From assembly GCF_900107775.1 (NCBI RefSeq), contig NZ_FNRF01000002.1:685129-749128 (forward strand): DNA of 64,000 nt. Direction: 5' to 3'. This DNA is from Xylanibacter ruminicola (lineage in GTDB: Bacteria > Bacteroidota > Bacteroidia > Bacteroidales > Bacteroidaceae). The notes under the pieces are model-generated. The model ran no database searches and had not been told where the DNA came from. It worked only from the letters and a program-made list of their open reading frames with translations. This document shows, piece by piece, positions 1-64,000 of the stretch; within the stretch, counting starts at the first letter, position 1, and each line of letters starts with the position of its first letter. The position numbers and the translations under genes are program-made.

Positions 1-1
1 G

Positions 2-685
2 CCTCCTACAGTAGTTAACGCGGCATCAGGCTACGGTACAGGTCAGCTCCCCGATAAGGAGGGACAGATGTACCACTGCGAGGTGGATGATTTCTATCTC
101 ATCCCAACAGCCGAGGTACCTGTAACAAATATCTATCGCGACGTGATTCTCGACGAAAAGGATCTGCCTATCAAGAACTGTGCTTACACAGAGTGCTTCC
201 GTCGTGAGGCTGGCTCATACGGTAAAGACGTTCGCGGACTGAATCGTCTGCACGAGTTCTCGAAGATTGAGATTGTACGTATCGATAAGCCCGAGCACTC
301 AAAGGAGAGCCACAAGGAGATGCTGGAGCACGTTGAGGGCCTGCTCAAGAAGTTAGAGCTTCCCTATCGTATTCTGCTGCTTTGCGGTGGCGATCAGAGC
401 TTTACAAGCGCCATCTGCTACGACTTCGAGGTTTACTCAGAGGCTCAGGGACGCTGGCTCGAGGTTTCGAGTGTATCTAACTTCGATACCTATCAGGCTA
501 ACCGCTTGAAGTGCCGCTACCGTAACAGCGAGACCAAGAAGACCGAACTGTGCCACACACTGAACGGATCGGCTTTGGCTCTGCCTCGTATCGTGACTGC
601 CCTGCTGGAGAACAATCAGACCGAAAACGGTATCAAGATTCCAGCAGCACTCGTACCCTACATGGGTTGCGACATGATTGATTAA
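2..685 (+). CDS. serS: Seryl-tRNA synthetase, 3' part (5' end outside window)
   Basis: Charges tRNA-Ser with serine in the cytosol. The reading frame is open from base 2, so only the C-terminal catalytic part is present. Class II motif 2 is visible as CFRREAGSYGKDVRGLNRLH, and motif 3 as NGSALALPR near the end, followed by ALLENNQ. The upstream in-frame stretch ending in GTGQLPDKEGQM is the usual SerRS segment before the active site, so the ATG at 68 is internal and not a start. The gene ends 20 bp before the NfnAB-like gene. Family assignment is secure; nothing odd is visible in the part shown. Confidence 0.97.
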   Translation, partial: PPTVVNAASGYGTGQLPDKEGQMYHCEVDDFYLIPTAEVPVTNIYRDVILDEKDLPIKNCAYTECFRREAGSYGKDVRGLNRLHEFSKIEIVRIDKPEHSKESHKEMLEHVEGLLKKLELPYRILLLCGGDQSFTSAICYDFEVYSEAQGRWLEVSSVSNFDTYQANRLKCRYRNSETKKTELCHTLNGSALALPRIVTALLENNQTENGIKIPAALVPYMGCDMID

Positions 686-705
686 TCAACAACTTACAAA
701 TACTT

Positions 706-3084
706 ATGAACAAAATCGTTAGAAAAGAGCAGTTCTCCGAGAAAGTATTTCTCTTCGAGATCGAAGCTCCACTGATTGCAAAGAGCCGTAAAGCCGGTAA
801 CTTTGTGATCGTGCGCGTAGGCAAGAAGGGTGAGCGCATGCCGCTTACCATCGCTGGCGCAGACATCGAAAAGGGAACCATCACACTGGTTGTACAGATG
901 GTGGGACTCTCATCTAAGAAACTCTGTGCCCTGAATGTGGGCGACTATGTGACCGACGTGGTTGGTCCATTAGGTAACCCCACTAAGATTGAGAACTACG
1001 GCACCGTGGTTTGTGCAGGTGGTGGACTGGGCGTTGCTCCAATGCTGCCCATTATCCAGGCCCTGAAAGCTGCTGGTAACCGCGTGCTCTCAGTAATGGC
1101 TGGTCGTTCGAAAGACCTCATTATCCTTGAAGATAAGGTACGCGAGAGTTCTGACGAGGTAATTATTATGACCGATGATGGAAGCTACGGCGAAAAGGGC
1201 GTAGTAACCGTTGGTATCGAGAAGTTTATTGAGCAGGAGCCACACGTTGACAAGGTATTTGCCATCGGACCTCCAATCATGATGAAGTTCTCGAATCTCA
1301 CCGCACAGAAGCACAATATTCCTTGCGAGGTATCGCTCAACACCATTATGGTGGATGGAACTGGTATGTGCGGTGCTTGCCGACTCACCATCGGAGGCAA
1401 AACAAAGTTCGTATGTATCGACGGACCCGAGTTCGACGGTGCACTGGTAGACTGGGACGAGATGTTTAAGCGTATGGGCACTTTTAAGCGCGAGGAGCAG
1501 GAGGAACTGGCCCACTACGAGGAGCACTTAGACGAAGCCTCCCCCGCCCCCTCCAAAAAGAGGGGTGAAACAACCTCAGCAACTACTGAAGCTTCCCTCC
1601 CTTTGGAGGGGTTGGAGGAGGCCTCTATCGAGGTGCTGACCGACCGCAACGCCGCCTGGCGCGATGAGCTCAGAAAGAGCATGAAACCCAAGGAGCGCAC
1701 ACAGATTGAGCGCGTGATCATGCCCGAGCTCGACCCCGTTTATCGTGCTACCACACGTACCGAGGAAGTAAACATCGGTCTGACCAAGGAGATGGCTATG
1801 ACCGAGGCTAAGCGCTGTCTCGACTGCGCCAAGCCAACTTGTGTTGAGGGCTGTCCTGTAAACATCAATATCCCATCGTTCATCAAGAACATCGAGCGCG
1901 GTCAGTTCCTGGCTGCTGCCAAGGTGCTGAAGAACACCTCTGCCCTGCCCGCTGTGTGCGGACGTGTTTGTCCTCAGGAGAAGCAGTGTGAGAGCAAGTG
2001 TATCCACCTGAAGATGAATGAGCCCGCTGTAGCCATCGGCTATCTGGAGCGTTTCGCTGCTGACTTTGAGCGCGAGAGCGGCAACATCAGTCTGCCCGAG
2101 ATTGCACCAGCCAACGGTATGAAGATTGCCGTAGTAGGTTCAGGTCCTGCAGGACTGAGCTTTGCTGGCGACATGGTAAAGAAGGGCTACGATGTGTATG
2201 TGTTCGAGGCGCTGCACGAAATCGGCGGTGTGCTGAAGTACGGTATCCCCGAGTTCCGTCTGCCTAACAAGATTGTTGATGTAGAAATCGAGAATCTGGC
2301 CAAGATGGGCGTTCACTTCCAGACCGACGTGATTGTGGGTAAGACCATCAGCGTTGAGCAGCTTGAGGCTCAGGGCTTCAAGGGCATCTTCGTTGGTTCG
2401 GGTGCCGGACTGCCTAACTTCATGAATATCCCTGGTGAGAACAGTATCAACATCATGTCGTCGAACGAGTATCTTACTCGTGTGAACCTGATGGATGCTG
2501 CCAACCCAAAGACAGATACCCCACTGAACCCCGCCAAGAGCGTGCTCGTTGTGGGTGGTGGTAATACCGCTATGGACTCTTGTCGTACAGCCAAGCGTCT
2601 GGGTGCCGACGTAACATTGGTATATCGTCGTAGCGAGGTTGAGATGCCAGCCCGACTGGAAGAGGTGAAGCATGCTAAGGAAGAGGGCATTAAGTTCCTC
2701 ACCCTGCACAACCCTATCGAGTATATTGCCGATGAGACAGGTGCTGTTAAGCAGGCTGTTCTGCAGGTGATGGAGCTGGGCGAGCCCGATGCATCAGGTC
2801 GCCGCAGTCCTGTTCCCGTTGAGGGCAAGACCGTAACACTCGATGTTGATCAGGTGATTGTGGCCGTTGGCGTATCACCAAACCCACTGGTACCAAAGAG
2901 TATCGAGGGCTTGGAGCTGGGCCGCAAGAACACCATCGCTGTGAGCGAGGAGATGCAGTCGTCTCGTGCTGAGATCTTCGCTGGTGGCGACATCGTGCGT
3001 GGTGGCGCAACAGTCATCCTCGCTATGGGTGATGGCCGTCGTGCTGCATTGAACATGGATAAGCATCTGCGTGGAGAAGCTTAA
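706..3084 (+). CDS. NfnA-NfnB fusion (FNR-like subunit plus GltD-like NADPH oxidoreductase)
   Basis: A 792-residue flavoprotein. Residues 1 to about 275 resemble the NAD-binding subunit of dihydroorotate dehydrogenase B / NfnA, with a 2Fe-2S cluster motif GTGMCGACR. Residues about 335-792 resemble the small subunit of NADPH glutamate synthase / NfnB: cysteine clusters CLDCAKPTCVEGCP and VCGRVCPQEKQC, an FAD site GSGPAGLSFAGD and a pyridine nucleotide site VGGGNTAMDSC. In separate-subunit organisms NfnAB performs electron-bifurcating ferredoxin:NADP+ oxidoreduction; that role here is inference. Databases often label such fusions 'dihydroorotate dehydrogenase / glutamate synthase', which is probably misleading because no large glutamate synthase subunit is adjacent. 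The linker carries an inserted GC-rich repeat (1537-1622). Its 3' end overlaps the next gene by 14 bp. Confidence 0.9.
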   Translation: MNKIVRKEQFSEKVFLFEIEAPLIAKSRKAGNFVIVRVGKKGERMPLTIAGADIEKGTITLVVQMVGLSSKKLCALNVGDYVTDVVGPLGNPTKIENYGTVVCAGGGLGVAPMLPIIQALKAAGNRVLSVMAGRSKDLIILEDKVRESSDEVIIMTDDGSYGEKGVVTVGIEKFIEQEPHVDKVFAIGPPIMMKFSNLTAQKHNIPCEVSLNTIMVDGTGMCGACRLTIGGKTKFVCIDGPEFDGALVDWDEMFKRMGTFKREEQEELAHYEEHLDEASPAPSKKRGETTSATTEASLPLEGLEEASIEVLTDRNAAWRDELRKSMKPKERTQIERVIMPELDPVYRATTRTEEVNIGLTKEMAMTEAKRCLDCAKPTCVEGCPVNINIPSFIKNIERGQFLAAAKVLKNTSALPAVCGRVCPQEKQCESKCIHLKMNEPAVAIGYLERFAADFERESGNISLPEIAPANGMKIAVVGSGPAGLSFAGDMVKKGYDVYVFEALHEIGGVLKYGIPEFRLPNKIVDVEIENLAKMGVHFQTDVIVGKTISVEQLEAQGFKGIFVGSGAGLPNFMNIPGENSINIMSSNEYLTRVNLMDAANPKTDTPLNPAKSVLVVGGGNTAMDSCRTAKRLGADVTLVYRRSEVEMPARLEEVKHAKEEGIKFLTLHNPIEYIADETGAVKQAVLQVMELGEPDASGRRSPVPVEGKTVTLDVDQVIVAVGVSPNPLVPKSIEGLELGRKNTIAVSEEMQSSRAEIFAGGDIVRGGATVILAMGDGRRAALNMDKHLRGEA
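1537..1622. repeat. In-frame GC-rich inverted-repeat insertion in the NfnA-NfnB linker
   Basis: The left arm (1537-1565) starts GCCTCCCCCGCCCC and runs into CTCCAAAAAGAGGGG. The right arm (1596-1622) is an imperfect inverted copy, CCTCCCTTTGGAGGGG then TTGGAGGAGGC. The unit is in frame and adds a Pro/Ser/Glu-rich stretch at about residues 278-306, exactly between the two enzyme domains. It is clearly related to the repeat pair in the ABC permease gene at 31793-31981. Confidence 0.85.
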
Positions 3085-3850
3085 TCAAGATAAAGAGAGC
3101 CATCGCCTCTGGCATCGCCTCAATGAGCGTTTTGTCAAGGCGATGGCTACTTATCATCTGATAGAAGATGATGACCACATACTCGTGGGTCTATCGGGCG
3201 GTAAGGACTCGCTCCTATTGCTCGAAATGATGGCCAAGCGCTCGCGCATCCAGCATCCACGATTCAAGGTAGAGGCCTTGCACGTTAGGATGGCCAACAT
3301 CCACTACGAGACCGACACCAGCTACCTGCAGCAGTTCTGCGACAACCTGGGCGTAAAACTCCACGTGCTAACTACTAGCTTCGAGGTTGACGCTACAGCC
3401 GAATCGGAACCTACCGATGCTGCCCGTCGCCGCAAGCAGAAAACGCCCTGTTTCCTGTGCTCATGGAACCGCCGCAAGCAGATGTTTAATCTGGCGCAGG
3501 AGTTAGGTTGCAACAAGATTGCCTTAGGGCATCACCAGGACGACCTGCTGCATACGGCACTGATGAATCTCACCTTCCAAGGCAGATTCGACACCATGCC
3601 CGCCCTGCTCAGGATGCGCAAGATGCCACTCGCCATCATCCGTCCGCTGTGTATGATCGAAGAGAAAGACATCAAGCAGTACGCTGAGTTGCAGGGCTAT
3701 CAGAAACAGCAGAAACTCTGTCCGTACGAGACTCACTCGCATCGCGCCGACATCAAGCACATCTACGATGCTATCGAGCAGATGAACCCCGAAGCCCGCT
3801 ACAGCATGTGGAACGCGCTGAACACTGACAACAAACTAATAGAAGAATAA
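3071..3850 (+). CDS. TtcA/TilS-family PP-loop tRNA-modifying protein
   Basis: A 259-residue N-type ATP pyrophosphatase. The PP-loop signature SGGKDSLLLLE lies near residue 42, and a CxxC pair occurs in CFLCSWNRRKQ around residue 125, in the position where TtcA has a cysteine pair for its iron-sulfur cluster. LGHHQDD follows, as in TtcA/TilS proteins. TtcA makes 2-thiocytidine at tRNA position 32; the exact substrate here is inferred. The apparent start is GTG at 3071, inside the end of the preceding gene (14-bp overlap), which suggests coupled translation. The next gene begins 3 bp after the stop. Confidence 0.82.
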   Translation: MEKLNQDKESHRLWHRLNERFVKAMATYHLIEDDDHILVGLSGGKDSLLLLEMMAKRSRIQHPRFKVEALHVRMANIHYETDTSYLQQFCDNLGVKLHVLTTSFEVDATAESEPTDAARRRKQKTPCFLCSWNRRKQMFNLAQELGCNKIALGHHQDDLLHTALMNLTFQGRFDTMPALLRMRKMPLAIIRPLCMIEEKDIKQYAELQGYQKQQKLCPYETHSHRADIKHIYDAIEQMNPEARYSMWNALNTDNKLIEE

Positions 3851-3853
3851 GAT

Positions 3854-4984
3854 ATGAACCTGAGAAAAATTACGATACTCGCATTGGCCGTACTGCTATC
3901 GCTCCCGATGGCAGCACAGAAACGTAAACGTGTAAAGCCCAAAGCTAAACCCGTGCCTGTGATTGAAGAGCCACAGGAGGATCCACGCATCACCAACATG
4001 CGCGAGATGACACAGCAAATTGTGATCATCGACAGTATCGTAACCGATAAAGAGCAGTTCTTGGCTTCGATCCGACTCTCGTCAGAATCGGGTAAGCTGA
4101 TGCCTACGGGCACCTTCTTCAACAACCAACAGCAGGGTTGCCTTTACATCAACGAGATGGGCAACAAGGTGTACTTCAGTCAGCCTGTCGACACACTGCA
4201 ACAGCTCTTCACATCCGACAAACTGGGCAACGAATGGAGCCGTCCACAGCGCCTTACTGGTATCAGCGAGGGCATCAGCGAGGCCTCCTACCCCTTTATG
4301 CTTGCCGATGGCGTAACCTTCTACTTTGCCGGTAAGGGCGAAGAGAGTATTGGCGGCTACGACATCTTTGTAACGCGCTACGACTCGCGTAGCGGCTCGT
4401 TCCTGAAACCCGAGAATATCGGTATGCCTTTCAACTCTGAGGCCAACGACTACATGTACGCTATCGACGAAACCAACCGTATCGGTTATTTCGCCAGCGA
4501 TCGTCGCCAGCCTGAGGGCAAGGTATGTATCTATATCTTCGTGCCATCCGAAACACGTAAGACCTACGACGGCGCCGTGTATTCAGAAGAACAGATTCGT
4601 CACCTGGCCGATATCACCAGCATTGCTGATACCTGGGGCGACGGAACAGAACGCAAAGCCGCCCTCGAGCGTATCAAACAGAAATACGCCGCTGGCACAT
4701 CAGCCGAATCAACAAATAATAAAAGTAAAGCGGCAGTAAACCTCCTGTCGAAAGAGGCCAAATCGCTCTACCCAGAACTGGTGGAACAGCAGAGCAAGCT
4801 GGATACCGCCAACGCACGCTTGGCCCAATTGCGCCAGCAATATCACGCCGCCAACACCAACGGCCGAAAAGTGCTGAAGAACGAGATTCTGAAGCTCGAA
4901 GCCGAGGTTGTAGAGCTGAACGCCAACGTAAAACAGTTGGATAAAGCAATCCGTAATGCAGAAATTAAAAGTAAAATTCAATAA
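3854..4984 (+). CDS. Exported PD40 beta-propeller-repeat protein with C-terminal coiled coil
   Basis: A 376-residue protein with a signal peptide (MNLRKITILALAVLLSLPMA, then AQ). The middle carries PD40/WD40-like propeller strands of the sort found in Bacteroidota OmpA-type proteins, for example GGYDIFVTRYD followed by SEANDYMYAIDE and GYFASDRRQ. The C-terminal 80 or so residues (LVEQQSKLDTANARLAQL onward) are predicted by eye to form a long coiled coil. No OmpA peptidoglycan-binding domain is present. Probably periplasmic or outer-membrane associated; function unknown. It lies in a tight plus-strand run, 3 bp after the PP-loop gene and 12 bp before the phosphorylase. Confidence 0.75.
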   Translation: MNLRKITILALAVLLSLPMAAQKRKRVKPKAKPVPVIEEPQEDPRITNMREMTQQIVIIDSIVTDKEQFLASIRLSSESGKLMPTGTFFNNQQQGCLYINEMGNKVYFSQPVDTLQQLFTSDKLGNEWSRPQRLTGISEGISEASYPFMLADGVTFYFAGKGEESIGGYDIFVTRYDSRSGSFLKPENIGMPFNSEANDYMYAIDETNRIGYFASDRRQPEGKVCIYIFVPSETRKTYDGAVYSEEQIRHLADITSIADTWGDGTERKAALERIKQKYAAGTSAESTNNKSKAAVNLLSKEAKSLYPELVEQQSKLDTANARLAQLRQQYHAANTNGRKVLKNEILKLEAEVVELNANVKQLDKAIRNAEIKSKIQ

Positions 4985-4996
4985 TACATACAGTCT

Positions 4997-5869
4997 ATGA
5001 AGAAGAATTTTCCAGAATCAGAACTGATTATCAATGCCGATGGTTCATGTTTCCATCTGCATCTGAAGCCAGAACAGCTGGCCGACAAGGTGGTGCTGGT
5101 AGGCGATCCAGCCCGAGTAGACACCGTTGCAGCTCACTTCGACTCAAAGGAGTGCGAGGTTAGCAGCCGCGAGTTCCACACCATTACTGGTATGTATAAA
5201 GGCAAACGCATCACCGTACAGAGTCACGGTATCGGCTGTGACAATATTGATATCGTAGCCAACGAGCTCGACACGCTCGCCAACATCGATTATAACACCC
5301 GCGAGGAGAAAGCCGAGCATCGCACCCTCACCATGGTACGTATCGGTACCTGTGGCGGTTTGCAACCCAACACCCCTACCGGATGTTTCGTAGCAAGCGT
5401 AAAGAGCATTGGTTTTGATGGTTTGCTGAACTACTATGCCGACCGTAATAAGGTGTGCGACCTGAAGCTTGAAGAGGCCTTTAAGCAGCACATGAACTGG
5501 AACCCCATCAAGGGTGCCCCTTACGTATCGGTGGCCGATGCCGAGCTCATCGACCGCATTGCTAAAGACGATATGGTTCGCGGCTATACTATCTCGTGTG
5601 GTGGATTCTACGGTCCTCAGGGACGCGTGCTGCGCGCCAATATCGAGGATCCCAAGCAGAACGAGAAGATTGAGAGCTTTGAGTATGATGGCTTGAAGAT
5701 CTGCAACTTCGAGATGGAGTCATCAGCCCTCGCTGGTATGGCATCGCTGCTGGGTCATCGTGCTATGACCTGCTGCATGGTTATCGCCAACCGCTATGCC
5801 CAGAAGATGAACACCGAGTACAAGAACAGCATCGATACCCTTATCGAAAAAGTTCTCGACCGCATCTAA
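4997..5869 (+). CDS. udp: Uridine phosphorylase family nucleoside phosphorylase
   Basis: A 290-residue cytosolic enzyme of the NP-I phosphorylase family, which cleaves a pyrimidine nucleoside with phosphate to base and (deoxy)ribose-1-phosphate for salvage. Visible family features are the phosphate-binding GDPARVD near the N-terminus, SHGIGCDN, VRIGTCGGLQ in the core, and the nucleoside-binding NFEMESSALAGM near residue 240. Length fits the longer Bacteroidota form of uridine phosphorylase. The substrate (uridine rather than another nucleoside) is inferred from family resemblance. A short AT-rich heptad repeat separates it from mnmE. Confidence 0.88.
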   Translation: MKKNFPESELIINADGSCFHLHLKPEQLADKVVLVGDPARVDTVAAHFDSKECEVSSREFHTITGMYKGKRITVQSHGIGCDNIDIVANELDTLANIDYNTREEKAEHRTLTMVRIGTCGGLQPNTPTGCFVASVKSIGFDGLLNYYADRNKVCDLKLEEAFKQHMNWNPIKGAPYVSVADAELIDRIAKDDMVRGYTISCGGFYGPQGRVLRANIEDPKQNEKIESFEYDGLKICNFEMESSALAGMASLLGHRAMTCCMVIANRYAQKMNTEYKNSIDTLIEKVLDRI

Positions 5870-5870
5870 T

Positions 5871-5903
5871 GTTTAATCTTTAATGTTTAATGTTTAATCA
5901 TTA
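5871..5903. repeat. Short tandem TTTAATG-type spacer repeat
   Basis: The 33-bp gap between udp and mnmE consists almost entirely of repeats of TGTTTAA/TCTTTAA type and runs up to the mnmE start codon. Similar short-period spacers occur between the ABC exporter genes (32271-32296 and 33767-33789). No regulatory function can be read from it. Confidence 0.6.
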
Positions 5904-7247
5904 ATGAACGAAACAATTTGCGCACTCGCTACCGCCCCAGGCGGAGCAATAGGAATCATAAGAATCTCAGGTACTCAAACACTTGAGATTCTTTCTCGTG
6001 TATTTACCAAGGACCTCACACAAGCCCAGCCCAACACCATTCATTATGGGCATATTAAGAACGGCGAAGAGATTGTCGACGAGGTTCTGGTGAGCGTATT
6101 CCGCGCCCCCCACTCTTATACGGGCGAAGAGAGCGCAGAGATTTCATGTCACGGCTCGCGTTATATCCTGAACAAGGTGTTATCGCTGCTGATTGCCAAC
6201 GGTTGCCGCCAAGCTGGTCCGGGCGAGTTTACCCAGCGTGCCTATCTGAACGGCAAGATGGACCTCTCGCAGGCCGAAGCTGTAGCCGACCTGATAGCCT
6301 CTACCAATCAGGCTACTCATCAGATAGCTATGAGTCAGTTGCGCGGTCATTTTTCGTCCAAACTGGCCCAGTTGCGCGAACAGCTACTCAAGCTCACCTC
6401 ACTCTTAGAACTGGAGCTCGACTTCTCCGACCACGAAGATCTGGAGTTTGCCGACCGCAGCGAGCTGATGGATTTAACGAAAACGATTGACAATCACATC
6501 ACCCGATTAGCCAAGAGCTTTGAAACGGGCCAGGCACTTAAGCAAGGTATCCCTGTAGCCATTGTGGGCAAGACCAACGTGGGAAAATCCACCCTTCTGA
6601 ATCGTCTGTTAAAGGATGATCGCGCCATTGTGAGCGACATTCATGGTACCACCCGTGATACCATCGAGGACACCATCGACATTAATGGTATCACCTTCCG
6701 CTTTATCGATACGGCAGGTATCCGACAGACTCAGGACGAGGTAGAACAGATAGGTATTACCCGTACTTACGCTGCTATCGACAAGGCCCGCATCGTGCTT
6801 TGGCTGATTGATGCGGAGCCTTCGACAGAAGAATTTAACAACGTATTACAACGCACTGAAAGTAAGAAACTTATCGTTATCAAAAATAAAGCCGACAAGG
6901 CAGATAACAATAGTTACAATCTGTTAAATCGTCCATTTATCACCATCAGTGCTAAGTTTGGTACCGGTATTGAGGAGTTAGAGCAAGCCATCTACGAGGC
7001 AGCGAATATTCCAGCCCTAACCGAAAACGATATAATTGTTACCAACGCCCGTCATTACGACGCTTTGGTGCGTGCTCACGACAGCATCCAACGCGTTATC
7101 GACGGTCTCCAAATGCAACTTAGCGGAGACCTTCTGAGTGAAGATCTCCGCCAAGCCCTTGACACCCTCGCCGAAATTACCGGCGGTCAAATCACCCCCA
7201 ACGAAGTTTTAGGAAATATCTTTAAAAACTTCTGCGTGGGAAAGTGA
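5904..7247 (+). CDS. mnmE: tRNA uridine-5-carboxymethylaminomethyl modification GTPase MnmE
   Basis: A 447-residue GTPase that works with MnmG to modify the wobble uridine of certain tRNAs. The N-terminal folate-binding domain opens with TICALATAPGGAIGIIRISG. The G domain has G1 GKTNVGKST near residue 222, a GTTRD switch, DTAG and NKAD. The protein ends in the near-universal FCVGK, whose cysteine is catalytically important in the family. The nucleotide sequence of this tail, TTCTGCGTGGGAAAGTGA, is repeated downstream at about 19.0, 30.1 and 48.6 kb, marking the gene's 3' end as an integration site. The gene is intact, as expected when an incoming element restores the tail. Confidence 0.97.
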   Translation: MNETICALATAPGGAIGIIRISGTQTLEILSRVFTKDLTQAQPNTIHYGHIKNGEEIVDEVLVSVFRAPHSYTGEESAEISCHGSRYILNKVLSLLIANGCRQAGPGEFTQRAYLNGKMDLSQAEAVADLIASTNQATHQIAMSQLRGHFSSKLAQLREQLLKLTSLLELELDFSDHEDLEFADRSELMDLTKTIDNHITRLAKSFETGQALKQGIPVAIVGKTNVGKSTLLNRLLKDDRAIVSDIHGTTRDTIEDTIDINGITFRFIDTAGIRQTQDEVEQIGITRTYAAIDKARIVLWLIDAEPSTEEFNNVLQRTESKKLIVIKNKADKADNNSYNLLNRPFITISAKFGTGIEELEQAIYEAANIPALTENDIIVTNARHYDALVRAHDSIQRVIDGLQMQLSGDLLSEDLRQALDTLAEITGGQITPNEVLGNIFKNFCVGK

Positions 7248-7251
7248 TTTT
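7230..7251 (+). other. Attachment-like site 1 (3' end of mnmE)
   Basis: The core TTCTGCGTGGGAAAGTGA encodes Phe-Cys-Val-Gly-Lys-stop of mnmE. Bases 7231-7251 are identical to 48580-48600, so sites 1 and 4 form the outermost direct repeat, flanking all the accessory DNA. In Enterobacteria the trmE/mnmE 3' end is the known chromosomal site of the SGI1 island family. A role as attachment site here is inferred from the repeats. Confidence 0.75.
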
Positions 7252-7481
7252 TTGCAAAGAAAAGCATATTATCTGCAAATATAGCTCATAAATCGCATAA
7301 TTTCAGGCATTTAAAATTTCGCCCATTTTTGCAGATTTTTGATTTTTAACTTCGATATTTGCAGATTTTCGCCCATTTTGTCCCTCAGCTGTCCCCCGGG
7401 ATAGTCAAAAATAGCCGAGGGACAAAAATATCTCATAGGTGGTGATTTACATTTTTGCTTGTGATTCTAGAATAATAAAAA
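7248..7481. other. Left-end non-coding region of island A
   Basis: There is no gene here. An 11-bp perfect inverted repeat, TTTTGTCCCTC (7376-7386) and GAGGGACAAAA (7417-7427), frames a short GC-rich stretch. The motif ATATTTGCAGATTTT (7355-7369) recurs exactly at 19010-19024, next to the right end of the same island, and a variant TTTTTGCAGATTTTT lies at 7326-7340. The TGTCCCTC motif also recurs several times at the right end (18570-18973). These look like recombinase- or structural-protein-binding repeats belonging to the element. Confidence 0.6.
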
Positions 7482-8645
7482 CTACTTTTTGAATTGCCCC
7501 TTAGTCAATACTTTATTGACAAACATTGATGGTTGCCAACCATTGATTATTTTATCGCCAGCAAATCCATCTAAGCAAGTAAGTGCTCCACCTGCTATTG
7601 GGCCTATTATTGGTATCAACCCCGTAACAACTTGTGCTAAGGTCCTTATTCCCTTAACCCATAATTTGTTGCTATTTTGATTTTGTATAGCTTTATATAG
7701 TTCACCAGATATTGGTTGACCTTGTGGGATTTTCGAAAGCCACTCGCGAAATTTCACACTATCGTCGCAATTCAGGTTTTTTACCAATTCATTTGGGGAA
7801 ACCAAGCCATCTACGAAAGACTGCCCTGGAGATAAATAATCATTGGCTGTCATTTCATGAAAATGATCTATATTGTCTATAGTTTTGTCTACCTGTTTTA
7901 TACACTCATTTATTCGGAGCTTATACACTTCACTCCAACGCTGGTTCACCATCATTTCTGCCTGTAGCTCAGAGGCTAAATAACAATCCATATGGGTTTC
8001 ACCTAATGCCATTAGAATTGTAGAATATCCAAATGTACCAGAATATCCATTCTGTTGATGCATCTCATTCAATTCATTTATTCGAAGATTACCACCTATT
8101 TTATAAAATGTCATAAAGGAAGATACGGATGGGTCTGCCTTAATACGAATATCTTCAACATTCTGATAATTCGGATAATATTGTTTAATAAATACTTGTG
8201 TTACCTTCGACAATAAATGCTCATTTTCGACATCTTTATATAATGAATCATTTATCTCTTTGGGATAGCGATATTCTGACAAAACTTTTGAGAATCTGTC
8301 AGCAAATCTTTTGTTTTCTTTGAAATCCTTGCTTGTTTCTTTATGAAAATTAAATAGAAGTTCATCAATAGAACGGAAATTATGGCGAAACAAACCTACA
8401 GAATCAAACTCCCCATATTTGGAAGCACCTATGTGCTGGTCACAAGGGTGGACAATCAAACGCTTTGACGTTATTAATTCATAAAAAGAGTCTTCGCCAA
8501 ATACTGCAAGTAATTGCTTCAGTTCAAACTGAGAAATGACAACATGCACTTCGTTAAAGTAGAACATCATATCTACAATATCTGCTATGGATAGATATCG
8601 TTCTGCCACATTAGAACCTGACTTTATAAGAATCTTATTGAACAT
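7482..8645 (-). CDS. Unrecognised protein with hydrophobic glycine-rich C-terminal segment
   Basis: A 387-residue protein that I do not recognise. The first 300 residues look soluble and mixed alpha, with no catalytic motif I can name. Near the C-terminus is a hydrophobic, small-residue-rich stretch (TLAQVVTGLIPIIGPIAGG, then ALTCLDGFAGD) that could insert in a membrane or form a hairpin. It is the last gene of the minus-strand defence-like operon, 9 bp after a small reading frame. A membrane-acting effector working with the upstream PD-(D/E)xK protein is possible but only inferred from position and the hydrophobic end. AT-rich compared with the core genes. Confidence 0.6.
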   Translation of the reverse strand: MFNKILIKSGSNVAERYLSIADIVDMMFYFNEVHVVISQFELKQLLAVFGEDSFYELITSKRLIVHPCDQHIGASKYGEFDSVGLFRHNFRSIDELLFNFHKETSKDFKENKRFADRFSKVLSEYRYPKEINDSLYKDVENEHLLSKVTQVFIKQYYPNYQNVEDIRIKADPSVSSFMTFYKIGGNLRINELNEMHQQNGYSGTFGYSTILMALGETHMDCYLASELQAEMMVNQRWSEVYKLRINECIKQVDKTIDNIDHFHEMTANDYLSPGQSFVDGLVSPNELVKNLNCDDSVKFREWLSKIPQGQPISGELYKAIQNQNSNKLWVKGIRTLAQVVTGLIPIIGPIAGGALTCLDGFAGDKIINGWQPSMFVNKVLTKGQFKK

Positions 8646-8653
8646 GTCTATAC

Positions 8654-8779
8654 TTATTTATAATAATAACTTCGAATTACCCTATTAATCCTGCAGAAAT
8701 ACATTATCAATTGCTCAGCCACCTCCTGCAACTTCTGCGGAATCTGCTTAGCAAAAGATATTAAGAAAGCAGATATCAT
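8654..8779 (-). CDS. Small reading frame, possible relic of an AbiEii C-terminus
   Basis: A 41-codon frame between the PD-(D/E)xK gene and the 387-residue gene. Its middle, FAKQIPQKLQEVAEQLI, resembles the C-terminal end of the AbiEii protein in the same operon (LAKLNPNKLQEEKEKLI). It may be a leftover from an ancestral AbiEii gene that once occupied this position, or a genuine small protein. No independent evidence of translation can be seen. Confidence 0.35.
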   Translation of the reverse strand: MISAFLISFAKQIPQKLQEVAEQLIMYFCRINRVIRSYYYK

Positions 8780-8787
8780 CACTAATA

Positions 8788-10551
8788 CTATTTTCGTATG
8801 TATTTCTCCCAATGTTTGGAAAACTCATCAAGCCCTTCATTATGTTGAGTTTTCATGTATTCTGGAAAGGAAGCTAAACCATTAAACAAATCTGTCAGTT
8901 CATTACTTTTCTCAAAACGTTCTATTGACGACTTCTTATAGTAGTCATCAAGATATGACTTAAAATTATTATTCGAGAAAGTTTTAGCATATAAACATAT
9001 AGTAGCTATATCAGTAAGGACTACAGGCATAATATTTGAACCGTCAATAAGAGAATATTTGCAGTATTCTTCTTTCTGCCAATACTGAAGGAAATTTTTC
9101 ACGCCATTCATTGTTTGTTTCACGTCAGCTAAAACAAGTATCGGATATACAATCGCATCTTTAGGACAAGCCGAATCCCATCGTTTTTGAAACTCTCCAG
9201 TTCTTATTCTTTGAACATTCTTCAGTAATTGTCCAACACCTTTCGGTTTTCCTTTTTCATTACGAATTAAATTCAAGTAAAGGAAATCAAGATAATCATT
9301 AAGCCTACCATACTCTTTAGTGTAATCTTTAAGTTTTATATCCTTATTCTCGAAAAGAAAGACTACATTATTATAGCGCGCGTAAAAATCAGGAGCGCCA
9401 CAATTTAACGCATCTTTAGATTTATCTATCTTTACGCATTCGTTCTCACATAGATTAATATCTGATTGAGAAAGAAAAATCTCTTTTAATGTTTGAGTAA
9501 AAAGACAACCTTCGGAAAAATCTGTGGTGTATAGCTTGTTGAAATCTTGCCCTTTAAACCCTAAAACATTTTCTGCAATTTCACGAAAGTCAAAATAAAG
9601 GCTATTATATATATGCTCAATCCATAAATTATGATTGAACAAGAAAAAGCGAGTCTTATCCATACGAATCAAAGGACGCGAACGAAATTTTGTAAAATCA
9701 CGATTTTCTTTCTTGGGCACATAGTCATTTATACCCAAAGACGATTCAATTGCAACCCTATATGTTATATTTCCATCGGGCATCTTACACTTAGCAAAAT
9801 CAATTTCACCTACATGAGAATTAAAAATGCATTCCAATTCCCATATCGCCTTGGGGTAATACCACCATTTAGAATCAAGTCCATACTTATCACAAAACAA
9901 CGGTACTATTTTACTAAACACAGTATGTTCAGCTGCAAATTCAAAGAGCCGAATACACTTAATAGTCTGAGTAACCAGTAACATATGATTATCATGGTAG
10001 TTATTAGATGAGAACTGTCTTACCATTGTAGCTGCATAGAAAAGTTCTGGATTTTCTTCTAATGTATAAGGAGATACACCGCCACCACGTTCACATGTAA
10101 TTTGGTTTGCAGCATAAAGAGATTTGAAAAAATTCTTTTCAATTTTGCCTTTATTATAATTATTAACCTTATATGTTGTAGCAAAAATATCCCTCATCAA
10201 ATATAGTAAAGAATCTTCCGATGCTGCCAAATAAGAATGGGGCTGTTTCTTTGCACGATTGACAAGTTTATTAAAACGCGATATAACGTCATTAATATAC
10301 TTGGCATTGTCTTGGCTAAAAAAGAACCCAAGTGCATCTATATCCTTTCTTCCAGGCCCGTAGTAAGGATTATAGAATGGTTTGTTGACAAGTTTCTCTG
10401 CCATATTACTAACTAAGTGCATCAAGGCTTCACGTTCAAGAGTGCTAACGCACTTTCGAATGTTTGGCATCATCCGTTCATGGAACAAATCGCGATATCC
10501 CACAATTTGTCCAATACCAGAGCTAGAATATATAGGAACATTGTTAACCAT
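8788..10551 (-). CDS. Large protein with PD-(D/E)xK nuclease-like motif
   Basis: A 587-residue protein not recognised as a whole. Near residues 387-403 it contains APDFYARYNNVVFLFENKD: Pro-Asp, thirteen residues with a hydrophobic strand, then Glu-Asn-Lys. This is the layout of the PD-(D/E)xK restriction-endonuclease-like core. The rest shows no named domain; the N-terminal 350 residues are probably a recognition or regulatory part. It starts 32 bp after the AbiEii gene on the same strand, so it is probably co-transcribed with abiEi, the DUF262 pair and abiEii. A DNA-cleaving defence effector is a reasonable inference; a degraded or inactive nuclease fold is the alternative. Confidence 0.6.
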   Translation of the reverse strand: MVNNVPIYSSSGIGQIVGYRDLFHERMMPNIRKCVSTLEREALMHLVSNMAEKLVNKPFYNPYYGPGRKDIDALGFFFSQDNAKYINDVISRFNKLVNRAKKQPHSYLAASEDSLLYLMRDIFATTYKVNNYNKGKIEKNFFKSLYAANQITCERGGGVSPYTLEENPELFYAATMVRQFSSNNYHDNHMLLVTQTIKCIRLFEFAAEHTVFSKIVPLFCDKYGLDSKWWYYPKAIWELECIFNSHVGEIDFAKCKMPDGNITYRVAIESSLGINDYVPKKENRDFTKFRSRPLIRMDKTRFFLFNHNLWIEHIYNSLYFDFREIAENVLGFKGQDFNKLYTTDFSEGCLFTQTLKEIFLSQSDINLCENECVKIDKSKDALNCGAPDFYARYNNVVFLFENKDIKLKDYTKEYGRLNDYLDFLYLNLIRNEKGKPKGVGQLLKNVQRIRTGEFQKRWDSACPKDAIVYPILVLADVKQTMNGVKNFLQYWQKEEYCKYSLIDGSNIMPVVLTDIATICLYAKTFSNNNFKSYLDDYYKKSSIERFEKSNELTDLFNGLASFPEYMKTQHNEGLDEFSKHWEKYIRK

Positions 10552-10583
10552 AATGACAATATTGTTATTAATCTCGTAATTCT

Positions 10584-11495
10584 TTAGTTTAGAACAAAAA
10601 TCAATTTCTCTTTTTCCTCCTGCAACTTATTCGGATTCAGCTTAGCGAGTTTCTTCAGATTGAGTAGCTTCCATTGTACTGAAGGATAATCCTTGAAATA
10701 TTCAAACTCATAGCCATCCCATTCTGGCTGACCTGATTCGAAACTAATCAGGAACTTCTTATCCGCTTCTGTCATCAACGACTTGACATCACTGATGAGT
10801 TTTGCGCGAGTTTCTTCAAACTCTTCGTATGTAAAAGGAATATTTGTCATGCCAGCAAACTGGTTTTCCATTGCTTCCCGCTGGTCAATCAGGCCTGGAA
10901 CAAAAGACTCATGAATGGGCCTATCGCTGCCAAGTAAGCAGAAGATAAGTCCCTCTCGGCATTCACTCAATGGAATATCCATATACTTCACATCAAACAA
11001 ATCACGAGGATGCTGACGTGATAACGCTGCTGCTATCTTGCCACCATATAATTGAGTTGGGGGCACAACATTTGCCTCGCAAAAGAGAGAAAACTCGTCT
11101 TGCGCCTTCGCGCTCAATGGAAATGTTTGAACATTACCACCTATTATTCCTCTCTTAGTTTGATTGACCTCTATCTTCACCTGCTTACCTCGATACTCGC
11201 ATAGTAGTTTGCAGGTATTGAAATTGGGTACGATGTGCATCCCTTTGAAAGCTTTCTTTGCCTTTTCCGCAATGGCTTTCAGATGCATATTAATGTCATC
11301 CAAACTTGTCTGACGGTCAGCCAATGGAATATAGGTTAAATCTATATCTACGGAATAACGTGGCAGGTCCTTCAAGAACAAATTGATGGCGGTGCCACCA
11401 TGTATGGCAAATACCGTATCTTCCATCACTATCGGAATGAGACGGAGTAGCAACTCAACCTTCTGTGCGTAAACACTTGATCTTATATCATTCAT
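10584..11495 (-). CDS. abiEii: AbiEii/AbiGii family nucleotidyltransferase toxin
   Basis: About 303 residues. The nucleotidyltransferase hallmark appears as AIHGGTAINLF followed by YSVDIDLTY (the Asp-x-Asp metal ligands), and the family motif QLYGGKIAAALSRQHPRDLF lies in the middle. AbiEii proteins are the toxins of type IV abortive-infection systems. The ATG at 11495 is preferred; it overlaps the stop of a 24-codon frame (11488-11562) that copies the end of the AbiEi antitoxin gene. In usual abiE operons the toxin directly follows abiEi, but here two DUF262 genes lie between them. Full length, with motifs intact. Confidence 0.88.
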   Translation of the reverse strand: MNDIRSSVYAQKVELLLRLIPIVMEDTVFAIHGGTAINLFLKDLPRYSVDIDLTYIPLADRQTSLDDINMHLKAIAEKAKKAFKGMHIVPNFNTCKLLCEYRGKQVKIEVNQTKRGIIGGNVQTFPLSAKAQDEFSLFCEANVVPPTQLYGGKIAAALSRQHPRDLFDVKYMDIPLSECREGLIFCLLGSDRPIHESFVPGLIDQREAMENQFAGMTNIPFTYEEFEETRAKLISDVKSLMTEADKKFLISFESGQPEWDGYEFEYFKDYPSVQWKLLNLKKLAKLNPNKLQEEKEKLIFVLN

Positions 11496-11562
11496 ATTCT
11501 GCAAGTTCTTTTGAGATTGTCATATTATACTTATTGATATACTTTCCTGTAGGCGTTATCAT
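11488..11562 (-). repeat. 75-bp copy of the abiEi 3' end, forming a 24-codon coupled mini-frame
   Basis: This segment matches the last 75 bp of abiEi (15102-15176) at 70 of 75 positions by hand alignment. It encodes MITPTGKYINKYN followed by MTISKELAEYE and stop. Its ATG overlaps the DUF262/DUF1524 stop as ATGA, and its stop overlaps the AbiEii start within ATGAATGA. It is therefore an open mini-frame able to pass ribosomes from one gene to the next. It records how the DUF262 pair came to lie between antitoxin and toxin. Confidence 0.85.
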
Positions 11563-13592
11563 ATGTTCATAATAATCTCAAGCATTTTCTCTTGATGCCG
11601 AACCATATCATCAACATTCCATTCTAAGCCAAATGGACGTTTCAAATATTCATTTATGACACCAGCATCGTAATTGTCCTGGCATATTTGTAACATAATT
11701 CGAAACTTTAGGGAAGCGACACTTACTTGATTGGACTTTGTATCAAGATAGCGATTCTTTTTATCAATTGGATTCCAGTTAGAGCCTGAACTATTTGCAT
11801 CAGAACCTATCATTGCAAAATTACCAAAGCAATTTATATCTTGCGAACTAATTGGCATATTGTCCCCTGCTTTAGCTTGTGGATAATAATGCTCCAAACT
11901 TTTTCGAGTTCGAGAGAAATAGAAATTCTTGAATGGTTCCAACTCAAAGTCACTACAACCTAATGCGCTGAAAAACTCTATTCTATTACGCGAACCCTTC
12001 TTTTCTTTATTACTTCGAAGTTCTTCTGCATATTTTTTCCATAGCTTATAATCTGTATAGTTAAATACATAGAGAGGTATATTGCATGAACCTACAGGAT
12101 AAACGCTATCAAAGCAACGATCAACGTCCTCTAATTCAACATTTAATTCGCCGCCATTAAGAATAGTTTCATCGAAACTATTAGGCTTTGGTTGATTGAT
12201 TTCGTTGAGTTTACTTGCATCGAGATATACATCAAAGAAATACTTGTCTGCAAGTTTTCTCAAGAATTCTAAATAATTATCAAGGTCCCAATCTTCGAAT
12301 AAATGAAGTAAGCAATAGAACAGATAGTTCTTTCTTTGCTTGGGTGTAAAAGAAACTTCAAACATGGAAAGAAGTTGAATAACCTCGTTTTGTCGTGCTT
12401 TATTACCCTCGTATAAATCCTTTAGATAAGCAGCCTTATTACCTTTCTTATAATAATATTGCAACTTCCATGGATTTTCAATGACTCTATCTTCACCATT
12501 TGCGTGGTGTATAACATAATTGTCAAGGAAATATTTAGCAGAAAGGAGATTATATGCAAAGTCTTTAACAAACTCTGGAGTAAGATTTACCTTCTCGAAC
12601 TCCTTAATGAGTTCTTTATCATCAAGCGTAAAACTCAAAGGATTGAAGTCTTTTTCATCCTTCAGCCTCGTAATTTTCAGTACAATCAATAGAAAATTCG
12701 GAAAGTCTATTATTGGCTGGAAATGATCGTTATTGTCAATCACATCATCTTTATCTATCTTTTTTATAGGCGAATTTAAAAACTCTGAAATGGTTTTCAT
12801 ACCTAATGATGAAGATGTATCTACATCAGAACTTGGAAACTCGTCGAAAGACTCTATATCAAAGCTTTCCATAGTTTTACCAAAGACACTTGTCATATCT
12901 GGGAGTTTCTGCTGAATATAGAAACTCATATCACTACAAGCCTCCCATATACGGCTAAACTTCTGCATTGCATTGTCATCGCCTATTAACTGTTCGCTGA
13001 GTTTAGCTTTTACTATTTCATGCTTTTCCAACTGCTCACCACGAGAGTTCATAACTTCAAAATAGTGATTTAAATCCACATCTTTCGGCACACGATAATG
13101 AATGATATGTACCTTGTTCAAGAAAAAATCCTTGAATGTATCTATTTCATCATTCTTTTCGCCAACAATGTCTTTGAGAGCTTCTTTTGCATAATTGAAC
13201 CCATCGACAATACCAAGGTCTTTTTCTTCACCAAACTTAGGCATCTTTTCTATTGTCACTGCTGAAACTTTTCTTGCAGAATAAGTAAGAGTATTTGGAA
13301 TAGTTTCTATACCCAAAGCTTTCAAAATAATGTAGATTGTTGTCAATCGTTGCTGACCATCAATAACCTCAAAGATATTCTCATCACGCTTATATGTGAC
13401 AAGAGTTCCAATATAGTAAACCGACTTCTTCAAGGAATCGTACACATCTTTTATCAAGGCGTAGATCTCTTCACGTTCCCAAGCATAATTACGCTGATAT
13501 ATAGGAATCTTATATATTATAGAAATCCCTCTGTTTGTGAAATATATATCGTTAATAGAACACTCTTCAAGAATATTATTCAAATCTTTCAT
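11559..13592 (-). CDS. DUF262 plus DUF1524 (HNH) GmrSD-like protein
   Basis: About 677 residues. The N-terminal DUF262 domain has IYQRNYAWEREEIYALI and the signature VIDGQQRLTT near residue 77. The C-terminal part carries the DUF1524/HNH pattern: LEHYYPQAK, then CFGNFAMIG and SGSNWNPIDKK. DUF262-DUF1524 proteins include GmrSD and SspE, which restrict phage DNA using NTPase-linked HNH cleavage. The start at 13592 (MKDLNNILEE) is chosen because an ATG follows the upstream gene's stop by 5 bp; a TTG further upstream is less likely. It ends with an ATGA overlap onto the abiEi-tail copy. Probably works with the DUF262-only protein upstream. Confidence 0.85.
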   Translation of the reverse strand: MKDLNNILEECSINDIYFTNRGISIIYKIPIYQRNYAWEREEIYALIKDVYDSLKKSVYYIGTLVTYKRDENIFEVIDGQQRLTTIYIILKALGIETIPNTLTYSARKVSAVTIEKMPKFGEEKDLGIVDGFNYAKEALKDIVGEKNDEIDTFKDFFLNKVHIIHYRVPKDVDLNHYFEVMNSRGEQLEKHEIVKAKLSEQLIGDDNAMQKFSRIWEACSDMSFYIQQKLPDMTSVFGKTMESFDIESFDEFPSSDVDTSSSLGMKTISEFLNSPIKKIDKDDVIDNNDHFQPIIDFPNFLLIVLKITRLKDEKDFNPLSFTLDDKELIKEFEKVNLTPEFVKDFAYNLLSAKYFLDNYVIHHANGEDRVIENPWKLQYYYKKGNKAAYLKDLYEGNKARQNEVIQLLSMFEVSFTPKQRKNYLFYCLLHLFEDWDLDNYLEFLRKLADKYFFDVYLDASKLNEINQPKPNSFDETILNGGELNVELEDVDRCFDSVYPVGSCNIPLYVFNYTDYKLWKKYAEELRSNKEKKGSRNRIEFFSALGCSDFELEPFKNFYFSRTRKSLEHYYPQAKAGDNMPISSQDINCFGNFAMIGSDANSSGSNWNPIDKKNRYLDTKSNQVSVASLKFRIMLQICQDNYDAGVINEYLKRPFGLEWNVDDMVRHQEKMLEIIMNI

Positions 13593-13597
13593 TGTAA

Positions 13598-15109
13598 TCA
13601 ATTTTTATAGTAACCATTTATTTGAAAGAAATACAGATAGTTTTCATACACACCATCTTTCTCATCCTTTAGATCCTTCAATGTTTCTCCTTTGCCACTA
13701 TACTCATAACACTCCTGCGCCCATCCGTCTTTAATGTCATCATTTGAAAGAGGATTTAGCATGTCAGCTAAAGCACTCAATAATGAGGTCGGTGAATCTT
13801 GCTTAACAATGAGTTTATACATATTGAATGCATTGATTTTATCACTCCATCCCATAATGTAATTCTGTGCAGAAAGCCAACCGAGATTAGTGTATTGGGC
13901 TCTCAATGAATAAGCCCAAATAAACGCGTAGATAACAAATTGTTCAAATAGTTCTATATCTTCTTTTGTAGGATATGTTTCTGGGCAGAATCTATCAACG
14001 TAAAGTAGAACAGAGGTGTCAAACATCAGACGTACTATACTATTACCTATTCCTTTTTTGAAATGTCGATCCAAAGTTTTAACTATAATGTTGTCGTTGA
14101 TATAGAACCCTTCATACTTATTATTGTTCTGAATATCCTTTAATATCTTATAATAGTGCTTTGTATATTCAAAGAACGGCTTACCTGCAATTATAGGAGT
14201 GTTCAATTGGAACGCATTTACATTTCGAGTTCCTGAAACAAAAGGCATAGCAGAAGAGTTGACCATATCTGCATAACAATAGGCACTCTTATAGAATTGG
14301 GCATAAGGCGTTCTTGCCGAACGCGTAATACCTTTGAACATATGGATATTATGCTCATTTAAAACATTTGCTTTATTGCCACTTACCCATTCTTTGATAC
14401 GATATAGGTAATTACCAAAGAAATCTGCTAAACCACTTTGTGAAACCTGTTCCCAATCCTTTACAATCTTTTCTGTCTCATCCTCACTAATGTCATCCAT
14501 TTCGCGAAGATGGTATGCTTTCAACAAATCATGAGGGTAAAGAGCCTTACCTCGTGCATTTTGAGAATCAAAGAATTGGAATGCTTCCGATACGTCTGAT
14601 GTTATAACAACAATCAACTCGCACCTATTCTCTATGTAGTCCTTTAGACGTTCCATCTCTCGTTGGTGTTCGATAGCCGAATCACTTTCTTTCGATTTTA
14701 AACCAACCCTTCGGAAAAGTGCATTATAGTTGTTGGCAATGTTATGATTATTATGCTCATTGTCATATATTTTCTGCTGCAAGAACTCGATTCCATCTTC
14801 TCCTAATGCAGTCAGAAGTAGTGAGAATGTTATGGTACGTTGTTGACCATCAACAATATCATATTGATTCTTATCATTTAACTTGTGAAGGATAAGTGTA
14901 CCTACTCTGTATCTTTCCTTGTTGCTATTCTTCGCATCAATAATGTCATCAAGCAATTGTATGGCATTACGAGCCGTCCATTTGTATGGGCGCTGATAAA
15001 TAGGCACACAAAGGCTTACGTTCTTAATTGGTTCCTCGCCATTAGTTATGGTTTTACGAAGGAGCAAATCACCTATAGTTGTTATTGATAATGTCAGATT
15101 ATCATTCAT
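13598..15109 (-). CDS. DUF262-only protein
   Basis: About 503 residues. The N-terminus contains IYQRPYKWTARNAIQLL and the DUF262 signature IVDGQQRTITF near residue 85, plus FFDSQNARGKALYPHDLLK, another family landmark. No HNH pattern is visible at the C-terminus, unlike its neighbour. DUF262 pairs, one with and one without DUF1524, occur in defence islands and are thought to sense or cut foreign DNA. The ATG at 15109 overlaps the abiEi stop by 8 bp (ATGAATGA), so translation is probably coupled to the antitoxin gene. AT-rich like the rest of island A. Confidence 0.83.
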   Translation of the reverse strand: MNDNLTLSITTIGDLLLRKTITNGEEPIKNVSLCVPIYQRPYKWTARNAIQLLDDIIDAKNSNKERYRVGTLILHKLNDKNQYDIVDGQQRTITFSLLLTALGEDGIEFLQQKIYDNEHNNHNIANNYNALFRRVGLKSKESDSAIEHQREMERLKDYIENRCELIVVITSDVSEAFQFFDSQNARGKALYPHDLLKAYHLREMDDISEDETEKIVKDWEQVSQSGLADFFGNYLYRIKEWVSGNKANVLNEHNIHMFKGITRSARTPYAQFYKSAYCYADMVNSSAMPFVSGTRNVNAFQLNTPIIAGKPFFEYTKHYYKILKDIQNNNKYEGFYINDNIIVKTLDRHFKKGIGNSIVRLMFDTSVLLYVDRFCPETYPTKEDIELFEQFVIYAFIWAYSLRAQYTNLGWLSAQNYIMGWSDKINAFNMYKLIVKQDSPTSLLSALADMLNPLSNDDIKDGWAQECYEYSGKGETLKDLKDEKDGVYENYLYFFQINGYYKN

Positions 15110-15863
15110 ATTCTGCAAGTTCTTTTGAGATTGTTATATTATATTTATTGATGTACTTTCCTGTAGGCGTAACCATAAACCTGGATGTACCAAGATTGAT
15201 ATTCTCCAGTTTCAAAGCTTTATACCAGGAGTGGCTAGCCTTTTCTGCCATATAGAGGAACAGGCGCTTCACTTTTTGCGATGTGCATGCCTCTAATAAT
15301 GTCTGAACCAACTTGGGACGTAATGTAGTTAAGCCCTCCATGATGTAATAGATGTCAAGCAAAGATGACGATGCATCCGGCAAGTTCAGACACTCTAATA
15401 TGGCACGCTCTGGAGATGACACAAGCAAATCATGTTGATTGACAGTCATGTTTTCTACACCCAAAAGTTCATCACCCAGGAAAGAAGTTGTCATATATTT
15501 TATAGTCATATCCCAATCCTCTTTTAGCAACCATGAAGGCAACTTATTGCTTTTGTCTGTAAACAGATAAGCTTTAGGCTTTCCCATTGACAGGTAATGG
15601 GAGTATCCTCGAAGTTCCAAAGCTGTATATGCACCTACCACACAACTCTTACTAAGTTGCGTGTTATATGACGATACAGCAGCAAATAAACTTGGTTCTG
15701 TTCCATGTATCTTATAGACCCCTTTAGATATACGGTCAAGCCATCCGCTTTTCATATAAGCATACTGACCACGTGCATCTAATCCCTGACCTGAAAGCCA
15801 CGAACCAAACAAGACCGATTCATTGGGTGCTGCCTCTAATATTTGCTGTATTTTTGTAGCCAT
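15102..15863 (-). CDS. abiEi: AbiEi-family antitoxin
   Basis: A 253-residue type IV antitoxin-like protein. The N-terminal part (SWLSGQGLDARGQYAYMKSG and WLDRISKGVYKI) is the winged-helix region typical of AbiEi, which represses its own operon in characterised cases. VVGAYTALELRGYSHYLSMG and the ISSPERAIL-like VSSPERAILECLN region follow, as in full-length members. It is the first gene of a minus-strand run that includes the DUF262 pair, abiEii and two unknowns. A -7-like box lies about 40 bp upstream. Its last 75 bp are duplicated just before abiEii. Confidence 0.85.
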   Translation of the reverse strand: MATKIQQILEAAPNESVLFGSWLSGQGLDARGQYAYMKSGWLDRISKGVYKIHGTEPSLFAAVSSYNTQLSKSCVVGAYTALELRGYSHYLSMGKPKAYLFTDKSNKLPSWLLKEDWDMTIKYMTTSFLGDELLGVENMTVNQHDLLVSSPERAILECLNLPDASSSLLDIYYIMEGLTTLRPKLVQTLLEACTSQKVKRLFLYMAEKASHSWYKALKLENINLGTSRFMVTPTGKYINKYNITISKELAEYE

Positions 15864-16163
15864 TTTCGTTAATTTTATGAATACCAGTCTAAATTTGTTG
15901 CAAAAATACTCTTTTTGTTTTGTCTAACCAAACATTTCACTCAAATATTGGCAGTTTTTATATAAATTTATCTCCAAATTCGCAATTTTAGCGAATTTAA
16001 GAACAAAAAGCACGCATAAAACTATAAATAGAAATACAATTGCCACCCAAAGAAAAAGAGGCCATTGAACATAAAAAAACGCTTATTGTACTTGTGTCAT
16101 CAAATGATTTGTCCCACAAGTATTCTCACATTTTATTGGATTTAGAAGAAAAACTATACAAAT
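15864..16163. promoter_or_regulatory. Divergent intergenic region: abiEi promoter-like box and hairpin
   Basis: There is no gene here. On the minus strand, TATTTTTG (complement of 15901-15908) fits the Bacteroidota -7 element and lies about 37 bp before the abiEi ATG. A perfect 8-bp inverted repeat, AAATTCGC (15976-15983) and GCGAATTT (15991-15998), could be an operator or hairpin. A second imperfect inverted repeat, ACTTGTG / CCACAAGT, lies close to the PHP gene. Promoter role is inferred. Confidence 0.5.
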
Positions 16164-16733
16164 ATGAAAACTCCTAATTTCGTACATCTTAATGTACATT
16201 CACATTATTCCATTCTTAACGGATGCTCCACCATCCAACAAATTGTGGACTCTGCTATAAAAAACAGAATGCCAGGCATTGCCATTACTGACAATGGTAA
16301 TATGTTTGGTATTATGGAGTTTATTGACTATGTAGCTCGCATCAATAAAGAAAGACAAGAGAAGGGAAAGAAACCCTTCAAGCCCATTATAGGATGTGAG
16401 CTGTATGTGGCAAAACACGGCCCTAAAGAACAGAAGAATGGAATCAAAGATTATAAGGGCTATCATCTGACTGTTCTTGCCAAGAACCTACAGGGATACA
16501 AGAATCTTATCAAGATAGTCAGCAATGCCTGGACAGACGGATTCTATATGGCTCCTCGATCTGACCGGATGGATTTGGAGAAGTACCATAATGGACTGAT
16601 TGTTCTGTCTTGCGGTTTTGGCGGTGAGGTATTCACTCATGCCACGAAGGAGGATATGACTGCATTAGATGAAACCATCAAATGGTACAAACATGTATTT
16701 GGCGACGACCACTCCAGTCAGGACAAGCAATAA
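16164..16733 (+). CDS. Stand-alone PHP-domain fragment of DNA polymerase III alpha (DnaE) type
   Basis: The 189 residues correspond to the N-terminal PHP domain of bacterial DnaE only, ending abruptly in DDHSSQDKQ. Family landmarks are FVHLNVHSHYSILNG, TDNGNMFGIMEFIDYV and KPIIGCELYVA. In DnaE proteins with an active PHP site the first is HLHxHS and the second TDHGN. Here both of those histidines are Asn, so the metal site is probably lost. The frame is open and otherwise well kept. It is either a truncated dnaE remnant brought by the island or a retained decoy or interaction module. The rest of the polymerase is absent. The gene converges with the next gene. Confidence 0.72.
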   Translation: MKTPNFVHLNVHSHYSILNGCSTIQQIVDSAIKNRMPGIAITDNGNMFGIMEFIDYVARINKERQEKGKKPFKPIIGCELYVAKHGPKEQKNGIKDYKGYHLTVLAKNLQGYKNLIKIVSNAWTDGFYMAPRSDRMDLEKYHNGLIVLSCGFGGEVFTHATKEDMTALDETIKWYKHVFGDDHSSQDKQ

Positions 16734-16745
16734 TCCGTATCATAG

Positions 16746-17273
16746 TTATTTCTTCACCCAAGGCATCGACAGGTCAATGTCCGACAAACTTTCCAGTTGC
16801 TGCTGATAGATGTCGGCATGTTCGCGCGTGAAATAGTCGAGCGTGAAGAGTGTCAGCGTAAAATAGATGCACATCAGGGCGATGGCTCGCCAAATTGGTG
16901 CTTTGAAAAGGGCGAAGCCCAGGAAGCCCGCCACCAACATCACACCTCCTAAAACCAGGGCGACGGTATAGTTGGGCATGAATGCTGCCACACGTTCCTT
17001 CTCAGACTGCAAGAACCTTTCCGGCGAATCCTGGTATGCCTCGCGGAAATCATCAATCCGTTGGCGGTTGGTGTAAGTCGTACCGACGGCAATCCCTATC
17101 TGTAAAACCGACATTGCCACCAAGGGCAGTACGATGGCACGTGCCGTCTCTATCGTCCCCCACTTCCAGAAGGCGATAGCCACTATCAGCCCGACGACGC
17201 CGACGGCTGTGAGCCATTTGGCGGTGTAAATCTCGCTCTCGCACCATTTGATGCTGTAGTCAATCAGTTCCAT
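16746..17273 (-). CDS. Four-helix membrane protein of unknown function
   Basis: 175 residues with four hydrophobic stretches that look membrane-spanning: WLTAVGVVGLIVAIAFW, AIVLPLVAMSVLQIGIAV, ALVLGGVMLVAGFLGFALF and AIALMCIYFTLTLFTL. A soluble loop rich in charged residues lies between helices two and three. I recognise no family. It is the last gene of a three-gene minus-strand set (AbiEi-like, RICIN, membrane protein) with 19 bp to the RICIN gene, so it may act with them at the inner membrane. Base composition here is more GC-rich than in the DUF262 region. Confidence 0.6.
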   Translation of the reverse strand: MELIDYSIKWCESEIYTAKWLTAVGVVGLIVAIAFWKWGTIETARAIVLPLVAMSVLQIGIAVGTTYTNRQRIDDFREAYQDSPERFLQSEKERVAAFMPNYTVALVLGGVMLVAGFLGFALFKAPIWRAIALMCIYFTLTLFTLDYFTREHADIYQQQLESLSDIDLSMPWVKK

Positions 17274-17292
17274 ATCTATTTTGTTCTAATGT

Positions 17293-17820
17293 CTAAATCC
17301 ACGGAGTTTGGCGTATGATTCGCCAGCGTTGGCTATTGTCACCCCTGTAGGGCTGTAGCTGAATGCGGTCGTTCTCCTCGTTGGTCGGAGACGTGATGTA
17401 TAGGTCACTGCCGTCCAGTCTGATAAGATAGGAGTTGTCTTCCTGTTTCAAGAACTGCCACAGTTGATTTCTTGTGCCGTCCATCGACTGCTGGCAGAGG
17501 AATGTTCCTACTTTTGGTTCTCCGTCAGGCTGGAAACTGCGTTCACTATAAAGGTTCATCAGCAGTACATTCGCCGAGTCCGCCTTTATCATTTCCCAGG
17601 TGATACACTCCCAGTTATGGAGAGGATATTGGATAAGTGGCGTTCCATTCTCATACCCGGCATCAAGCGGTCGTAGGCACAAGCCGTTACCCACATTCTG
17701 AATGGCGTATGTGTTTTCGAAACTCTTTTTCTTCTTAATATCCTTACTGAACCTTGGAGTATACACGGCCAATACTATCAGCACGAGTACGAGAAGTACG
17801 GTTGAAATCTTGTATATCAT
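17293..17820 (-). CDS. Membrane-anchored RICIN (beta-trefoil lectin-like) domain protein
   Basis: 175 residues. The first 25 form an uncleaved-looking signal anchor (ISTVLLVLVLIVLAVYTP). The rest shows RICIN-type repeats with terminal Q/C-x-W-like signatures: NGLCLRPLDAGYENGTPL, NQLWQFLKQEDNSYLI and NSQRWRIIRQ. RICIN domains usually bind carbohydrate; the ligand here is unknown. It starts 5 bp after the shortened AbiEi-like gene and precedes a four-helix membrane protein, suggesting one transcript. A surface- or periplasm-facing sensor or effector is possible but unproven. Confidence 0.65.
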   Translation of the reverse strand: MIYKISTVLLVLVLIVLAVYTPRFSKDIKKKKSFENTYAIQNVGNGLCLRPLDAGYENGTPLIQYPLHNWECITWEMIKADSANVLLMNLYSERSFQPDGEPKVGTFLCQQSMDGTRNQLWQFLKQEDNSYLIRLDGSDLYITSPTNEENDRIQLQPYRGDNSQRWRIIRQTPWI

Positions 17821-17825
17821 ACCAG

Positions 17826-18314
17826 TTAAAGCGAAAATTCTATAGATTTTGCAAAGTCCTTTCTGTCTTCCAGTCCCTTTACATGACCAAGATTGTTCAT
17901 TGAGCCATGGATGTTCTTCAGATAGAAAGTCTTGAAGAGCGGATGGTCAGGGTTGTTCTGATAGAGTTCGTGCACGATACTGCTCTTCTCCATAATCAGC
18001 TGCTTCACCTGGCGGTTGTCCTCAAACACCACCTCTGCACTTAGCATACATACATAGTAGGGCTTGCTAAGATAAGCCATCAGCTGGTCTATATAATAGG
18101 TTGCAGGTACTGAACCACGAAGAACGTAATGAACAGGAATGATTACATAAAAACCTCTATACACATTGGCTATAGTCTTATTTGAACATAGCCTGGAAAG
18201 TTCATTCTGAAGAATCTGTTCAGAAGAGCACAAGCCAGCAACTCTCACTTCTTCGATAGAAAACGTGGGATAACCATGAATGGCTCGGTCTTCAATCCAC
18301 TTTTGCAATGTCAT
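17826..18314 (-). CDS. Shortened AbiEi-like (winged-helix) antitoxin
   Basis: 162 residues resembling only the N-terminal half of AbiEi antitoxins: a helix-turn-helix region (FSIEEVRVAGLCSSEQILQN), NVYRGFYVIIP and the family-like YYIDQLMAYLSKPYYVCMLS. It then departs from the family and stops. No AbiEii gene follows; a RICIN protein and a membrane protein take that place. It may be a truncated antitoxin surviving as a DNA-binding repressor of its new operon, or a family with a genuinely shorter antitoxin. It lies at the right edge of island A's gene content. Confidence 0.6.
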   Translation of the reverse strand: MTLQKWIEDRAIHGYPTFSIEEVRVAGLCSSEQILQNELSRLCSNKTIANVYRGFYVIIPVHYVLRGSVPATYYIDQLMAYLSKPYYVCMLSAEVVFEDNRQVKQLIMEKSSIVHELYQNNPDHPLFKTFYLKNIHGSMNNLGHVKGLEDRKDFAKSIEFSL

Positions 18315-19027
18315 ACTTGGTAATTTTGGTGCAAATATAATAAAATTATTATTAAATACGCATTTCTTTTACCAGAATCTATTCTACTTTATACATTTTT
18401 CTAATAAACAAATCTATTTTTGACACTCTAAAATGACTTTTTGCCGTCAAAAGGAGAAAGATACGGAAATTAGTTTGTAGCGCAGCAATAGCCTGTTTAG
18501 TTTATCCCCATATTAAATATCCATAACCTAAACTAAACCTTTTATCTTCCGACTATAATATATATTACGTCGAAGGGACAGAATTTGGAACAGGAGGAAC
18601 ATGATGTACAAAAGTGTACCCCGAGGGACAGATTTCGATTTTTGCCTCCAAGGGACAAAATTAGTATCAACACTTTTTAACAACCCAATTTTGAGATAAA
18701 AAATGCTCCGATTTTTTGCCTGATTATAAAGATATACAAAGAACTGCAAAGATAATTGTACCTGAAGGGATTTAAATTGGAGGTCGCTCTTCACTCGCTT
18801 CTCAGTGAATACAAAAATGTGCAAGAATCCGTGTTAACGAATGTGAATATACAAAGAACTGGAAAATCGTCTTTGCAGATGTTTGTATATTTTATTTTTG
18901 ACGGCAGCTTCATTTGCAGATGTTTGTATATTTTACGTCCCTCCTCCGTCCCTCGGCATACAATCTGTCCCTCTATATTGGAGGAATATACATTGATTAT
19001 CATACACTTATATTTGCAGATTTTACA
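18315..19027. other. Right-end repeat region of island A
   Basis: About 700 bp without a credible gene. It contains the inverted repeat GTTTAGTTTA (18495-18504) / TAAACTAAAC (18529-18538). Three GGGACA motifs point one way (about 18572, 18623, 18650) and three TCCCTC motifs the other way (about 18936-18973). TATACAAAGAACTG occurs twice (about 18731 and 18848) and is the inverse of the TTTGCAGATGTTTGTATA repeats. ATATTTGCAGATTTT (19010-19024) matches the left end. A block starting CTCGCTTC at 18793 is about 80 percent identical over 41 bp to the right end of island C (48547 onward). This looks like a composite, partly decayed element end. Confidence 0.6.
18872..18935 (+). repeat. Two direct copies of a 23-bp repeat
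   Basis: A 23-bp sequence beginning TTTGCAGATGTTTGTATA and ending TTTTA is present at 18872-18894 and again at 18913-18935, a spacing of 41 bp. Its core TTTGCAGAT is the same motif seen beside both attachment-like sites of island A. Iterated sites beside an attachment site are typical of recombinase arm sites, but the binding protein is unknown. Confidence 0.75.
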
Positions 19028-19064
19028 TTCTGCATCGGAAAGTAGATTCTGCGTGGGCAAATAA
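19028..19064 (+). other. Attachment-like sites 2a and 2b, two mnmE tails in tandem
   Basis: TTCTGCATCGGAAAGTAG (19028-19045) encodes Phe-Cys-Ile-Gly-Lys-stop, and one base later TTCTGCGTGGGCAAATAA (19047-19064) encodes Phe-Cys-Val-Gly-Lys-stop. Both are clear variants of the mnmE 3' end with different synonymous choices, so they came from different donor mnmE genes. They separate island A from island B. Confidence 0.75.
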
Positions 19065-19250
19065 GGTAGTCCAAACTACCTGAATATCAGCAAGTTACAA
19101 ATTTCTCGAGAAACATATATATATATTTAGGAGAAAACCTAATTATTTCATTATCAGTGAGTTATGTTTTAAATGGCATGACAAAAACGACTGTTTTGAG
19201 GCCATTTTTCTACCCTATTTCTACCCTCTAGAAAGTTTTTATTTTTTAAA
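19065..19250. other. Left-end non-coding region of island B
   Basis: Immediately after site 2b comes a hairpin GGTAGT-CCAA-ACTACC (19065-19080), then a palindrome TTTCTCGAGAAA. Two TTTCTACCC motifs occur 11 bp apart (19207-19215 and 19218-19226). The 12-mer CCTATTTCTACC (19214-19225) recurs exactly and in the same orientation at 30041-30052, near the right end of island B. No gene is visible. Confidence 0.6.
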
Positions 19251-19502
19251 AACGCCCAAAAACGAGGCAAAAAACTTCTTGCCTTGTTCCGAAAACTTGT
19301 TGCCGACGAAAACACGGTCATCATCATCGAACACCGCCTTGAACTCATCGCCCAAGCGGATTACATCATCGAGATGGGACAAGGCGGCGGCACCGACGGC
19401 GGCAAAGTCGTCTTCCAAGACCCTCCGCAAGAGATTATCCACTGCCAGCAATCGAAGACGGGGCGGTATCTGAAAGATGCCTGTTATGCCCAATTCTCAT
19501 AA
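19251..19502 (+). pseudogene. 3' fragment of a UvrA-like excinuclease ABC ATPase gene
   Basis: The open frame encodes about 80 residues matching the extreme C-terminus of UvrA-type proteins: LLALFRKLVADENTVIIIEH, then ADYIIEMGQGG and GGKVVFQDPPQEI, ending in TGRYL. The Walker B and H-loop context (IIIEH) is kept, but the rest of this roughly 900-residue family is missing. Upstream is the island B left end, so the gene was truncated when the island was assembled or trimmed. A hairpin terminator follows. It is almost certainly non-functional alone. Confidence 0.75.
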
Positions 19503-19518
19503 TAAATCCCAAAAGTTT

Positions 19519-19549
19519 CTCCCACATCAGCGCGATGCGGGAGTTTTTT
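19519..19549 (+). terminator. Hairpin terminator after the uvrA-like fragment
   Basis: CTCCCACATC, loop AGCGC, GATGCGGGAG, followed by six T. Nine of ten base pairs form. It is consistent with a rho-independent terminator inherited with the uvrA-like 3' end. Confidence 0.7.
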
Positions 19550-19581
19550 GTGCCTTTGCACTAGAAACAACTATAATATAG

Positions 19582-19713
19582 ATGTACTATGTCATCTCGC
19601 ACAACGGACTGGACTTCTCGCCTTTGAACGGCGGACGGCCTGTAGTCGTTGCAGATACTATCAGCGTGAGTGGTGAAGATAATATGAATTTATGGGATGT
19701 CCGGTGTCTGTGA
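19582..19713 (+). CDS. Short reading frame of unknown status
   Basis: A 43-codon frame (starting MYYVISHNGLDFSPLNGG) between the uvrA-like terminator and the convergent AraC gene, whose 3' end it overlaps. I recognise no family. It may be another truncated gene end at a cassette junction rather than a real gene. Confidence 0.2.
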   Translation: MYYVISHNGLDFSPLNGGRPVVVADTISVSGEDNMNLWDVRCL

Positions 19714-20562
19714 GGACTGAGTATGGCTGATGCGATATTCCATTGGTGTGCAGCCAAAGTGTTTCTTGAAGTACTTGCCGAAGAAGGAGGTGTTCTCAAA
19801 GCCCAGCCGCAGGGCCACCTCCTTGACACTAAGGTCGGTGGAGAGCAGCAAGTAACGGATGTCCTCGTTCACCATATCAGCAATCCACTCGTGGGCCGAC
19901 TTTTGGCTGCAAGCTTTGCAGATGGTGGCAAGATACTTGGGCGTGATGCAGAGCTGCCGGGCGTAGTATTCTACCGTCTGCTTCTTGACGGTGGCATTCG
20001 TTAGCGTGTCAAGGAATCTCTTGAAGTGCATATGTCCAGTACTGGCATCTTCGGCCATGTCGGTCTGCCACTCGCTTTGCTCCATCATCGACAGAATCTC
20101 GTAGAGCAAGGCATGAATGATAGTACGGATAATCTCCTTATGATAGGGTTCATTGGGAGTCTGTAGCTTCGACTCCAACAGATAGTCGTAGTAGGCCAAT
20201 TGCTGCAGGTGTTGCTCTGACAGATTGTTTACCTGTCTCTTGTTGATATACAGCATACGGTTCCACTGCTTGATGTTATTGCGCATCAGTTCCTGTACCA
20301 GCCTTACAGACAGCCGCACCACGTTGACCTTGGTATCGGGGCTTACCAAGAGGTGGTCGATGTGCTGTCCTGGCATGCAGATGATGAATGTATGCTCGGC
20401 GATGTCGTGCGGCTGTCCGTTTAGGTGAAGTTTCACCAGTCCCTGACGGCACATAATAAATATGTAGCCGTCGGCTTGTGTATGGTTCAGACGCGACAGG
20501 TCGGTAATGTTCCGCATTTGCGTGATACACTCGTCGATATAGTCTATGTCTTTTTTATCCAT
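19690..20562 (-). CDS. AraC-family transcriptional regulator, divergent from the RND pump
   Basis: 290 residues. The N-terminal part is a cupin-type sensor (FIICMPGQHIDHLLVS region). The C-terminal part has two helix-turn-helix units: VEYYARQLCITPKYLATICK and VKEVALRLGFENTSFFGKYF, ending with the family signature KHFGCTPMEYR. The ATG at 20562 is preferred over an in-frame TTG at 20574 because the TTG lies inside the promoter box TACCTTTG. The gene is divergent from the RND efflux operon 187 bp away, so it is the probable regulator of that pump. The near-absent leader (about 5 nt) is noted separately. Confidence 0.88.
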   Translation of the reverse strand: MDKKDIDYIDECITQMRNITDLSRLNHTQADGYIFIMCRQGLVKLHLNGQPHDIAEHTFIICMPGQHIDHLLVSPDTKVNVVRLSVRLVQELMRNNIKQWNRMLYINKRQVNNLSEQHLQQLAYYDYLLESKLQTPNEPYHKEIIRTIIHALLYEILSMMEQSEWQTDMAEDASTGHMHFKRFLDTLTNATVKKQTVEYYARQLCITPKYLATICKACSQKSAHEWIADMVNEDIRYLLLSTDLSVKEVALRLGFENTSFFGKYFKKHFGCTPMEYRISHTQSSQTPDIP

Positions 20563-20571
20563 TATCGGTTG

Positions 20572-20579
20572 CAAAGGTA
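20572..20579 (-). promoter_or_regulatory. -7 promoter box for the AraC gene
   Basis: TACCTTTG on the minus strand fits TAnnTTTG and ends only 9 bp before the ATG at 20562, predicting a very short or absent 5' leader. Confidence 0.6.
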
Positions 20580-20698
20580 ATGAATATTTTTCTTTCGTCG
20601 TGTCCTTTACGTCGAAAATTGTGTGCTTTTTCCGTGAAGTTCGCCTTTTAGCACATTTCCTTCGCCGTATGGAATATCATTGAATGTTCCTTTTGTGC

Positions 20699-20706
20699 TA
20701 CTTTTG
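20699..20706 (+). promoter_or_regulatory. -7 promoter box for the RND efflux operon
   Basis: TACTTTTG fits the Bacteroidota -7 element and lies 42 bp upstream of the adaptor ATG. No clear -33 TTTG is seen, as would suit a promoter that needs the AraC activator. Confidence 0.55.
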
Positions 20707-20748
20707 CGCCTACAAAACAAAATTCGAGTTATACAGGAGTAAAAAAGT

Positions 20749-21768
20749 ATGAAAAAGGAAAATCATGTATTAATGATGTTCGCGCTACTGGCACTGGCAG
20801 GTTGCGGCGGGCAGAAAGAGAAACGGGAGGCGGCTCCCGTGCGAGTGACCACAGAGAAAGTAAGTCTAGGGATGGACTATGCCCAAAGTTCCTACGTGGG
20901 ACAAGTTCAGGAGGCATCAAGTACTGCTGTCAGCTTCATGTCGGCAGGCACCGTGAGCCGTGTCTATGTAGAGGAGGGGCAGCGTGTTAGTCGTGGCCAG
21001 TTGATAGCCGAGATGGATAACACCTCTGCCCGCAATGCCCTGCTGGCCGCCGAGGCCAGCCTGCGGCAGGCTAAGGATGCCTATGAGCGCATGAAGCAGT
21101 TGCACGACGACCAGACGTTGCCCGAGATGCAGTGGGTGGAGGTGCAGAGTAAGTTGCAGCAGGCGCAGTCGGCCTACGAACTATCTAAGAAGAATGTCGC
21201 TGACTGCCGTCTGGTGGCTCCCGTCAGCGGCATCGTCGGTCAGAAGTTCGTCGATGCCGGTGAAACGGCCATGCCCGGCAGTCCTGTGGTGACACTACTC
21301 GACATATCCCATGTCAAGGTCAAAGTCTCTGTGCCTGAAAACGAAATCAACGGCATTCCGACCTCTGTCGCATCCACCATCAAGGTAGCGGCACTCGGCG
21401 GCGAGACTTTCCAGGGCGGACGCATCGTGAAACACGTTGCCAGCGATGCTATGACCCACAGCTACGGCATCCAGATTCACCTCGCCAATCCCTCGGGGCG
21501 CCTGCTGCCTGGCATGGTCTGCACTGTGAGGTTCAACCATGAGTGCAACCCGCAAATAACCGTTCCTGTCACCGCCGTGCAGCGCGGGCAAGGCCAGTCG
21601 CTATATGTCTGGACTATCAGCAACGGGCGGGTACGACAGCAGCCCGTCTCGACTGGCGAGACCTACGGTAGTCGCATCGTCATCACCGACGGCTTGAAGG
21701 AGCGCGACAGCGTGGTGACTGCTGGCTGGCAAAAATTGAGTAACGGAAGTAAAGTGTCGGCGTTATGA
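20749..21768 (+). CDS. RND efflux periplasmic adaptor lipoprotein
   Basis: 339 residues. The N-terminus is a lipoprotein signal (MFALLALAGCGGQKEK, lipobox LAGC). The HlyD/AcrA layout follows: a lipoyl-like half with VEEGQRVSRGQLIAEMDN, a short alpha-helical hairpin (residues about 95-150), the second lipoyl half RLVAPVSGIVGQKFVDAGE, and beta-barrel and membrane-proximal domains. It connects the inner-membrane RND pump to the outer-membrane channel. The next gene overlaps its stop by 4 bp (ATGA), giving a three-gene operon. Drug substrate unknown. Confidence 0.92.
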   Translation: MKKENHVLMMFALLALAGCGGQKEKREAAPVRVTTEKVSLGMDYAQSSYVGQVQEASSTAVSFMSAGTVSRVYVEEGQRVSRGQLIAEMDNTSARNALLAAEASLRQAKDAYERMKQLHDDQTLPEMQWVEVQSKLQQAQSAYELSKKNVADCRLVAPVSGIVGQKFVDAGETAMPGSPVVTLLDISHVKVKVSVPENEINGIPTSVASTIKVAALGGETFQGGRIVKHVASDAMTHSYGIQIHLANPSGRLLPGMVCTVRFNHECNPQITVPVTAVQRGQGQSLYVWTISNGRVRQQPVSTGETYGSRIVITDGLKERDSVVTAGWQKLSNGSKVSAL

Positions 21769-24700
21769 GCAAGGAAAAAAACAGCCGGTGGGTGGCGTGG
21801 ATGATGCGCAACTACCGCCTCACCTTTCTGGTCGTGGGGCTGATGTTTATTCTGGGCATCTACGGACTGGGTAGGATGTCTAAAGCTGAGTTTCCTGATT
21901 TTACCCTGCGGACGGGCGTTGTGGTAGGCATCTACCCGGGAGCCACCAGCGAGGAGGTGGAAGAGCAGCTTGTAAGGCCGCTCGAGCGCTACCTGTTTAC
22001 TTTCAAGGAGGTGAACCGTTCCAAGACCACCAGCACGAGCCAGAACGGGATTTGCAGTGTTATGGTGGAACTGAACGATGATGTAAATAACAAGGATGAA
22101 GTATGGAGCAAGATCAAACACGGGCTAAATGCATTTAAGTGTACTTTGCCGAAAGGTGTGGCAGACGTTGTGGTCAATGACGAGTTCGGCGACACGTCAG
22201 CGCTGCTTGTCGCCGTTGAAAGCGATAGCCGGGATTACAGGCAGCTGGAAAAGTATTGTGACCTGATTGGCGACCGCCTGCGAACATTGCCTTCCGTCTC
22301 GAATGTGCGTATTTTGGGGAACGTGAAAGAGCAGATTTCCGTCATCGTCGATTACGACCAGCTGTCGGCATACGGCATCAGCAGCCAGCATCTGGCCGAC
22401 GCATTGTCCGCGCAGGGTATCACCACTGTCAGCGGAAGTGTGAGCGGTTGGCAGAAGGATATGCCTGTCCATGTGTCGCCCGCCTTACGGGGCGAAGATG
22501 AAATATCCGAACAGATTCTATACAGCGATGCCGCAGGCCGGGTAGTCCGAGTAAAGGACGTGGCGCGTGTTGAACGCGGGTACGACCTGACGGATGGTTT
22601 CATTGAGTACAACGGGCATCGCTGCGTCATCATCTCGATGGAAATGCTGGCAGGCAACAACATCGTGCAATATGGGCGAGACGTTGAAAGCCTGCTGGCA
22701 GAGGTCAAGGCCGCCGAACTGCCGGATGACGTGGCAATACACACCATCAGCGACCAAGCCAGTGTGGTCAGTGCCAGCGTCAATTCATTCCTGCGTGACC
22801 TGTTCGTCTCGATGGTAGTCATCATCCTCACGATGATGCTTCTTTTCCCGTTGAGTTCGGCACTGGTTGCTTCCACCGCAATTCCCGTGACGACGTTCAT
22901 CTCGGTGGGCATCATGTATCTGGCCGGCATCCCACTCAACACGATTACGCTCGCAGCTCTGATTGTGGTACTCGGTATGGTCGTGGACGATTCAGTCATT
23001 GTCATCGACGGCTATCTGGAATACCTCAATACAGGGATGAGTCGCTGGCACGCTGCCTGCCGGAGCATTTCGACCTATTTTATGCCCATGTTGTTGGCTA
23101 CTGCTTATATCAGTGCCATTTTCTTCCCGCTGTTGCTTACCTGTACTGGGCAGAAGGGAGATTTCCTGCATGACTTTCCGATTGCCATCGCTATTAACCT
23201 GATGACCTCGCTGTTCGTGGCTTTGGTCGTTATTCCGATACTGCTGGTCACTCTTATCCGGAAGAAGACTCATAAGGAAGGACGTAAAAGCATTACCGAC
23301 TACGTGCAGGAAATATACGACCGACTGCTCGGCTGGGTATTCCGTCACGCATGGCTGGCACTGGGCATGGCCGTCGCCGTTCTGCTCTCCACGGTGTTCT
23401 ATGCCAGCGAGGTCAAACGGCGCATGATGTCCTGCTCGGAGCGCGACCAGTTCGCCGTGGAGATCTACCTGCCTAAAGGAACGGGACTGGCTGAGACGGT
23501 ACAAGTGGCCGATTCTGTCTATACTGTGCTGGGCAGCGACGAGCGGGTGCGAGCCATCACCTCGTTCAAAGGTTGTGCATCGCCCCGTTTCCAAGCCTCC
23601 TACACCCCTAAGCAAGGTGGAAAGAACTATGCGCAGTTCATCGTGAACACCATCTCGAACGAGGCTACGGAGCAACTCGTGGACGAATACACGGCACGAC
23701 TTTCGGAAGCCTTCCCTAATGCCTTTGTCAAGTTCAAGCAGTTGGACTCCCAGGTGTTTCAGGCACTGGAGTATCGCTTTTATGGGGAAAATCTGGACTC
23801 CCTGCATAGTGCTGCCGGGCAGCTTATGGACTATATGCGCAGCAATCCCGACTTGATGTGGGTGCGCACCGACTTCGAACAGCCGGAACCGATAGTGGAA
23901 GTTACACTCGACGAGATAGCCGCAGCACAGTTGGGTATCAGTCGCCAGTCTCTTTCGCTCGGTCTGATGTCACAGATTGATGCCCGTCCGGTAACAACCC
24001 TGTGGGAGGGGGATTACGGAGTTCCAGTCATGTTGAAGGACGACCGTTGGGACGATGCGGGATTCGAGGACTTCGGTCATATCCACCTGCAGCCGATGAC
24101 ATCCCCCTCGAAGGTGCAGTTGAAACAGGTAGCCGGAGTGTCACCCAAGTGGAGTGAGACGAAAATCGTCCACCGCAACGGTGTGCGCTGCATGACGGTG
24201 ACGGCCGAACTTCCACGCACCATGACAGCGGAGAACTTCGCCCCCGACTTACAGCGGTTTGTCGAGGAAGAGATGCGCTTGCCCCAAGGTGTAACCACCG
24301 AGTTAGGCGGAGAGATAGAAAACGACAAAGAGAGCATGCCGCAGCTCGGAGCGGGACTGTTCATCGCCATGATTATCATTTTCTTCTTCCTGCTGTTCAA
24401 TTTCAAGAAATACAAGCTGACGTTCGTCTGCATGTTCGCTGTCATACTATTCATCCCCAGTGCCATGTTCGGCCTTTTCATTACCGACACCACAATGGGA
24501 CTGACAACCATCTTCGGGTTCATCACGCTGATGGGGCTGATTATGCGTAATGAGATTCTCATTTTCGAGCATGCCGAGGGAGGAATGAAAAACGGGCTGT
24601 CGGCACGCGAAGCAGCATTCGAAGCGGGCAAGCGACGAATGGTTCCCATTTTCCTGACAACGGTAACGACTGCCGTAGGCGTCGTGCCGATGATTGCTGC

Positions 24701-24821
24701 GGGCTCCGCCATGTGGAAGCCCGTGGGCATCACTATTCTTTTTGGCGGCCTGGGTGCGCTCGTGCTGGTCGTCACCGTGTTACCGGTCATTTATTGGAAA
24801 ATTAACGAAAAAAGAGGATGA
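21765..24821 (+). CDS. RND (AcrB/HAE1-type) efflux transporter
   Basis: 1018 residues, full length for the family. Two homologous halves each have one N-terminal helix (YRLTFLVVGLMFILGIYGL) and a six-helix bundle; the helix 4 motif LAALIVVLGMVVDDSVIVID contains the acidic pair expected for proton relay. Periplasmic porter and docking segments lie between. It exports substrates using the proton gradient, together with the adaptor upstream and the TolC-type protein downstream, each overlapping by 4 bp. Controlled most likely by the divergent AraC protein. Substrate cannot be deduced. Confidence 0.94.
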   Translation: MSKEKNSRWVAWMMRNYRLTFLVVGLMFILGIYGLGRMSKAEFPDFTLRTGVVVGIYPGATSEEVEEQLVRPLERYLFTFKEVNRSKTTSTSQNGICSVMVELNDDVNNKDEVWSKIKHGLNAFKCTLPKGVADVVVNDEFGDTSALLVAVESDSRDYRQLEKYCDLIGDRLRTLPSVSNVRILGNVKEQISVIVDYDQLSAYGISSQHLADALSAQGITTVSGSVSGWQKDMPVHVSPALRGEDEISEQILYSDAAGRVVRVKDVARVERGYDLTDGFIEYNGHRCVIISMEMLAGNNIVQYGRDVESLLAEVKAAELPDDVAIHTISDQASVVSASVNSFLRDLFVSMVVIILTMMLLFPLSSALVASTAIPVTTFISVGIMYLAGIPLNTITLAALIVVLGMVVDDSVIVIDGYLEYLNTGMSRWHAACRSISTYFMPMLLATAYISAIFFPLLLTCTGQKGDFLHDFPIAIAINLMTSLFVALVVIPILLVTLIRKKTHKEGRKSITDYVQEIYDRLLGWVFRHAWLALGMAVAVLLSTVFYASEVKRRMMSCSERDQFAVEIYLPKGTGLAETVQVADSVYTVLGSDERVRAITSFKGCASPRFQASYTPKQGGKNYAQFIVNTISNEATEQLVDEYTARLSEAFPNAFVKFKQLDSQVFQALEYRFYGENLDSLHSAAGQLMDYMRSNPDLMWVRTDFEQPEPIVEVTLDEIAAAQLGISRQSLSLGLMSQIDARPVTTLWEGDYGVPVMLKDDRWDDAGFEDFGHIHLQPMTSPSKVQLKQVAGVSPKWSETKIVHRNGVRCMTVTAELPRTMTAENFAPDLQRFVEEEMRLPQGVTTELGGEIENDKESMPQLGAGLFIAMIIIFFFLLFNFKKYKLTFVCMFAVILFIPSAMFGLFITDTTMGLTTIFGFITLMGLIMRNEILIFEHAEGGMKNGLSAREAAFEAGKRRMVPIFLTTVTTAVGVVPMIAAGSAMWKPVGITILFGGLGALVLVVTVLPVIYWKINEKRG

Positions 24822-26077
24822 AAATGAAATACTTATCGAAACACTTGTCAATACTGCTATTGTTGCTCCCCATAACAGCAGCAGCACAGCCATACACATT
24901 AGACCAATGCCGCGAACTGGCACTGAAGCGAAACCGTACCCTACAGTCAGCCCGTCTCGATATGTCGAAAGCCGACGAAGACAAACGCAAAGCCTTTACA
25001 GCCTATTTCCCTGAAGTGTCGGGCATGGGTGCCGCGTTCTGGGCTGATGACTATATGATTCAGATGGGGCAAACGGCAATGTTGAAAAACGGAAGGATGG
25101 CTACCCTGAGTGCCACGCAACCCCTGTTCGCCGGTGGGCAGATTGTCAATGCCAACCGTTTGGCGAAGGTACAGCAAGAGGTGTCGGCGTTGAAATACCA
25201 TCTCACAGAGAACGAAGTCCTACAGCGCGTTACCGAAACTTACTGGCAGATTTTCAGCTTGCAAGCCAACCTCACTACGCTCGACAGTAGCGACCGTCTG
25301 CTGGCTGAACTCCTGCGTATGACAAACAGCTATGTCCGTGCCGGGGTACGCCTGCCGGCCGACACGCTGCGCTTGCAGCTGCGCCGTCAAGAACTGGAAT
25401 CCAACCGACTCTCCATCGACAACGCCCTGCGCCTCTGCCAGATGTCGCTGGCCAACATGATGGGTATCGACTGGCAAAGATTCTCCATCGTCGACACCAC
25501 CTTTGCACAGCCTGCAGACCCCGTCACAGCTTTCATTCCTGCCGACGATGCTGCCACCCAGCGCAGTGAGTATCTGCTGCAAGAACGCGCCGTCGATGCA
25601 AGCCGACTTCAATTACGTATGGAACGTGGAAAACTGCTGCCTACGCTTGGTGTCGGTGTGAATGGTATCTATGCTAACCTGATGGAGAAGAATGAGACAC
25701 ACGGCATTCTCTACGCCACCCTCAGCGTCCCCATCTCCGCATGGTGGGGAGGCAGTCATGCCATCCGCAAGGCACGTTATAACCGCCAGCAGGCTGAACT
25801 CGCACTGCAAGACACTCGTCAGAACTTGCGCTTAGACATTGAGCATGCATGGAACTCCCTCGTGGAGTCCTACCGGCAAATCGATGTCGCCCGCCGCAAC
25901 GTCATCTCTGCCCAGGAGAACCTGCGCCAGAACCAGTCCTACTACCGTAACGGCACCACGACTATCAACGACCTCCTCGATGCCGAAAACCAACTATTGC
26001 AATCCCAAAACCGACTAACCTCCGCTCTTGCGACCTACCAAGTGCGTCTGGCCGATTACGGGCGGAAAGTGAAATAG
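24818..26077 (+). CDS. TolC-family outer-membrane efflux protein
   Basis: 419 residues with a signal peptide (LSILLLLLPITAAAQ). The two repeated TolC halves are seen as YTLDQCRELALKRNRTL near the start and LALQDTRQNLRLDIEHAWNS in the second half, with NGTTTINDLLDAENQLLQSQ at the end. It forms the outer-membrane duct of the tripartite pump. It overlaps the RND gene by 4 bp. Directly downstream is a flavodoxin gene tail, indicating a cassette boundary. Confidence 0.92.
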   Translation: MKMKYLSKHLSILLLLLPITAAAQPYTLDQCRELALKRNRTLQSARLDMSKADEDKRKAFTAYFPEVSGMGAAFWADDYMIQMGQTAMLKNGRMATLSATQPLFAGGQIVNANRLAKVQQEVSALKYHLTENEVLQRVTETYWQIFSLQANLTTLDSSDRLLAELLRMTNSYVRAGVRLPADTLRLQLRRQELESNRLSIDNALRLCQMSLANMMGIDWQRFSIVDTTFAQPADPVTAFIPADDAATQRSEYLLQERAVDASRLQLRMERGKLLPTLGVGVNGIYANLMEKNETHGILYATLSVPISAWWGGSHAIRKARYNRQQAELALQDTRQNLRLDIEHAWNSLVESYRQIDVARRNVISAQENLRQNQSYYRNGTTTINDLLDAENQLLQSQNRLTSALATYQVRLADYGRKVK

Positions 26078-26099
26078 AACCCAAGGAGACCCTACACGG

Positions 26100-26258
26100 A
26101 TGCCGACCGTCATTCCCTTCGCCACCTATGGCGGCAGCAGCATCAAGAAGGCCTGCGAAGACCTGAAAGCTGCCTACCCAGATGTAAACTGGAAGGAAGG
26201 CAAACTCCTGAACAGGACAAGCAAAAAGGAATTAGAGACTTGGGTAAAAGGATTGTAA
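26100..26258 (+). pseudogene. 3' fragment of a flavodoxin-family gene
   Basis: A 52-codon frame beginning MPTVIPFATYGGSSIKKAC and ending LETWVKGL. This matches the C-terminal strand and helix of Bacteroidota flavodoxins (the 'FATSGGS' region). The N-terminal FMN-binding part is absent. Together with the uvrA-like tail at 19251 it shows that the AraC-RND cassette was inserted between, or replaced, the 5' portions of other genes. A terminator follows directly. Confidence 0.7.
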
Positions 26259-26262
26259 CAGC

Positions 26263-26303
26263 AAAAACGTCCGTGTCACGAAAGAATGGCACGGACGTTT
26301 TTC
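26263..26303. terminator. Bidirectional hairpin terminator
   Basis: AAAAACGTCCGTGTCA, loop, GGCACGGACGTTTTT: a near-perfect stem flanked by A and T runs. It serves the RND operon on the plus strand and the convergent metalloprotease/TauE/HipBA run on the minus strand. Confidence 0.85.
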
Positions 26304-26305
26304 TT

Positions 26306-26872
26306 TCAATCATCTTCATCCTCTTCCATTTTACAGATTTGACGTGTCGCCTTACGGGCTTCCTTCCAACGAGGGAAGTATTTGTCCATCAGCGCATGGA
26401 AACGGGCATTGTGACTGGGTTCCAACAGATGGCACAGTTCATGAACCACCACATGCTCGACACACCATTCCGGCAACAGCAGCAGATAGGCCGAGAAGCA
26501 GATGGACTTATCATTAACTTTGCAGACACCCCAACGTGAAATCATCGCCTTGTAATATACAACCGAAGGTTTCACACCCATCTCCTTTGAATGGCGTTCC
26601 ACCATCGGCTCTATCAGGGCTTTAAGTCGCCGTTGGGCATCATCAGCCTGTTCTCTTGTCTTTAGCGGCAGCTTATTATAGAAGTTTGCCCTACGCTTTT
26701 GGCTTTCGTAAGTTTTCTTCCGTGCCTCCGTTATCCAGTCGCGGTGTTCCTCAATGAACCGTTCTACCTCTTTCTTTGGCATACCAATGAGTGCTGATAC
26801 ATGCACATCGCCATTCTTCACGATGCGCATTGACAGCCTCCTGGTTCTCCTGTATGTTACCTGTATTGCCAT
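26306..26872 (-). CDS. YgjP/SprT-like (M48/DUF45) zinc metallopeptidase
   Basis: 188 residues of the YgjP-like family. The zinc-binding motif appears as VVHELCHLLEPSHNARF (HExxH form with a second histidine seven residues on) near residue 145, preceded by WGVCKVNDKSICFSAYLLLL as in family members. Family length is about 170-240 residues. These genes often travel next to restriction or toxin-antitoxin genes. It is the last gene of a minus-strand run following tauE, 1 bp apart. Cellular substrate unknown. Confidence 0.85.
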   Translation of the reverse strand: MAIQVTYRRTRRLSMRIVKNGDVHVSALIGMPKKEVERFIEEHRDWITEARKKTYESQKRRANFYNKLPLKTREQADDAQRRLKALIEPMVERHSKEMGVKPSVVYYKAMISRWGVCKVNDKSICFSAYLLLLPEWCVEHVVVHELCHLLEPSHNARFHALMDKYFPRWKEARKATRQICKMEEDEDD

Positions 26873-26873
26873 T

Positions 26874-27602
26874 TCAATTTGTCATTAGAATAATCACGCC
26901 GCTCACTGCGATATAAGCATAGACAATATAACGAAAGATTCGGTTGGGAATGCACTTAAAGACATAAGCTCCAAGGGGTGTGCCGATGATGACTCCACCA
27001 AGTCCAAAACAATAATCAGTCAGGACGGTCGTGGTGAAGAAACCGTTGTAGGCACGAACGAAGGTCATCATTATATTGCCAATCAGGAAGTAGGTCTGAG
27101 CCATTGCCATATAATGCTCCTTAGTGGGTTCTGATTGGATGAAGTAGAGCACGGCTGGCGGGCCTTGCATGCCAAAGAAGCCTCCCATCAGACCGCTCAA
27201 CGTTCCTGCTCCTACCTGCACTCGTTTGGTTGTGGATAGCTTGATCTTTTGGCTGAACAGCGCGAAATAGACGCTGATGACTATCAACGCCACACCCAGA
27301 ATCCGCTTCAAGATGTGGTCTTCGATGCGGGTCAAGGCAAAGATGGCTATTGTCGAGACAACAATAAACGTCTGCAGTATCGGCCAAAGCCGTTTCCATG
27401 TGACATAGGCCTTCAATCTCCAAACGATGACAGCTGAAGTCGTGATTGCAAGAAGTCCTGAGAGTGTTGTGGCCTCACCGTATGTTGGCAGGAAGAACGG
27501 CAGCATCGTCATGATGAAGATGCCAAAGCCGAAGCCAGTTGTGCGCTGCACAAAGCTGGCTCCAATGCTCAACAAGAATATGGCTATGACAAGGCTACTC
27601 AT
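26874..27602 (-). CDS. TauE/SafE-family membrane permease
   Basis: 242 residues with about eight hydrophobic helices. The N-terminus has the TauE landmark SFVQRTTGFGFGIFIMT. The repeat landmark GTLSGLMGGFFGMQGPPAV sits in mid-protein. Members are proposed to move sulfite, sulfoacetate or other sulfur-containing anions across the inner membrane. It starts 10 bp after the hipA stop and ends 1 bp before the metalloprotease, so it is probably in the hipBA transcript. The transported compound is not identifiable from sequence. Confidence 0.85.
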   Translation of the reverse strand: MSSLVIAIFLLSIGASFVQRTTGFGFGIFIMTMLPFFLPTYGEATTLSGLLAITTSAVIVWRLKAYVTWKRLWPILQTFIVVSTIAIFALTRIEDHILKRILGVALIVISVYFALFSQKIKLSTTKRVQVGAGTLSGLMGGFFGMQGPPAVLYFIQSEPTKEHYMAMAQTYFLIGNIMMTFVRAYNGFFTTTVLTDYCFGLGGVIIGTPLGAYVFKCIPNRIFRYIVYAYIAVSGVIILMTN

Positions 27603-27612
27603 CGTTATTCCG

Positions 27613-29103
27613 TCAAGAGAAAAAGTATTTCTCAGCCATAGCCAGCAACTGTTCTGGAGTAAGGTTGGCTACCCCTGTCTTCTCAATCAGCGAGAACTCT
27701 TCCTTGTTCTTGCCGATGACGTACTTCCGTTCCTTGCCATCGATTTCAGCGAGCAAGTGGAAGTTGCCTTTATAGGCTTGCTCTATACGGATACTGGAAA
27801 CCAAATGGCCGTTGATAGTCTGTTCTGGCATTGCCACATCTTCCTGCCATTCACCCCATTCCTTCAGGTGGCTGATAATTGTTGCCTCTACCCTACCCGT
27901 CCATTGTTCAGACACACCGTATTTCGTAGCAATGGACCTGAACTGTTTCAATGATGCAACCACTTCACGGATGATGGCATCAGGTCGGCGAATGCCATTG
28001 TCGCGGGCAAACTGGATGGCATCCTCACGGGTAATGCCACGAAGCTTGGCCCTGATATACAAGCAATGGTCTTCGTTAGGCAGGAAACCACCATTATCTA
28101 TAATATAGGTGATATCATAGGCTGGTGACAGTCGCCAACTGCCATCCTCATCCATGATGAACGAGAAGTTCTTATTGTGGTCATCGGTGTTGTTGGCCAG
28201 AATATTGAAGACCATTCTACGGAAAACCTCCTGGCAGTCGGATTCTGGTAGATGCAGCTTGCGACAGACGGCTATCAGTTGCTCATAGCTGTCAGCATCT
28301 GGACTGATGGCAGCTAACGTTTGGGTATAAATCTTCCTCTCACCGTCACGATCAAAACGCTTGGTGATGAAATGATTATTGCCGTCAACGGTATATAGTT
28401 CAGACGGCATCATACGGATTCCTGCCATCGTAGCCAGTTCATAGTAGGCCATCTCCAGTTCAGCCGAACTGTACTGCGTATTGCCGAACTTCAGCAGACA
28501 GTAGTCATAGTTCTTCAAGCCGGATATCTGACCACTACGAATCTCACCCGTCTTTCGGTTGATGGCAATGATGGCCTTCGGCTGACGGCCACCTGCAGAT
28601 GTGCCGACAGTCAACAATGACTGCATGGTGATATTTTCATCAGGCATGATACGAGCCTGTTCCCTCTCTGTGTAGATACGTTCTGCCAAGTCAGCCAACG
28701 ATTTCATGTCAATCTTCTGAGCCTTTTGCTCACGGGCGTATTCTGGCTGGAACTCCAAGGCTCCCATGCCACGTTTGCCAATGAACGAGAGTTTGTCCAA
28801 AGGTGTGATGTCGGCATTAGCCAGATGGTTCTGCTGTCGCCACAGGTCGAAGAGCTGATTGCCCCAGGCATCAGGCAAAGAGTCGGCAACAAATGCAGGT
28901 AGTTTCTGGTAGATCCTGGCATCTTCACCCCAAACTGGTGTAAGACTACGTGCTCCATCGATGGGTGCAACCAAGGGAGAAATATTCAGACCTCGCTTGA
29001 TCCACTCAGGGTTATACATGAAATAAGCCAGCCTCCTGCGCTCATCCCATGCCAATCTGCCTATCTCTTCTCCCCAAAGGATAACTTTCAATGAACTTGT
29101 CAT
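27613..29103 (-). CDS. hipA: HipA-family serine/threonine kinase toxin
   Basis: 496 residues. HipA landmarks: GTSAGGRQPKAII (the phosphate-binding and autophosphorylated loop), LKFG, the catalytic loop NILANNTDDHNKNFSF and the metal-binding SPAYDITY. E. coli HipA phosphorylates glutamyl-tRNA synthetase and causes growth arrest; the target here is inferred only by homology. It is longer than the usual 430-440 residues: about 75 extra residues at the C-terminus (from MPEQTINGHLVSSIRI) look like a small added domain. It follows its hipB-type antitoxin by 6 bp. Confidence 0.9.
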   Translation of the reverse strand: MTSSLKVILWGEEIGRLAWDERRRLAYFMYNPEWIKRGLNISPLVAPIDGARSLTPVWGEDARIYQKLPAFVADSLPDAWGNQLFDLWRQQNHLANADITPLDKLSFIGKRGMGALEFQPEYAREQKAQKIDMKSLADLAERIYTEREQARIMPDENITMQSLLTVGTSAGGRQPKAIIAINRKTGEIRSGQISGLKNYDYCLLKFGNTQYSSAELEMAYYELATMAGIRMMPSELYTVDGNNHFITKRFDRDGERKIYTQTLAAISPDADSYEQLIAVCRKLHLPESDCQEVFRRMVFNILANNTDDHNKNFSFIMDEDGSWRLSPAYDITYIIDNGGFLPNEDHCLYIRAKLRGITREDAIQFARDNGIRRPDAIIREVVASLKQFRSIATKYGVSEQWTGRVEATIISHLKEWGEWQEDVAMPEQTINGHLVSSIRIEQAYKGNFHLLAEIDGKERKYVIGKNKEEFSLIEKTGVANLTPEQLLAMAEKYFFS

Positions 29104-29109
29104 AACAGC

Positions 29110-29424
29110 CTACTTCTTATTCGTGTGACGTATTCTCTGTGCCTTCTTCTCTTCCTTGCGAACAAGGTAAGGCGACTCAGGCAGCTCTGGCAGCACATCG
29201 TCCAAAGCATTCACCTGACCAACCACCCTGAGAAGCAAGATGAAGGTGGACAGCGACAAACTGTTTGCCGTACCATTCTCAAACTTGTGGATGGTGGTCA
29301 AACCGATGCCTGACTGCTCTGCCACCTCCTTCTGGGTGAGGTTGCAGCGCATCCTGTATTCCTTGAACCGTGAACCAAGCAATCGAACCAGTTCTGGCGT
29401 AGAATATTCATAAAAGTCTGCCAT
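29110..29424 (-). CDS. hipB: HipB-like helix-turn-helix antitoxin
   Basis: 104 residues with an Xre-type DNA-binding fold, MRCNLTQKEVAEQSGIGLTT then IHKFENG, and a basic C-terminal tail (RKEEKKAQRIRHTNKK). HipB proteins neutralise HipA and repress the operon. First gene of a minus-strand run hipB-hipA-tauE-metalloprotease. The upstream 60 bp are very AT-rich and contain candidate palindromes around TTTATTATTCAATAAA for autoregulation. Confidence 0.88.
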   Translation of the reverse strand: MADFYEYSTPELVRLLGSRFKEYRMRCNLTQKEVAEQSGIGLTTIHKFENGTANSLSLSTFILLLRVVGQVNALDDVLPELPESPYLVRKEEKKAQRIRHTNKK

Positions 29425-30090
29425 AATTGATGTATTTATTATTCAATAAACTGATATTTATATATTGGTTTTATTATTTATCTTCACTTTTTTAATATTT
29501 AACGCTGCAAAATTAAGCATTATTTTCCAATCAAACAAACTTTTTCGGGTAAATATGCGAATCTGAAGTCCACTTTTAACAATCAACGTCGTAAGACAGG
29601 ATTTCGGTCAAGAAAAAAAATCAGGTTTAAGGTTTAGGTTTAACCATGTATATATACATGCCTTCATAACCTCAATCAAACGTACCTGAATCACATGGTG
29701 GGTTTAGTTTACCTCTTATATGTATATAAGCCTCCCTAAACTTAAACCTAAACCCAGAGGCACAACCTGAGGCGATTTTTTCTTTTGACCGAAAAAACAG
29801 TTGCAAAGATGCGGCTCTTTGAAATAAAAGTCGTACCTTTGCAACCGACAAGATCGATGGTAAGAGATCGATTCGAGTCAAAACGGGAAAACGGATGGTT
29901 AAACTTGTTTAAAACTGAAATTTCCTGACATCAGGCTAGAATCCGTAAAAACTACGGACAAAGCAGACAAAAACCACCACTGCCCGTCACTATGAGGCAT
30001 TCGTAAGTCTCTCAAAAACAAATTTTTAGAAAGGGTTTATCCTATTTCTACCTTTTCGTTGTAACTAACTGATTTTCAGTAACTTACATT
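29425..30090. other. Right-end non-coding region of island B
   Basis: About 665 bp without a gene. It contains GGTTTAAGGTTTAGGTTTAA (29624-29643), a perfect 16-bp palindrome CATGTATATATACATG (29645-29660), GGTTTAGTTTA (29701-29711), a near-palindrome CTTATATGTATATAAG (29715-29730) and CCTAAACTTAAACCTAAACC (about 29734-29753), together forming a large inverted-repeat block. TACCTTTG at 29834-29841 is a -7 box that points toward the attachment site but drives no visible gene. CCTATTTCTACC (30041-30052) repeats the island's left end. It may hold the remains of an integrase control region or an untranslated RNA. Confidence 0.5.
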
Positions 30091-30108
30091 TCCTGCGTGG
30101 GAAAATAG
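30091..30108 (+). other. Attachment-like site 3 (displaced mnmE tail)
   Basis: TCCTGCGTGGGAAAATAG: from TGC onward it reads Cys-Val-Gly-Lys-stop like the mnmE end, with Ser replacing Phe. It separates island B from island C. The ABC permease stop codon lies only 1 bp beyond it, so island C has no non-coding left end. Confidence 0.7.
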
Positions 30109-30109
30109 A

Positions 30110-31147
30110 TTAACTATTCTTTTTATAGCTCTGTACGGCCCAACAACCCATCAGCGTACCAATGCCAGCAAGGGCTAAGACCTGATGGACAGTTTCGTGC
30201 AGCCCACCACCACGGATGAAGACGGTGCGGATGGCATCAATGAAGTAGTGCATGGGGTTGATATAGGTGGTAAGATACGCCCACTGGGGCATGGATCGCG
30301 TAGGGGTGAAAAGTCCCGACAGCAACATGATGCTCACCACAAAGAACCACATCACGAACATGGCCTGCTGCATGGTGTCGGAGTAGTTGGACACGATGAG
30401 TCCGAAAGAAGAGAAGAATAGCGCCAGCAGCATAGCAAGCACGTAGATGAGCCACACGGGACCAACAGGTGTGATGCCATAAACGAACCACGCCAACAAC
30501 AAGCACACGGTGATGACAAACAGCGCAATGAGCCAGTAAGGGATAAGTTTGGCGAGGATGAACGACCACTTGGAAACGGGCGTAACGTTAATCTGTTCGA
30601 TGGTGCCTGCCTCTTTCTCGCCAACGATGTTGAGTGTGGGCAGAAAGCCCGTCATCAGCATCATCACAATGGCAAAGAGGGCGGGAATCATGTAGAGTTT
30701 GTAGTTCTGACCTTTGTTGTATAAGGTGAGAGGCGTGATGTTTGATGTGTGATGTGTGACGTTTGAGGTGACTATCTGACTCAGATAGGCGCTACCCATT
30801 GAGCCTTTGGTGCCGTTGACGGCATTGGCTGCAATGAGATACTTGCCACCGCGAATCTCGAGGATGACATCGGCCCTACCCTTCTCAATGTCCTTCATCG
30901 CATCAGCGTAGGTGGCCTTCTGTCCACCGAAGATGAAATAATTAGAGGCAGCAATCTGCTGTACCAACCGCTGCGACTCCACGGTGTGGTCTATGTCAAC
31001 CACATCTACCACGATGTTCTTCACTTCCATCTGCATCACCCACGGCATGACGCACATGATGACGATGGGGAACATGATGATGAGCTTGGGAAGAAACGCA
31101 TTGCGGCGTATCTGCAGGAACTCTTTCTGTATGAGATACTTAATCAT
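30110..31147 (-). CDS. ABC-2 type exporter permease (YbhR-like), second permease
   Basis: 345 residues: an N-terminal helix (LPKLIIMFPIVIMCVMPWVM), a large extracytoplasmic domain, and five C-terminal helices with the ABC-2 landmark NIVGEKEAGTIEQINVTPVS. It forms a heterodimeric exporter with the permease encoded upstream, driven by the double ATPase. An in-frame repeat at 30735-30772 adds TSNVTHHTSNITP to the external domain. Last gene of the tolC-adaptor-ATPase-permease-permease operon, ending 1 bp from attachment-like site 3. Substrate unknown; drugs or other hydrophobic compounds are usual for YbhFSR-like pumps. Confidence 0.88.
   Translation of the reverse strand: MIKYLIQKEFLQIRRNAFLPKLIIMFPIVIMCVMPWVMQMEVKNIVVDVVDIDHTVESQRLVQQIAASNYFIFGGQKATYADAMKDIEKGRADVILEIRGGKYLIAANAVNGTKGSMGSAYLSQIVTSNVTHHTSNITPLTLYNKGQNYKLYMIPALFAIVMMLMTGFLPTLNIVGEKEAGTIEQINVTPVSKWSFILAKLIPYWLIALFVITVCLLLAWFVYGITPVGPVWLIYVLAMLLALFFSSFGLIVSNYSDTMQQAMFVMWFFVVSIMLLSGLFTPTRSMPQWAYLTTYINPMHYFIDAIRTVFIRGGGLHETVHQVLALAGIGTLMGCWAVQSYKKNS
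30735..30772. repeat. In-frame TGTGATGTTTGA-type repeat in the permease gene
   Basis: GTGATGTTTGATGTGTGATG, then TGTGACGTTTGAGGTGAC, is a short-period tandem sequence with units of 7 to 8 bp. Read on the coding (minus) strand it gives SNVTHHTSNIT. It differs in sequence from the repeats in the three neighbouring genes. Confidence 0.7.
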
Positions 31148-31169
31148 AATTAAGAATTAAGAGGTATTA

Positions 31170-32270
31170 TCACTTCAATCTTACGTTAAACTTCTTCAGG
31201 GCAATAGCCAGCAACACCACCGTCATACCAGCCAGCACAGCCACCTCGCGAGCCACTTCGCCAATGCCCACACCCATAATCATCAGCTTGCGCATGGCCT
31301 CGATATAGTAGCGTGGCGGAACCACAGCAGCCAGCCATTGCAGCACTTGCGGCATCGACTCTACTGGAAACAGCATGCCCGACAGCATCACCACAGGCAT
31401 CAGCAGCACCATAGCCGACAGCAACAGTGCCACGAGTTGCGTCTGTGCCACGTTGGAGATGAGCAGTCCTAACGAGAGCGCCAGCAGAATATAGAGGGTG
31501 CTCACAGCCAGAATCCAGAACAGCGAACCAGCAAGGGGCACTCCCAGCACGAAACGCGCCATCAGGAGGATGGTGATGAGGATGGCGAAGGCCAGCACCA
31601 GATAGGGCACCACCTTAGCGATGATTACCATCAAGGGGCGCACAGGCGATACGAGCAGTACCTCCATCGTTCCTTTCTCTTTCTCGCGGACAATCGATAT
31701 CGAGGTCATCATGGCACAGATGAGCATCAGCAGCATACCCATGATGGCAGGCACGAAGTTGTAGGCCGACTTCATCTGCGGATTGTAAAGGAGCCTCACC
31801 CCCAGCCCCTCTCCAAAGGGCGAGGGGAGTGAATAGTGTTTGCCGTCAACTGGCTGAGACAGTATGCTTTGGGCGTATGTGGTCCATTGCTGAGCCATAT
31901 TGGGGTCGCTACCGTCAACCATGATTTGCCACTGAAGGTTACTACTCCCCTCGCCCTTTGGAGAGGGGCTGGGGGTGAGGCACATATCAGCCTTCTGACT
32001 GCGGATGAGCCGTTCGGCCTCCTGTGGGGTGTTCACCGTCTGAGTGATAATGAAGTATTCCGATTGTGCCAGTCGTTCTACGGCCTGCTGCGTACGGGGC
32101 GACATCTCAGAGGTAACCAACACCGTGCGCACATTCTTCACATCGGTGGTGATGGCAAAGCCGAAGAGCAGCATCATTACCACGGGCATACCAAAGAGGA
32201 TGAGCATCGTACGCTTGTCACGCAGAATATGCTTGGCTTCCTTGATTACAAATGCTATAAACTGTTTCAT
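31170..32270 (-). CDS. ABC-2 type exporter permease (YbhS-like), first permease
   Basis: About 366 residues. The ATG at 32270 (MKQFIAFVI) is preferred over a GTG 12 bp upstream. An N-terminal helix (TMLILFGMPVVMMLLFGFAI) is followed by an external domain and C-terminal helices containing SIVREKEKGTMEVLLVSPVR. Two copies of a 38-bp GC-rich repeat in inverted orientation are inserted in frame, adding LTPSPSPKGEGSS and SLPSPFGEGLGVRLL on either side of the normal QIMVDGSDPNMAQQW segment. Partner of the second permease 22 bp downstream. Exporter direction is inferred from family. Confidence 0.88.
   Translation of the reverse strand: MKQFIAFVIKEAKHILRDKRTMLILFGMPVVMMLLFGFAITTDVKNVRTVLVTSEMSPRTQQAVERLAQSEYFIITQTVNTPQEAERLIRSQKADMCLTPSPSPKGEGSSNLQWQIMVDGSDPNMAQQWTTYAQSILSQPVDGKHYSLPSPFGEGLGVRLLYNPQMKSAYNFVPAIMGMLLMLICAMMTSISIVREKEKGTMEVLLVSPVRPLMVIIAKVVPYLVLAFAILITILLMARFVLGVPLAGSLFWILAVSTLYILLALSLGLLISNVAQTQLVALLLSAMVLLMPVVMLSGMLFPVESMPQVLQWLAAVVPPRYYIEAMRKLMIMGVGIGEVAREVAVLAGMTVVLLAIALKKFNVRLK
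31793..31981. repeat. Pair of 38-bp perfect inverted repeats inside the permease gene
   Basis: Arm 1 (31793-31830) begins GCCTCACCCCCAGCCCC and continues TCTCCAAAGGGCGAGGGGAGT. Arm 2 (31944-31981) is its exact reverse complement. The 113 bp between them is ordinary permease coding sequence. Both arms keep the reading frame. The family is the same GCCTCnCCC...CTCCAAA...GAGGGG type as in the NfnAB linker. Confidence 0.92.
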
Positions 32271-32296
32271 TTCTCTAAACACTAAACTCTAAACGC

Positions 32297-33766
32297 TCAA
32301 CTGTCACTACGGGTGGCCTGACGGGCCAGATAGGTAAACACATGGTCCATATCGGGTTGGTGGAAACGCTGTTTCAGTTCATCAGGTGTGCCGAGTGCGC
32401 TTATTTTGCCGTCCACCATGATAGAGATGCGGTCGCAATATTCTGCCTCGTCCATATAGTGGGTAGTCACAAAGACGGTGATGCCGCGACGGGCAGCGTC
32501 GTAGATGAGTTCCCAGAACTGGCGGCGTGTGGCGGGATCGACACCACCCGTGGGTTCATCGAGGAACACCACGCCCGGCTCGTGGAAGATAGAGACGGAG
32601 AAGGCCAGCTTCTGCTTCCAACCCAATGGCAGCGAGCCAACGAGGTCGTTCTTGTGCTCCGTGAACTGCAGGCGTTCCATGAGTTCATCGGTCTTGCGGC
32701 GAATCTCATCGTCCTTCATGCCGTAGATGCCTGCAAAGAGACGGATATTCTCGGCTACGGTGAGGTCTTCATAGAGCGAGAACCGCTGCGACATATAGCC
32801 TATGTGGCGCTTAATCTGCTCATACTCCGTGCGGATGTCGAAACCTACCACCCTACCCGTTCCACTGGTGGGTTGGTTCAGTCCTGTCAGCATGTGCATC
32901 GCCGTCGTCTTGCCAGCACCGTTGGCTCCCAGGAATCCGAATATCTCGCCTCGCTTAACGCTGAACGAGATGTCGTCAACGGCATGGAATGAGCCAAAGG
33001 CTTTTACCAGATGTTCTACTTCAATGACATTCTCCGACTCTTCACTTTTCACTTTTAGCCCTTCACTTTTATCTATGCCTGGCGGGTTAAAGATGCTGGC
33101 AAACTGGGTGAGGATATCATCGGGAGTGCCAATACCGCGCACCTTTCCTTGGTCCAGAAAAGCGACGCGCTCACAACAGCGTACCTCATCGAGATAAGGC
33201 GTTGAAGCCACAATGGTGATACCACTTTCCTTCAGCATCAGCAGCATCTCCCACAGCTCCTTACGGCTCACGGGGTCAACACCCGTGGTGGGCTCGTCGA
33301 GGAAGAGCACACTGGGTTGGTGTACCAATGCACACGAGAGTGCCAGTTTCTGCTTCATACCACCCGAGAGGGCGCCCGCCTTGCGGTCTTTGAAGCGTTC
33401 TATCTGCGAGTAGATGGCTTTGATACTATCGTAGCCTTCAGCAACGGTAGTTCCGAAAAGCGTGGCAAAGAAGTTCAGGTTCTCCTCGATGGTGAGGTCT
33501 TGGTAGAGCGAGAACTTGCCCGGCATATACCCCACCCTGCTACGCACCTCGCGCATCTGCTTCACCACGTCGTAGCCATCTACCACCGCCGTGCCTGCAT
33601 CGGGCAGCAACAGCGAACAGAGGATGCGAAACATCGATGTCTTTCCGGCACCATCAGGGCCAATCAGTCCAAAGACCTCACCCTTGCCGACAGCAAACGA
33701 CACATCGCAAAGTGCCTGCACCCGTCCGTACGACTTACTGATATTCTTTACTTCAATGGCATTCAT
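32297..33766 (-). CDS. Double ATP-binding subunit of the ABC exporter (YbhF-like)
   Basis: 489 residues with two complete nucleotide-binding domains. Domain 1: Walker A GPDGAGKTSM, signature LSGGMKQKLAL, Walker B VLFLDEPTTGVDP. Domain 2: Walker A GANGAGKTTAM, then LPLGWKQKLAF in the signature position and VVFLDEPTGGVDP. The ATG at 33766 (MNAIEVKNISK) is preferred to an in-frame TTG at 33775. The inter-domain linker contains a short-period repeat (33041-33070) giving KSEGLKVKSEESE. The second signature lacks the canonical SGG, as is frequent in such fused ATPases. Confidence 0.9.
   Translation of the reverse strand: MNAIEVKNISKSYGRVQALCDVSFAVGKGEVFGLIGPDGAGKTSMFRILCSLLLPDAGTAVVDGYDVVKQMREVRSRVGYMPGKFSLYQDLTIEENLNFFATLFGTTVAEGYDSIKAIYSQIERFKDRKAGALSGGMKQKLALSCALVHQPSVLFLDEPTTGVDPVSRKELWEMLLMLKESGITIVASTPYLDEVRCCERVAFLDQGKVRGIGTPDDILTQFASIFNPPGIDKSEGLKVKSEESENVIEVEHLVKAFGSFHAVDDISFSVKRGEIFGFLGANGAGKTTAMHMLTGLNQPTSGTGRVVGFDIRTEYEQIKRHIGYMSQRFSLYEDLTVAENIRLFAGIYGMKDDEIRRKTDELMERLQFTEHKNDLVGSLPLGWKQKLAFSVSIFHEPGVVFLDEPTGGVDPATRRQFWELIYDAARRGITVFVTTHYMDEAEYCDRISIMVDGKISALGTPDELKQRFHQPDMDHVFTYLARQATRSDS
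33041..33070. repeat. In-frame TTCACTTTT repeat in the linker between ATPase domains
   Basis: Three TTCACTTTT/TCACTTTT units occur between 33041 and 33070. Read on the coding strand they give alternating Lys-Ser-Glu/Lys-Val-Lys residues at the junction between the two nucleotide-binding domains. Confidence 0.65.
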
Positions 33767-33789
33767 AATTGTCAATTATCAATTGTCAA

Positions 33790-34680
33790 TTAGAATTTCA
33801 CCTCGCCGTACATACCAATCTTCACAAATCCATCATTTTTGATAGCCACCTTGACGGCATACACCAGATCGGCACGCTCATCGTCGGTGAGGATGGTCTT
33901 GGGGGTAAACTCCGAGCGCGACGATATCCAGCTGATCGTACCTGCATACTCCTTGCGCTGGTTGTCGCCATAGTCGGCAAACACCTTCACCTGCTGACCT
34001 ATCTTGATGTGCTGCAGCTGGGCTGAAGTGACGTAGGCACGCAGGTGCATCGACTCGGTATCAGCTATCTTGAACAACGGCTTGCCCACACTTACAAACT
34101 CGCCACGCTCCACATATTTCTCGAGAATGGTTCCCTTGGTGGGAGTCATGATGTGACACTTGCGGAGCATATCCTGCAACTGTGCTTTCTGAACCTCAGC
34201 AGTCGAAAGTTGAGAGTTGAGAGTTGAAAGTTGAGTGTTGAGCGATGATATCTGCGCATCCAACTGTTTTTGCAGCACCTTCACCTGGTTCGTGGCATCG
34301 TCGAGCATCTTCGAGGGGGCAGCCCCGTCGGCCACCAGTTCGCGGTAGCGCTGCTCGTCCTGCTGGGCCTTAACCAACTGCTGGCGTGTGGCAGCTATCT
34401 GGCGTTCCATATCAGGCTTCTGACTCTGATACACCGCTTTGGTAGCGTCCATCTGCTGAATCTTCAGCCACGTCTGCGTGGTGTCAATAAGTCCCACCTC
34501 TCGGGCTGCCTCCATCTTGTCGCCCTCGTTCACGTCAAACGACAGCAATGCCCCACTCTGTTCGGCAAACACGGTCGTCTCGGTAGCCTCGAACGTGCCC
34601 GTTGCATCGTATTCTTTCTCGTTGCTTCCGCAGGCTGTTATTATCAGCGCCACACCTGCCAATACATATATCTTTTGCAT
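33790..34680 (-). CDS. HlyD-family adaptor lipoprotein of the ABC exporter
   Basis: 296 residues. Lipoprotein signal with lipobox IITACGSNEKE. A first lipoyl half (LLSFDVNEGDKMEAAREVGL) leads into a long alpha-helical hairpin (residues about 70-175), then the second lipoyl half KGTILEKYVERGEFVSVGKP and a beta-barrel domain. It links the ABC permeases to the TolC channel encoded just upstream (4-bp gap). The hairpin contains a heptad-encoding nucleotide repeat (34204-34242) giving SLNTQLSTLNSQLSTAE, which extends the coiled coil by repeats of seven residues. Confidence 0.9.
   Translation of the reverse strand: MQKIYVLAGVALIITACGSNEKEYDATGTFEATETTVFAEQSGALLSFDVNEGDKMEAAREVGLIDTTQTWLKIQQMDATKAVYQSQKPDMERQIAATRQQLVKAQQDEQRYRELVADGAAPSKMLDDATNQVKVLQKQLDAQISSLNTQLSTLNSQLSTAEVQKAQLQDMLRKCHIMTPTKGTILEKYVERGEFVSVGKPLFKIADTESMHLRAYVTSAQLQHIKIGQQVKVFADYGDNQRKEYAGTISWISSRSEFTPKTILTDDERADLVYAVKVAIKNDGFVKIGMYGEVKF
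34204..34242. repeat. In-frame GAGAGTT-type 7-bp tandem repeat in the adaptor gene
   Basis: Units of GAAAGTT/GAGAGTT/GAGTGTT with 7-bp period run from 34204 to 34242. Three units make one heptad pair on the coding strand (Asn/Thr-Gln-Leu-Ser-Thr-Leu), matching the coiled-coil register of the helical hairpin. Confidence 0.8.
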
Positions 34681-34684
34681 AACC

Positions 34685-35959
34685 TTAATTATTTGTCGTG
34701 TATTTGTTGTCGTATATCTCTTTCAGCATTTCAATCTCGTGTACTGACTGTTGCACACAGGCAGCATGCTCCTGATTAATTTCGCGCACCAGGTCGTTCG
34801 CATCGATGATGCCGTGTGCCAGCTTCGATTCTGCCGCTTTTCTCACAGCCTGTCGCAGCGATATAATCTCTCCGTCTTGAGCCATCAGCTTCTGATAGCG
34901 TGCAATGTTCTCGTGCTGCTGAATCTGTTCCAGGTTGTTATTGAAGAGGAATACCTCCCGGTTGTTTTCTGTCATATCACGCTGCAACTGCAGTTTTGCC
35001 TTGTCGTTCTTGCGAGTATAGAGGGCACCGATGTTCCATGTAACCCGTGCACCGATGATGCCGTTCAAGCTCCATTTGTGGCGCATCATGTCCTCAAACA
35101 TATTCAGACCTGGATAACCATAGAATCCCTGAGCAAACACACCCACCTTCGGCCTCAGCGCGGCGTTGAGTGCTTTTTCCTGAGCATTCAGCACGCTGAT
35201 CTGTGCGTCCAGCGCCTTCAGTTCCGGACGACGGTTTTCAGCCATGAGCCCTCCGTTGTCAGCCCTCATTTGCGGTTTCAGCACCTCCGTCACCTCTATG
35301 CCGCAGAATGTACTCAGCATGCGCTGCAACATCTGTTTCTGCGATGCCAGTTCGGTGGCTTTCTGTACTGCGTTGAGTCGCTCTGCTTTCACACTTTGTA
35401 GGTCGCTTTCGGCTGCTGTACCTCGTTTGGTCATCGACTCCAATTTGTTTTCGTTGCCTGCTAACATTGCCTGCAAATCGTTGTTTAGCTTAATCTGCTC
35501 ATCAATCAGCAACAATCCGAAATACATCTCATTCACACGCTTGCGAACATGATATATATTTACTTCGTTCTGCGCTGTTTGTACCTTGCCCTGTTCACGG
35601 GCTATGCGTTTCTGACTGCTGATGACGCCTCCGTCATAGATGGTCTGCTGCACATCGATACCCACGCGATACTGGTCCTTCGTCAGTCCCTTCATGTCAA
35701 TGCCCATACCGCCCATCATCGTCTTCATCTCGTCAGGCCAAGCCGTCACATCACTCTGATACGTGGCTTGTGCGGTTGCCGACACTTGCGGTAGCCATCC
35801 CTTCTGGATATTGGCTACCGTCAGCTGGGTGGTCTTTTCGACAAGTCCATACTGCTGTATCAACGGATAATTCTTTTCTGCTGCCTGCTGACACTCTTCC
35901 AGCGTCTGCCCCTGTACCAGCATGGGCAACATCGTCAAAGCTAAAAACAATTTCTTCAT
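34685..35959 (-). CDS. TolC-family outer-membrane protein of the ABC exporter
   Basis: About 424 residues. The start at 35959 (MKKLFLALTMLPMLVQGQ) gives a clean signal peptide; upstream in-frame ATGs would add residues that do not fit and lie close to the promoter. TolC landmarks include TLEECQQAAEKNYPLIQQYG and the second-half helices around QLQRDMTENNREVFLFNNN. First gene of the five-gene minus-strand exporter operon and the likely outer-membrane exit channel. The divergent AraC gene lies 161 bp away. Confidence 0.88.
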   Translation of the reverse strand: MKKLFLALTMLPMLVQGQTLEECQQAAEKNYPLIQQYGLVEKTTQLTVANIQKGWLPQVSATAQATYQSDVTAWPDEMKTMMGGMGIDMKGLTKDQYRVGIDVQQTIYDGGVISSQKRIAREQGKVQTAQNEVNIYHVRKRVNEMYFGLLLIDEQIKLNNDLQAMLAGNENKLESMTKRGTAAESDLQSVKAERLNAVQKATELASQKQMLQRMLSTFCGIEVTEVLKPQMRADNGGLMAENRRPELKALDAQISVLNAQEKALNAALRPKVGVFAQGFYGYPGLNMFEDMMRHKWSLNGIIGARVTWNIGALYTRKNDKAKLQLQRDMTENNREVFLFNNNLEQIQQHENIARYQKLMAQDGEIISLRQAVRKAAESKLAHGIIDANDLVREINQEHAACVQQSVHEIEMLKEIYDNKYTTNN

Positions 35960-35987
35960 ATCATCTTTTGTCATTGAATTCCGGATG

Positions 35988-35995
35988 CAAAAGTA
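35988..35995 (-). promoter_or_regulatory. -7 promoter box for the ABC exporter operon
   Basis: TACTTTTG on the minus strand, 28 bp before the tolC ATG at 35959, fits the Bacteroidota -7 consensus. No good -33 box is visible, which would suit activator dependence. Confidence 0.55.
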
Positions 35996-36092
35996 CGATG
36001 TTTTTTTCATCGTGGTGTTATCTGTAAGAATGGGGAAATGTTCTTTTTGTTCGATTTATACATAAACAGAGCATTGTTTCGCGGAAAATGAT

Positions 36093-36100
36093 TATCTTTG
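36093..36100 (+). promoter_or_regulatory. -7 promoter box for the divergent AraC gene
   Basis: TATCTTTG lies 20 bp before the ATG at 36121. A possible ATG at 36088 lies inside this box and is rejected as the start. Confidence 0.55.
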
Positions 36101-36120
36101 CCAACAAAAAAGGACGTATT

Positions 36121-37026
36121 ATGAACAGACAACCGCAACTGATGGATGCCACACGAATGCGCGACATTCTCACACCACACCTCTCGCAAATGCGCGAGCA
36201 TATATTCATGAATAGCGAACTGGCAATGGTTCGCGGCGACAGCACGGTGTTCAGTCTGCTGATGCGCCAAAAGCCACCTTTTACCATCAATGATCACCGT
36301 TTGGGCATCATCATGAGCGGCGAGGCTGAAATTACCATCAACCTGCAAGACCGCCACCTTACGAGCGGCACACTCGTCTATATCGGTCCTGGAACCATCA
36401 TCCATCCCAAGCGTCTGTCGCCTGACCTCCGCATCTTCGGAATGGGACTTTTTTCTAACTTCCCCATGCCCTTTGCACAGGGACAGATGCCGTCGGCCTT
36501 CAACGGGCAGGTGCGCGACTTCCAGATACCTGCCGGTGAAGCAGATATCACTACAGCTATACATATTATTGACGCCATCTGGCAAATAGTTCATGCTACC
36601 AGCGACTATCATCGTCCCACCGTCACAGCCCTCGTAGCTGCCCAGATGCATCACTACGACCAGCTGTTCCATCGGCAGACTGACCAGCTGGCCAGCAGTC
36701 GTTCACGCGAGCAGTCCATCTTCGACCGCTTCCTCCAACTGGTCACCCAGCATTGTGCCGAGCATCACCAAATAGGCTACTATGCCGACCGCATGTGCCT
36801 AACTGAGCGCTACCTGAGCACCGTCATCCGACAAACCAGCGGCACCACCGCCAAAGACTGGATAGACCGTGCCCTCATCACACGCATCAAAATAGAACTG
36901 CGCCACACGGACAAGCCGGCTGCGCAGATTGCCGATGAGATGCATTTTGCCAATCCCTCATTCTTCTCAAAATACTTCCGTCGCCTCACCGGCATGACTC
37001 CCGGCGAGTATAAATCTATCAGTTGA
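36121..37026 (+). CDS. AraC-family regulator, divergent from the ABC exporter operon
   Basis: 301 residues from the ATG at 36121. The N-terminal half is a cupin-like sensor (LTSGTLVYIGPGTIIHP). The C-terminal half has the two AraC helix-turn-helix units, YYADRMCLTERYLSTVIRQT and AQIADEMHFANPSFFSKYF, ending FRRLTGMTPGEYKS. The divergent arrangement with the tolC-adaptor-ABC operon makes it the probable local regulator. The inducer is unknown, but it may be a compound exported by the pump. Confidence 0.88.
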   Translation: MNRQPQLMDATRMRDILTPHLSQMREHIFMNSELAMVRGDSTVFSLLMRQKPPFTINDHRLGIIMSGEAEITINLQDRHLTSGTLVYIGPGTIIHPKRLSPDLRIFGMGLFSNFPMPFAQGQMPSAFNGQVRDFQIPAGEADITTAIHIIDAIWQIVHATSDYHRPTVTALVAAQMHHYDQLFHRQTDQLASSRSREQSIFDRFLQLVTQHCAEHHQIGYYADRMCLTERYLSTVIRQTSGTTAKDWIDRALITRIKIELRHTDKPAAQIADEMHFANPSFFSKYFRRLTGMTPGEYKSIS

Positions 37027-37303
37027 GTAACTTTTGTATTGAAAAGTAAATGTGACTCGCTTTCGTCGGAAAAGGCATAAATGAAGATTTCAATAAAGGA
37101 GCCTACTCTACTATTAAAGAAACTTTGCAAGGATAAAGACAAAATATCCATCGTCAATTGTCAAATATAAGACAAAAATAGCTTTATTATGAACCTTTTT
37201 GCGATATTTAACCACAAACATCGTCGAAAGAACAAAAAGTCTTGGCCATTGATGCTTATTTTCCCAAAAAATTAGTAGCTTTGCACCCATAAAGACCTAA
37301 TTA

Positions 37304-37497
37304 TATGAAACAAATCATGCTATGGATGCTGACTACCATCCTTATATTGGTTTGAGTACATCGGAGTAAAGAATGATCGACATCAAATAAGAGCCAAGAA
37401 GGGATTTTCGATAATTGGTTATAGTAAGATTGATTTAGGCATTGCCAAATATCACTTTGAGATTGGTGCCGAAGAAGTCAACTTTGATTGGGTATGA
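37304..37497 (+). pseudogene. Decayed gene: signal-peptide start and C-terminal tail in different frames
   Basis: A TAGCTTTG promoter box (about 37268) precedes MKQIMLWMLTTILILV-stop at 37304. In another frame, downstream sequence encodes WFEYIGVKNDRHQIRAKKG, then FSIIGYSKIDLGIAKYHFEI and GAEEVNFDWV-stop, the end of a longer protein. The stop overlaps the MmcQ-like gene start as ATGA. So a gene formerly coupled to the next one has lost its middle. The family was not identified with confidence; a nitroreductase-like enzyme is a guess. Confidence 0.55.
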
Positions 37498-37874
37498 ATA
37501 TTGAAGAGGTTAGAGAGTACACATTATCACTTCCAGGAGTGACCGAAGACCAAGCGTTTGGTGAAGACATCCTAAACTTTCGCTTGGAAGGAAAGATATT
37601 TGTCTGCCTATGGTTAGGTGGTGGCAGATATGATATGAAGGACGGAGAATCAAGAATCGCCTTGAAGTTATCTCCAGACAGGAATATCGAACTTAGAGAA
37701 CAATTCTCTGCTGTAACACCTGCCTATCATTGGAACAAGACACACTGGAGCGACATTTATTACGAAGAAATGGACAAAGCATTAGTAGAGGGGTTGATAA
37801 GAGAATCCTATCAACTCATTGTATCGAAACTCCCAAAGGCTATTCGGTCAAAGTATTTATCAGAATCAGATTAA
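37494..37874 (+). CDS. MmcQ/YjbR-family protein
   Basis: 126 residues from the ATG at 37494 (MNIEEVREYTLSLPGVTED). This is the short CyaY-like-fold MmcQ/YjbR family: YTLSLPGVTEDQAFGEDILN, FRLEGKIFVCLWL, ALKLSPDRNIELRE and TPAYHWNKTHWSDIYY. Members are small proteins of uncertain role, sometimes annotated as DNA-binding. The start overlaps the stop of a decayed upstream gene (ATGA). Intact and the only whole gene between the AraC gene at 36121 and the Nim-like gene. Confidence 0.88.
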   Translation: MNIEEVREYTLSLPGVTEDQAFGEDILNFRLEGKIFVCLWLGGGRYDMKDGESRIALKLSPDRNIELREQFSAVTPAYHWNKTHWSDIYYEEMDKALVEGLIRESYQLIVSKLPKAIRSKYLSESD

Positions 37875-38243
37875 CGCCGAAGTTGTAAAATGAAATTTAA
37901 GGATAGCCTTATTACTATTGGTCATTCTACCCACATGGACAGTTTACAAATTCACAGAAGAACGATAAATCGGAATTTAACAATATGACACTCAAAATCA
38001 TTGATAAATCAGAGAACTTTGAACGCGCTATCGGCTTGCTACAAGCCGCTGGGTATTCAATCAAGTAAATTACAATTTAGCTTACTGAAAAGCGAGGCCT
38101 AACATCGACATTGCAGCAAGAATGAAACTACAACAGGACAGTATTATTGTAAGCGACAGGCTACAGGCACTCTATTCAATACACATTTCTTGACAAACGT
38201 ACTGAACTCAATATTGATATAGAAAAAACTCCCCCAAAACCAT
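37875..38243. other. Gene-remnant stretch without an intact gene
   Basis: No intact gene. Short broken frames occur, including a 27-codon one at 37985-38068. The base composition and scattered stops suggest decayed coding DNA. Confidence 0.45.
37985..38068 (+). pseudogene. Short remnant frame (27 codons)
   Basis: Encodes MTLKIIDKSENFERAIGLLQ followed by AAGYSIK. The spacing of hydrophobics (FERAIGLLQAAGYSI) recalls the end of an ACT-type regulatory domain, but it is too short to assign. Most likely a gene fragment. Confidence 0.35.
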
Positions 38244-38331
38244 GAGTTAACTCGATTAACTTCATGAATTAACTCAATAGACAAATCGAATTAATTCAAT
38301 AGACAAAATGAATTAATTCACCTAGTTATTT
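38244..38331. repeat. Four 22-bp tandem units, each with a GARTTAAYTC palindrome
   Basis: GAGTTAACTC at 38244, GAATTAACTC at 38266, GAATTAATTC at 38288 and GAATTAATTC at 38310, each exactly 22 bp apart. The middle two units share the spacer AATAGACAAA. A 22-bp period places the palindromes on the same face of the helix two turns apart, as in protein-binding arrays. It lies 70 bp past the stop-codon side of the convergent Nim-like gene. Confidence 0.85.
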
Positions 38332-38401
38332 CGCCTAAAGCTTTTTTGTTAGTCTAGCCATCATTTTTTATTACAATATATACACAAAGATATACCAGTC
38401 A

Positions 38402-38911
38402 TCAAGTGCTGTTTCTGTTATGCCTTGATTTCATCAGTTCGATAGCTTCCTTACCCGTCAGATGTTCGATATCGAAGCGGATGACCAACATATGGGATAA
38501 TCCGCTTTCAATCTCTTTCTGAAGGTCTTCGTCATGATTAGGATTGTAGCGATTGCCCAACAAACGGGCTATCTCAAATCTTTCGGAATCGTTTTCCACA
38601 ATATGGACTCTACCGAATGCAATCACGCTACGAAAGAATGTGGTATATTTCTCAGGCTTTACGTCATCTTGATCAATGACACAGAAAGATGCCTTAGAGC
38701 ATTTACGGATGGCATCGACTTTATGCCCCTCCATAGCGCTATGGAAATAAAGTCGGCCCTCTTGATACACATAGCTGATGGGAACAGCATACGGATAATC
38801 ATTATCGCCAAGTAATGCCATCGTACCTGATGTGGCTTTCTGCAAAATAGCGATGCTCTCCTCTTCGGCAAGCATCTGACGCTTGCGCCTCATTTCTCTG
38901 AACTCATTCAT
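38402..38911 (-). CDS. Nim-like pyridoxamine 5'-phosphate oxidase family flavoprotein
   Basis: 169 residues of the PNPOx-like split-barrel family close to the Nim group: MRRKRQMLAEEESIAIL, YPYAVPISYVYQEGRLYFHS, AMEGHKVDAIRK, SKASFCVIDQDDVKPEKYTT and FRSVIAFGRVHIVE. Nim proteins reduce 5-nitroimidazoles and are linked to metronidazole resistance in some Bacteroides strains, but many relatives have other roles. Whether this copy confers resistance cannot be said. It lies between gene remnants in island C. Confidence 0.82.
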   Translation of the reverse strand: MNEFREMRRKRQMLAEEESIAILQKATSGTMALLGDNDYPYAVPISYVYQEGRLYFHSAMEGHKVDAIRKCSKASFCVIDQDDVKPEKYTTFFRSVIAFGRVHIVENDSERFEIARLLGNRYNPNHDEDLQKEIESGLSHMLVIRFDIEHLTGKEAIELMKSRHNRNST

Positions 38912-38932
38912 GATATACCTAATAATTCTATT

Positions 38933-39025
38933 TCAAAAATAAGCGTGGATCCACTTCACACCATTCTCTTTGGCTTTCGCCTCCAACCAATCCTTGTTGG
39001 CCTGTATATACTCTCGTTTTGCCAT
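38933..39025 (-). pseudogene. Truncated N-terminus, possibly of an FKBP-type peptidyl-prolyl isomerase
   Basis: A 30-codon frame, MAKREYIQANKDWLEAKAKE then NGVKWIHAYF-stop. The opening resembles the N-terminal helix of Bacteroidota FKBP-type isomerases ('KKEYIEANKKWLEEKAKE'), which is normally followed by the catalytic domain. Here that domain is absent. Likely a gene remnant between the Nim-like and AraC genes. Confidence 0.4.
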
Positions 39026-39054
39026 ATATCTATATTCTTTTTCTGATAATTGAT

Positions 39055-39948
39055 TTACTTTCTCACAAACTCGCTGGGTGTAAGACCTGTAATACGCTTG
39101 AACAAACGGGTGAAATGATGGGGAAAATCGAACCCCAACAGGCGTGAGGTCTCGCTAATGTTATGCCCTTGCATCAGAAGACTCTTAGCCCGATTAATAA
39201 TATAATTATGTATATATCCGATAGCTGTGCCGCCTGTGACCTTGTGGACGATGTCACCAAAGTAACGGGGAGAATAGGCCAGTTGGGAGGCACACCAGGC
39301 TACGGTAGGCAAGCCTTGTGACAGTTGGCGGTTCTCACGGAAATAGGTTTGCAGCAAGTTCTGGAAGCGCTTCAACAGGTCGGTCTCTCCCCTATTCTCT
39401 TCCGACAGCTGACGCAGATAGATACGATTGCAGTATTCCAGTATCAGGTGCAGGTAAGCCTGCAGCACACTTCGGAGTGAAGGGGAATCCTCATGTGTCT
39501 GCAACTCTTGTCGCATCTGTGCCACCAGCTGCGTGATGCAGAGCCACTCATCGGGCTCCATGCGCAACGAACCATCAAAGAAATAGGAGAAGAACTGATA
39601 GCGGTCTATCTGGCGTTCCAACACGCTGCCATGCAACAGCTCGGGCGACCATAGCAGAACCCAACCACACAAGGAAATGCGCTCACCATTGTCCTCCAAT
39701 CCGCCTATCTGTCCTGGTTCTACAGCTATGATGGAGGCATCGCTTACCTGCAGCGTCTTCATACCGTAAGAGAGCGTATTGGGGAACTGTCGCTGGATAA
39801 ACAGTCCATACACGCCATAGTTGTTCAGGCTATGACGGAAGGGTGCCAGTTCGTCGTAATGGATAATGCTGATTAATGGGTGCAACACCGGTGCATCCAC
39901 AAAACGAGCATAGTCGTTGGGGCTGTCTAACTTCAAAATATTCCTCAT
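39055..39948 (-). CDS. AraC-family regulator, divergent from the redox operon
   Basis: About 297 residues from the ATG at 39948 (MRNILKLDSPNDYARFVDAP). An in-frame ATG at 39969 is rejected because the promoter box TATATTTG lies between it and the chosen start. The C-terminal AraC domain is clear: VAWCASQLAYSPRYFGDIVH, NISETSRLLGFDFPHHFTRL and FKRITGLTPSEFVRK. The N-terminus resembles the regulators found beside YqhD-type operons. It is divergent from the eight-gene plus-strand operon 178 bp away, so it is the probable activator. Confidence 0.88.
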   Translation of the reverse strand: MRNILKLDSPNDYARFVDAPVLHPLISIIHYDELAPFRHSLNNYGVYGLFIQRQFPNTLSYGMKTLQVSDASIIAVEPGQIGGLEDNGERISLCGWVLLWSPELLHGSVLERQIDRYQFFSYFFDGSLRMEPDEWLCITQLVAQMRQELQTHEDSPSLRSVLQAYLHLILEYCNRIYLRQLSEENRGETDLLKRFQNLLQTYFRENRQLSQGLPTVAWCASQLAYSPRYFGDIVHKVTGGTAIGYIHNYIINRAKSLLMQGHNISETSRLLGFDFPHHFTRLFKRITGLTPSEFVRK

Positions 39949-39956
39949 ATCGGTGG

Positions 39957-39964
39957 CAAATATA
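39957..39964 (-). promoter_or_regulatory. -7 promoter box for the AraC gene, almost abutting its ATG
   Basis: TATATTTG on the minus strand ends 8 bp before the ATG at 39948; the sequence between is C-CACCGAT. A very short or absent leader is predicted. Confidence 0.6.
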
Positions 39965-40071
39965 CGCAAAATAGTCTAATAATGGTAGAAATTTAATGGT
40001 TTTTTAGCACTTTCTGCGAAATTGGTATATAATCAGCCAATTTGTGTAATACCTATATAAAATAATGTGCG

Positions 40072-40079
40072 TAATTTTG
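40072..40079 (+). promoter_or_regulatory. -7 promoter box for the redox operon
   Basis: TAATTTTG followed by CAGTCG fits the -7 box and lies 48 bp before the ATG of the alcohol dehydrogenase gene. No -33 TTTG at standard spacing was found, suiting activator control. Confidence 0.6.
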
Positions 40080-40126
40080 CAGTCGAAATAAGATTCGATT
40101 ACAAAAAACTTTAAAACTATAAAATT

Positions 40127-41293
40127 ATGTTAGGCAATTTCACATTCCACAACCCCACAAAGTTGCACTTCGGTGAGGATTCTTTGAGCAAACTGAGTGA
40201 AGAACTGAAAAAATATGGCAAGAAGGTGATGCTCTGCTATGGCGGTGGTAGCATTAAGCACAACGGCATCTACGACCAGGTGATGGCAGAGCTAAAGAAG
40301 GCTGGCTGCGAAGTGGTAGAGATAGCTGGTGTGATGCCGAACCCGACAATAGAAAAGGTTCTGGAGGGTGCCCATATGGCTCGCAAGGAGAATGTCGATT
40401 TCATCCTCGGTGTGGGCGGTGGTTCTACCATTGACTACTGTAAGGCCGTAGCCGGAAGCGCTTGCTACGACGGTGATCCCTGGGAGTATTACTTCAAGAA
40501 CTGGCAGCCTATGACCTGCCGCTGGATTCCCGTGGGCTGTGTGCTCACAATGGCTGGCACAGGTTCCGAGATGGACAGTTGTTCGGTCATCTCCAGCCAC
40601 TCGGAGAACCGCAAGTTGTTCTATAACTTCCGCAACCCTGACTTCGCCATCCTCAATCCCCGTTTCACCTTTACCGTTCCCAAGTATCAGATGGTGGCTG
40701 GTATCTACGACATCATGAGCCACATCTTGGAGCAGTATCTCTCTGGCACCGACGACAACACCAGCGACTATATCGCAGAAGGTCTGATGCGCTCACTCAT
40801 CGTCAGCTCACGCAAGGCTAACGTTAATCCTGAGGACTACGAGGCTCGTTCTAACATCATGTGGACAGCAACCTGGGCACTCAATACGCTCATCGACCGA
40901 GGTAAGGCTACCGACTGGATGGTTCACATGCTTGGTCAGGCTGTGGCTGCCTTTACCGATGCCACTCATGGTCACACACTCGCTGCTGTCAGTGGTGCTT
41001 ACTACCGTCTGCTCATCAGCAAGTCACCCGATGCTGTACAGAAGTTCAAGCGTCTGGCTATGAATGTATGGGGCGTTTCTGCTGAGGCCAAGACCGACAA
41101 GCAGATTGCAATGGAAGGTCTTGAGACGATGGAACAGTGGATGCGCGAACTGGGACTGGCGATGAACATCACCGACTGCGGTGCCAAACCCGAACAGATT
41201 GAGGGAATGGCCGATGCATGCCCGATTTGCCAAGGTGGCTACTACATTCTGAATCGTGACGAGGTTGTACAAGTTTTGAAAGATAGTCTTTAG
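40127..41293 (+). CDS. Iron-containing alcohol dehydrogenase (YqhD/BDH type)
   Basis: 388 residues. The family layout is clear: NFTFHNPTKLHFGEDSLSKL, a nucleotide site VGGGSTIDYCKAVAG, and metal-binding histidines in HMLGQAVAAFTDATHGHTLA. YqhD-type enzymes reduce short-chain and lipid-derived aldehydes using NADPH. First gene of a plus-strand operon of reductases and hydrolases, 3 bp before the flavodoxin-like gene. The divergent AraC regulator suggests induction by reactive electrophiles, as for yqhD in E. coli; that is inference. Confidence 0.93.
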   Translation: MLGNFTFHNPTKLHFGEDSLSKLSEELKKYGKKVMLCYGGGSIKHNGIYDQVMAELKKAGCEVVEIAGVMPNPTIEKVLEGAHMARKENVDFILGVGGGSTIDYCKAVAGSACYDGDPWEYYFKNWQPMTCRWIPVGCVLTMAGTGSEMDSCSVISSHSENRKLFYNFRNPDFAILNPRFTFTVPKYQMVAGIYDIMSHILEQYLSGTDDNTSDYIAEGLMRSLIVSSRKANVNPEDYEARSNIMWTATWALNTLIDRGKATDWMVHMLGQAVAAFTDATHGHTLAAVSGAYYRLLISKSPDAVQKFKRLAMNVWGVSAEAKTDKQIAMEGLETMEQWMRELGLAMNITDCGAKPEQIEGMADACPICQGGYYILNRDEVVQVLKDSL

Positions 41294-41296
41294 AAT

Positions 41297-42403
41297 ATGA
41301 AACAGATATTTTTGTTTTTAACAGCATTGCTGTTCACCTGCTGTTCTTCGGACATTGAGATGAAGGCTGAGACGACATCGGCCAATCATGGCAAGACACT
41401 TGTCGCATACTATAGTTATACTGACAACTGTCGCAGCATCGTGACTGAACTCACGAATCAGATAGAGGCCGATGTAGTTGAAATTACTCCCGTTGACAAA
41501 AGTCAGAAATACGAGGAAAATGGCTATGCAATCGGTACGGCTCTCTTGAATGCCATCAAAGCCAATCCCAACGATGCCAGCAGTTATCCGGCCATCGATC
41601 CTGTCACGGTATCGCTCAGCGACTATCAGAACATCATCGTTGTTACACCACTGTGGTGGAGCCAGATGGCAGCTATCATGCAGACCTACCTGTTTGGCGC
41701 TGGATCGCAGATGGCAGACAAGAGTTTCAGCATGATTGTGTCGAGCGCCAGCAGTGGTATCAGCGGCGTGGTCAGCGATGCCAAGCGACTTGTGCCAGAG
41801 GCTTCATGGATGGGCGATGCATTGTGGATCAACAACTCGAACCGTAGAAACACGGCCTCGCTTATCGAGGAATGGCTCAAGACATTGAATTTTACAGAAG
41901 GACAAACTACTACGAACAAAATGTATATCACCATCGATGGAAAAACGCAGAGCGTGACTCTCGTAGAAAATGCAGCCACGCATGCTTTGTTTGAAAAGTT
42001 GCAGCAGGCACCTGTCAGTATAACGCTCAACAGCAGCGGCGGCTTTGAGATTTGGGGCCCATTGGGCTTCTCTCTGCCTGAGAACGATCAGCAAACGACA
42101 GCCCAGCCGGGCGATGTCATCCTCTACAACGGCAGTAACCTCTGTCTCTTCTATGGCACCAACTCGTGGAGCTACACCCGCTTGGGCAAGATTGACGGCC
42201 TTTCGGAGAGCGAATTGCGCACTTTCCTGAAAGCAGGGGAAAGTAATATCGGCGTAGTTTTGTCGCTGGATAATTCCGCTGCCATCAAGGAGGTGAAGAG
42301 CAATGGGTCGGAAGATGGAACCTATTACTCGGTGAATGGTCAGCGGGTACAGAACCCTACACATGGCATCTATATCAAGAACCATAAAAAAGTTTTCCTA
42401 TGA
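41297..42403 (+). CDS. Exported flavodoxin-cyclophilin-like fusion with Prevotella-type C-terminal tail
   Basis: 368 residues. The signal is lipoprotein-like (FLFLTALLFTCCSSDIEM). Residues about 30-200 are flavodoxin-like (TLVAYYSYTDNCRSIV, IIVVTPLWWSQMAAIM). Residues about 210-320 match the cyclophilin-like fold of the DUF-type 'cyclophilin_like' family (MYITIDGKTQSVTLVENAAT and GDVILYNGSNLCLFYG). The last 26 residues, YYSVNGQRVQNPTHGIYI then KNHKKVFL, resemble the tail of many Prevotella secreted proteins, similar to type IX secretion sorting tails. Overlaps the next gene by 4 bp. Confidence 0.82.
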   Translation: MKQIFLFLTALLFTCCSSDIEMKAETTSANHGKTLVAYYSYTDNCRSIVTELTNQIEADVVEITPVDKSQKYEENGYAIGTALLNAIKANPNDASSYPAIDPVTVSLSDYQNIIVVTPLWWSQMAAIMQTYLFGAGSQMADKSFSMIVSSASSGISGVVSDAKRLVPEASWMGDALWINNSNRRNTASLIEEWLKTLNFTEGQTTTNKMYITIDGKTQSVTLVENAATHALFEKLQQAPVSITLNSSGGFEIWGPLGFSLPENDQQTTAQPGDVILYNGSNLCLFYGTNSWSYTRLGKIDGLSESELRTFLKAGESNIGVVLSLDNSAAIKEVKSNGSEDGTYYSVNGQRVQNPTHGIYIKNHKKVFL

Positions 42404-43335
42404 ACGTCAACAAACCTATCAGTCGAAGAAAAGCACTCAAGGTAATGGGCCTTGGAATGCTTGCAGCCTGCGTTCCGACGCTTCCGTCGTTCGGAGAGTC
42501 CCCAAAGGAAAATGAGAAGATGACCAAACGTCTGATCTTCTATTTCTCTGCAACCGGCAATAGCCTTTATATAGCCAGGCAGTTGGGCGGAGATGAAGCG
42601 ACCTTGCTGAGCATCTCACAGGAAATTCACAACGAGCATCCTGATTATGAGGCAGAAGAAATAGGATTCGTGTGTCCCGTCTACTGTTTCATTCCTCCTG
42701 CCATTGTCCAGGATTTCATTGCTCGTTCATCTTTCAAGGCCGATTATTTCTTTACAGTGGGCACTTATGGAGCCCATAGCACGATATTCCCAGAGTTCGT
42801 TGATGACCTTGCCAAGAAGCACGGTTTTCAGATGAATTATATCTCCACCATCCAGATGGTCGATACTTACCTGCCGTATTTCGACATGGAAAGGGAATTG
42901 GCCGACCCCAAGCTTCAGCGTATTCCCGAAAGAGTTGCCACAGTTCTTGCTTCTATCAACAATCGCGAAAACTATATTCAGGAGGTTACAGAGCAGGACA
43001 GGATGATATGTGACGGATATTACCGCATGTCGGGACGCGACCGCCAGCGCCCGACTGTGACAAGATCGGAGAAGATTGTCTTTGCCACGGATGACTGCAT
43101 CGGATGTGGAGTTTGTACTTCGGTTTGTCCACATGGCTCCTGGAAAGTGATTGATGGTCATTCGGTTGCCAATGGGGAATGCGAAAATTGTCTGGCATGT
43201 GTTCACAACTGCCCGAAGAAAGCAATTTCAATCATTCCCACGCCTCCTGAACCCGAAGAGGCAAACAGGAATGCACGATATCGTAATCCGAATGTCAGCT
43301 TAGCTGATCTCATCAAGGCCAATAGTCAAAAATAA
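42400..43335 (+). CDS. EFR1-type protein: flavodoxin domain plus two 4Fe-4S clusters, Tat-like leader
   Basis: 311 residues. The N-terminus (ISRRKALKVMGLGMLAACV) looks like a twin-arginine export signal with a possible lipobox. The flavodoxin part starts LIFYFSATGNSLYIARQLGG, as in EFR1-family proteins. The C-terminal ferredoxin domain has two cluster motifs, CIGCGVCTSVCPHGSW and CENCLACVHNCPKKAI. It probably passes electrons to or from the neighbouring reductases, outside the cytoplasm if the leader is functional. It overlaps the preceding gene by 4 bp and ends 1 bp before the hydrolase gene. Confidence 0.88.
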   Translation: MNVNKPISRRKALKVMGLGMLAACVPTLPSFGESPKENEKMTKRLIFYFSATGNSLYIARQLGGDEATLLSISQEIHNEHPDYEAEEIGFVCPVYCFIPPAIVQDFIARSSFKADYFFTVGTYGAHSTIFPEFVDDLAKKHGFQMNYISTIQMVDTYLPYFDMERELADPKLQRIPERVATVLASINNRENYIQEVTEQDRMICDGYYRMSGRDRQRPTVTRSEKIVFATDDCIGCGVCTSVCPHGSWKVIDGHSVANGECENCLACVHNCPKKAISIIPTPPEPEEANRNARYRNPNVSLADLIKANSQK

Positions 43336-43336
43336 T

Positions 43337-44425
43337 ATGAAAGTAGTTTTAGCCGCAGTACTGATGGGCGGATTGCTCACAGCCTGCACAAACCAAGAAC
43401 AAAATAAAAAAGAAGAGAATATGACAACATTGAATCTGACACAGGAGTGGGACAAGGTGTTCCCACAGAGTGACAAGGTAGAACACAAGAAGGTCACGTT
43501 CAAGAACCGCTACGGCATCGAATTGGCTGCCGACATGTACACACCGAAAGGCGCAATAGGCAAGTTGGCAGCGCTGGCTGTCACGGGGCCCTTCGGAGCC
43601 GTGAAAGAGCAAACAAGCGGCCTCTATGCCCAGCACATGGCCGAGTGTGGGTTCCTGACCATCGCCTTCGACCCCTCGTTTACTGGTGAGAGCGGTGGCG
43701 AGCCTCGCCGTATGGCCTCGCCCGACATCAACACCGAGGACTTCCTCGCTGCCGTCGATTTCCTGAGCAATCAGGAAAATGTAGATGCAGAAAGGATTGG
43801 CATCATCGGCATCTGCGGCTTTGGTGGAATGGCCGTGAACGCTGCCGCCATCGATCCAAGAATCAAGGCTACTGTTGCCTCGACGATGTACGATATGAGC
43901 AAGGTGAACGTGGAGGGCTACTTCAAGAGCGAGGACACCCAGGCACAGCGCATGGAGAAGCGCAAGGCCATCGCCCAGCAGCGCACCGAGGACTTCCGTA
44001 CAGGTACTTACAAGCGTGCAGGCGGTGTCATCGACCCGCTGCCCGAGGATGCACCGCAGTTCGTGAAGGACTACTATAATTATTACAAGACCCCACGCGG
44101 CTACCACGAGCGCAGCGGCAACTCCACTGATGGCTGGAACGTCATCGGCTGTCAGTCGTTCCTCAACCAGCCCCTATTGGCTTGGGCACACGAGATTGAG
44201 TCGCCCGTCCTGCTCATTCACGGCGAGAAGGCCCACAGCCGCTACTTCTCTGAGTACGCCTTCGAAAAGATGACGGGCAAGAATCCAGACGGCAAAAGCA
44301 TAACTATCGGCAACAAGGAGCTGATGATTATCCCCGATGCTGTCCACACCGACCTTTACGACGACAAGAACGGGAAGATTCCATACGACAAGATGGAGGA
44401 ATTCTTCAAGACAAATCTGAAATAA
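43337..44425 (+). CDS. Alpha/beta hydrolase (dienelactone hydrolase-like) lipoprotein
   Basis: 362 residues. Lipoprotein signal with lipobox [11 protein letters not shown]. The hydrolase core includes [20 protein letters not shown], an oxyanion-type region [12 protein letters not shown], and [17 protein letters not shown] where the nucleophile elbow usually reads GxSxG; here the elbow reads GICGFGG, so the nucleophile may be Cys. A histidine candidate is in [13 protein letters not shown]. Close relatives occur in similar Bacteroidota redox operons. Spacing 1 bp on either side suggests one transcript. Substrate unknown. Confidence 0.82.
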
Positions 44426-44426
44426 A

Positions 44427-44999
44427 ATGACGACACAAGAGTTCAGGGATTACATGGCCTCTGACAAGCCCGTTGAAGGCGGGTCTGAGGTTCACATGAT
44501 GTTTCATAAACTTTCCCAAGAGGCTTTGCAGATTACGGCAGAGATTAACGGCAAGTATCACACGCCCGAAGAATTACATGACCTGTTGGAGCAACTTTGG
44601 GGACGTGAGGTGCCGAAGAGTGTTGGGATGTTTCCACCGTTCCACACCGACTGCGGAAAGAACACCGTGGTTGGCGAGCGCGTCTTTATCAACATGGGCT
44701 GCAAGTTCCAGGATCAAGGCGGCATCATCATCGATGAAGGCGCACTCATAGGCCATAATGTCGTGCTGGCCACGCTCAACCACATGCTTGAACCAAGCAT
44801 GCGAGCGGGAATGACACATGCGCCCATCCACATCGGCAAGAACGTATGGATTGGCGCAAACGCTACTGTACTTGCAGGTGTTACCATCGGCGATGGTGCA
44901 GTGGTAGCAGCCGGTGCCGTCGTGACAAAGGATGTCGAGGCAAACACGATTGTCGGTGGTGTCCCTGCCAAAGTGATTAAGAAGATTGAAATCGAATAA
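44427..44999 (+). CDS. Maltose/galactoside-type O-acetyltransferase
   Basis: 190 residues of the left-handed beta-helix acetyltransferase family. The N-terminal cap resembles maltose acetyltransferase. The catalytic histidine lies in [13 protein letters not shown], and hexapeptide repeats follow ([49 protein letters not shown]). It transfers acetyl from acetyl-CoA to a sugar or related acceptor; the acceptor is unknown. It is unusual among redox genes but is closely spaced with them (1 bp after the hydrolase), so presumably co-expressed. Confidence 0.9.
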
Positions 45000-45012
45000 T
45001 AAACAAAAAGGT

Positions 45013-46356
45013 ATGAGACTGAGGATAACGCTAATCTCGCTGCTGTTTGCGGCAATGGTACAGGCTCAGGGCATAATCGATGTACATTCACATCTGATTA
45101 CCTCTGAGTTTGTGTCAGCTTTGGAGAGCGAGGGCAAACTGATGGACGAGGGATTCCCCTTGCCGAAGTATGACGTGACGGAGCATCTGCGGTGGATGGA
45201 CGAAGCTGGCATTGAAACATCGGTGCTGACATTAGCGGCACCACAGCCGACATCAGCCGAAGTGGTTCGTAAGACCAACGAGACCGCTGCCCGCATAAAG
45301 CGCGAGCACCCTGGGCGATTTCTGTTCTGTGCCGCCCTTCCTTTACCTGATGTGAATGCTGCTATCGAAGAAGCGAAATACGCCCTCGACGTGCTGAAGG
45401 CCGATGGTATTAAGTTGGCAACAAACGTAAATGGGCAGTATCTTGGCGCACCAGAACTCGACACGCTGTTTGCTGTATTGAACGAGCGCAAGGCGGTGGT
45501 GATTCTGCATCCGCATCGCCCTGAACCAGTGAACAAGGAGGTAATGATACAGACGCCGCTGGCTATGCAGGAATACCTATCTGAGACCACTCGTGCCGTA
45601 ACGAATATGATTAGTCGCAACGTGCTGGCCCGTTTTCCGAATGTAAAGGTGGTGGTGCCCCATTGTGGAGCCTATCTACCGCTTGCCGTGCCTCGCATGA
45701 AATCGCTGACACCCGTGATGCAGGCCAACAAGATGGTGGGTGAGATAGACTGGAAGGCCAACCTTCGCGCCCTGTACTACGACCTCGCAGGCGCACACAG
45801 TCCAGAGACCATCCGCATGATGCTCACCATCACCACGCCCGACCATCTGTTCTACGGTTCCGACTATCCTTACGTTGCTACACAGGTGCTCACCCAGAGC
45901 CTCGCCCGCATGAAGGACTATCTATCGAAAGAGCCCGACCTTGCGCCATTCCAAAAGATGATTCTTTCGGAGAATGCCCGTTGGCTTTTTGGTCAAACCA
46001 CCAATAAGCCAACCGCTGACGTACCTCACACTGATACGATGTTGTATCGCCTGGCTGAAATCGAGATTTATCCGCAATACTTGAAGGAATACCTTGCTGC
46101 AGCCGCAGAAATTCAGAAAGCGAGCCTTGCCGAAGAACCAGGCGTAATCTGCCTGTTCCCAACACAAACAAAGGAAGATAGCTGCCAAATTCGTATCCTC
46201 GAAATCTACGCCTCGCAGCAGGCCTACCAGCACCACATCCAGACAGCCCATTTCCTGAAGTACAAGCAGGGCACCCTACACATGGTGAAGCACCTGAAGC
46301 TGCAAGACCTGCAGCCGCTGACACCAGAAACAATGAACAGTATATTCAAACGATAA
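45013..46356 (+). CDS. Exported amidohydrolase fused to an ABM-like dimeric alpha/beta-barrel domain
   Basis: 447 residues from the ATG at 45013, which starts a clear signal peptide (MRLRITLISLLFAAMVQAQ). A TTG further upstream is rejected. Residues 20-330 are an ACMSD-type amidohydrolase: IIDVHSHLITSEF with the metal HxH, VVVPHCGAYLP, and FYGSDYPYV with the catalytic Asp. Residues about 345-447 form a separate domain starting MLYRLAEIEIYPQYLKEYLA, like antibiotic biosynthesis monooxygenase (ABM) domains. This fusion pairs a hydrolase/decarboxylase fold with a small-molecule oxygenase or sequestering fold. Confidence 0.82.
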   Translation: MRLRITLISLLFAAMVQAQGIIDVHSHLITSEFVSALESEGKLMDEGFPLPKYDVTEHLRWMDEAGIETSVLTLAAPQPTSAEVVRKTNETAARIKREHPGRFLFCAALPLPDVNAAIEEAKYALDVLKADGIKLATNVNGQYLGAPELDTLFAVLNERKAVVILHPHRPEPVNKEVMIQTPLAMQEYLSETTRAVTNMISRNVLARFPNVKVVVPHCGAYLPLAVPRMKSLTPVMQANKMVGEIDWKANLRALYYDLAGAHSPETIRMMLTITTPDHLFYGSDYPYVATQVLTQSLARMKDYLSKEPDLAPFQKMILSENARWLFGQTTNKPTADVPHTDTMLYRLAEIEIYPQYLKEYLAAAAEIQKASLAEEPGVICLFPTQTKEDSCQIRILEIYASQQAYQHHIQTAHFLKYKQGTLHMVKHLKLQDLQPLTPETMNSIFKR

Positions 46357-46369
46357 ACAAACTACGATT

Positions 46370-47404
46370 ATGGAATACGTAAAACTTGGAAATTCTGACC
46401 TGCGGGTGTCGCGCATCTGTTTGGGCTGTATGGGATTCGGCGACCCGACTATCGGTCAGCATGCATGGACTATCGGTGAAGAACCCACACGAGAGATTAT
46501 ACGTCGCTCGCTCAATCTGGGTGTGAACTTCTTCGACACGGCGATTGCCTACCAGTTGGGTACGTCGGAGCAGTACGTGGGTCGTGCGCTGAGGGATATG
46601 GCTCGTCGTGAGGACGTGGTGGTAGCCACCAAATTCCTGCCTCGCAGGGATGAGGAGATTGCCGCAGGCATCGGTGGCCGTCAGCATGTGATGAACTCGA
46701 TCAATTCCAGTCTGGAGCATCTGGGCATGGACTACGTGGACCTCTACATCTACCACATCTGGGATTACAAGACGCCCGCCGAGGAAATCCTTGAAGGCAT
46801 GAACGATGTAGTGCGCGCTGGCAAGGCCCGCTACATCAGCATTGCCAACGTGTATGCCTACCAGTTGGCAAAGATGAATGCGCTGGCCGAACGGAACGGT
46901 TGGGCGAAGTTCATCAGCGTGCAGAATCACTACAACCTGATTATGCGTGAGGAAGAGCGAGAGATGCAGCTACTGTGTCGTGAGGACAACATCGCACAGA
47001 CACCCTACAGCGCACTGGCCTCTGGTAAGTTGGCGAAGCGCCCCGGCGAGACATCACTGCGACAGGAGAAGGACGCATTCATGCACTTCAAGTACGATGC
47101 CACCGCCGAGCAGGACAACCGCATCGTAGAGCGCGTGGTGGAGTTGGCTGACCGCTACGGTGTGGAGATGACGCAGGTGTCGCTGGCCTGGCTGCTACAG
47201 AAGGTAGAATCGCCCATCGTTGGCGCCACGAAGCTGCATCACATCGAGGGTGCCGTGAAGTCGCTCGACCTGCACCTGACCGCTGAAGACATCGCTTATC
47301 TTGAAGAGCCCTACGTGCCACACAACCTCAGTGGCGTGATGGCAGTCAATAAGCCCATCATGAGCGAGGACCCCGTGTGGGTGACGGCAAGGAGGAATAA
47401 GTAA
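46370..47404 (+). CDS. Aldo/keto reductase
   Basis: 344 residues. (beta/alpha)8 reductase with MEYVKLGNSDLRVSRICLG at the start, the catalytic Asp and Tyr in FFDTAIAYQLGTSEQYVG, the Lys in VVVATKFLPRRD, and the NADPH-binding end VESPIVGATKLHHIEGAVKS. It reduces aldehydes or ketones. Closest in type to YajO/general-stress AKRs. No signal peptide, so it is cytosolic, unlike several operon neighbours. Lies 13 bp after the amidohydrolase gene. Confidence 0.93.
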   Translation: MEYVKLGNSDLRVSRICLGCMGFGDPTIGQHAWTIGEEPTREIIRRSLNLGVNFFDTAIAYQLGTSEQYVGRALRDMARREDVVVATKFLPRRDEEIAAGIGGRQHVMNSINSSLEHLGMDYVDLYIYHIWDYKTPAEEILEGMNDVVRAGKARYISIANVYAYQLAKMNALAERNGWAKFISVQNHYNLIMREEEREMQLLCREDNIAQTPYSALASGKLAKRPGETSLRQEKDAFMHFKYDATAEQDNRIVERVVELADRYGVEMTQVSLAWLLQKVESPIVGATKLHHIEGAVKSLDLHLTAEDIAYLEEPYVPHNLSGVMAVNKPIMSEDPVWVTARRNK

Positions 47405-47413
47405 AAAACGACT

Positions 47414-48421
47414 ATGAAGAAGATTGTAATATTTTTATTTGCAATACTGATGATGACAACAGTAAACAGTCAGACGCTGACAGAGCGTCAAAAGGGATTG
47501 GCAGCGTGTGCCTGTCTGATGGCACAGGGTGATATGAATCGTTTGGAGCCTACCGTGCGTATGGCTCTCAACAAGGGCGTAACCATCAACGAACTGAAGG
47601 AAGCATTCTCGCAGTTGTATGCATATACAGGGTTCCCACGAAGTCTGAATGCGCTGGGCATATTGAACAAAGTACTGGAGAATCGGAGTGCAAACTGGCA
47701 GGAAGGCAAGCCCTGGGTGCGACCTGCCAAGTGGGACGATGCCCGCAAGGCCTACGAACTGGGCGTGAAGAACCAGACGCAGCTATCGGGCCGTCCTTTC
47801 AACTACGACTTCTGTCCGCAGGATGATTACTATCTGAAGTCGCACCTTTTCGGCGACATCTTCGCTGGCGAACAACTCACAAATGCCGACCGCGAGATAG
47901 TGACCGTTGCAGCCCTAAGCGGTCTTGAGGGTGTGACACCTCAGTTGGCTGCCCACAAGAAAGGTGCTGTGAACATGGGTAATTCGCAGGAGCTTGTCGA
48001 TGAACTCTGTGCGTGGCTCGATAGCGAGGGCTATACCCTGCGCAGTAAGTGGCCGAAGGGAGAACCGAATACTGGCTACGCGCAGTATTTCATCGGCAAC
48101 AGCTATCTGGCCAACGTAGGCGGTGGTGTGATGAACGTGACCTTCGAGCCTCGCTGCCGCAACAACTGGCACATCCACCACAAGCAGGTACAAGTGCTCA
48201 TCTGCGTTGCTGGTCGCGGCTGGTATCAGGAATGGGGCAAGGAGCCTGTGGAAATGACTCCCGGCACCGTCATTGCAATCCCTGCAGAAGTAAAACACTG
48301 GCACGGTGCCGCCAAGGACTCATGGTTCCAGCATCTGACGTATCATAAGGATGTGCAGGATGGAGCATCGAACGAGTGGTTAGAGCCTGTGACGGACGAG
48401 ATTTACAACAAACTACAATAG
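47414..48421 (+). CDS. Exported carboxymuconolactone decarboxylase-like protein with C-terminal cupin
   Basis: 335 residues with a signal peptide (IVIFLFAILMMTTVNSQ). Two CMD/AhpD-like helical segments: KGLAACACLMAQGDMNRL with GVTINELKEAFSQLYAYTGF, and LTNADREIVTVAALSGLEGV. A cupin barrel follows: CRNNWHIHHKQVQVLICVAG with the metal-type histidines, and PGTVIAIPAEVKHWHGA. Such CMD-cupin fusions are common in AraC-controlled Bacteroidota redox operons, with proposed roles in peroxide or electrophile handling. Last gene of the operon, followed by a strong hairpin. Confidence 0.87.
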   Translation: MKKIVIFLFAILMMTTVNSQTLTERQKGLAACACLMAQGDMNRLEPTVRMALNKGVTINELKEAFSQLYAYTGFPRSLNALGILNKVLENRSANWQEGKPWVRPAKWDDARKAYELGVKNQTQLSGRPFNYDFCPQDDYYLKSHLFGDIFAGEQLTNADREIVTVAALSGLEGVTPQLAAHKKGAVNMGNSQELVDELCAWLDSEGYTLRSKWPKGEPNTGYAQYFIGNSYLANVGGGVMNVTFEPRCRNNWHIHHKQVQVLICVAGRGWYQEWGKEPVEMTPGTVIAIPAEVKHWHGAAKDSWFQHLTYHKDVQDGASNEWLEPVTDEIYNKLQ

Positions 48422-48431
48422 ATATTATATT

Positions 48432-48470
48432 CTCTTTGCCGTCCCAAAAAGAAAGAGGGGCGGCAAAGAG
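48432..48470 (+). terminator. Hairpin terminator of the redox operon
   Basis: CTCTTTGCCGTCCC, loop of 11, GGGGCGGCAAAGAG: a 14-bp stem with one G-T pair, 10 bp after the last stop codon, followed by TTTGTC. Confidence 0.8.
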
Positions 48471-48578
48471 TTTGTCAAACCGCAGAACGGTTTAGTTTAT
48501 TCCCATATAAAGCATCACTTAAAGACGCATCAGATGCATTCCTTGCTCGCTTCACAGCGATTGCAAGAATGTGCAAAA
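48471..48578. other. Right-end non-coding region of island C
   Basis: Contains CGCAGAA (48481), GTTTAGTTTATTCCCATAT (48490-48508) and a block CTCGCTTCACAGCGA (48547 onward) leading into attachment-like site 4. The same blocks, in the same order, occur at the right end of island A (18481, 18495 and 18793). A small palindrome GCATCAGATGC lies between them. Confidence 0.6.
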
Positions 48579-48600
48579 ATCTGCGTGGGAAAGTGATTTT
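48579..48600 (+). other. Attachment-like site 4 (outermost displaced mnmE tail)
   Basis: ATCTGCGTGGGAAAGTGA reads Ile-Cys-Val-Gly-Lys-stop; bases 48580-48600 are identical to 7231-7251 at the true mnmE end. It marks the junction back to core chromosome. Confidence 0.75.
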
Positions 48601-48605
48601 GGGTT

Positions 48606-49934
48606 TTATTTCTTTTCCTTACCGTGAACGCTCTTAATCTTCATGCCTAACTTACCAGGCAGGATGGCGTTAAGACCTACGCCTACGATAGCCGAGAGGG
48701 CTAAGCCTGAGAAGTGGATAGGACCGAAGCTTACGTTATCGTCGGCACCGTATTTCACGCCGATAGCGATAACCAGAATCAAAGCAGCCACAAACACATT
48801 TCGTGAAGAGTTGAAATCTACGCTATCCTCAACCAGGTTGCGAACACCCACAGCCGAGATCATACCGTAGAGAATCAAGCTAACACCTCCGATGGTAGCA
48901 GCAGGCATCAAGCCAATCAAGCAAGCGAACTTAGGACAGAACGACAGCAGGATGGCAAAGATAGCAGCCAGACGAATCACAGCAGGGTCGAACACCTTAG
49001 TAAGGTTCAGCACGCCGGTATTCTCGCCGTAAGTGGTGTTAGCAGGCGCACCAAACAGCGAAGCAAACGCAGTAGCCAGTCCGTCACCCATCAGCGTACG
49101 ATGCAAGCCGGGCTCCTTCAGGAAGTCCTTACCTACGGTAGATGAGATAGCACACATATCACCGATGTGCTCCATGATGGTAGCGATGGCGATAGGCATG
49201 ATGGCGATGATGGTAGAAATCAGGAACGTGGTATCCATATTATCCCATACAGCCAGCGCGGTCTGCTCCTTGCTGAAAGGCAAACCAATCCAGTCGGCCT
49301 CGCCCAGCGAAGTAAAATCAACCTCGCCCATCGCAACGGCAACGCTATAGCTCACCACAACACCCAGCAGGATAGGGATAATCTTGATGATACCCTTACC
49401 ACACACGCTGGCAATAATTACTGTAGCCAAAGCCACGATAGCCAAAGTCCAGTTGGTGGTACAGTTCTGGATAGCGCTACCCGAGAGCACCAGACCGATG
49501 GCAATAATCATCGGGCCTGTTACCAAAGGCGGGAAGAAACGCAGGATTCGCTCGATACCGAACGACTTGATGAGTCCGGCCATCACGAAATAGCACAAAC
49601 CGGCAAAGAACACGCCGATACAGGCATAATCCAAAGCCAGCGTCTCGCTCATTCCCTGCTCTACGCCCAGTGCCTTCACCGCCATGTAGCCGCCCAGGAA
49701 GGCGAACGACGAGCCAAGGAAAGCTGGCACCTTAAACTTGCTGATAGCATGGAACACCAATGTGCCGATACCCGCAAACAGCAAGGTCGACGACACTGAG
49801 AGACCGGTTAACACAGGTACCAACACAGTGGCACCAAACATCGCAAACAAATGTTGGACACCCAAAATAACATACTTTGGCATGCCCAGTTCTCTGGCAT
49901 CAAAGATGCCTTCTTTTTCTTCTATCTGATTCAT
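48606..49934 (-). CDS. uraA: Uracil/xanthine permease (NCS2 family)
   Basis: 442 residues with about 12-14 hydrophobic helices. The N-terminus has the NCS2 landmark LGVQHLFAMFGATVLVPVLT, and the core has IMEHIGDMCAISSTVGKDF and GLATAFASLFGAPANTTYGE (the QN/NTTY-type region that binds base). It takes up uracil or xanthine with protons. Uracil is more likely given resemblance to UraA, but specificity is not certain. First core gene beyond the accessory block, with its 3' end 5 bp from attachment-like site 4. Confidence 0.9.
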   Translation of the reverse strand: MNQIEEKEGIFDARELGMPKYVILGVQHLFAMFGATVLVPVLTGLSVSSTLLFAGIGTLVFHAISKFKVPAFLGSSFAFLGGYMAVKALGVEQGMSETLALDYACIGVFFAGLCYFVMAGLIKSFGIERILRFFPPLVTGPMIIAIGLVLSGSAIQNCTTNWTLAIVALATVIIASVCGKGIIKIIPILLGVVVSYSVAVAMGEVDFTSLGEADWIGLPFSKEQTALAVWDNMDTTFLISTIIAIMPIAIATIMEHIGDMCAISSTVGKDFLKEPGLHRTLMGDGLATAFASLFGAPANTTYGENTGVLNLTKVFDPAVIRLAAIFAILLSFCPKFACLIGLMPAATIGGVSLILYGMISAVGVRNLVEDSVDFNSSRNVFVAALILVIAIGVKYGADDNVSFGPIHFSGLALSAIVGVGLNAILPGKLGMKIKSVHGKEKK

Positions 49935-49946
49935 GTGATTAAAAAG

Positions 49947-51644
49947 TTATTCTTCCATCAATTTACGGTAACGGGCGCGTTTGGGCTCCTCTAAGCCTAA
50001 GCGCTGGGCCTTGTTGCTCTCGTACTCACTGTAGTTACCCTCGAAGTAGAACACATTTCCTTCGCCCTCGAAGGCGAGAATGTGTGTACAGATACGATCC
50101 AGGAACCAACGGTCGTGACTGATGATAACGGCACAACCGGCAAAAGCCTCCAGACCTTCCTCGAGTGCACGAAGGGTGTTTACGTCGATATCATTGGTAG
50201 GCTCATCGAGCAACAGCACATTACCTTCCTGTTTCAGGGCAATGGCCAAGTGCAGACGATTACGCTCACCACCTGAGAGCACGCCGCACTTCTTTTCCTG
50301 ATCGGCACCGCTGAAGTTAAAGCGGCTCAGATAAGCACGCACGTTTACATCCTTACCGCCCATACGGATGGTCTCGTTACCCTGACTCACCACCTCGTAA
50401 ACCGACTTGGTGGGGTCGATATCCTTGTGCTGCTGATCCACGTAGCTCAGCTTAACGGTCTCGCCCACGGCAAACGAACCGGCATCGGGCTTGTCCAAGC
50501 CCATAATCAGGCGGAACAACGTGGTTTTACCCGCACCGTTAGGACCAATCACACCTACGATACCGTTTGGTGGCAGGTTGAAATTCAGATCAGTAAACAG
50601 CGTTTTCTCGGGGAACGACTTAGCCACGTGCTCAGCCTCGATCACCTTATTACCCAAACGAGGTCCATTAGGAATAAAGATTTCCAGTTTCTCTTCCTTC
50701 TGCTTCTGCTCCTCGTTCAGCATCATCTCGTACGAGTTCAGACGGGCCTTACCCTTAGCGTGACGAGCCTTGGGCGCCATACGTACCCACTCCAACTCGC
50801 GCTCCAGAGTCTTGCGGCGCTTCGATGCCGATTTCTCTTCCTGTGCCAAACGCTGACTCTTCTGCTCCAGCCAGCTTGAGTAGTTACCCTTCCAGGGGAT
50901 ACCCTCGCCGCGATCCAGTTCCAGAATCCACTCAGCCACATCGTCCAGGAAGTAACGGTCGTGCGTTACGGCAATCACCGTACCCTCGTACTGCTGCAGG
51001 TGCTGCTCCAACCAGTCGATACTCTCAGCATCCAGATGGTTGGTAGGCTCATCGAGCAACAACACATCGGGCTTCTGCAGCAACAAGCGGCACAAAGCCA
51101 CACGGCGGCGCTCACCACCTGAGAGGTTCTTCACGCTCCAGTCACCTGGAGGACAGTTCAGCGCAGCCATCGCGCGATCCAGCTTCGAGTCCATATTCCA
51201 GGCATCGGTGGCGTCGATGATATCCTGCAGTTCAGCCTGGCGCTGCATCAGCTTATCCATCTTATCGGCATCCTCGTAATATTCTGGTAATCCGAACTTT
51301 ACGTTTATCTCATCGTACTCAGCCAGCGCGTCGTACACGTGCTGCACGCCTTCCATCACGTTCTCCTTCACCGTTTTCTCCTCGTTCAGCGGTGGTTCCT
51401 GTGGCAGATAGCCCACGCTGTAGCCTGGACTCCACACCACATTTCCCTGATACTGCTGATCCAGTCCGGCGATAATCTTCATCAACGTAGATTTACCAGC
51501 ACCATTCAAACCGATGATACCGATCTTAGCGCCATAGAAAAAGCTCAGGTAGATGTTTTTGAGTACTTGTTTCTGATTTTGCTGGATAGTTTTGCTCACG
51601 CCTACCATCGAGAAAATCACTTTCTTATCGTCAACTGTTGCCAT
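49947..51644 (-). CDS. ettA: Energy-dependent translational throttle protein EttA (ABC-F)
   Basis: 565 residues from the ATG at 51644 (MATVDDKKVIFSMVGVSK); upstream in-frame codons are not needed. Two ABC domains without membrane segments: Walker A GLNGAGKSTL, signature LSGGERRRVAL, Walker B LLLDEPTNHLDAES; then GPNGAGKTTL, LSGGERNRLHL and LLLDEPTNDIDVNT. EttA binds the ribosomal E site and gates the first peptide bond according to ADP/ATP ratio. Twelve bases separate it from the permease, so the two may share a transcript. Confidence 0.93.
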   Translation of the reverse strand: MATVDDKKVIFSMVGVSKTIQQNQKQVLKNIYLSFFYGAKIGIIGLNGAGKSTLMKIIAGLDQQYQGNVVWSPGYSVGYLPQEPPLNEEKTVKENVMEGVQHVYDALAEYDEINVKFGLPEYYEDADKMDKLMQRQAELQDIIDATDAWNMDSKLDRAMAALNCPPGDWSVKNLSGGERRRVALCRLLLQKPDVLLLDEPTNHLDAESIDWLEQHLQQYEGTVIAVTHDRYFLDDVAEWILELDRGEGIPWKGNYSSWLEQKSQRLAQEEKSASKRRKTLERELEWVRMAPKARHAKGKARLNSYEMMLNEEQKQKEEKLEIFIPNGPRLGNKVIEAEHVAKSFPEKTLFTDLNFNLPPNGIVGVIGPNGAGKTTLFRLIMGLDKPDAGSFAVGETVKLSYVDQQHKDIDPTKSVYEVVSQGNETIRMGGKDVNVRAYLSRFNFSGADQEKKCGVLSGGERNRLHLAIALKQEGNVLLLDEPTNDIDVNTLRALEEGLEAFAGCAVIISHDRWFLDRICTHILAFEGEGNVFYFEGNYSEYESNKAQRLGLEEPKRARYRKLMEE

Positions 51645-51713
51645 ATTGATTTTTGTTATTTGGCGCAAATTTACTAAAAATCCTTGAATTGTGCTTTGTT
51701 TTCAGCAAATTTC

Positions 51714-51744
51714 TTTGCCAAACAGATTATTTTGCCTATTTTTG
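51714..51744 (+). promoter_or_regulatory. Promoter of the Dabb gene
   Basis: -33 TTTG (51714-51717), 19-bp spacer, -7 TATTTTTG (51737-51744): a full match to the Bacteroidota housekeeping promoter pattern, 30 bp before the ATG. Confidence 0.75.
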
Positions 51745-51773
51745 CACCTAACAAACATTAAATATTAAAGGTT

Positions 51774-52079
51774 ATGGTAAAGCATATTATTCTTTGGACA
51801 TTGAATCCAGAACTGAGTGAAGAGGAGAAGCAGACCGTTAAGGCAGGTATCAAAGCTGGCCTTGAGGGATTGGTAGGTAAGGTTCCCGGACTGCTCGATG
51901 TTAAGGTTCATATCGATGGCCGTCTGGCTTCATCAAATGCCGACGTGATGCTCGACAGCACGCTCGAAAGCGAAGAAGCGCTGAAGGGCTATGCCGTTCA
52001 CCCCGAGCATGTAGCCGTAGCCAACGGTAAAGTTCGTCCTTACACCGTTCAGCGCTCCTGCCTCGATTTCGAGATTTAA
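51774..52079 (+). CDS. Dabb-domain (stress-responsive A/B barrel) protein
   Basis: 101 residues. The family is recognised from MVKHIILWTLNPELSEEEKQ at the start, VPGLLDVKVHIDGRLASSNA in the middle, and EALKGYAVHPEHVAVANGKV near the end. Dabb proteins are small dimeric alpha/beta barrels of mostly unknown role. It has its own promoter and converges on the hydroxyacid dehydrogenase gene, with their 3' ends overlapping by 4 bp. Confidence 0.9.
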   Translation: MVKHIILWTLNPELSEEEKQTVKAGIKAGLEGLVGKVPGLLDVKVHIDGRLASSNADVMLDSTLESEEALKGYAVHPEHVAVANGKVRPYTVQRSCLDFEI

Positions 52080-53020
52080 ATCACGTTCTGTGGTTTTCCG
52101 CTTATAAAGCAACGTACATTTTCGGTTGCTATCTGTATCAGTCGCACTCTTGCTTCGGTGCTTGCCCAAGCAATGTGCGGCGTGATATAAGCGTTGGGTT
52201 GCTTCTGCAGTTTATTATCGGCAGCAGGTGGTTCAACCGTCATCACATCGGCACAGAAGGCACCCAGTCGTCCTGAGGCCAGCGCCTCGGCCACAGCATC
52301 GTCATCAATCAGCGGTCCGCGACCGGTATTAATCAGGATGGCCGATGGCTTCATCTTCTTCAGGCTCTCTTTATTAATAAGGTGACGCGTGCTGTCGGTT
52401 AACGGACAGTGCAGCGACAGCACATCGACGGTAGCCAACAGCTCGTCCAAGCCCACTTTCTCGATACCGGCGGGCAGCACCTCTTTACTGCTGAAGGCCT
52501 TTACCTTCATGCCGAAGGCCAACGCAATCTGGGCCACGCGCATACCGATATTTCCCAAGCCCACAATACCGAATGTCTTACCGGCCAGCTCTGTAATCGG
52601 CGCATCCCAGTAGCAGAAGTCCTTACTCCTGCTCCACTTGCCCTCGCGGTTCTGCTGGGCATAATGCTCTGTGCGGTTAGTCACCGTGAGCAGATGCGAG
52701 AACACCATCTGTGCCACGCTCTCGGTGCTGTAAGCGGGCACATTGGTTACCACAATGCCGCGCTCGTGTGCCGCCTCGATATCCACCACGTTGTAGCCCG
52801 TTGCCAGCACGCCGATATACTTCAGCTGTGGCAACTGTGCGATCACTTCGCGTGTCATCAGCACCTTGTTGGTTAACACCACGTCGGCCTCAGCCGCACG
52901 CACTACCGTCTCTTGGGGCGCCGTACGCTCATACACCGTCACATCGCCCAACTTCTCCAGCTCGTTCCACGACAAATCGCCAGGATTAGCTGTGTACCCG
53001 TCAAGAATTACTATTTTCAT
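52076..53020 (-). CDS. D-2-hydroxyacid dehydrogenase (glycerate dehydrogenase type)
   Basis: About 314 residues from the ATG at 53020 (MKIVILDGYTANPGDLSWNE). NAD-binding GLGNIGMRVAQIALAFGMKV; catalytic Arg in NTGRGPLIDD, Glu region TVEPPAADN and His in YITPHIAWAS. It reduces 2-oxoacids such as hydroxypyruvate to the D-hydroxyacid; substrate is inferred from closeness to HprA-like enzymes. A promoter box TATCTTTG (minus strand, 53041-53048) lies just upstream. Divergent from the next gene within 76 bp. Confidence 0.9.
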   Translation of the reverse strand: MKIVILDGYTANPGDLSWNELEKLGDVTVYERTAPQETVVRAAEADVVLTNKVLMTREVIAQLPQLKYIGVLATGYNVVDIEAAHERGIVVTNVPAYSTESVAQMVFSHLLTVTNRTEHYAQQNREGKWSRSKDFCYWDAPITELAGKTFGIVGLGNIGMRVAQIALAFGMKVKAFSSKEVLPAGIEKVGLDELLATVDVLSLHCPLTDSTRHLINKESLKKMKPSAILINTGRGPLIDDDAVAEALASGRLGAFCADVMTVEPPAADNKLQKQPNAYITPHIAWASTEARVRLIQIATENVRCFISGKPQNVI

Positions 53021-53040
53021 TGTTGTGTTAGAATTTGGTG

Positions 53041-53048
53041 CAAAGATA
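53041..53048 (-). promoter_or_regulatory. -7 promoter box for the hydroxyacid dehydrogenase gene
   Basis: TATCTTTG followed by CACC on the minus strand, 20 bp before the ATG at 53020. Confidence 0.65.
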
Positions 53049-53057
53049 CAATTTTTT

Positions 53058-53088
53058 TTTGTAATTTGCCAGAAAAGAATTAATTTTG
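53058..53088 (+). promoter_or_regulatory. Promoter almost abutting the ATG of the 176-residue gene
   Basis: -33 TTTG (53058-53061), 19-bp spacer, -7 TAATTTTG (53081-53088), then CACCCGAA and the ATG at 53097. The predicted leader is only a few nucleotides. Confidence 0.7.
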
Positions 53089-53096
53089 CACCCGAA

Positions 53097-53627
53097 ATGG
53101 AAAAATTTGAAGAACAATTACGTAATGATCTGCACCAGTTTCTGCAGAGTTTGAACGAGGTAGATGAGCGCATGCCCGAGTGCCCCGATGTAGAAGACAA
53201 GTGGGAGGAGATAGCCAAGGCTTATCTCCCCGATGGCATTCGCGAGTTTCAGGCTTACCCTTCGGCCTCGTTGGGTTGGATGATGTATATCGGTCTGGCT
53301 GTAGCCAAGATGTGGGATACCGAATGGGAGATCTACTCGAAAGTAGAAGACCTGTATGCTTACATGCGCGACAAGCGCGGCTACGATGCGATGGACGAAT
53401 ACATCCGTGAGGAAGTGCTCCTGCTGCAGGGCGACGATTACACCGCTTTGGAAAAGCTCACCGGCGAGTGCGCCCAGCGTGTTTACAACGCACTAATGCA
53501 CCAGCACCTGGAGCCCGGCACTAAAGAGGCCTTTAACGGTTATGTGAGTTGCTTGCACCAGCTATACCTGATGGGTGCCGCCGTGCAGCTTAAGCGTATG
53601 GGCTATCACATGACCAAGGTGCAGTAA
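53097..53627 (+). CDS. Conserved Bacteroidota protein of unknown function
   Basis: 176 residues from the ATG at 53097 (MEKFEEQLRNDLHQFLQSLN). Acidic, helical and soluble. Landmarks are DKWEEIAKAYLPDGIREF, YPSASLGWMMYIGLAVAKMW and a C-terminal half of regular helices. I recall similar short proteins across Prevotella and Bacteroides but no assigned function. No signal peptide or membrane segment. The frame is open further upstream, but the promoter at 53058-53088 fixes the start. A bidirectional terminator follows. Confidence 0.75.
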   Translation: MEKFEEQLRNDLHQFLQSLNEVDERMPECPDVEDKWEEIAKAYLPDGIREFQAYPSASLGWMMYIGLAVAKMWDTEWEIYSKVEDLYAYMRDKRGYDAMDEYIREEVLLLQGDDYTALEKLTGECAQRVYNALMHQHLEPGTKEAFNGYVSCLHQLYLMGAAVQLKRMGYHMTKVQ

Positions 53628-53660
53628 GTCCCCCGCTCTCTTGCTGATAACAAAAAAAAT

Positions 53661-53690
53661 AAGCCCCGCCAATTGGCGAGGCTTAAATTT
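53661..53690. terminator. Bidirectional hairpin terminator
   Basis: AAGCCCCGCC AATT GGCGAGGCTT with flanking A and T runs, between convergent genes ending at 53627 and 53710. Confidence 0.85.
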
Positions 53691-53709
53691 TAATATCTCA
53701 AGAAATGAT

Positions 53710-54726
53710 TTATTTCTTATTCAGGGCGAGGTCGATAGCAACTGCTACAGAAACAGTAGCACCTACCATTGGGTTATTACCCATACCCAGGAATCCCATC
53801 ATCTCAACGTGAGCAGGAACAGAAGAAGAACCTGCGAACTGAGCGTCAGAGTGCATACGACCCATGGTGTCGGTCATACCGTAAGAAGCAGGACCAGCAG
53901 CCATGTTATCTGGGTGCAGAGTACGACCAGTACCACCACCAGAAGCTACTGAGAAGTAAGGCTTACCAGCGAGTACGCGCTCCTTCTTGTAAGTACCAGC
54001 TACTGGGTGCTGGAAACGTGTTGGGTTTGTAGAGTTACCAGTGATAGAAACGTCAACGTTCTCCTTCCACAGGATAGCTACACCCTCACGTACGTCGTCA
54101 GCGCCATAGCACTTAACCTTCAGACGGCTAGGATTGTTACCGTAAGGAACCTCCTTAACCACGTTCAGATCACCAGTGAAGTAATCGAACTTAGTCTGTA
54201 CGTATGTGAAACCGTTGATACGGCTGATGATCTGAGCAGCGTCCTTACCAAGACCGTTCAGGATAACGCGCAGAGGATTCTTACGAACCTTGTTAGCCAT
54301 CTCAGCAATCTTGATAGCACCCTCAGCAGCAGCGAAGCTCTCGTGACCAGCGAGGAAAGCGAAGCACTCAGTCTCCTCACGGAGCAGACGAGCGGCGAGG
54401 TTACCGTGACCGATACCTACCTTACGATCGTCGGCTACTGATCCGGGGATACAGAAGCTCTGCAGACCGATACCGATAGCCTCAGCAGCCTCGGCAGCTG
54501 TCTTAACACCCTTCTTGATGGCGATAGCAGCACCACAAACATATGCCCATTTAGCGTTCTCGAAGCAGATCAGCTGTGTGTCCTCACACATCTGATATGG
54601 ATCGATACCAGCCTTTTCACAAATCTCATTGGCCTCCTCGATAGAGTTGATGCCATTCTCCTTCAGAGCAGCAAGAACCTGGTTGATACGGCGCTCCTGA
54701 CTCTCAAACTGTACTTTTCTAATCAT
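53710..54726 (-). CDS. GGGtGRT protein
   Basis: 338 residues. It carries the motif that names this uncharacterised family, SGGGTGRTLHPDNMAAGPAS, at about residue 260. The rest is soluble with no recognised catalytic site. In many Bacteroidota and Firmicutes it lies next to a NifU-like iron-sulfur scaffold, as here (15 bp apart, same strand), so a role linked to iron-sulfur clusters or a metalloenzyme is plausible. The N-terminus (ALKENGINSIEEANEICEKA) resembles a helical-bundle domain. Function remains unknown. Confidence 0.9.
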   Translation of the reverse strand: MIRKVQFESQERRINQVLAALKENGINSIEEANEICEKAGIDPYQMCEDTQLICFENAKWAYVCGAAIAIKKGVKTAAEAAEAIGIGLQSFCIPGSVADDRKVGIGHGNLAARLLREETECFAFLAGHESFAAAEGAIKIAEMANKVRKNPLRVILNGLGKDAAQIISRINGFTYVQTKFDYFTGDLNVVKEVPYGNNPSRLKVKCYGADDVREGVAILWKENVDVSITGNSTNPTRFQHPVAGTYKKERVLAGKPYFSVASGGGTGRTLHPDNMAAGPASYGMTDTMGRMHSDAQFAGSSSVPAHVEMMGFLGMGNNPMVGATVSVAVAIDLALNKK

Positions 54727-54741
54727 TGTCGTATCCTCCTA

Positions 54742-55443
54742 TTATTCTTTACGTGGATCAATAGCCTTAACTGCACCCTGCTCCTCGGTTGTACGACCGT
54801 AAGAACCAGTGAACTTCTTCATAGCCTCGTTGGCGTCCATACCGTTCTTGATGGCCTCCATCATCTTGCCGAGGTGTACATACTCGTAACCGCAAACCTC
54901 GTTGTTAGCATCGAGGTACTGCTTTGTGATGTAACCCTCAGTGAGCTCGAGGTAACGTGTACCCTTAGCAACGGTGCCATAAAGTGTACCAGTCTGTGAA
55001 CGAAGACCCTTACCGAGGTCCTCAAGACCAGCGCCGATAGCCAGACCGCCCTCAGAGAAAGCACTCTGTGTACGTCCGTAAACAATCTGCAGGAAAAGCT
55101 CGCGCATAGCGGTGTTGATAGCATCGCAAACGAGGTCGGTGTTCAGAGCCTCGAGGATGGTCTTACCAGGCAGAATCTCAGAAGCCATAGCAGCTGAGTG
55201 AGTCATACCAGTACATCCGATGGTCTCAACAAGAGCCTCCTGGATCACACCGTCCTTAACGTTCAGGCTCAGCTTGCAGGCACCCTGCTGAGGTGCGCAC
55301 CAGCCAATACCGTGGGTGTAACCAGAAATTTCCTTGATTTCCTTTACTGCTACCCATTTGCCCTCCTCGGGGATAGGTGCAGGTCCATGGTAAGCGCCCT
55401 TACAAACGCTACACATGTTCTCCACTTCTTTTGAATAAATCAT
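54742..55443 (-). CDS. NifU-like iron-sulfur cluster assembly scaffold protein
   Basis: Up to 233 residues; a second ATG at 55416 (MCSVCKGAYHGPAP) is an equally good start. N-terminal CSVCKG cysteines, GWCAPQQGACKLSLNVKDGV and VETIGCTGMTHSAAMASEIL supply cysteines typical of NifU_N scaffolds that build clusters before transfer. It probably forms a two-gene operon with the GGGtGRT gene. This variant differs from the classic SUF/ISC scaffold in having an N-terminal CxxC pair. Partner proteins unknown. Confidence 0.85.
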   Translation of the reverse strand: MIYSKEVENMCSVCKGAYHGPAPIPEEGKWVAVKEIKEISGYTHGIGWCAPQQGACKLSLNVKDGVIQEALVETIGCTGMTHSAAMASEILPGKTILEALNTDLVCDAINTAMRELFLQIVYGRTQSAFSEGGLAIGAGLEDLGKGLRSQTGTLYGTVAKGTRYLELTEGYITKQYLDANNEVCGYEYVHLGKMMEAIKNGMDANEAMKKFTGSYGRTTEEQGAVKAIDPRKE

Positions 55444-55572
55444 TGATAATAAAACATTTAAATGTTAAACAACTTAATATATCCTTCTTTTTGACCTACA
55501 AAATTACGCCAATTATTTGATATTACCCCTTTTATGGTATATCATTTAGGAATTATTAACCAACTTGTGGTA

Positions 55573-57663
55573 TTATAGACCTCTATACTTCAGGAAACCT
55601 GAAGCGTCGGGGTTCTTCATGCCTGTAAAGTCGGTAAACATCTCCATCTGGTCCTTGGTGTTACCGCGACTCAGCACCTTCTGACGGAAGGCCTCACCGG
55701 TCTCGGGTTTCAAGGCGCCCAGCTTCTCAAAGGTATCGGCCACGTTGCAGGCCAGCACCTCGGTCCACAGATAGCTGTAGTAGCCGGCAGCATAGCCCCC
55801 ACCCCAAACATGGTTGAAGTAAGATGTGCTGTAGCGTGGTGGAATCTGGGTATCGTAAAGACCGATCTTCTTCAGCGCGTCGATTTCGAACTGCGCAGCG
55901 TCGTCGGCTGTAGGTATCTCGTTTACAGAAAGATGGTGCCAAGCCAGATCCAGACAGGTAGCAGCCAGGTTCTCGCCCAGGGCGTAGGCTGTCTGGAAGT
56001 TAATGCTCTTCAGCATCTTCTCCTTCAGGTCGGCAGGCATAGGCTCACCGGTAACAGCGTGCTTGGCGTAGTGGTCGAAGATCTCGGGAATCGAGGCGAA
56101 ACTCTCGTTGAACTGCGATGGCATCTCCACAAAGTCGCGAGCCACAGCGGTACCGCTCAGGGTGTTGTAGTAACAGTTAGAGAGCATACCGTGCAGGGCG
56201 TGACCGAACTCATGGAACAGCGTGGTTACCTCGTCCCAGGTAATCAATGTGGGCTGACCCTCGGGTGCCTTGGCATAGTTGGTTACATTATATATAATAG
56301 GCAACTGCTGGCGCAATCCGCTCTGCTTGGCAAAAGCGCTCATCCAGGCACCACCGCGCTTGGTTGGGCGGCGATAAGGATCGCTGTAGAACAAAGCCAG
56401 CATCTTACCGTTCTTATCGCGAACCTCAAACACCTTCATATCGGGATGATAAGTAGGCACATCCTTGCGCTGAATGAAATTCAATCCGTAAACACGATGA
56501 GCAGCGTAGAACACACCATTCACAATCACGCTGTCGATATTAAAATAAGGCTTAACTTCGTCGTCGCTCAGGTTCAGCATCTCCTTCTTCATCTTAGCCG
56601 AATAGTAGAAACGGTCGTAAGGCTGCAGTTTGAAGTTGGGTCCCATCTCCTTGCGGGCAAACTCCTCGATGGCCTTGGTCTCGGCCTGGGCCTTTGGTGT
56701 GTACTCAGCAATCAGCTGCTTCAGGAAGTTGTACACATTGTCAGAGTTTTTAGCCATCGTGCGCTCCAGCGAGTACGAGGCATAGTTCTTATAGCCCATC
56801 AGCTCGGCCTTCTCAGCGCGCAGCTTGGCAATCTCCACTACCAGGGGGAAGGTGTTGTACTGATCAGAGCCGTCGGCACGATGACGTGAAGCCTCGAACA
56901 CACGGCGACGCAGATCGCGGTTTTCCAAGCTACTCAGGATAGCCTGCTGGGTGGTGTTTACAATCACGATAGCGTAAGGAGCCTTACCTCCACGAGTCTC
57001 GGCATCCTTCTTGCACTGGGCAATATCAGCATCGCTCAAACCCTTCAGCTCGTCCTTGCTGTACACCCAAACCACAGCGTTGTTGGTAGCAGCGGGTAGC
57101 ATGTCGCCCCACTGCTGCTGCAGCTCAGATATACGCATATTAATCTGCATCATACGGTCCATCTTGGCATCATCCAGCAGCGCACCCGAACGTACAAAAT
57201 CCTTATATACCACCTCGGTCAGGCGTTTGTCCTCGCCCTTCAGGTTCTTGTACTCGTTGTCGTAAACATATTTCACACGCTTAAACAGCGCCTTGTTGAA
57301 CGAGATCTCGTTCTCCAGCTCAGTCAGCAGCGGTGTCGACTTCTTCTCAGCCTCGGCAATGGCGGGCGTCTTATGTGCGCTGGCCAGGCCCTCGGCTACG
57401 TTCAGCCATTTGTCAAGCTCCAGTCCGCTCTTCTCCAACGCCAGGATGGTGTTCTTGAAGGTGGGCTTCTGCTTGTTGCTTACAATCTTGTTAATCTCCT
57501 GTCGCTTCAGCTTGATAGCCTTCTCGATGGCAGGCAGGTAATCGGTTTCCTTAATCTTGCTGAAATCGGGTGCGCCCTTAGGCAGACCGTCAGCGGCAAA
57601 AGTGGGCAGCATCACAGCTGCAATACTCATCGTCATGAGCGTTTTCTTAAAATCCATATCCAT
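55573..57663 (-). CDS. dcp: M3-family zinc metallopeptidase (dipeptidyl carboxypeptidase Dcp-like)
   Basis: 696 residues with a signal peptide (TLMTMSIAAVMLPTFA). The zinc site is TTLFHEFGHALHGMLSNCYY (HEFGH) near residue 480, with the downstream Glu in VEMPSQFNESFASIPEIF. The length and ending (GMKNPDASGFLKYRGL) match Dcp-like enzymes, which remove dipeptides from peptide C-termini. The signal peptide indicates periplasmic action. It stands as a single gene 24 bp past pyruvate kinase on the same strand. Confidence 0.93.
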   Translation of the reverse strand: MDMDFKKTLMTMSIAAVMLPTFAADGLPKGAPDFSKIKETDYLPAIEKAIKLKRQEINKIVSNKQKPTFKNTILALEKSGLELDKWLNVAEGLASAHKTPAIAEAEKKSTPLLTELENEISFNKALFKRVKYVYDNEYKNLKGEDKRLTEVVYKDFVRSGALLDDAKMDRMMQINMRISELQQQWGDMLPAATNNAVVWVYSKDELKGLSDADIAQCKKDAETRGGKAPYAIVIVNTTQQAILSSLENRDLRRRVFEASRHRADGSDQYNTFPLVVEIAKLRAEKAELMGYKNYASYSLERTMAKNSDNVYNFLKQLIAEYTPKAQAETKAIEEFARKEMGPNFKLQPYDRFYYSAKMKKEMLNLSDDEVKPYFNIDSVIVNGVFYAAHRVYGLNFIQRKDVPTYHPDMKVFEVRDKNGKMLALFYSDPYRRPTKRGGAWMSAFAKQSGLRQQLPIIYNVTNYAKAPEGQPTLITWDEVTTLFHEFGHALHGMLSNCYYNTLSGTAVARDFVEMPSQFNESFASIPEIFDHYAKHAVTGEPMPADLKEKMLKSINFQTAYALGENLAATCLDLAWHHLSVNEIPTADDAAQFEIDALKKIGLYDTQIPPRYSTSYFNHVWGGGYAAGYYSYLWTEVLACNVADTFEKLGALKPETGEAFRQKVLSRGNTKDQMEMFTDFTGMKNPDASGFLKYRGL

Positions 57664-57687
57664 TAATGTTAGTTTATAAAGTAAAGT

Positions 57688-59133
57688 CTACTTATTTGAG
57701 TGTGGCAGGTGGAACTTATACTGGTTGGTCATCACCTCCTTCACGGTGTTAATCTCCAGGAACTTGGTACCGCCACCTTCGCCAACATTTCCGCTCAGGT
57801 AGGCAATCTTATCAGCATCCTGTACGTAACCCTTCTGGCGCAGCATGCGTACAGCCGCATGGAACAGCACCTCGTTGTCGATATGTTCCTTCTGATATAC
57901 AGGGATTACACCGTATGAAAGATTCAGCAGACGCTGCAGTTTATCGTTGTAGCAGATAGCCAGCACAGGGTTAGGACCACGGAAGGCAGCCAGGTTACGG
58001 GCAGTGTCGCCCGAGCTGGCGTCGGTGATAATACCCTTCACACCCAGCTTTTCTGTAGCCTCGATAGCAGAGTGCGCCATAAACTCGCGGATGTCGCAAG
58101 TTGGCGACAGGGGCACCTCGATGTCGTTCTCGCGCATCTTGTCCTTCTCGGCCTGTTCGGCGATAGCGGCCATGGTGCGAACGGCCTCTACAGGATATTT
58201 TCCGCTGGCAGTCTCGCCCGAGAGCATCAGTGCGTCGGTGCGATAGTAGATAGCATTAGCAATATCAGTAACCTCGGCGCGTGTGGGGCGTGGGTTATTA
58301 ATCATGGTGTGCAGCATCTGTGTAGCAACAATTACAGGCTTCTTAGCGCGTACGCACTTGCGGATAATCTGTCGCTGGATACCAGGAATACGCTCGATGG
58401 GCACCTCGATACCCAGGTCGCCACGGGCAATCATGATACCGTACGAAGCCTCGATAATCTCGTCGATATTGTCCACACCCTCCTGGTTCTCGATCTTCGA
58501 GATAATCTTGATGTCGCTGTTGTAGGCATCCAGGATAGCCTGCACGGCACGCACGTCGGCAGCCGAGCGCACAAAGCTGTGAGCAATAAAGTCGATGTCC
58601 TGGTCGATAGCCAGTTTAATGTTCTTGCGGTCCTTCTCGGTCAGCGTAGGCAGTGCGATGTGAACACCGGGCACATTCACACTCTTATGCGAACCCAGCA
58701 CACCGTCGTTCTGCACCTGAGCGATCACAGCGGGACCGTTGATACCGATCACCTTCATGTCGAGTGCACCGTCGTCGAACAGGATATGACAACCCTCGTG
58801 TACGTCGGCAGCAAAGTCGGCATACGACAGGTTAATGATATCGTGCGTGGTATCCATTTCGGGTCGACCGAAAATCTTCACCACATCACCTGTCTTATAG
58901 GCGATGGGTTCGGGGCATCCGGTGGTACGCACCTCCGGACCCTTGGTATCGATAAGGATACCAATGTGGTGGCTCACGCTACGCACATTATTAATAATGT
59001 TTTTAATACCCTGCTCATCGGCATGTGCCGTGTTCATTCTCACTACATTCATGCCTGCCTCGAAGAGACTGCGGATGAAATCCTGATCACATCTTCTGTC
59101 ACTAATGCTAGCTACAATTTTTGTCTGCTTCAT
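57688..59133 (-). CDS. pyk: Pyruvate kinase
   Basis: 481 residues. Converts phosphoenolpyruvate and ADP to pyruvate and ATP. Landmarks: MNVVRMNTAHADEQGI, LIDTKGPEVRT, the ADP/PEP-site Lys in ISKIENQEGV, IMIARGDLGIEVP and the helix PVIVATQMLHTMINNPRPTR. Length fits the standard bacterial form. A -7 box TATCTTTG (59159-59166, minus strand) precedes it by about 26 bp. Divergent from HU. Confidence 0.96.
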   Translation of the reverse strand: MKQTKIVASISDRRCDQDFIRSLFEAGMNVVRMNTAHADEQGIKNIINNVRSVSHHIGILIDTKGPEVRTTGCPEPIAYKTGDVVKIFGRPEMDTTHDIINLSYADFAADVHEGCHILFDDGALDMKVIGINGPAVIAQVQNDGVLGSHKSVNVPGVHIALPTLTEKDRKNIKLAIDQDIDFIAHSFVRSAADVRAVQAILDAYNSDIKIISKIENQEGVDNIDEIIEASYGIMIARGDLGIEVPIERIPGIQRQIIRKCVRAKKPVIVATQMLHTMINNPRPTRAEVTDIANAIYYRTDALMLSGETASGKYPVEAVRTMAAIAEQAEKDKMRENDIEVPLSPTCDIREFMAHSAIEATEKLGVKGIITDASSGDTARNLAAFRGPNPVLAICYNDKLQRLLNLSYGVIPVYQKEHIDNEVLFHAAVRMLRQKGYVQDADKIAYLSGNVGEGGGTKFLEINTVKEVMTNQYKFHLPHSNK

Positions 59134-59158
59134 GTTATTTTTCCTTCATTTTGTGGTG

Positions 59159-59166
59159 CAAAGATA
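59159..59166 (-). promoter_or_regulatory. -7 promoter box for pyk
   Basis: TATCTTTG on the minus strand, followed by CACCACAA, 26 bp before the ATG at 59133. Confidence 0.65.
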
Positions 59167-59226
59167 CAAAAAAACGGCCAAAAAGCGGTGATTTTTGTGA
59201 TTTTTTGAAAAAAAAACGAGAAATAT

Positions 59227-59257
59227 TTTCGTAATCGGCTGAAAATTAGTAACTTTG
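59227..59257 (+). promoter_or_regulatory. Promoter of the HU gene
   Basis: -7 TAACTTTG (59250-59257) followed by CAGTCCG, with a weak -33 TTTCG near 59227. The leader is about 65 nt. Confidence 0.6.
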
Positions 59258-59326
59258 CAGTCCGAAATCGAAGCATTTCGAGTTTACACATTATTAATAT
59301 ATAAAGAGAAAAGAAACAGATAAGAA

Positions 59327-59602
59327 ATGACAAAGGCAGAAATCATCAACAGAATTGCTGAAGAGACCGGCCTGGCTAAGAAAGATGTAGCCATCTCAGT
59401 AGAGGCATTCATGGAGTGCATCCGCGAGAGTCTCGCTGACGAGAAGGAGAATGTATACCTGCGTGGCTTCGGTACTTTCGTAGTAAAGCGCCGTGCTCAG
59501 AAGACCGCCCGCAACATCTCTAAGAATACCACCTTGGTAATCGAGGCTCACGACTATCCAGCCTTCAAGCCTTCGAAGAGCTTTATTGAAAAAATGAAGT
59601 AA
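59327..59602 (+). CDS. HU-family DNA-binding protein
   Basis: 91 residues, the usual HU length: MTKAEIINRIAEETGLAKKD, ISVEAFMECIRESL, and the DNA-bending arm region VYLRGFGTFVVKRRAQKTAR with NISKNTTLVIEAHDYPAFKP. It bends and compacts DNA and could assist site-specific recombination. It precedes a tiny basic protein gene by 25 bp and then RNase G, an arrangement typical of Prevotella and Bacteroides chromosomes. Confidence 0.95.
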   Translation: MTKAEIINRIAEETGLAKKDVAISVEAFMECIRESLADEKENVYLRGFGTFVVKRRAQKTARNISKNTTLVIEAHDYPAFKPSKSFIEKMK

Positions 59603-59627
59603 TTAACATTATAAATTATTTAGTATT

Positions 59628-59717
59628 ATGCCAAACGGAAAGAAAAAGAAGGGCCACAAGATGGCTACTCACAAGCGTAAGAAGCGCCTGCGCAAGAATC
59701 GTCATAAGAGCAAGTAA
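59628..59717 (+). CDS. 29-residue basic protein, AURKAIP1/COX24-like (mS38/bS22-type)
   Basis: A 29-residue, almost wholly basic peptide: MPNGKKKKGHKMATHKRKKR then LRKNRHKSK. The spacing of the KRKKRLRKNRHK block resembles the COX24 domain of mitochondrial mS38 and the mycobacterial small-subunit protein bS22, so a ribosomal location is likely. It is easily missed by gene callers. It sits 25 bp after HU and before RNase G. Confidence 0.8.
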   Translation: MPNGKKKKGHKMATHKRKKRLRKNRHKSK

Positions 59718-59858
59718 ATCTTGATCCTCTGTGACCAATAGTAAAGAAATGAAAGGAGTGTGTCTTGCTAATCTATAATGGATAGCGGCACACCCTTTTT
59801 AGTGCTAACGAGACATTCCCTCAAGAAAAAAAACAGAAAACATTTAAGGAGAAAGACA

Positions 59859-61433
59859 ATGACAAGTGAAGTTATCATTGATGTGCAGCCAAAGGACATA
59901 AGCATTGCCCTGCTCGAGGATAAGCAGCTGGTAGAGTACCAGCAGGAGCAGCGCACAGCCTCGTTCTCGGTGGGCAACATTTATGTGGCAAAGGTAAAGA
60001 AGCTGATGCCAGGACTTAACGCTTGTTTCGTTGATGTCGGAGCCGAACGTGTTGCATTCCTGCATTATCTTGATCTGGGAACTCAATTTAACTCTTACGA
60101 GAAATATCTGAAACAGGTAGTGAGCGACCGCAAGAAGCTCTACCCTATCCAGAAAGCCCACATCCAGCCAGAACTCAAAAAGGATGGCAGCATTGCCAAC
60201 ACCTTGAAAGTTGGTCAGGAAATACTGGTACAAATTGTAAAGGAACCTATAAATACCAAGGGTCCACGACTCACCTGCGAGTTGAGTTTTGCTGGCCGTT
60301 ATCTGGTACTGATTCCTTTCGAGGAAGGTGTTTCTGTTTCGACCAAAATCAAGAAGGGCGAAGAACGTAGCCGACTGAAACAGCTTATTCAGAGCATCAA
60401 GCCAAAGAATTTCGGTGTTATTGTACGTACAGTAGCCGAGGGAAAGCGCGCAGCTGAACTTGATGCCGAGCTGAAGATACTGTTGAAGCGTTGGGAAGAC
60501 GTGATTAGCAAAGTACAGAAGACCACAGAGCGACCACAACTCTGCTTCGAGGAGGAAAGCAGGGCCGTAGCACTGTTGCGCGATCTCTTCAATCCCACTT
60601 ACGACGGCATCCATGTAAACGACAGCGGCATCTACGACGAAATCAAGAACTATCTGGGACTCATCGCACCCGAAAAGAAGGATATCGTGAAGCTCTATAA
60701 CGGCACGGTACCCATTTTCGACAATTTCGATGTAACCAAGCAACTCAAGTCGGGCTTTGGAAAAACGGTAAACTACAAACATGGTGCTTATCTGATTATC
60801 GAACACACAGAGGCCATGCATGTAGTGGATGTTAACAGCGGTACGCGAATCAAGAAAGAGAACAACCAGGAGGCCAACGCCCTCGAGACCAACCTTGGAG
60901 CAGCCGACGAGCTGGCCCGCCAGCTCAGACTCCGTGATATGGGCGGTATCATCATCGTCGACTTTATCGACATGAAGTTACCCGAGGACCGCCAGCTGCT
61001 CTACGAGCGCATGTGTAAGAACATGCAGAAGGACAGAGCCAAGCACAATATCCTGCCACTTTCTAAGTTCGGACTGATGCAGATTACCCGTCAACGCGTT
61101 CGCCCAGCTATGAATGTGAACGTTGAGGAAACCTGCCCCACTTGTTTCGGTAAAGGCACTATCAAGTCGAGCATCCTGTTCACTGATACCCTCGAGAGTA
61201 AGATTGACACCCTAGTAAATAAGATAGGTATGCGCAAGTTCTATCTGCACGTTCATCCCTACGTTGCCGCCTACATTAACCAAGGCCTGTTCAGCCTCAA
61301 GATGAAGTGGCAAATGAAGTACGGACTGGGCGTACGGGTCATCCCCTCGCAGAAGCTGGCGTTCCTTCAGTACGAGTTCTATGATGCCGACAAGCAATTC
61401 ATAGACATGAAGGAAGAAATCGAAACAAAGTAA
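59859..61433 (+). CDS. rng: Ribonuclease G/E family endoribonuclease
   Basis: About 524 residues from the ATG at 59859 (MTSEVIIDVQPKDISIALLE). It is preceded by AAGGAG, an unusual Shine-Dalgarno match for this phylum, and an upstream in-frame ATG adds an unlikely basic extension. The S1 RNA-binding domain covers residues 40-120 (VGNIYVAKVKKLMPGLNACF). The catalytic DNase I-like part contains VVDVNSGTR and IIIVDFIDM with the Asp pair. The zinc-link CPTCFGKG follows. It trims rRNA and cuts mRNA. No long degradosome tail, so RNase G type. Confidence 0.93.
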   Translation: MTSEVIIDVQPKDISIALLEDKQLVEYQQEQRTASFSVGNIYVAKVKKLMPGLNACFVDVGAERVAFLHYLDLGTQFNSYEKYLKQVVSDRKKLYPIQKAHIQPELKKDGSIANTLKVGQEILVQIVKEPINTKGPRLTCELSFAGRYLVLIPFEEGVSVSTKIKKGEERSRLKQLIQSIKPKNFGVIVRTVAEGKRAAELDAELKILLKRWEDVISKVQKTTERPQLCFEEESRAVALLRDLFNPTYDGIHVNDSGIYDEIKNYLGLIAPEKKDIVKLYNGTVPIFDNFDVTKQLKSGFGKTVNYKHGAYLIIEHTEAMHVVDVNSGTRIKKENNQEANALETNLGAADELARQLRLRDMGGIIIVDFIDMKLPEDRQLLYERMCKNMQKDRAKHNILPLSKFGLMQITRQRVRPAMNVNVEETCPTCFGKGTIKSSILFTDTLESKIDTLVNKIGMRKFYLHVHPYVAAYINQGLFSLKMKWQMKYGLGVRVIPSQKLAFLQYEFYDADKQFIDMKEEIETK

Positions 61434-61457
61434 TGAAACTCTTATATCGAAAAATCT

Positions 61458-62642
61458 ATGCTCACACTAAAAATCCTATTCTGGGCCATGTTGCTCATAG
61501 TATTCTACACCTATTTAGGTTATGGAATTCTACTATACATCATCCTCAGGCTAAAACGGCTTTTTGCGGGCGCTCCCCGCAAGGCCGTTGTGCCTGCCGA
61601 TGAACAGCTGCCCACCATCACCCTGCTTATTTGTGCTTATAACGAAGAAGACGTGGTGGCCGAGAAGATGGCCAACACGCTGGCTATCGATTACCCCCGC
61701 GAAAAATTCCACATCATGTGGGTAACCGATGGTAGCACCGACCGCACCAACGAGTTGCTCAAGGCCTACCCCGAGGTTGATATCGTGTTCAGTCCCGAGC
61801 GCCGCGGTAAGTCGGCAGCCCTTAAGCACGGCTTACAGGAACTCAAGACCCGCTATGTGGCCTTTACCGATGCCAACACCATGATCAACCCAGGCGCCAT
61901 GAAGGAGATTGCCCGCCTGTTTACCGACCCCACCGTGGGCTGCGTATCGGGCGAGAAACGCGTGGCCGCCCGCAAGGAGGATCAGATGGCTGCCGAGGGC
62001 GAAGGACTCTACTGGCGTTACGAGAGCACTTTGAAACGCTGGGACAGCGAGCTCTTCTCGGCCATGGGTGCCGCCGGCGAGCTTTACGCCATGGATCCCA
62101 CACTCATCCGCGAGGTTCCCGACAATGCACTGTTAGACGATTTCATGATGTCGATGTACGTGGTACGCGACGGCAAGCGCATCGCCTACACTGCCGACGC
62201 CTACGCTCAGGAGTACGGCTCTGCCAACATTTTTGAAGAGAGCAAGCGCAAGCGCCGCATCGCTGCCGGCGGACTTCAAAGCATCTGGTGGTTGCGCAGT
62301 CTGCTCAACCCCATCAAGTACCCGCTGGTAAGCTTCCAGTACATCAGTCATCGCGTGCTGCGTTGGAGCGTTACTCCAATCGCCATGGTTATTTTACTGG
62401 GTATCAGCGTATTACTTTCAGTAATGCGCGCAGGTTTATTCTACGATTTGATGTTAGCAGCGCAGATTCTGTTCTATCTGGGCGCCTTTGCAGGCTGGCT
62501 TTTGGCCCGCCACGGCGTTAAGAACAAGCTGCTTTACACCGCCTACTATTTTGTGTTTATGAACCTCAATGTTTTTCGCGGAATGGCCTATCTGCGCAGC
62601 CATAATCACAGTGGCGCATGGGAAAAAGCTAAGAGAAGTTGA
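61458..62642 (+). CDS. Membrane-bound family 2 glycosyltransferase
   Basis: 394 residues. One N-terminal membrane helix (ILFWAMLLIVFYTYLGYGIL), a GT-A catalytic domain with LLICAYNEEDVVAEKM, VTDGSTDRT, VAFTDANTM and LLDDFMMSMYV, and three C-terminal hydrophobic helices (AMVILLGISVLLSVM onward). Layout matches processive or polysaccharide GT2 enzymes (BcsA/HasA/PgaC-like) facing the cytosol. Sugar donor and product are unknown. It starts 24 bp after RNase G, so the two may be co-transcribed. Confidence 0.9.
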   Translation: MLTLKILFWAMLLIVFYTYLGYGILLYIILRLKRLFAGAPRKAVVPADEQLPTITLLICAYNEEDVVAEKMANTLAIDYPREKFHIMWVTDGSTDRTNELLKAYPEVDIVFSPERRGKSAALKHGLQELKTRYVAFTDANTMINPGAMKEIARLFTDPTVGCVSGEKRVAARKEDQMAAEGEGLYWRYESTLKRWDSELFSAMGAAGELYAMDPTLIREVPDNALLDDFMMSMYVVRDGKRIAYTADAYAQEYGSANIFEESKRKRRIAAGGLQSIWWLRSLLNPIKYPLVSFQYISHRVLRWSVTPIAMVILLGISVLLSVMRAGLFYDLMLAAQILFYLGAFAGWLLARHGVKNKLLYTAYYFVFMNLNVFRGMAYLRSHNHSGAWEKAKRS

Positions 62643-62671
62643 AAATTTTGCTAATTTTCTTTCATTTTTCT

Positions 62672-62701
62672 TTTGTGTTTACAAAAAAAGCATTACCTTT
62701 G
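62672..62701 (+). promoter_or_regulatory. Promoter of the hybrid histidine kinase gene
   Basis: -33 TTTG (62672-62675), 18-bp spacer, -7 TACCTTTG (62694-62701), 27 bp before the ATG at 62729. Confidence 0.7.
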
Positions 62702-62728
62702 TAGCCAAATAGTGATTTTTGACGACAA

Positions 62729-63982
62729 ATGGAATATAGCGAGAAGGAAGTAATGCTTCAGAAATACGCGGAGGCTAACCGCAAATTATCCCTTGCGCAA
62801 GAACAGTTGGCCATCGCAACGCAGAAACTGAAGGAATATGAGGAGAAGGCCCAAAAAGCAGAAAAAGCGAGCAAGATGAAGTCGCTTTTCTTGGCTAATA
62901 TGAGCCACGAAATCCGCACCCCCTTGAATGCCATCGAGGGTTTCTCTCGCGTATTGGTCGAGACTGATTCTCAGGAAGACCGCATGAAGTTCTTCGAAAT
63001 CATTGAAAGCAACAACAACCGTTTGATGAGTCTGGTAAACGAGATCCTCGACCTCTCGCGTGTAGAGTCGGGCGAAATCGTGATGAAGAAGTCGAGCACC
63101 GACCTCAACCAGCTCTGCGACAGCATCAAGAATCTGTTTAAGTTCCGTTGCCCCGAGACGGTAAAGCTCAGTTGGAAGAAGCCCAATATGGCCGTTACCT
63201 TCAATACCGACGCTAACCGTATCACACAGGTATTCTCAAACCTCATCAGCAACGCCTTGAAACATACTTCGGCTGGCAGCATCACCTATGGTTACCGCAT
63301 GCTCGACGAAGGCTCAAACATCGAATTCTTTGTCCAGGATACCGGTACAGGTATTGCCCCCGAAGACCTTCAGCACATCTTTACTACTTACGTTTCTCGC
63401 GATGCCGAGACTAGCAACAACGGCTACGGCCTTGGTTTGGCGCTCTGCAAGATTATCGTAGAGAAGCTGGGCGGTAAGATCTATGTAGAATCAAAGCTTG
63501 GCGAGGGTTCGCTGTTCCATTTTGTGCTGCCCTTCGAGGGTACCATTGGCGGCGTAGCACCAGCCCGCAACACCACCACCTCGAACGTCCGTACCATCCG
63601 TGTAAGCGGCCGCCCCGACGATAAGAACAAGAAGACCATCCTAGTAGCCGAGGACGAGGATAGCAACTACGAACTGGTAAAAATTGTGCTCCACAAGCGT
63701 TACCGCCTTATTCGCGCCCATAACGGTATCGAGGCTGTAACCATGAACGAGGAAGAGCACCCCGATCTGATACTGATGGACATTCGTATGCCCGAGATGA
63801 ACGGTCTTGATGCCACCCGCATCATTAAGGAGATAGATACCGACACTCCCGTTATCGCCCTGAGCGCCTATGCCTTCGAGGAGAATATCCGCGATGCAAA
63901 GGATGCTGGCTGCGACGAGTTCATGGCCAAGCCATTCAAGGTTGAGAACCTGATCGAGATGGTTGGCAAATACCTCGACTAA
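62729..63982 (+). CDS. Cytosolic hybrid histidine kinase with receiver domain
   Basis: 417 residues without membrane helices. An N-terminal coiled coil (LQKYAEANRKLSLAQEQLAI) leads to HisKA with the phospho-accepting His60 in MSHEIRTPLNAIEG. The ATPase domain follows (NLISNALKHT, DTGTGI, NNGYGLGLALCK). A receiver domain comes after it: ILVAEDEDSNYELVKIV, with phospho-acceptor Asp351 in LILMDIRMPEMNG and the Lys in MAKPFK. No output domain, so the signal must pass to another protein. The sensory input must come through the coiled coil or a partner. Stands alone with its own promoter. Confidence 0.93.
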   Translation: MEYSEKEVMLQKYAEANRKLSLAQEQLAIATQKLKEYEEKAQKAEKASKMKSLFLANMSHEIRTPLNAIEGFSRVLVETDSQEDRMKFFEIIESNNNRLMSLVNEILDLSRVESGEIVMKKSSTDLNQLCDSIKNLFKFRCPETVKLSWKKPNMAVTFNTDANRITQVFSNLISNALKHTSAGSITYGYRMLDEGSNIEFFVQDTGTGIAPEDLQHIFTTYVSRDAETSNNGYGLGLALCKIIVEKLGGKIYVESKLGEGSLFHFVLPFEGTIGGVAPARNTTTSNVRTIRVSGRPDDKNKKTILVAEDEDSNYELVKIVLHKRYRLIRAHNGIEAVTMNEEEHPDLILMDIRMPEMNGLDATRIIKEIDTDTPVIALSAYAFEENIRDAKDAGCDEFMAKPFKVENLIEMVGKYLD

Positions 63983-64000
63983 GCATAACTACACATATTT

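Follow-up and report, generated by a model that had tools for sequence, protein, structure and literature searches.

Two DUF262 genes nested between abiEi and abiEii in an AbiE locus of Xylanibacter ruminicola and related Bacteroidales

Results

A variant AbiE locus

The window analysed here, a 64-kb stretch of Xylanibacter ruminicola DNA, carries on its minus strand four genes in the order abiEi, D1, D2 and abiEii. The antitoxin and toxin genes are thereby 3.6 kb apart, with two genes of the same strand between them. From the promoter downstream, the locus comprises:

15901-15932 (-): Bacteroidota-type promoter, TTTG-N20-TATTTTTG, upstream of abiEi
15863-15102 (-): abiEi, 253 aa, AbiEi antitoxin and predicted autorepressor (Pfam AbiEi_3_N 5e-21, AbiEi_3 3.5e-49; PADLOC AbiEi 8.4e-78)
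15177-15100 (-): repeat copy 1, the true 3' end of abiEi with the start of D1
15109-13598 (-): D1, 503 aa, DUF262/GmrSD_N (VDGQQR intact) followed by DUF7834 (Pfam)
13592-11559 (-): D2, 677 aa, DUF262/GmrSD_N (DGQQR) followed by a GmrSD_C-like HNH domain (EHYYPQ ... GN) (Pfam)
11563-11486 (-): repeat copy 2, a duplicated abiEi tail that carries the abiEii start region
11562-11488 (-): relic 24-codon ORF (abiEi C-terminus), MITPTGKYINKYNMTISKELAEYE, linking D2 to abiEii
11495-10584 (-): abiEii, DUF1814 nucleotidyltransferase toxin (Pfam 4e-22; PADLOC 1.6e-104)

A preliminary description of this DNA had placed a DUF262 pair exactly at the abiEi/abiEii junction, and the coordinates, open frames and Pfam and PADLOC calls bear this out. 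It had also allowed for an inactive abiEii or DUF262 gene; in the window all four frames are open and the family motifs are intact in all four genes, those of abiEii being GGTAINLF, SVDIDL, KIEVN and RQHPRDLFD in the alignment. The antitoxin joins a winged-helix N-terminal domain to an antitoxin C-terminal domain (AbiEi_3_N and AbiEi_3, both over their cut-offs), and the toxin is a DUF1814 nucleotidyltransferase with its conserved motifs. The two genes do not form the adjacent bicistronic pair of AbiE; since two other genes separate them, the locus is a variant AbiE. A relative with an empty site, L031, is ordinary.

The promoter pattern occurs six times in the 64-kb window, against 1.04 matches expected, and one match lies before abiEi. 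No second match was found by the pattern search between 10584 and 16100, and none inside the operon. The related abiE loci that were aligned have a similar upstream region, promoter included. AbiE operons are bicistronic, with genes that overlap by 4 nt in S. agalactiae, and are autorepressed by AbiEi (PMC3985639). Given this repression and the one promoter, AbiEi should also limit D1–D2: the pair and the toxin should all be under AbiEi autorepression, from the single abiE promoter. If AbiEi does repress the cargo, one antitoxin would set the level of two unrelated defences.

Several other features surround the operon. At 17826-18314 (minus strand) the N-terminal part of an AbiEi from a different family (PADLOC 4e-34) marks a second abiE locus, which is broken and lies 2 kb upstream; no abiEii was found beside it. 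The plus strand encodes, at 16164-16733, a DnaE-like fragment of 189 aa with the PHP domain, which shares 54% identity with the full-length dnaE of the host; it looks like a foreign, truncated copy adjoining the operon. A 587-aa protein (8788-10551, minus strand), with a GAPDF..ENKD stretch resembling PD-(D/E)XK nucleases, has no match in Pfam, PADLOC or NCBIfam. Comparison of the chromosomal flanks in relatives (mnmE, RND pump) does not settle the borders of the island.

D1 and D2 resemble restriction proteins

Both proteins have the DUF262 domain with DGQQR that is typical of the GmrSD type. The HNH part belongs to D2 only: its GmrSD_C (DUF1524 HNH) score in Pfam is 22.6 bits, just below the cut-off of 23, and the residues D78-G-Q-Q-R82, E567-H568 and G590-N591 are invariant over 38 sequences. 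The DGQQR and E-H/G-N motifs have been assigned to NTPase and HNH nuclease activity, respectively (PMC4619093). The model of D2 (mean pLDDT 84) matches known proteins over its full length, with VIA Z of 15.4 to DndI, 15.2 to SspE and 10.0 to BrxU. No HNH domain was found in D1, whose best Foldseek matches are SspE and DndI; with a mean pLDDT of 73, this model is too weak to say what DUF7834 does. An NCBIfam search returned no names.

Judging by these domains and models, the D1–D2 pair most likely restricts modified DNA as a two-protein system of the GmrSD/SspE/DndI/BrxU kind; D1 would then combine NTPase and sensor roles, and D2 those of sensor and nuclease. No DndC match was found in the host genome, which makes it somewhat less likely that the pair senses phosphorothioates in concert with a resident Dnd system.

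Nested, ordinary and stand-alone loci

We surveyed 398 genomes of the genus and 399 of the family, comparing abiE coordinates by hand. About 50 loci of the same abiE subfamily are ordinary, with adjacent genes, and none of them holds a different cargo at the abiEi/abiEii junction. Some 70 D1–D2 pairs stand alone, in Bacteroidota, Bacillota and others. The nested order is complete in four loci (the window, L064, which is the same as G044, L065 and L066), runs to the contig end in L254 (G710, another genus) and is decayed in three more; all nested loci are in Bacteroidales. In L076, from Bacteroides fluxus, abiEii is matched only over its first 25 codons and the D1 motif reads DGLQR. D2 is truncated and abiEii frameshifted in L032, and in L073 the abiEi tail, D1 and D2 are joined to the truncated toxin of a different AbiE family. 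The search for further abiEi-DUF262-DUF262-abiEii orders that had been proposed thus yields three complete, one to a contig end and three decayed; with nested loci in other Bacteroidales, Bacteroides fluxus included, the arrangement is not specific to one strain.

That the locus is an assembly artefact or a pseudogene locus is hard to credit. Three near-identical relatives are metagenome-assembled genomes, as such a reading might have it, but the window genome consists of 10 contigs and is 99.98% complete, all window frames are open, and B. fluxus, a named strain, has abiEi-D1-D2 followed by the start of abiEii.

The 3.4 kb downstream of the junction in the empty site L031 match nested L066 at 84%; as the two share this stretch, one site seems to be present in both a filled and an empty allele.

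Further loci merit a mention in their own right. L073 (3812-8212) has the cassette, flanked on both sides by a scrap of abiEi tail, stranded in an abiE locus of a second kind. A relative of the 587-aa protein, 24% identical and with a weak NERD match, lies downstream of abiEii in L032. In G764 (L253), abiEi (8980-9747) is followed 80 nt on by a single DUF262–DUF1524 gene (7189-8898), with no abiEii match at this pair; such AbiEi/GmrSD-like neighbours are a related but different, independent case. The abiEii of L256 (1932-6711) and L257 (5177-5947) is split after residue 48, its C-terminal part being 92 kb away; three tyrosine recombinases adjoin the N-terminal part, in a partly masked region. 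In L192 (3403-8370), a second copy of the 3' end of an abiEii follows about 4 kb downstream, beyond other genes; this might be a further insertion that duplicated a gene end.

Viral contigs contain no D2, and phage records give only weak partial matches to the cassette; on plasmids, the only matches are below 60% identity, to D1 or abiEi. One predicted viral contig carries an ordinary abiE (L259, 1147-2815) near phage lysis-like genes.

A duplicated antitoxin tail at the toxin start

The tail of abiEi is present twice, as a direct repeat of 78 nt with 73/78 identical positions and copies 3614 nt apart. All five differences lie within the first 43 nt, the last 35 nt being identical. The repeat is far beyond chance; the remaining direct repeats in 9 kb measure 20-34 nt, at 68-88% identity. 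The duplicated last 75 bp of abiEi (70/75) reported in the preliminary description correspond to this repeat with slightly narrower limits.

Ordinary loci have an overlap of the abiEi stop with the abiEii start, ATGAATGA or ATGAATAA/G, which places the toxin start region within the antitoxin gene. In the window, the D1 start overlaps the abiEi stop by 8 nt (ATGAATGA) and the stop of the relic ORF overlaps the abiEii start in the same form: both overlaps had been described as kept, and both are present. The ATG of the relic in turn overlaps the D2 stop by 4 nt (ATGA). D2 and the relic, and the relic and abiEii, are linked in the window by these stop/start overlaps.

The spacer ahead of the toxin differs elsewhere. 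It has degenerated in L064–L066 to some 25 nt of tail before the toxin start, with no ATG-started ORF; in L076 about 29 nt were lost between two AATATGA repeats, and L073 retains just a scrap resembling the abiEi tail. Such spacers indicate that conservation concerns the toxin start region, some 25 nt ahead of the abiEii start, and not the 24-codon ORF, which is not conserved. The proposal that inserted pair and toxin remain translationally coupled consequently holds in part: the overlaps are there in the window, but ahead of the toxin they are not maintained in L064-L066. At the ordinary, window and L064 junctions, no RNA fold at the toxin start is better than those of shuffled sequences.

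One could imagine a functional fusion, in which the toxin–antitoxin and restriction-like proteins cooperate: as a guard, with phage attack on restriction freeing AbiEii, and with addiction protecting the restriction genes. The predicted single operon, the stop/start overlaps of 8 nt that the window has at either abiE junction, and the toxin start region retained in complete loci would suit it. Against this, D1-D2 are found without abiE in most genomes, and abiE is found without D1-D2, no shared domain or dedicated linker was found, and B. fluxus has lost most of abiEii yet retains abiEi, D1 and D2, which shows that loss of the toxin need not take the other genes with it. We think cooperation of this kind unlikely. 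The linked loss of antitoxin and restriction genes envisaged in the preliminary description is a conjecture.

Boundaries and origin of the cassette

Stand-alone and nested D1–D2 pairs are similar from the D1 ATG to the D2 stop codon, with unrelated flanks; the cassette, as delimited by this alignment, runs from start codon to stop codon. ATGAAT is common to the start of D1 (ATGAATAAT..., seen likewise in stand-alone L077) and that of abiEii (ATGAATGAT...); at the other joint, the end of D2 (...TTATGAA) is similar to TTTATGA in abiEi. The relic tail is nearer to other abiE alleles (76/78 to L175/L196) than to its own sister copy (73/78), in keeping with the earlier suggestion that the duplication is old or came from another abiE locus.

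We propose that D1 was joined after abiEi at the shared ATGAAT, in a cassette that would have arisen once, and that the D2 end was joined some 78 nt upstream in an abiEi sequence, duplicating the tail. Staggered joining at such short matches (microhomology) would yield the duplication in one event. The duplication would also have resolved the overlap, leaving abiEi with its complete 3' end and abiEii with the start region that ordinarily sits within abiEi: it would seem that duplicating the overlap allows an overlapping gene pair to be split while both genes stay whole.

The reverse history, an ancestral nested order from which ordinary loci derive by cassette loss, would likewise scatter nested loci on abiE trees. 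It is nevertheless very improbable: ordinary junctions are an uninterrupted overlap with no trace of D1 or D2 and no cassette scars, in more distant relatives the abiE genes also lie side by side, and recent gain is needed to explain near-identical cassettes within diverged abiE (see below).

A probable single insertion and spread between abiE alleles

In the D2 tree, the six nested genes analysed group together as one clade with moderate support (85/88; 87% of bootstraps). The abiEi genes of nested loci are scattered among those of ordinary loci, and a single clade is rejected for them (p-AU 4e-6, tail left out) as for the abiEii genes (p 0.015); recombination among the abiE genes themselves may also scatter these trees.

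In L064, L065 and L066 the cassette is 96–99.7% identical and abiE only 88–92% (abiEi about 92%, abiEii 88%), with a small risk of assembly mixing, all three being metagenome-assembled genomes and two from one project. Between L064 and L066, differences amount to 7/1504 in D1, 7/2039 in D2 and 1/53 in the spacer, versus 58/762 in abiEi and 105/897 in abiEii; D2 has 7–10 differences in 2039 between the pairs compared. Fisher tests of cassette versus abiE at fourfold sites give p 4e-25 (L064/L066) and 4e-13 (L064/L065). Identity steps fall at abiEi nt ~552-656 and abiEii nt ~130-210 for L064 and L066, and inside D1 and inside abiEii for L064 and L065; taken together, the abiEii steps span nt about 130-250. 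Outside abiE, the three loci share little or nothing.

The single D2 clade, the scattered abiEi genes and the identity steps within abiE point to one insertion, after which the cassette probably passed among abiE alleles through homologous recombination, abiEi and abiEii serving as the two arms.

The window itself presents a counter-point. About 36% of fourfold sites differ between it and the other nested loci, in cassette and abiE alike; with both equally diverged, its own operon may have been inherited and stable for long, or transferred whole. Compared with the other complete nested loci, the window has dN/dS of 0.05-0.13 in all four genes, which are thus under purifying selection. The arrangement had been called maintained. 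That it is old agrees with the divergence at fourfold sites, and maintenance with dN/dS; simple inheritance with the abiE host does not stand, as the cassette appears to have moved between alleles by recombination.

A defence pair might have entered a defence-rich region by chance and been carried along because neither abiE gene was broken; the nested order would then lack functional meaning. Nesting is indeed rare, a handful of loci against about 50 ordinary adjacent ones, most D1-D2 pairs stand alone, and several nested loci are decayed (abiEii truncated in L076 and gone in L073, D2 truncated and abiEii frameshifted in L032). However, four loci are complete, with all genes under purifying selection and in divergent abiE alleles, and the cassette re-entered abiE loci instead of only decaying. 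We regard chance as a serious contender, if somewhat short of an even prospect.

Spread by recombination after one insertion also admits a broader reading, which we offer tentatively and with some doubt: abiE genes might be homologous landing arms for defence cassettes, such that a restriction module moves between alleles across species, takes the AbiEi-controlled promoter and gains the toxin as a stabiliser. If true, this would be an integrase-free route for the spread of defence genes. The locus bears on how such genes can travel in the absence of an integrase, since flanking toxin–antitoxin genes appear as homology arms, with breakpoints visible inside them.

Comparison with known systems

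Literature searches, with subscription papers and preprints outside their scope, returned no paper on AbiEi, AbiEii and DUF262 together and nothing relevant on defence genes between toxin and antitoxin.

In structural and profile comparisons, D1 and D2 match the phosphorothioation-sensing nucleases SspE and DndI best; sequence identity is, however, about 10-15%, and no DndC was found in the genome. With GmrSD/BrxU type IV restriction (PMC4619093, PMC10952713) the pair shares the DUF262 DGQQR, the E-H ... G-N HNH motif in D2 and the match to BrxU (VIA Z 10). It differs in having two DUF262 proteins, one with no HNH domain found, and in the GmrSD_C of D2 being just under the Pfam cut-off. Finally, the locus has in common with the type IV toxin–antitoxin system AbiE (PMC3985639) both genes, their order and motifs, the overlapping start region and the single upstream promoter; whereas known operons are described as bicistronic, here two unrelated genes and a duplicated antitoxin tail intervene.

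Follow-up and report, generated by a model that had tools for sequence, protein, structure and literature searches.

The window (the whole stretch of DNA analysed here, 64,000 nucleotides, from contig C9:685129-749128 of genome G000) contains an mnmE (trmE) gene followed by two unlike islands, A and B (Table 1). The mnmE gene is intact to its FCVGK stop, its 3' end reads TTCTGCGTGGGAAAGTGA, and repeats of this end are found at 19028, 19047 and 30091, which is the arrangement of site-specific islands at the mnmE 3' end. Searching the window with a degenerate tail pattern (at most one mismatch) obtained six matches, while 0.05 were expected. The matches start at 7230, 19028, 19047, 30091, 48579 and 37032, and the last one is taken for chance, as is a tail at C10:368927 in the same genome, which has no island-end context.

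At the boundary between the two islands, two tails are separated by a single A. The first (T1) reads TTCTGCATCGGAAAGTAG and encodes F C I G K stop, while the second (T2) reads TTCTGCGTGGGCAAATAA and encodes F C V G K stop. Their stop codons differ (TAG in T1, TAA in T2), and the resident mnmE ends in TGA. The first-pass annotation, made from the letters of the window, had pointed out these two different tails one base apart, which is exact, and had read them as recombination cores left by islands at mnmE, where one shared core would be ordinary; our analysis agrees with both statements.

Table 1. Features of the mnmE locus and of islands A and B (positions in the window)
Feature	Position	Strand	Basis or content
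mnmE (trmE), target gene	5904..7247	+	Pfam TrmE_N and MnmE_helical; tail pattern
Left junction of island A, last 18 bp of mnmE	7230-7247	+	tail pattern
Conserved left end (LE) of island A	7248..7472	+	87-93% identity over about 180-240 bp to left ends of other loci; repeats
Island A	7248..19027	.	37% GC; AbiEi/AbiEii, two GmrSD-like proteins, ORFs without assignment
Conserved non-coding right end (RE) of island A	18495..19027	+	67-93% identity over about 230-615 bp to other loci
T1, element-borne first core (TTCTGC ATC GG AAAGTAG)	19028..19045	+	allele-blind right-end comparison
One-base spacer A	19046..19046	+	22 of 23 right-end pairs have A, one has GT
T2, second core, actual A/B junction	19047..19064	+	position 9 G in 23 of 23; position 12 mixed
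Island B	19065..30090	.	50% GC; AraC regulator, RND efflux pump, HipA-like kinase and HTH protein, TauE, YgjP
Right end of island B, different type	29851..30090	+	97.5% identity over 240 bp to an island right end in L141 (G320, Prevotella sp. MA2016)
Single tail at the right end of island B, TCCTGCGTGGGAAAATAG	30091..30108	+	tail pattern

The left end of island A holds ATCTGCAAATAT at 7271-7282, which is inverted relative to the right-end motif, and the right end carries ATATTTGCAGATTTT at 19010-19024. Among the 60 longest matches listed, relatives of this right end include the right ends of integrase-bearing elements. Within island A, an AbiEi/AbiEii pair (10584-15863) has its antitoxin and toxin split by two inserted GmrSD-like genes, and the same gene order (AbiEi, two GmrSD-like genes, AbiEii) is repeated in locus L077. 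A truncated AbiEi-like N-terminus covering about 93 of 260 profile positions is found near the right end (17826-18314), and a protein of 189 aa (16164-16733) has a match limited to the PHP N-terminal part of DNA polymerase III alpha. Two ORFs beside the left end (7482-8645 and 8788-10551; 387 and 587 aa) had no match in Pfam, NCBIfam or PADLOC. They also had no match to five related integrases, so an unrecognised integrase is not claimed for them. At the left end of island B, positions 19239-19502 hold what seems to be the 3' remnant of an ABC-type ATPase gene, which we take to resemble the C-terminus of UvrA.

From about 30109, the DNA of the window matches DNA that lies beyond an island-end pair in locus L058. 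An ABC-transporter/AraC module (30116-37087) matches L085:809-7648 of Xylanibacter ruminicola Ga6B6 (85.6% over 6982 bp), and because the Ga6B6 copy directly precedes an mnmE-island right end, this module may be mobile cargo itself. Further downstream, the 21 bases at 48580-48600 are identical to 7231-7251, which spans the mnmE end and the four bases with which the left end of island A begins. This tail-like stretch (48579-48600) sits between a CMD/cupin gene and a permease gene and is perhaps an older island boundary.

Conservation of the tail pair across genomes

Tail pairs no more than 30 bp apart were found in 26 of 299 genomes of the genus and in 26 of 399 genomes of the family, where they occur in nine of 30 genera (the two samples overlap). 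In neither listing did a reversed control pattern match. Scanning GTDB contigs with the exact T1-A-T2 core identified 77 loci, a set biased for core conservation since the core sequence was fixed in the scan; the genomes sharing the exact core are titled Prevotella, Segatella, Xylanibacter and other Bacteroidales. The exact core had no match in viral contigs (viral_contigs), and a phage origin was set aside on this one weak test. The allele was left free in the pair searches of the genus and the family, in the search for tails joined to left ends and in the count of 23 right ends given below. A tail joined to the start of an island A-type left end was detected in 13 of 398 genus genomes.

The distinct pairs with a one-base spacer (n = 98) occur mainly in two contexts: 53 follow the conserved right end, 37 stand at an mnmE end, and eight belong to neither group. 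In the first context the pair is preceded by '...ctgattatcagccacttatatttgcagat' and about six bases, and the DNA beyond the pair differs among loci. In the second, the pair ends mnmE itself, often with island DNA beyond. For the 53 distinct right ends, which include loci of the core-fixed scan, the information per base was 1.94 bits in T1, 1.93 bits in T2 positions 1-11, 1.38 bits in T2 positions 12-18 and 0.15 bits downstream. When the 23 distinct right ends from allele-blind searches were considered, the free positions 12, 15, 17 and 18 of T1 were invariant and its position 9 was C in 22 of 23, while in T2 of the same right ends position 9 was always G and position 12 was mixed (A 11, C 5, G 4, T 3). 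The invariance of T1 and the mixed position 12 of T2 indicate that T1 belongs to the island and the right half of T2 to its neighbour. T1 is a fixed part of the right end of this island family and runs on without a break from some 0.5 kb of conserved non-coding DNA, and T2 is the junction with whatever adjoins downstream (island B in the window, other DNA elsewhere). Within T2 of the window, positions 1-11 are attributed to the end of island A and positions 12-18 to the left side of island B.

A second type of pair was also detected, in which one TCGG core and one GTGGG core are separated by a 3-nt spacer (ACA), in either order, in five genomes (G185, G125, G559, G703 and G647). This type would be an independent instance of a site with one core for each allele. 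Pairs with a 3-nt spacer (ACA or ATA), again in either allele order, are located at L121, L282, L289, L290 and L266, and the one in G185 has a different-looking right end.

Insertion layouts and mnmE alleles

Comparison of the loci supports an attachment site of the family made up of two tandem cores 19 bp apart, in the order RE-T1-A-T2-LE, with T1 fixed as TTCTGC[A/G]TCGGAAAGTAG and T2 keeping TTCTGCGTGGG, the last seven bases of T2 going with the right-hand neighbour. T1 and T2 each code for a full mnmE terminus, stop codon included. A circular form carrying this site and a host with one tail would give three tails per insertion. Recombination at T2 would leave a single tail at mnmE and a pair at the right end (1+2, as for island A of the window), while recombination at T1 would leave two tails at mnmE and one at the right end (2+1). 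Both layouts were found. The 1+2 layout is present in G153, G055 and G167 (one contig each) and in G666 (two contigs), and the 2+1 layout in G317 (one contig) and in G302, G303, G306, G307, G309, G524, G740 and G095 (two contigs each). In the window, island A fits the 1+2 layout, and island B, next to it, fits an island with a single core. In these 13 two-ended examples, picked by eye among the fetched genomes, the base at position 9 is equal at both ends in 12 (G in four, C in eight), the exception being G095; six of the eight C-type left ends of the 2+1 layout came from a search with TCGG fixed, while the 2+1 right ends were found allele-free. Further genomes in which both ends were seen (for example G019, G033, G106, G196, G320, G321 and G838) were left untabulated, as their tails could not be counted with certainty owing to tandem islands or unclear left ends.

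In G307 and G524 the two ends differ at position 7, and in the 2+1 examples the right-hand tail is unlike T1 from position 12 on, as expected of host DNA. These two observations place the presumed strand exchange within tail positions 7-12. If excision used the other core than insertion did, 19-bp scars and single-core islands would result; excision at T1 after insertion at T2, for example, would leave a 19-bp repeat in place. G803 seems to carry such a predicted scar with no adjoining island: its mnmE is followed by GTGGGAAAGTAGA-GTGGGAAAGTAA and then directly by the flank that adjoins a single tail in L227 and L228. Several arrays hold more tails than a single insertion predicts, with pairs at both ends in G081 and G585, three tails at mnmE in G150 and three at the right end in G811 and G204. 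These arrays can be explained by scars, single-core circles or neighbouring islands, but such explanations are post hoc.

No integrase was recognised in islands A and B by a Pfam scan of the larger ORFs and by comparison with related integrases. The whole genome has four Phage_integrase matches, none of them inside the window; two were compared with a 365-aa integrase of related elements, one being 29% identical to it over 139 aa and the other having no match. This 365-aa tyrosine recombinase is 96-98% identical among elements of G185 (Segatella baroniae B14), G320 (Prevotella sp. MA2016) and G585, all of which carry an island A-type right end. In G278 and G167, apparent larger elements, each some 90 kb long, share this right-end motif and have other tyrosine recombinases near mnmE. 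For four of five related integrases the best NCBIfam matches were the general XerC, XerD and XerA models, all below cut-off. A tblastn search of 23 stretches (including the window region 30109-48600 and one G185 island in two pieces) found an integrase in four (G185c2, G319, G320E1 and G585) and a fragment in G320E2, and such an integrase is also present in G081. The tyrosine integrase of related elements would act in trans on the integrase-less islands.

The two core types correspond to common alleles of the target gene. A set of 129 mnmE tails of the genus, which covers 126 of 149 genomes and includes loci with islands, had GTGGG at positions 7-11 in 56 cases, ATCGG in 53, GTCGG in nine, ATTGG in seven and ATAGG in four, so the T1 type ([A/G]TCGG) and the T2 type (GTGGG) jointly cover 118 of the 129. 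Judged by eye, both alleles extend to other genera within the same family. Families elsewhere in the order have mostly ATCGG, ATTGG or ATAGG and few GTGGG. The use of the cores is related to the allele: the tail pairs at mnmE comprised 14 with C and seven with G, and the single tails joined to a left end four with C and 20 with G (P-value = 0.0009, Fisher test, with two T single tails omitted). The 77 loci of the exact-core scan and 20 loci of another search were left aside, as were, in this first count, seven loci from genomes chosen for a C tail, and three of the four C single-tail entries were recognised by a 7-nt motif in which as many as two mismatches were allowed. With these restored to the first count and the 3-nt-spacer pairs added, the P-value is 0.004; the loci counted are those retrieved here, they lack phylogenetic independence, and many ends are on different contigs of metagenome-assembled genomes. 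Tails joined to the left-end type of island A were all GTGGG in an allele-free search (13 of 13); the informative cases among them are the six single tails at mnmE. Among four pairs at mnmE with this left-end type, one (L321) begins with GTGGG.

Strict allele matching was dropped, given a number of exceptions. GTGGG is the first tail in seven of 21 one-base-spacer pairs at mnmE, which speaks against it. In G095, mnmE ends in a GTGGG pair and a right end on a different contig has a TCGG tail, which would be a mismatched use of T1 if both ends belong to one insertion. In G770, G117 and G030 a single GTCGG tail stands at mnmE with apparent island DNA beyond, and in the first two a TCGG-GTGGG right-end pair follows further along. 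G540 and G773 have right-end pairs although the mnmE tail of the genome has C. Two different mnmE ends were found in G112 (L034 and L259), whose assembly may be mixed.

Alternative readings of the tail pair

Our main reading, to which we give a probability of about 0.7, is that the two tails form the right end of island A, which belongs to a family that inserts at the mnmE 3' end through a two-core attachment site, with a presumed role in allele matching. The two-core structure is well supported by comparison, and its function is a suggestion from the pattern of alleles. For the function, the likeliest reading, though at somewhat short of even odds, is a bivalent site: each of the tandem cores would be tuned to one common target allele, an island could thereby enter hosts of either allele, and excision through the opposite core would leave scars that serve as new targets. 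Both cores would be kept since each matches one common mnmE allele ([A/G]TCGG or GTGGG), which would widen the host range.

It is unlikely, though worth weighing, that the right arm retains T1 as an additional site for integrase binding, or as an accessory site, that serves complex assembly and not the matching of host alleles, with exchange at T1 as a by-product. Such a site would account for the conservation of T1 and the spacer in right ends of GTGGG hosts too and for T1-type pairs at some GTGGG mnmE genes, and T1 with the spacer appears to hold an imperfect inverted repeat (TCTGC...GTAGA). However, the pairs with a 3-nt spacer still combine one core of each allele, single-core ends exist (island B of the window, and the right ends left by T1 insertions), and T1 encodes a complete mnmE end which serves as the mnmE terminus in T1 insertions.

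We consider it rather improbable that the doubled end is a historical scar, arising from wrong-register excision or from two fused elements and since copied with no function. Island-free scars do occur (G803), as do triple tails (G185, G150, G709 and G811), but a neutral scar should drift and vary in its stop codon and spacer, while the free positions 12, 15, 17 and 18 of T1 are invariant in 23 right ends from several genera and the DNA past T2 is near-random.

The weakest explanation is that of the first-pass annotation, in which an element between 19045 and 19047 left only its end, or two recombination systems used shifted cores. The two tails of the window do differ in sequence and stop codon, and the process of leaving only an end seems real, as in the 19-bp island-less remnant of G803, but it is not the case of the window: the same right end followed by T1-A-T2 recurs in dozens of loci with unrelated DNA beyond, no lost element is needed for a T1 that belongs to the right end of island A, and no sign of two systems was found, the same tail and 1-nt spacer recurring in many genomes, so that this explanation is very improbable. 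The annotation had itself named the finding that would speak against it, one tail lying inside a longer conserved sequence, and since T1 is continuous with the conserved right end of island A, both of its proposals fail here. Its expectation of a different mnmE donor for each tail is close to the allele-based explanation that we now offer for the two-core site.

Site-specific elements generally need a match between their core and that of the host, and polymorphism of the target can limit their spread. If the reading of two allele-matched tandem cores is true, it would be a simple way past this limit, the host range would be predictable from a few bases, and puzzling runs of gene tails in genome arrays would be explained. 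It would also mark out a family of islands with shared ends, several with no integrase and several with defence-type genes.

Comparison with known systems

Islands that lack integration and transfer genes and keep their att sites, stacked beside other elements, are described as CIMEs (PMC5704250). Islands A and B resemble them: both keep both ends and are stacked in tandem, no integrase was recognised, and no transfer genes were found by a Pfam scan of the 18 larger ORFs of the two islands, on which this likeness is judged. Unlike CIMEs regarded as independently decayed elements, several of the integrase-less islands studied here have a conserved right end in common with islands that do bear an integrase. 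The ssrA islands of Dehalococcoides are likewise described as unlike islands between copies of the target gene 3' end, with integration genes in only some of them (PMC3146451), and the array in the window has the same organisation of unlike islands separated by gene-end copies. They differ, as described, in having a serine recombinase, a tmRNA target and a single 20-bp direct repeat at the boundary (PMC3146451). Integron cassettes do not fit the locus, where the islands hold multiple genes, both ends are conserved and no integrase lies at the array.

The closest parallel in behaviour is SGI1, described as an integrase element that inserts at the last 18 bp of trmE/mnmE and forms tandem arrays, and for which a 7-bp exchange region has been proposed (PMC2297512). 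The insertion site and the tandem arrays are shared with the islands studied here, a likeness in behaviour judged on the insertion site; a tyrosine integrase of their own was found in some related elements and not in islands A and B. As described (PMC2297512), SGI1 has a single 18-bp attP core, while the islands here would carry two tandem cores of different allele type. Among the open-licence papers listed, judged by titles and abstract openings, there was no evident description of mnmE islands in Prevotella or of an allele-matched site with two cores. Integration at the 3' end of trmE/mnmE, tandem arrays and integrase-less neighbours are already known, and the feature that appears new against this literature is the presence of two tandem cores of different allele type.
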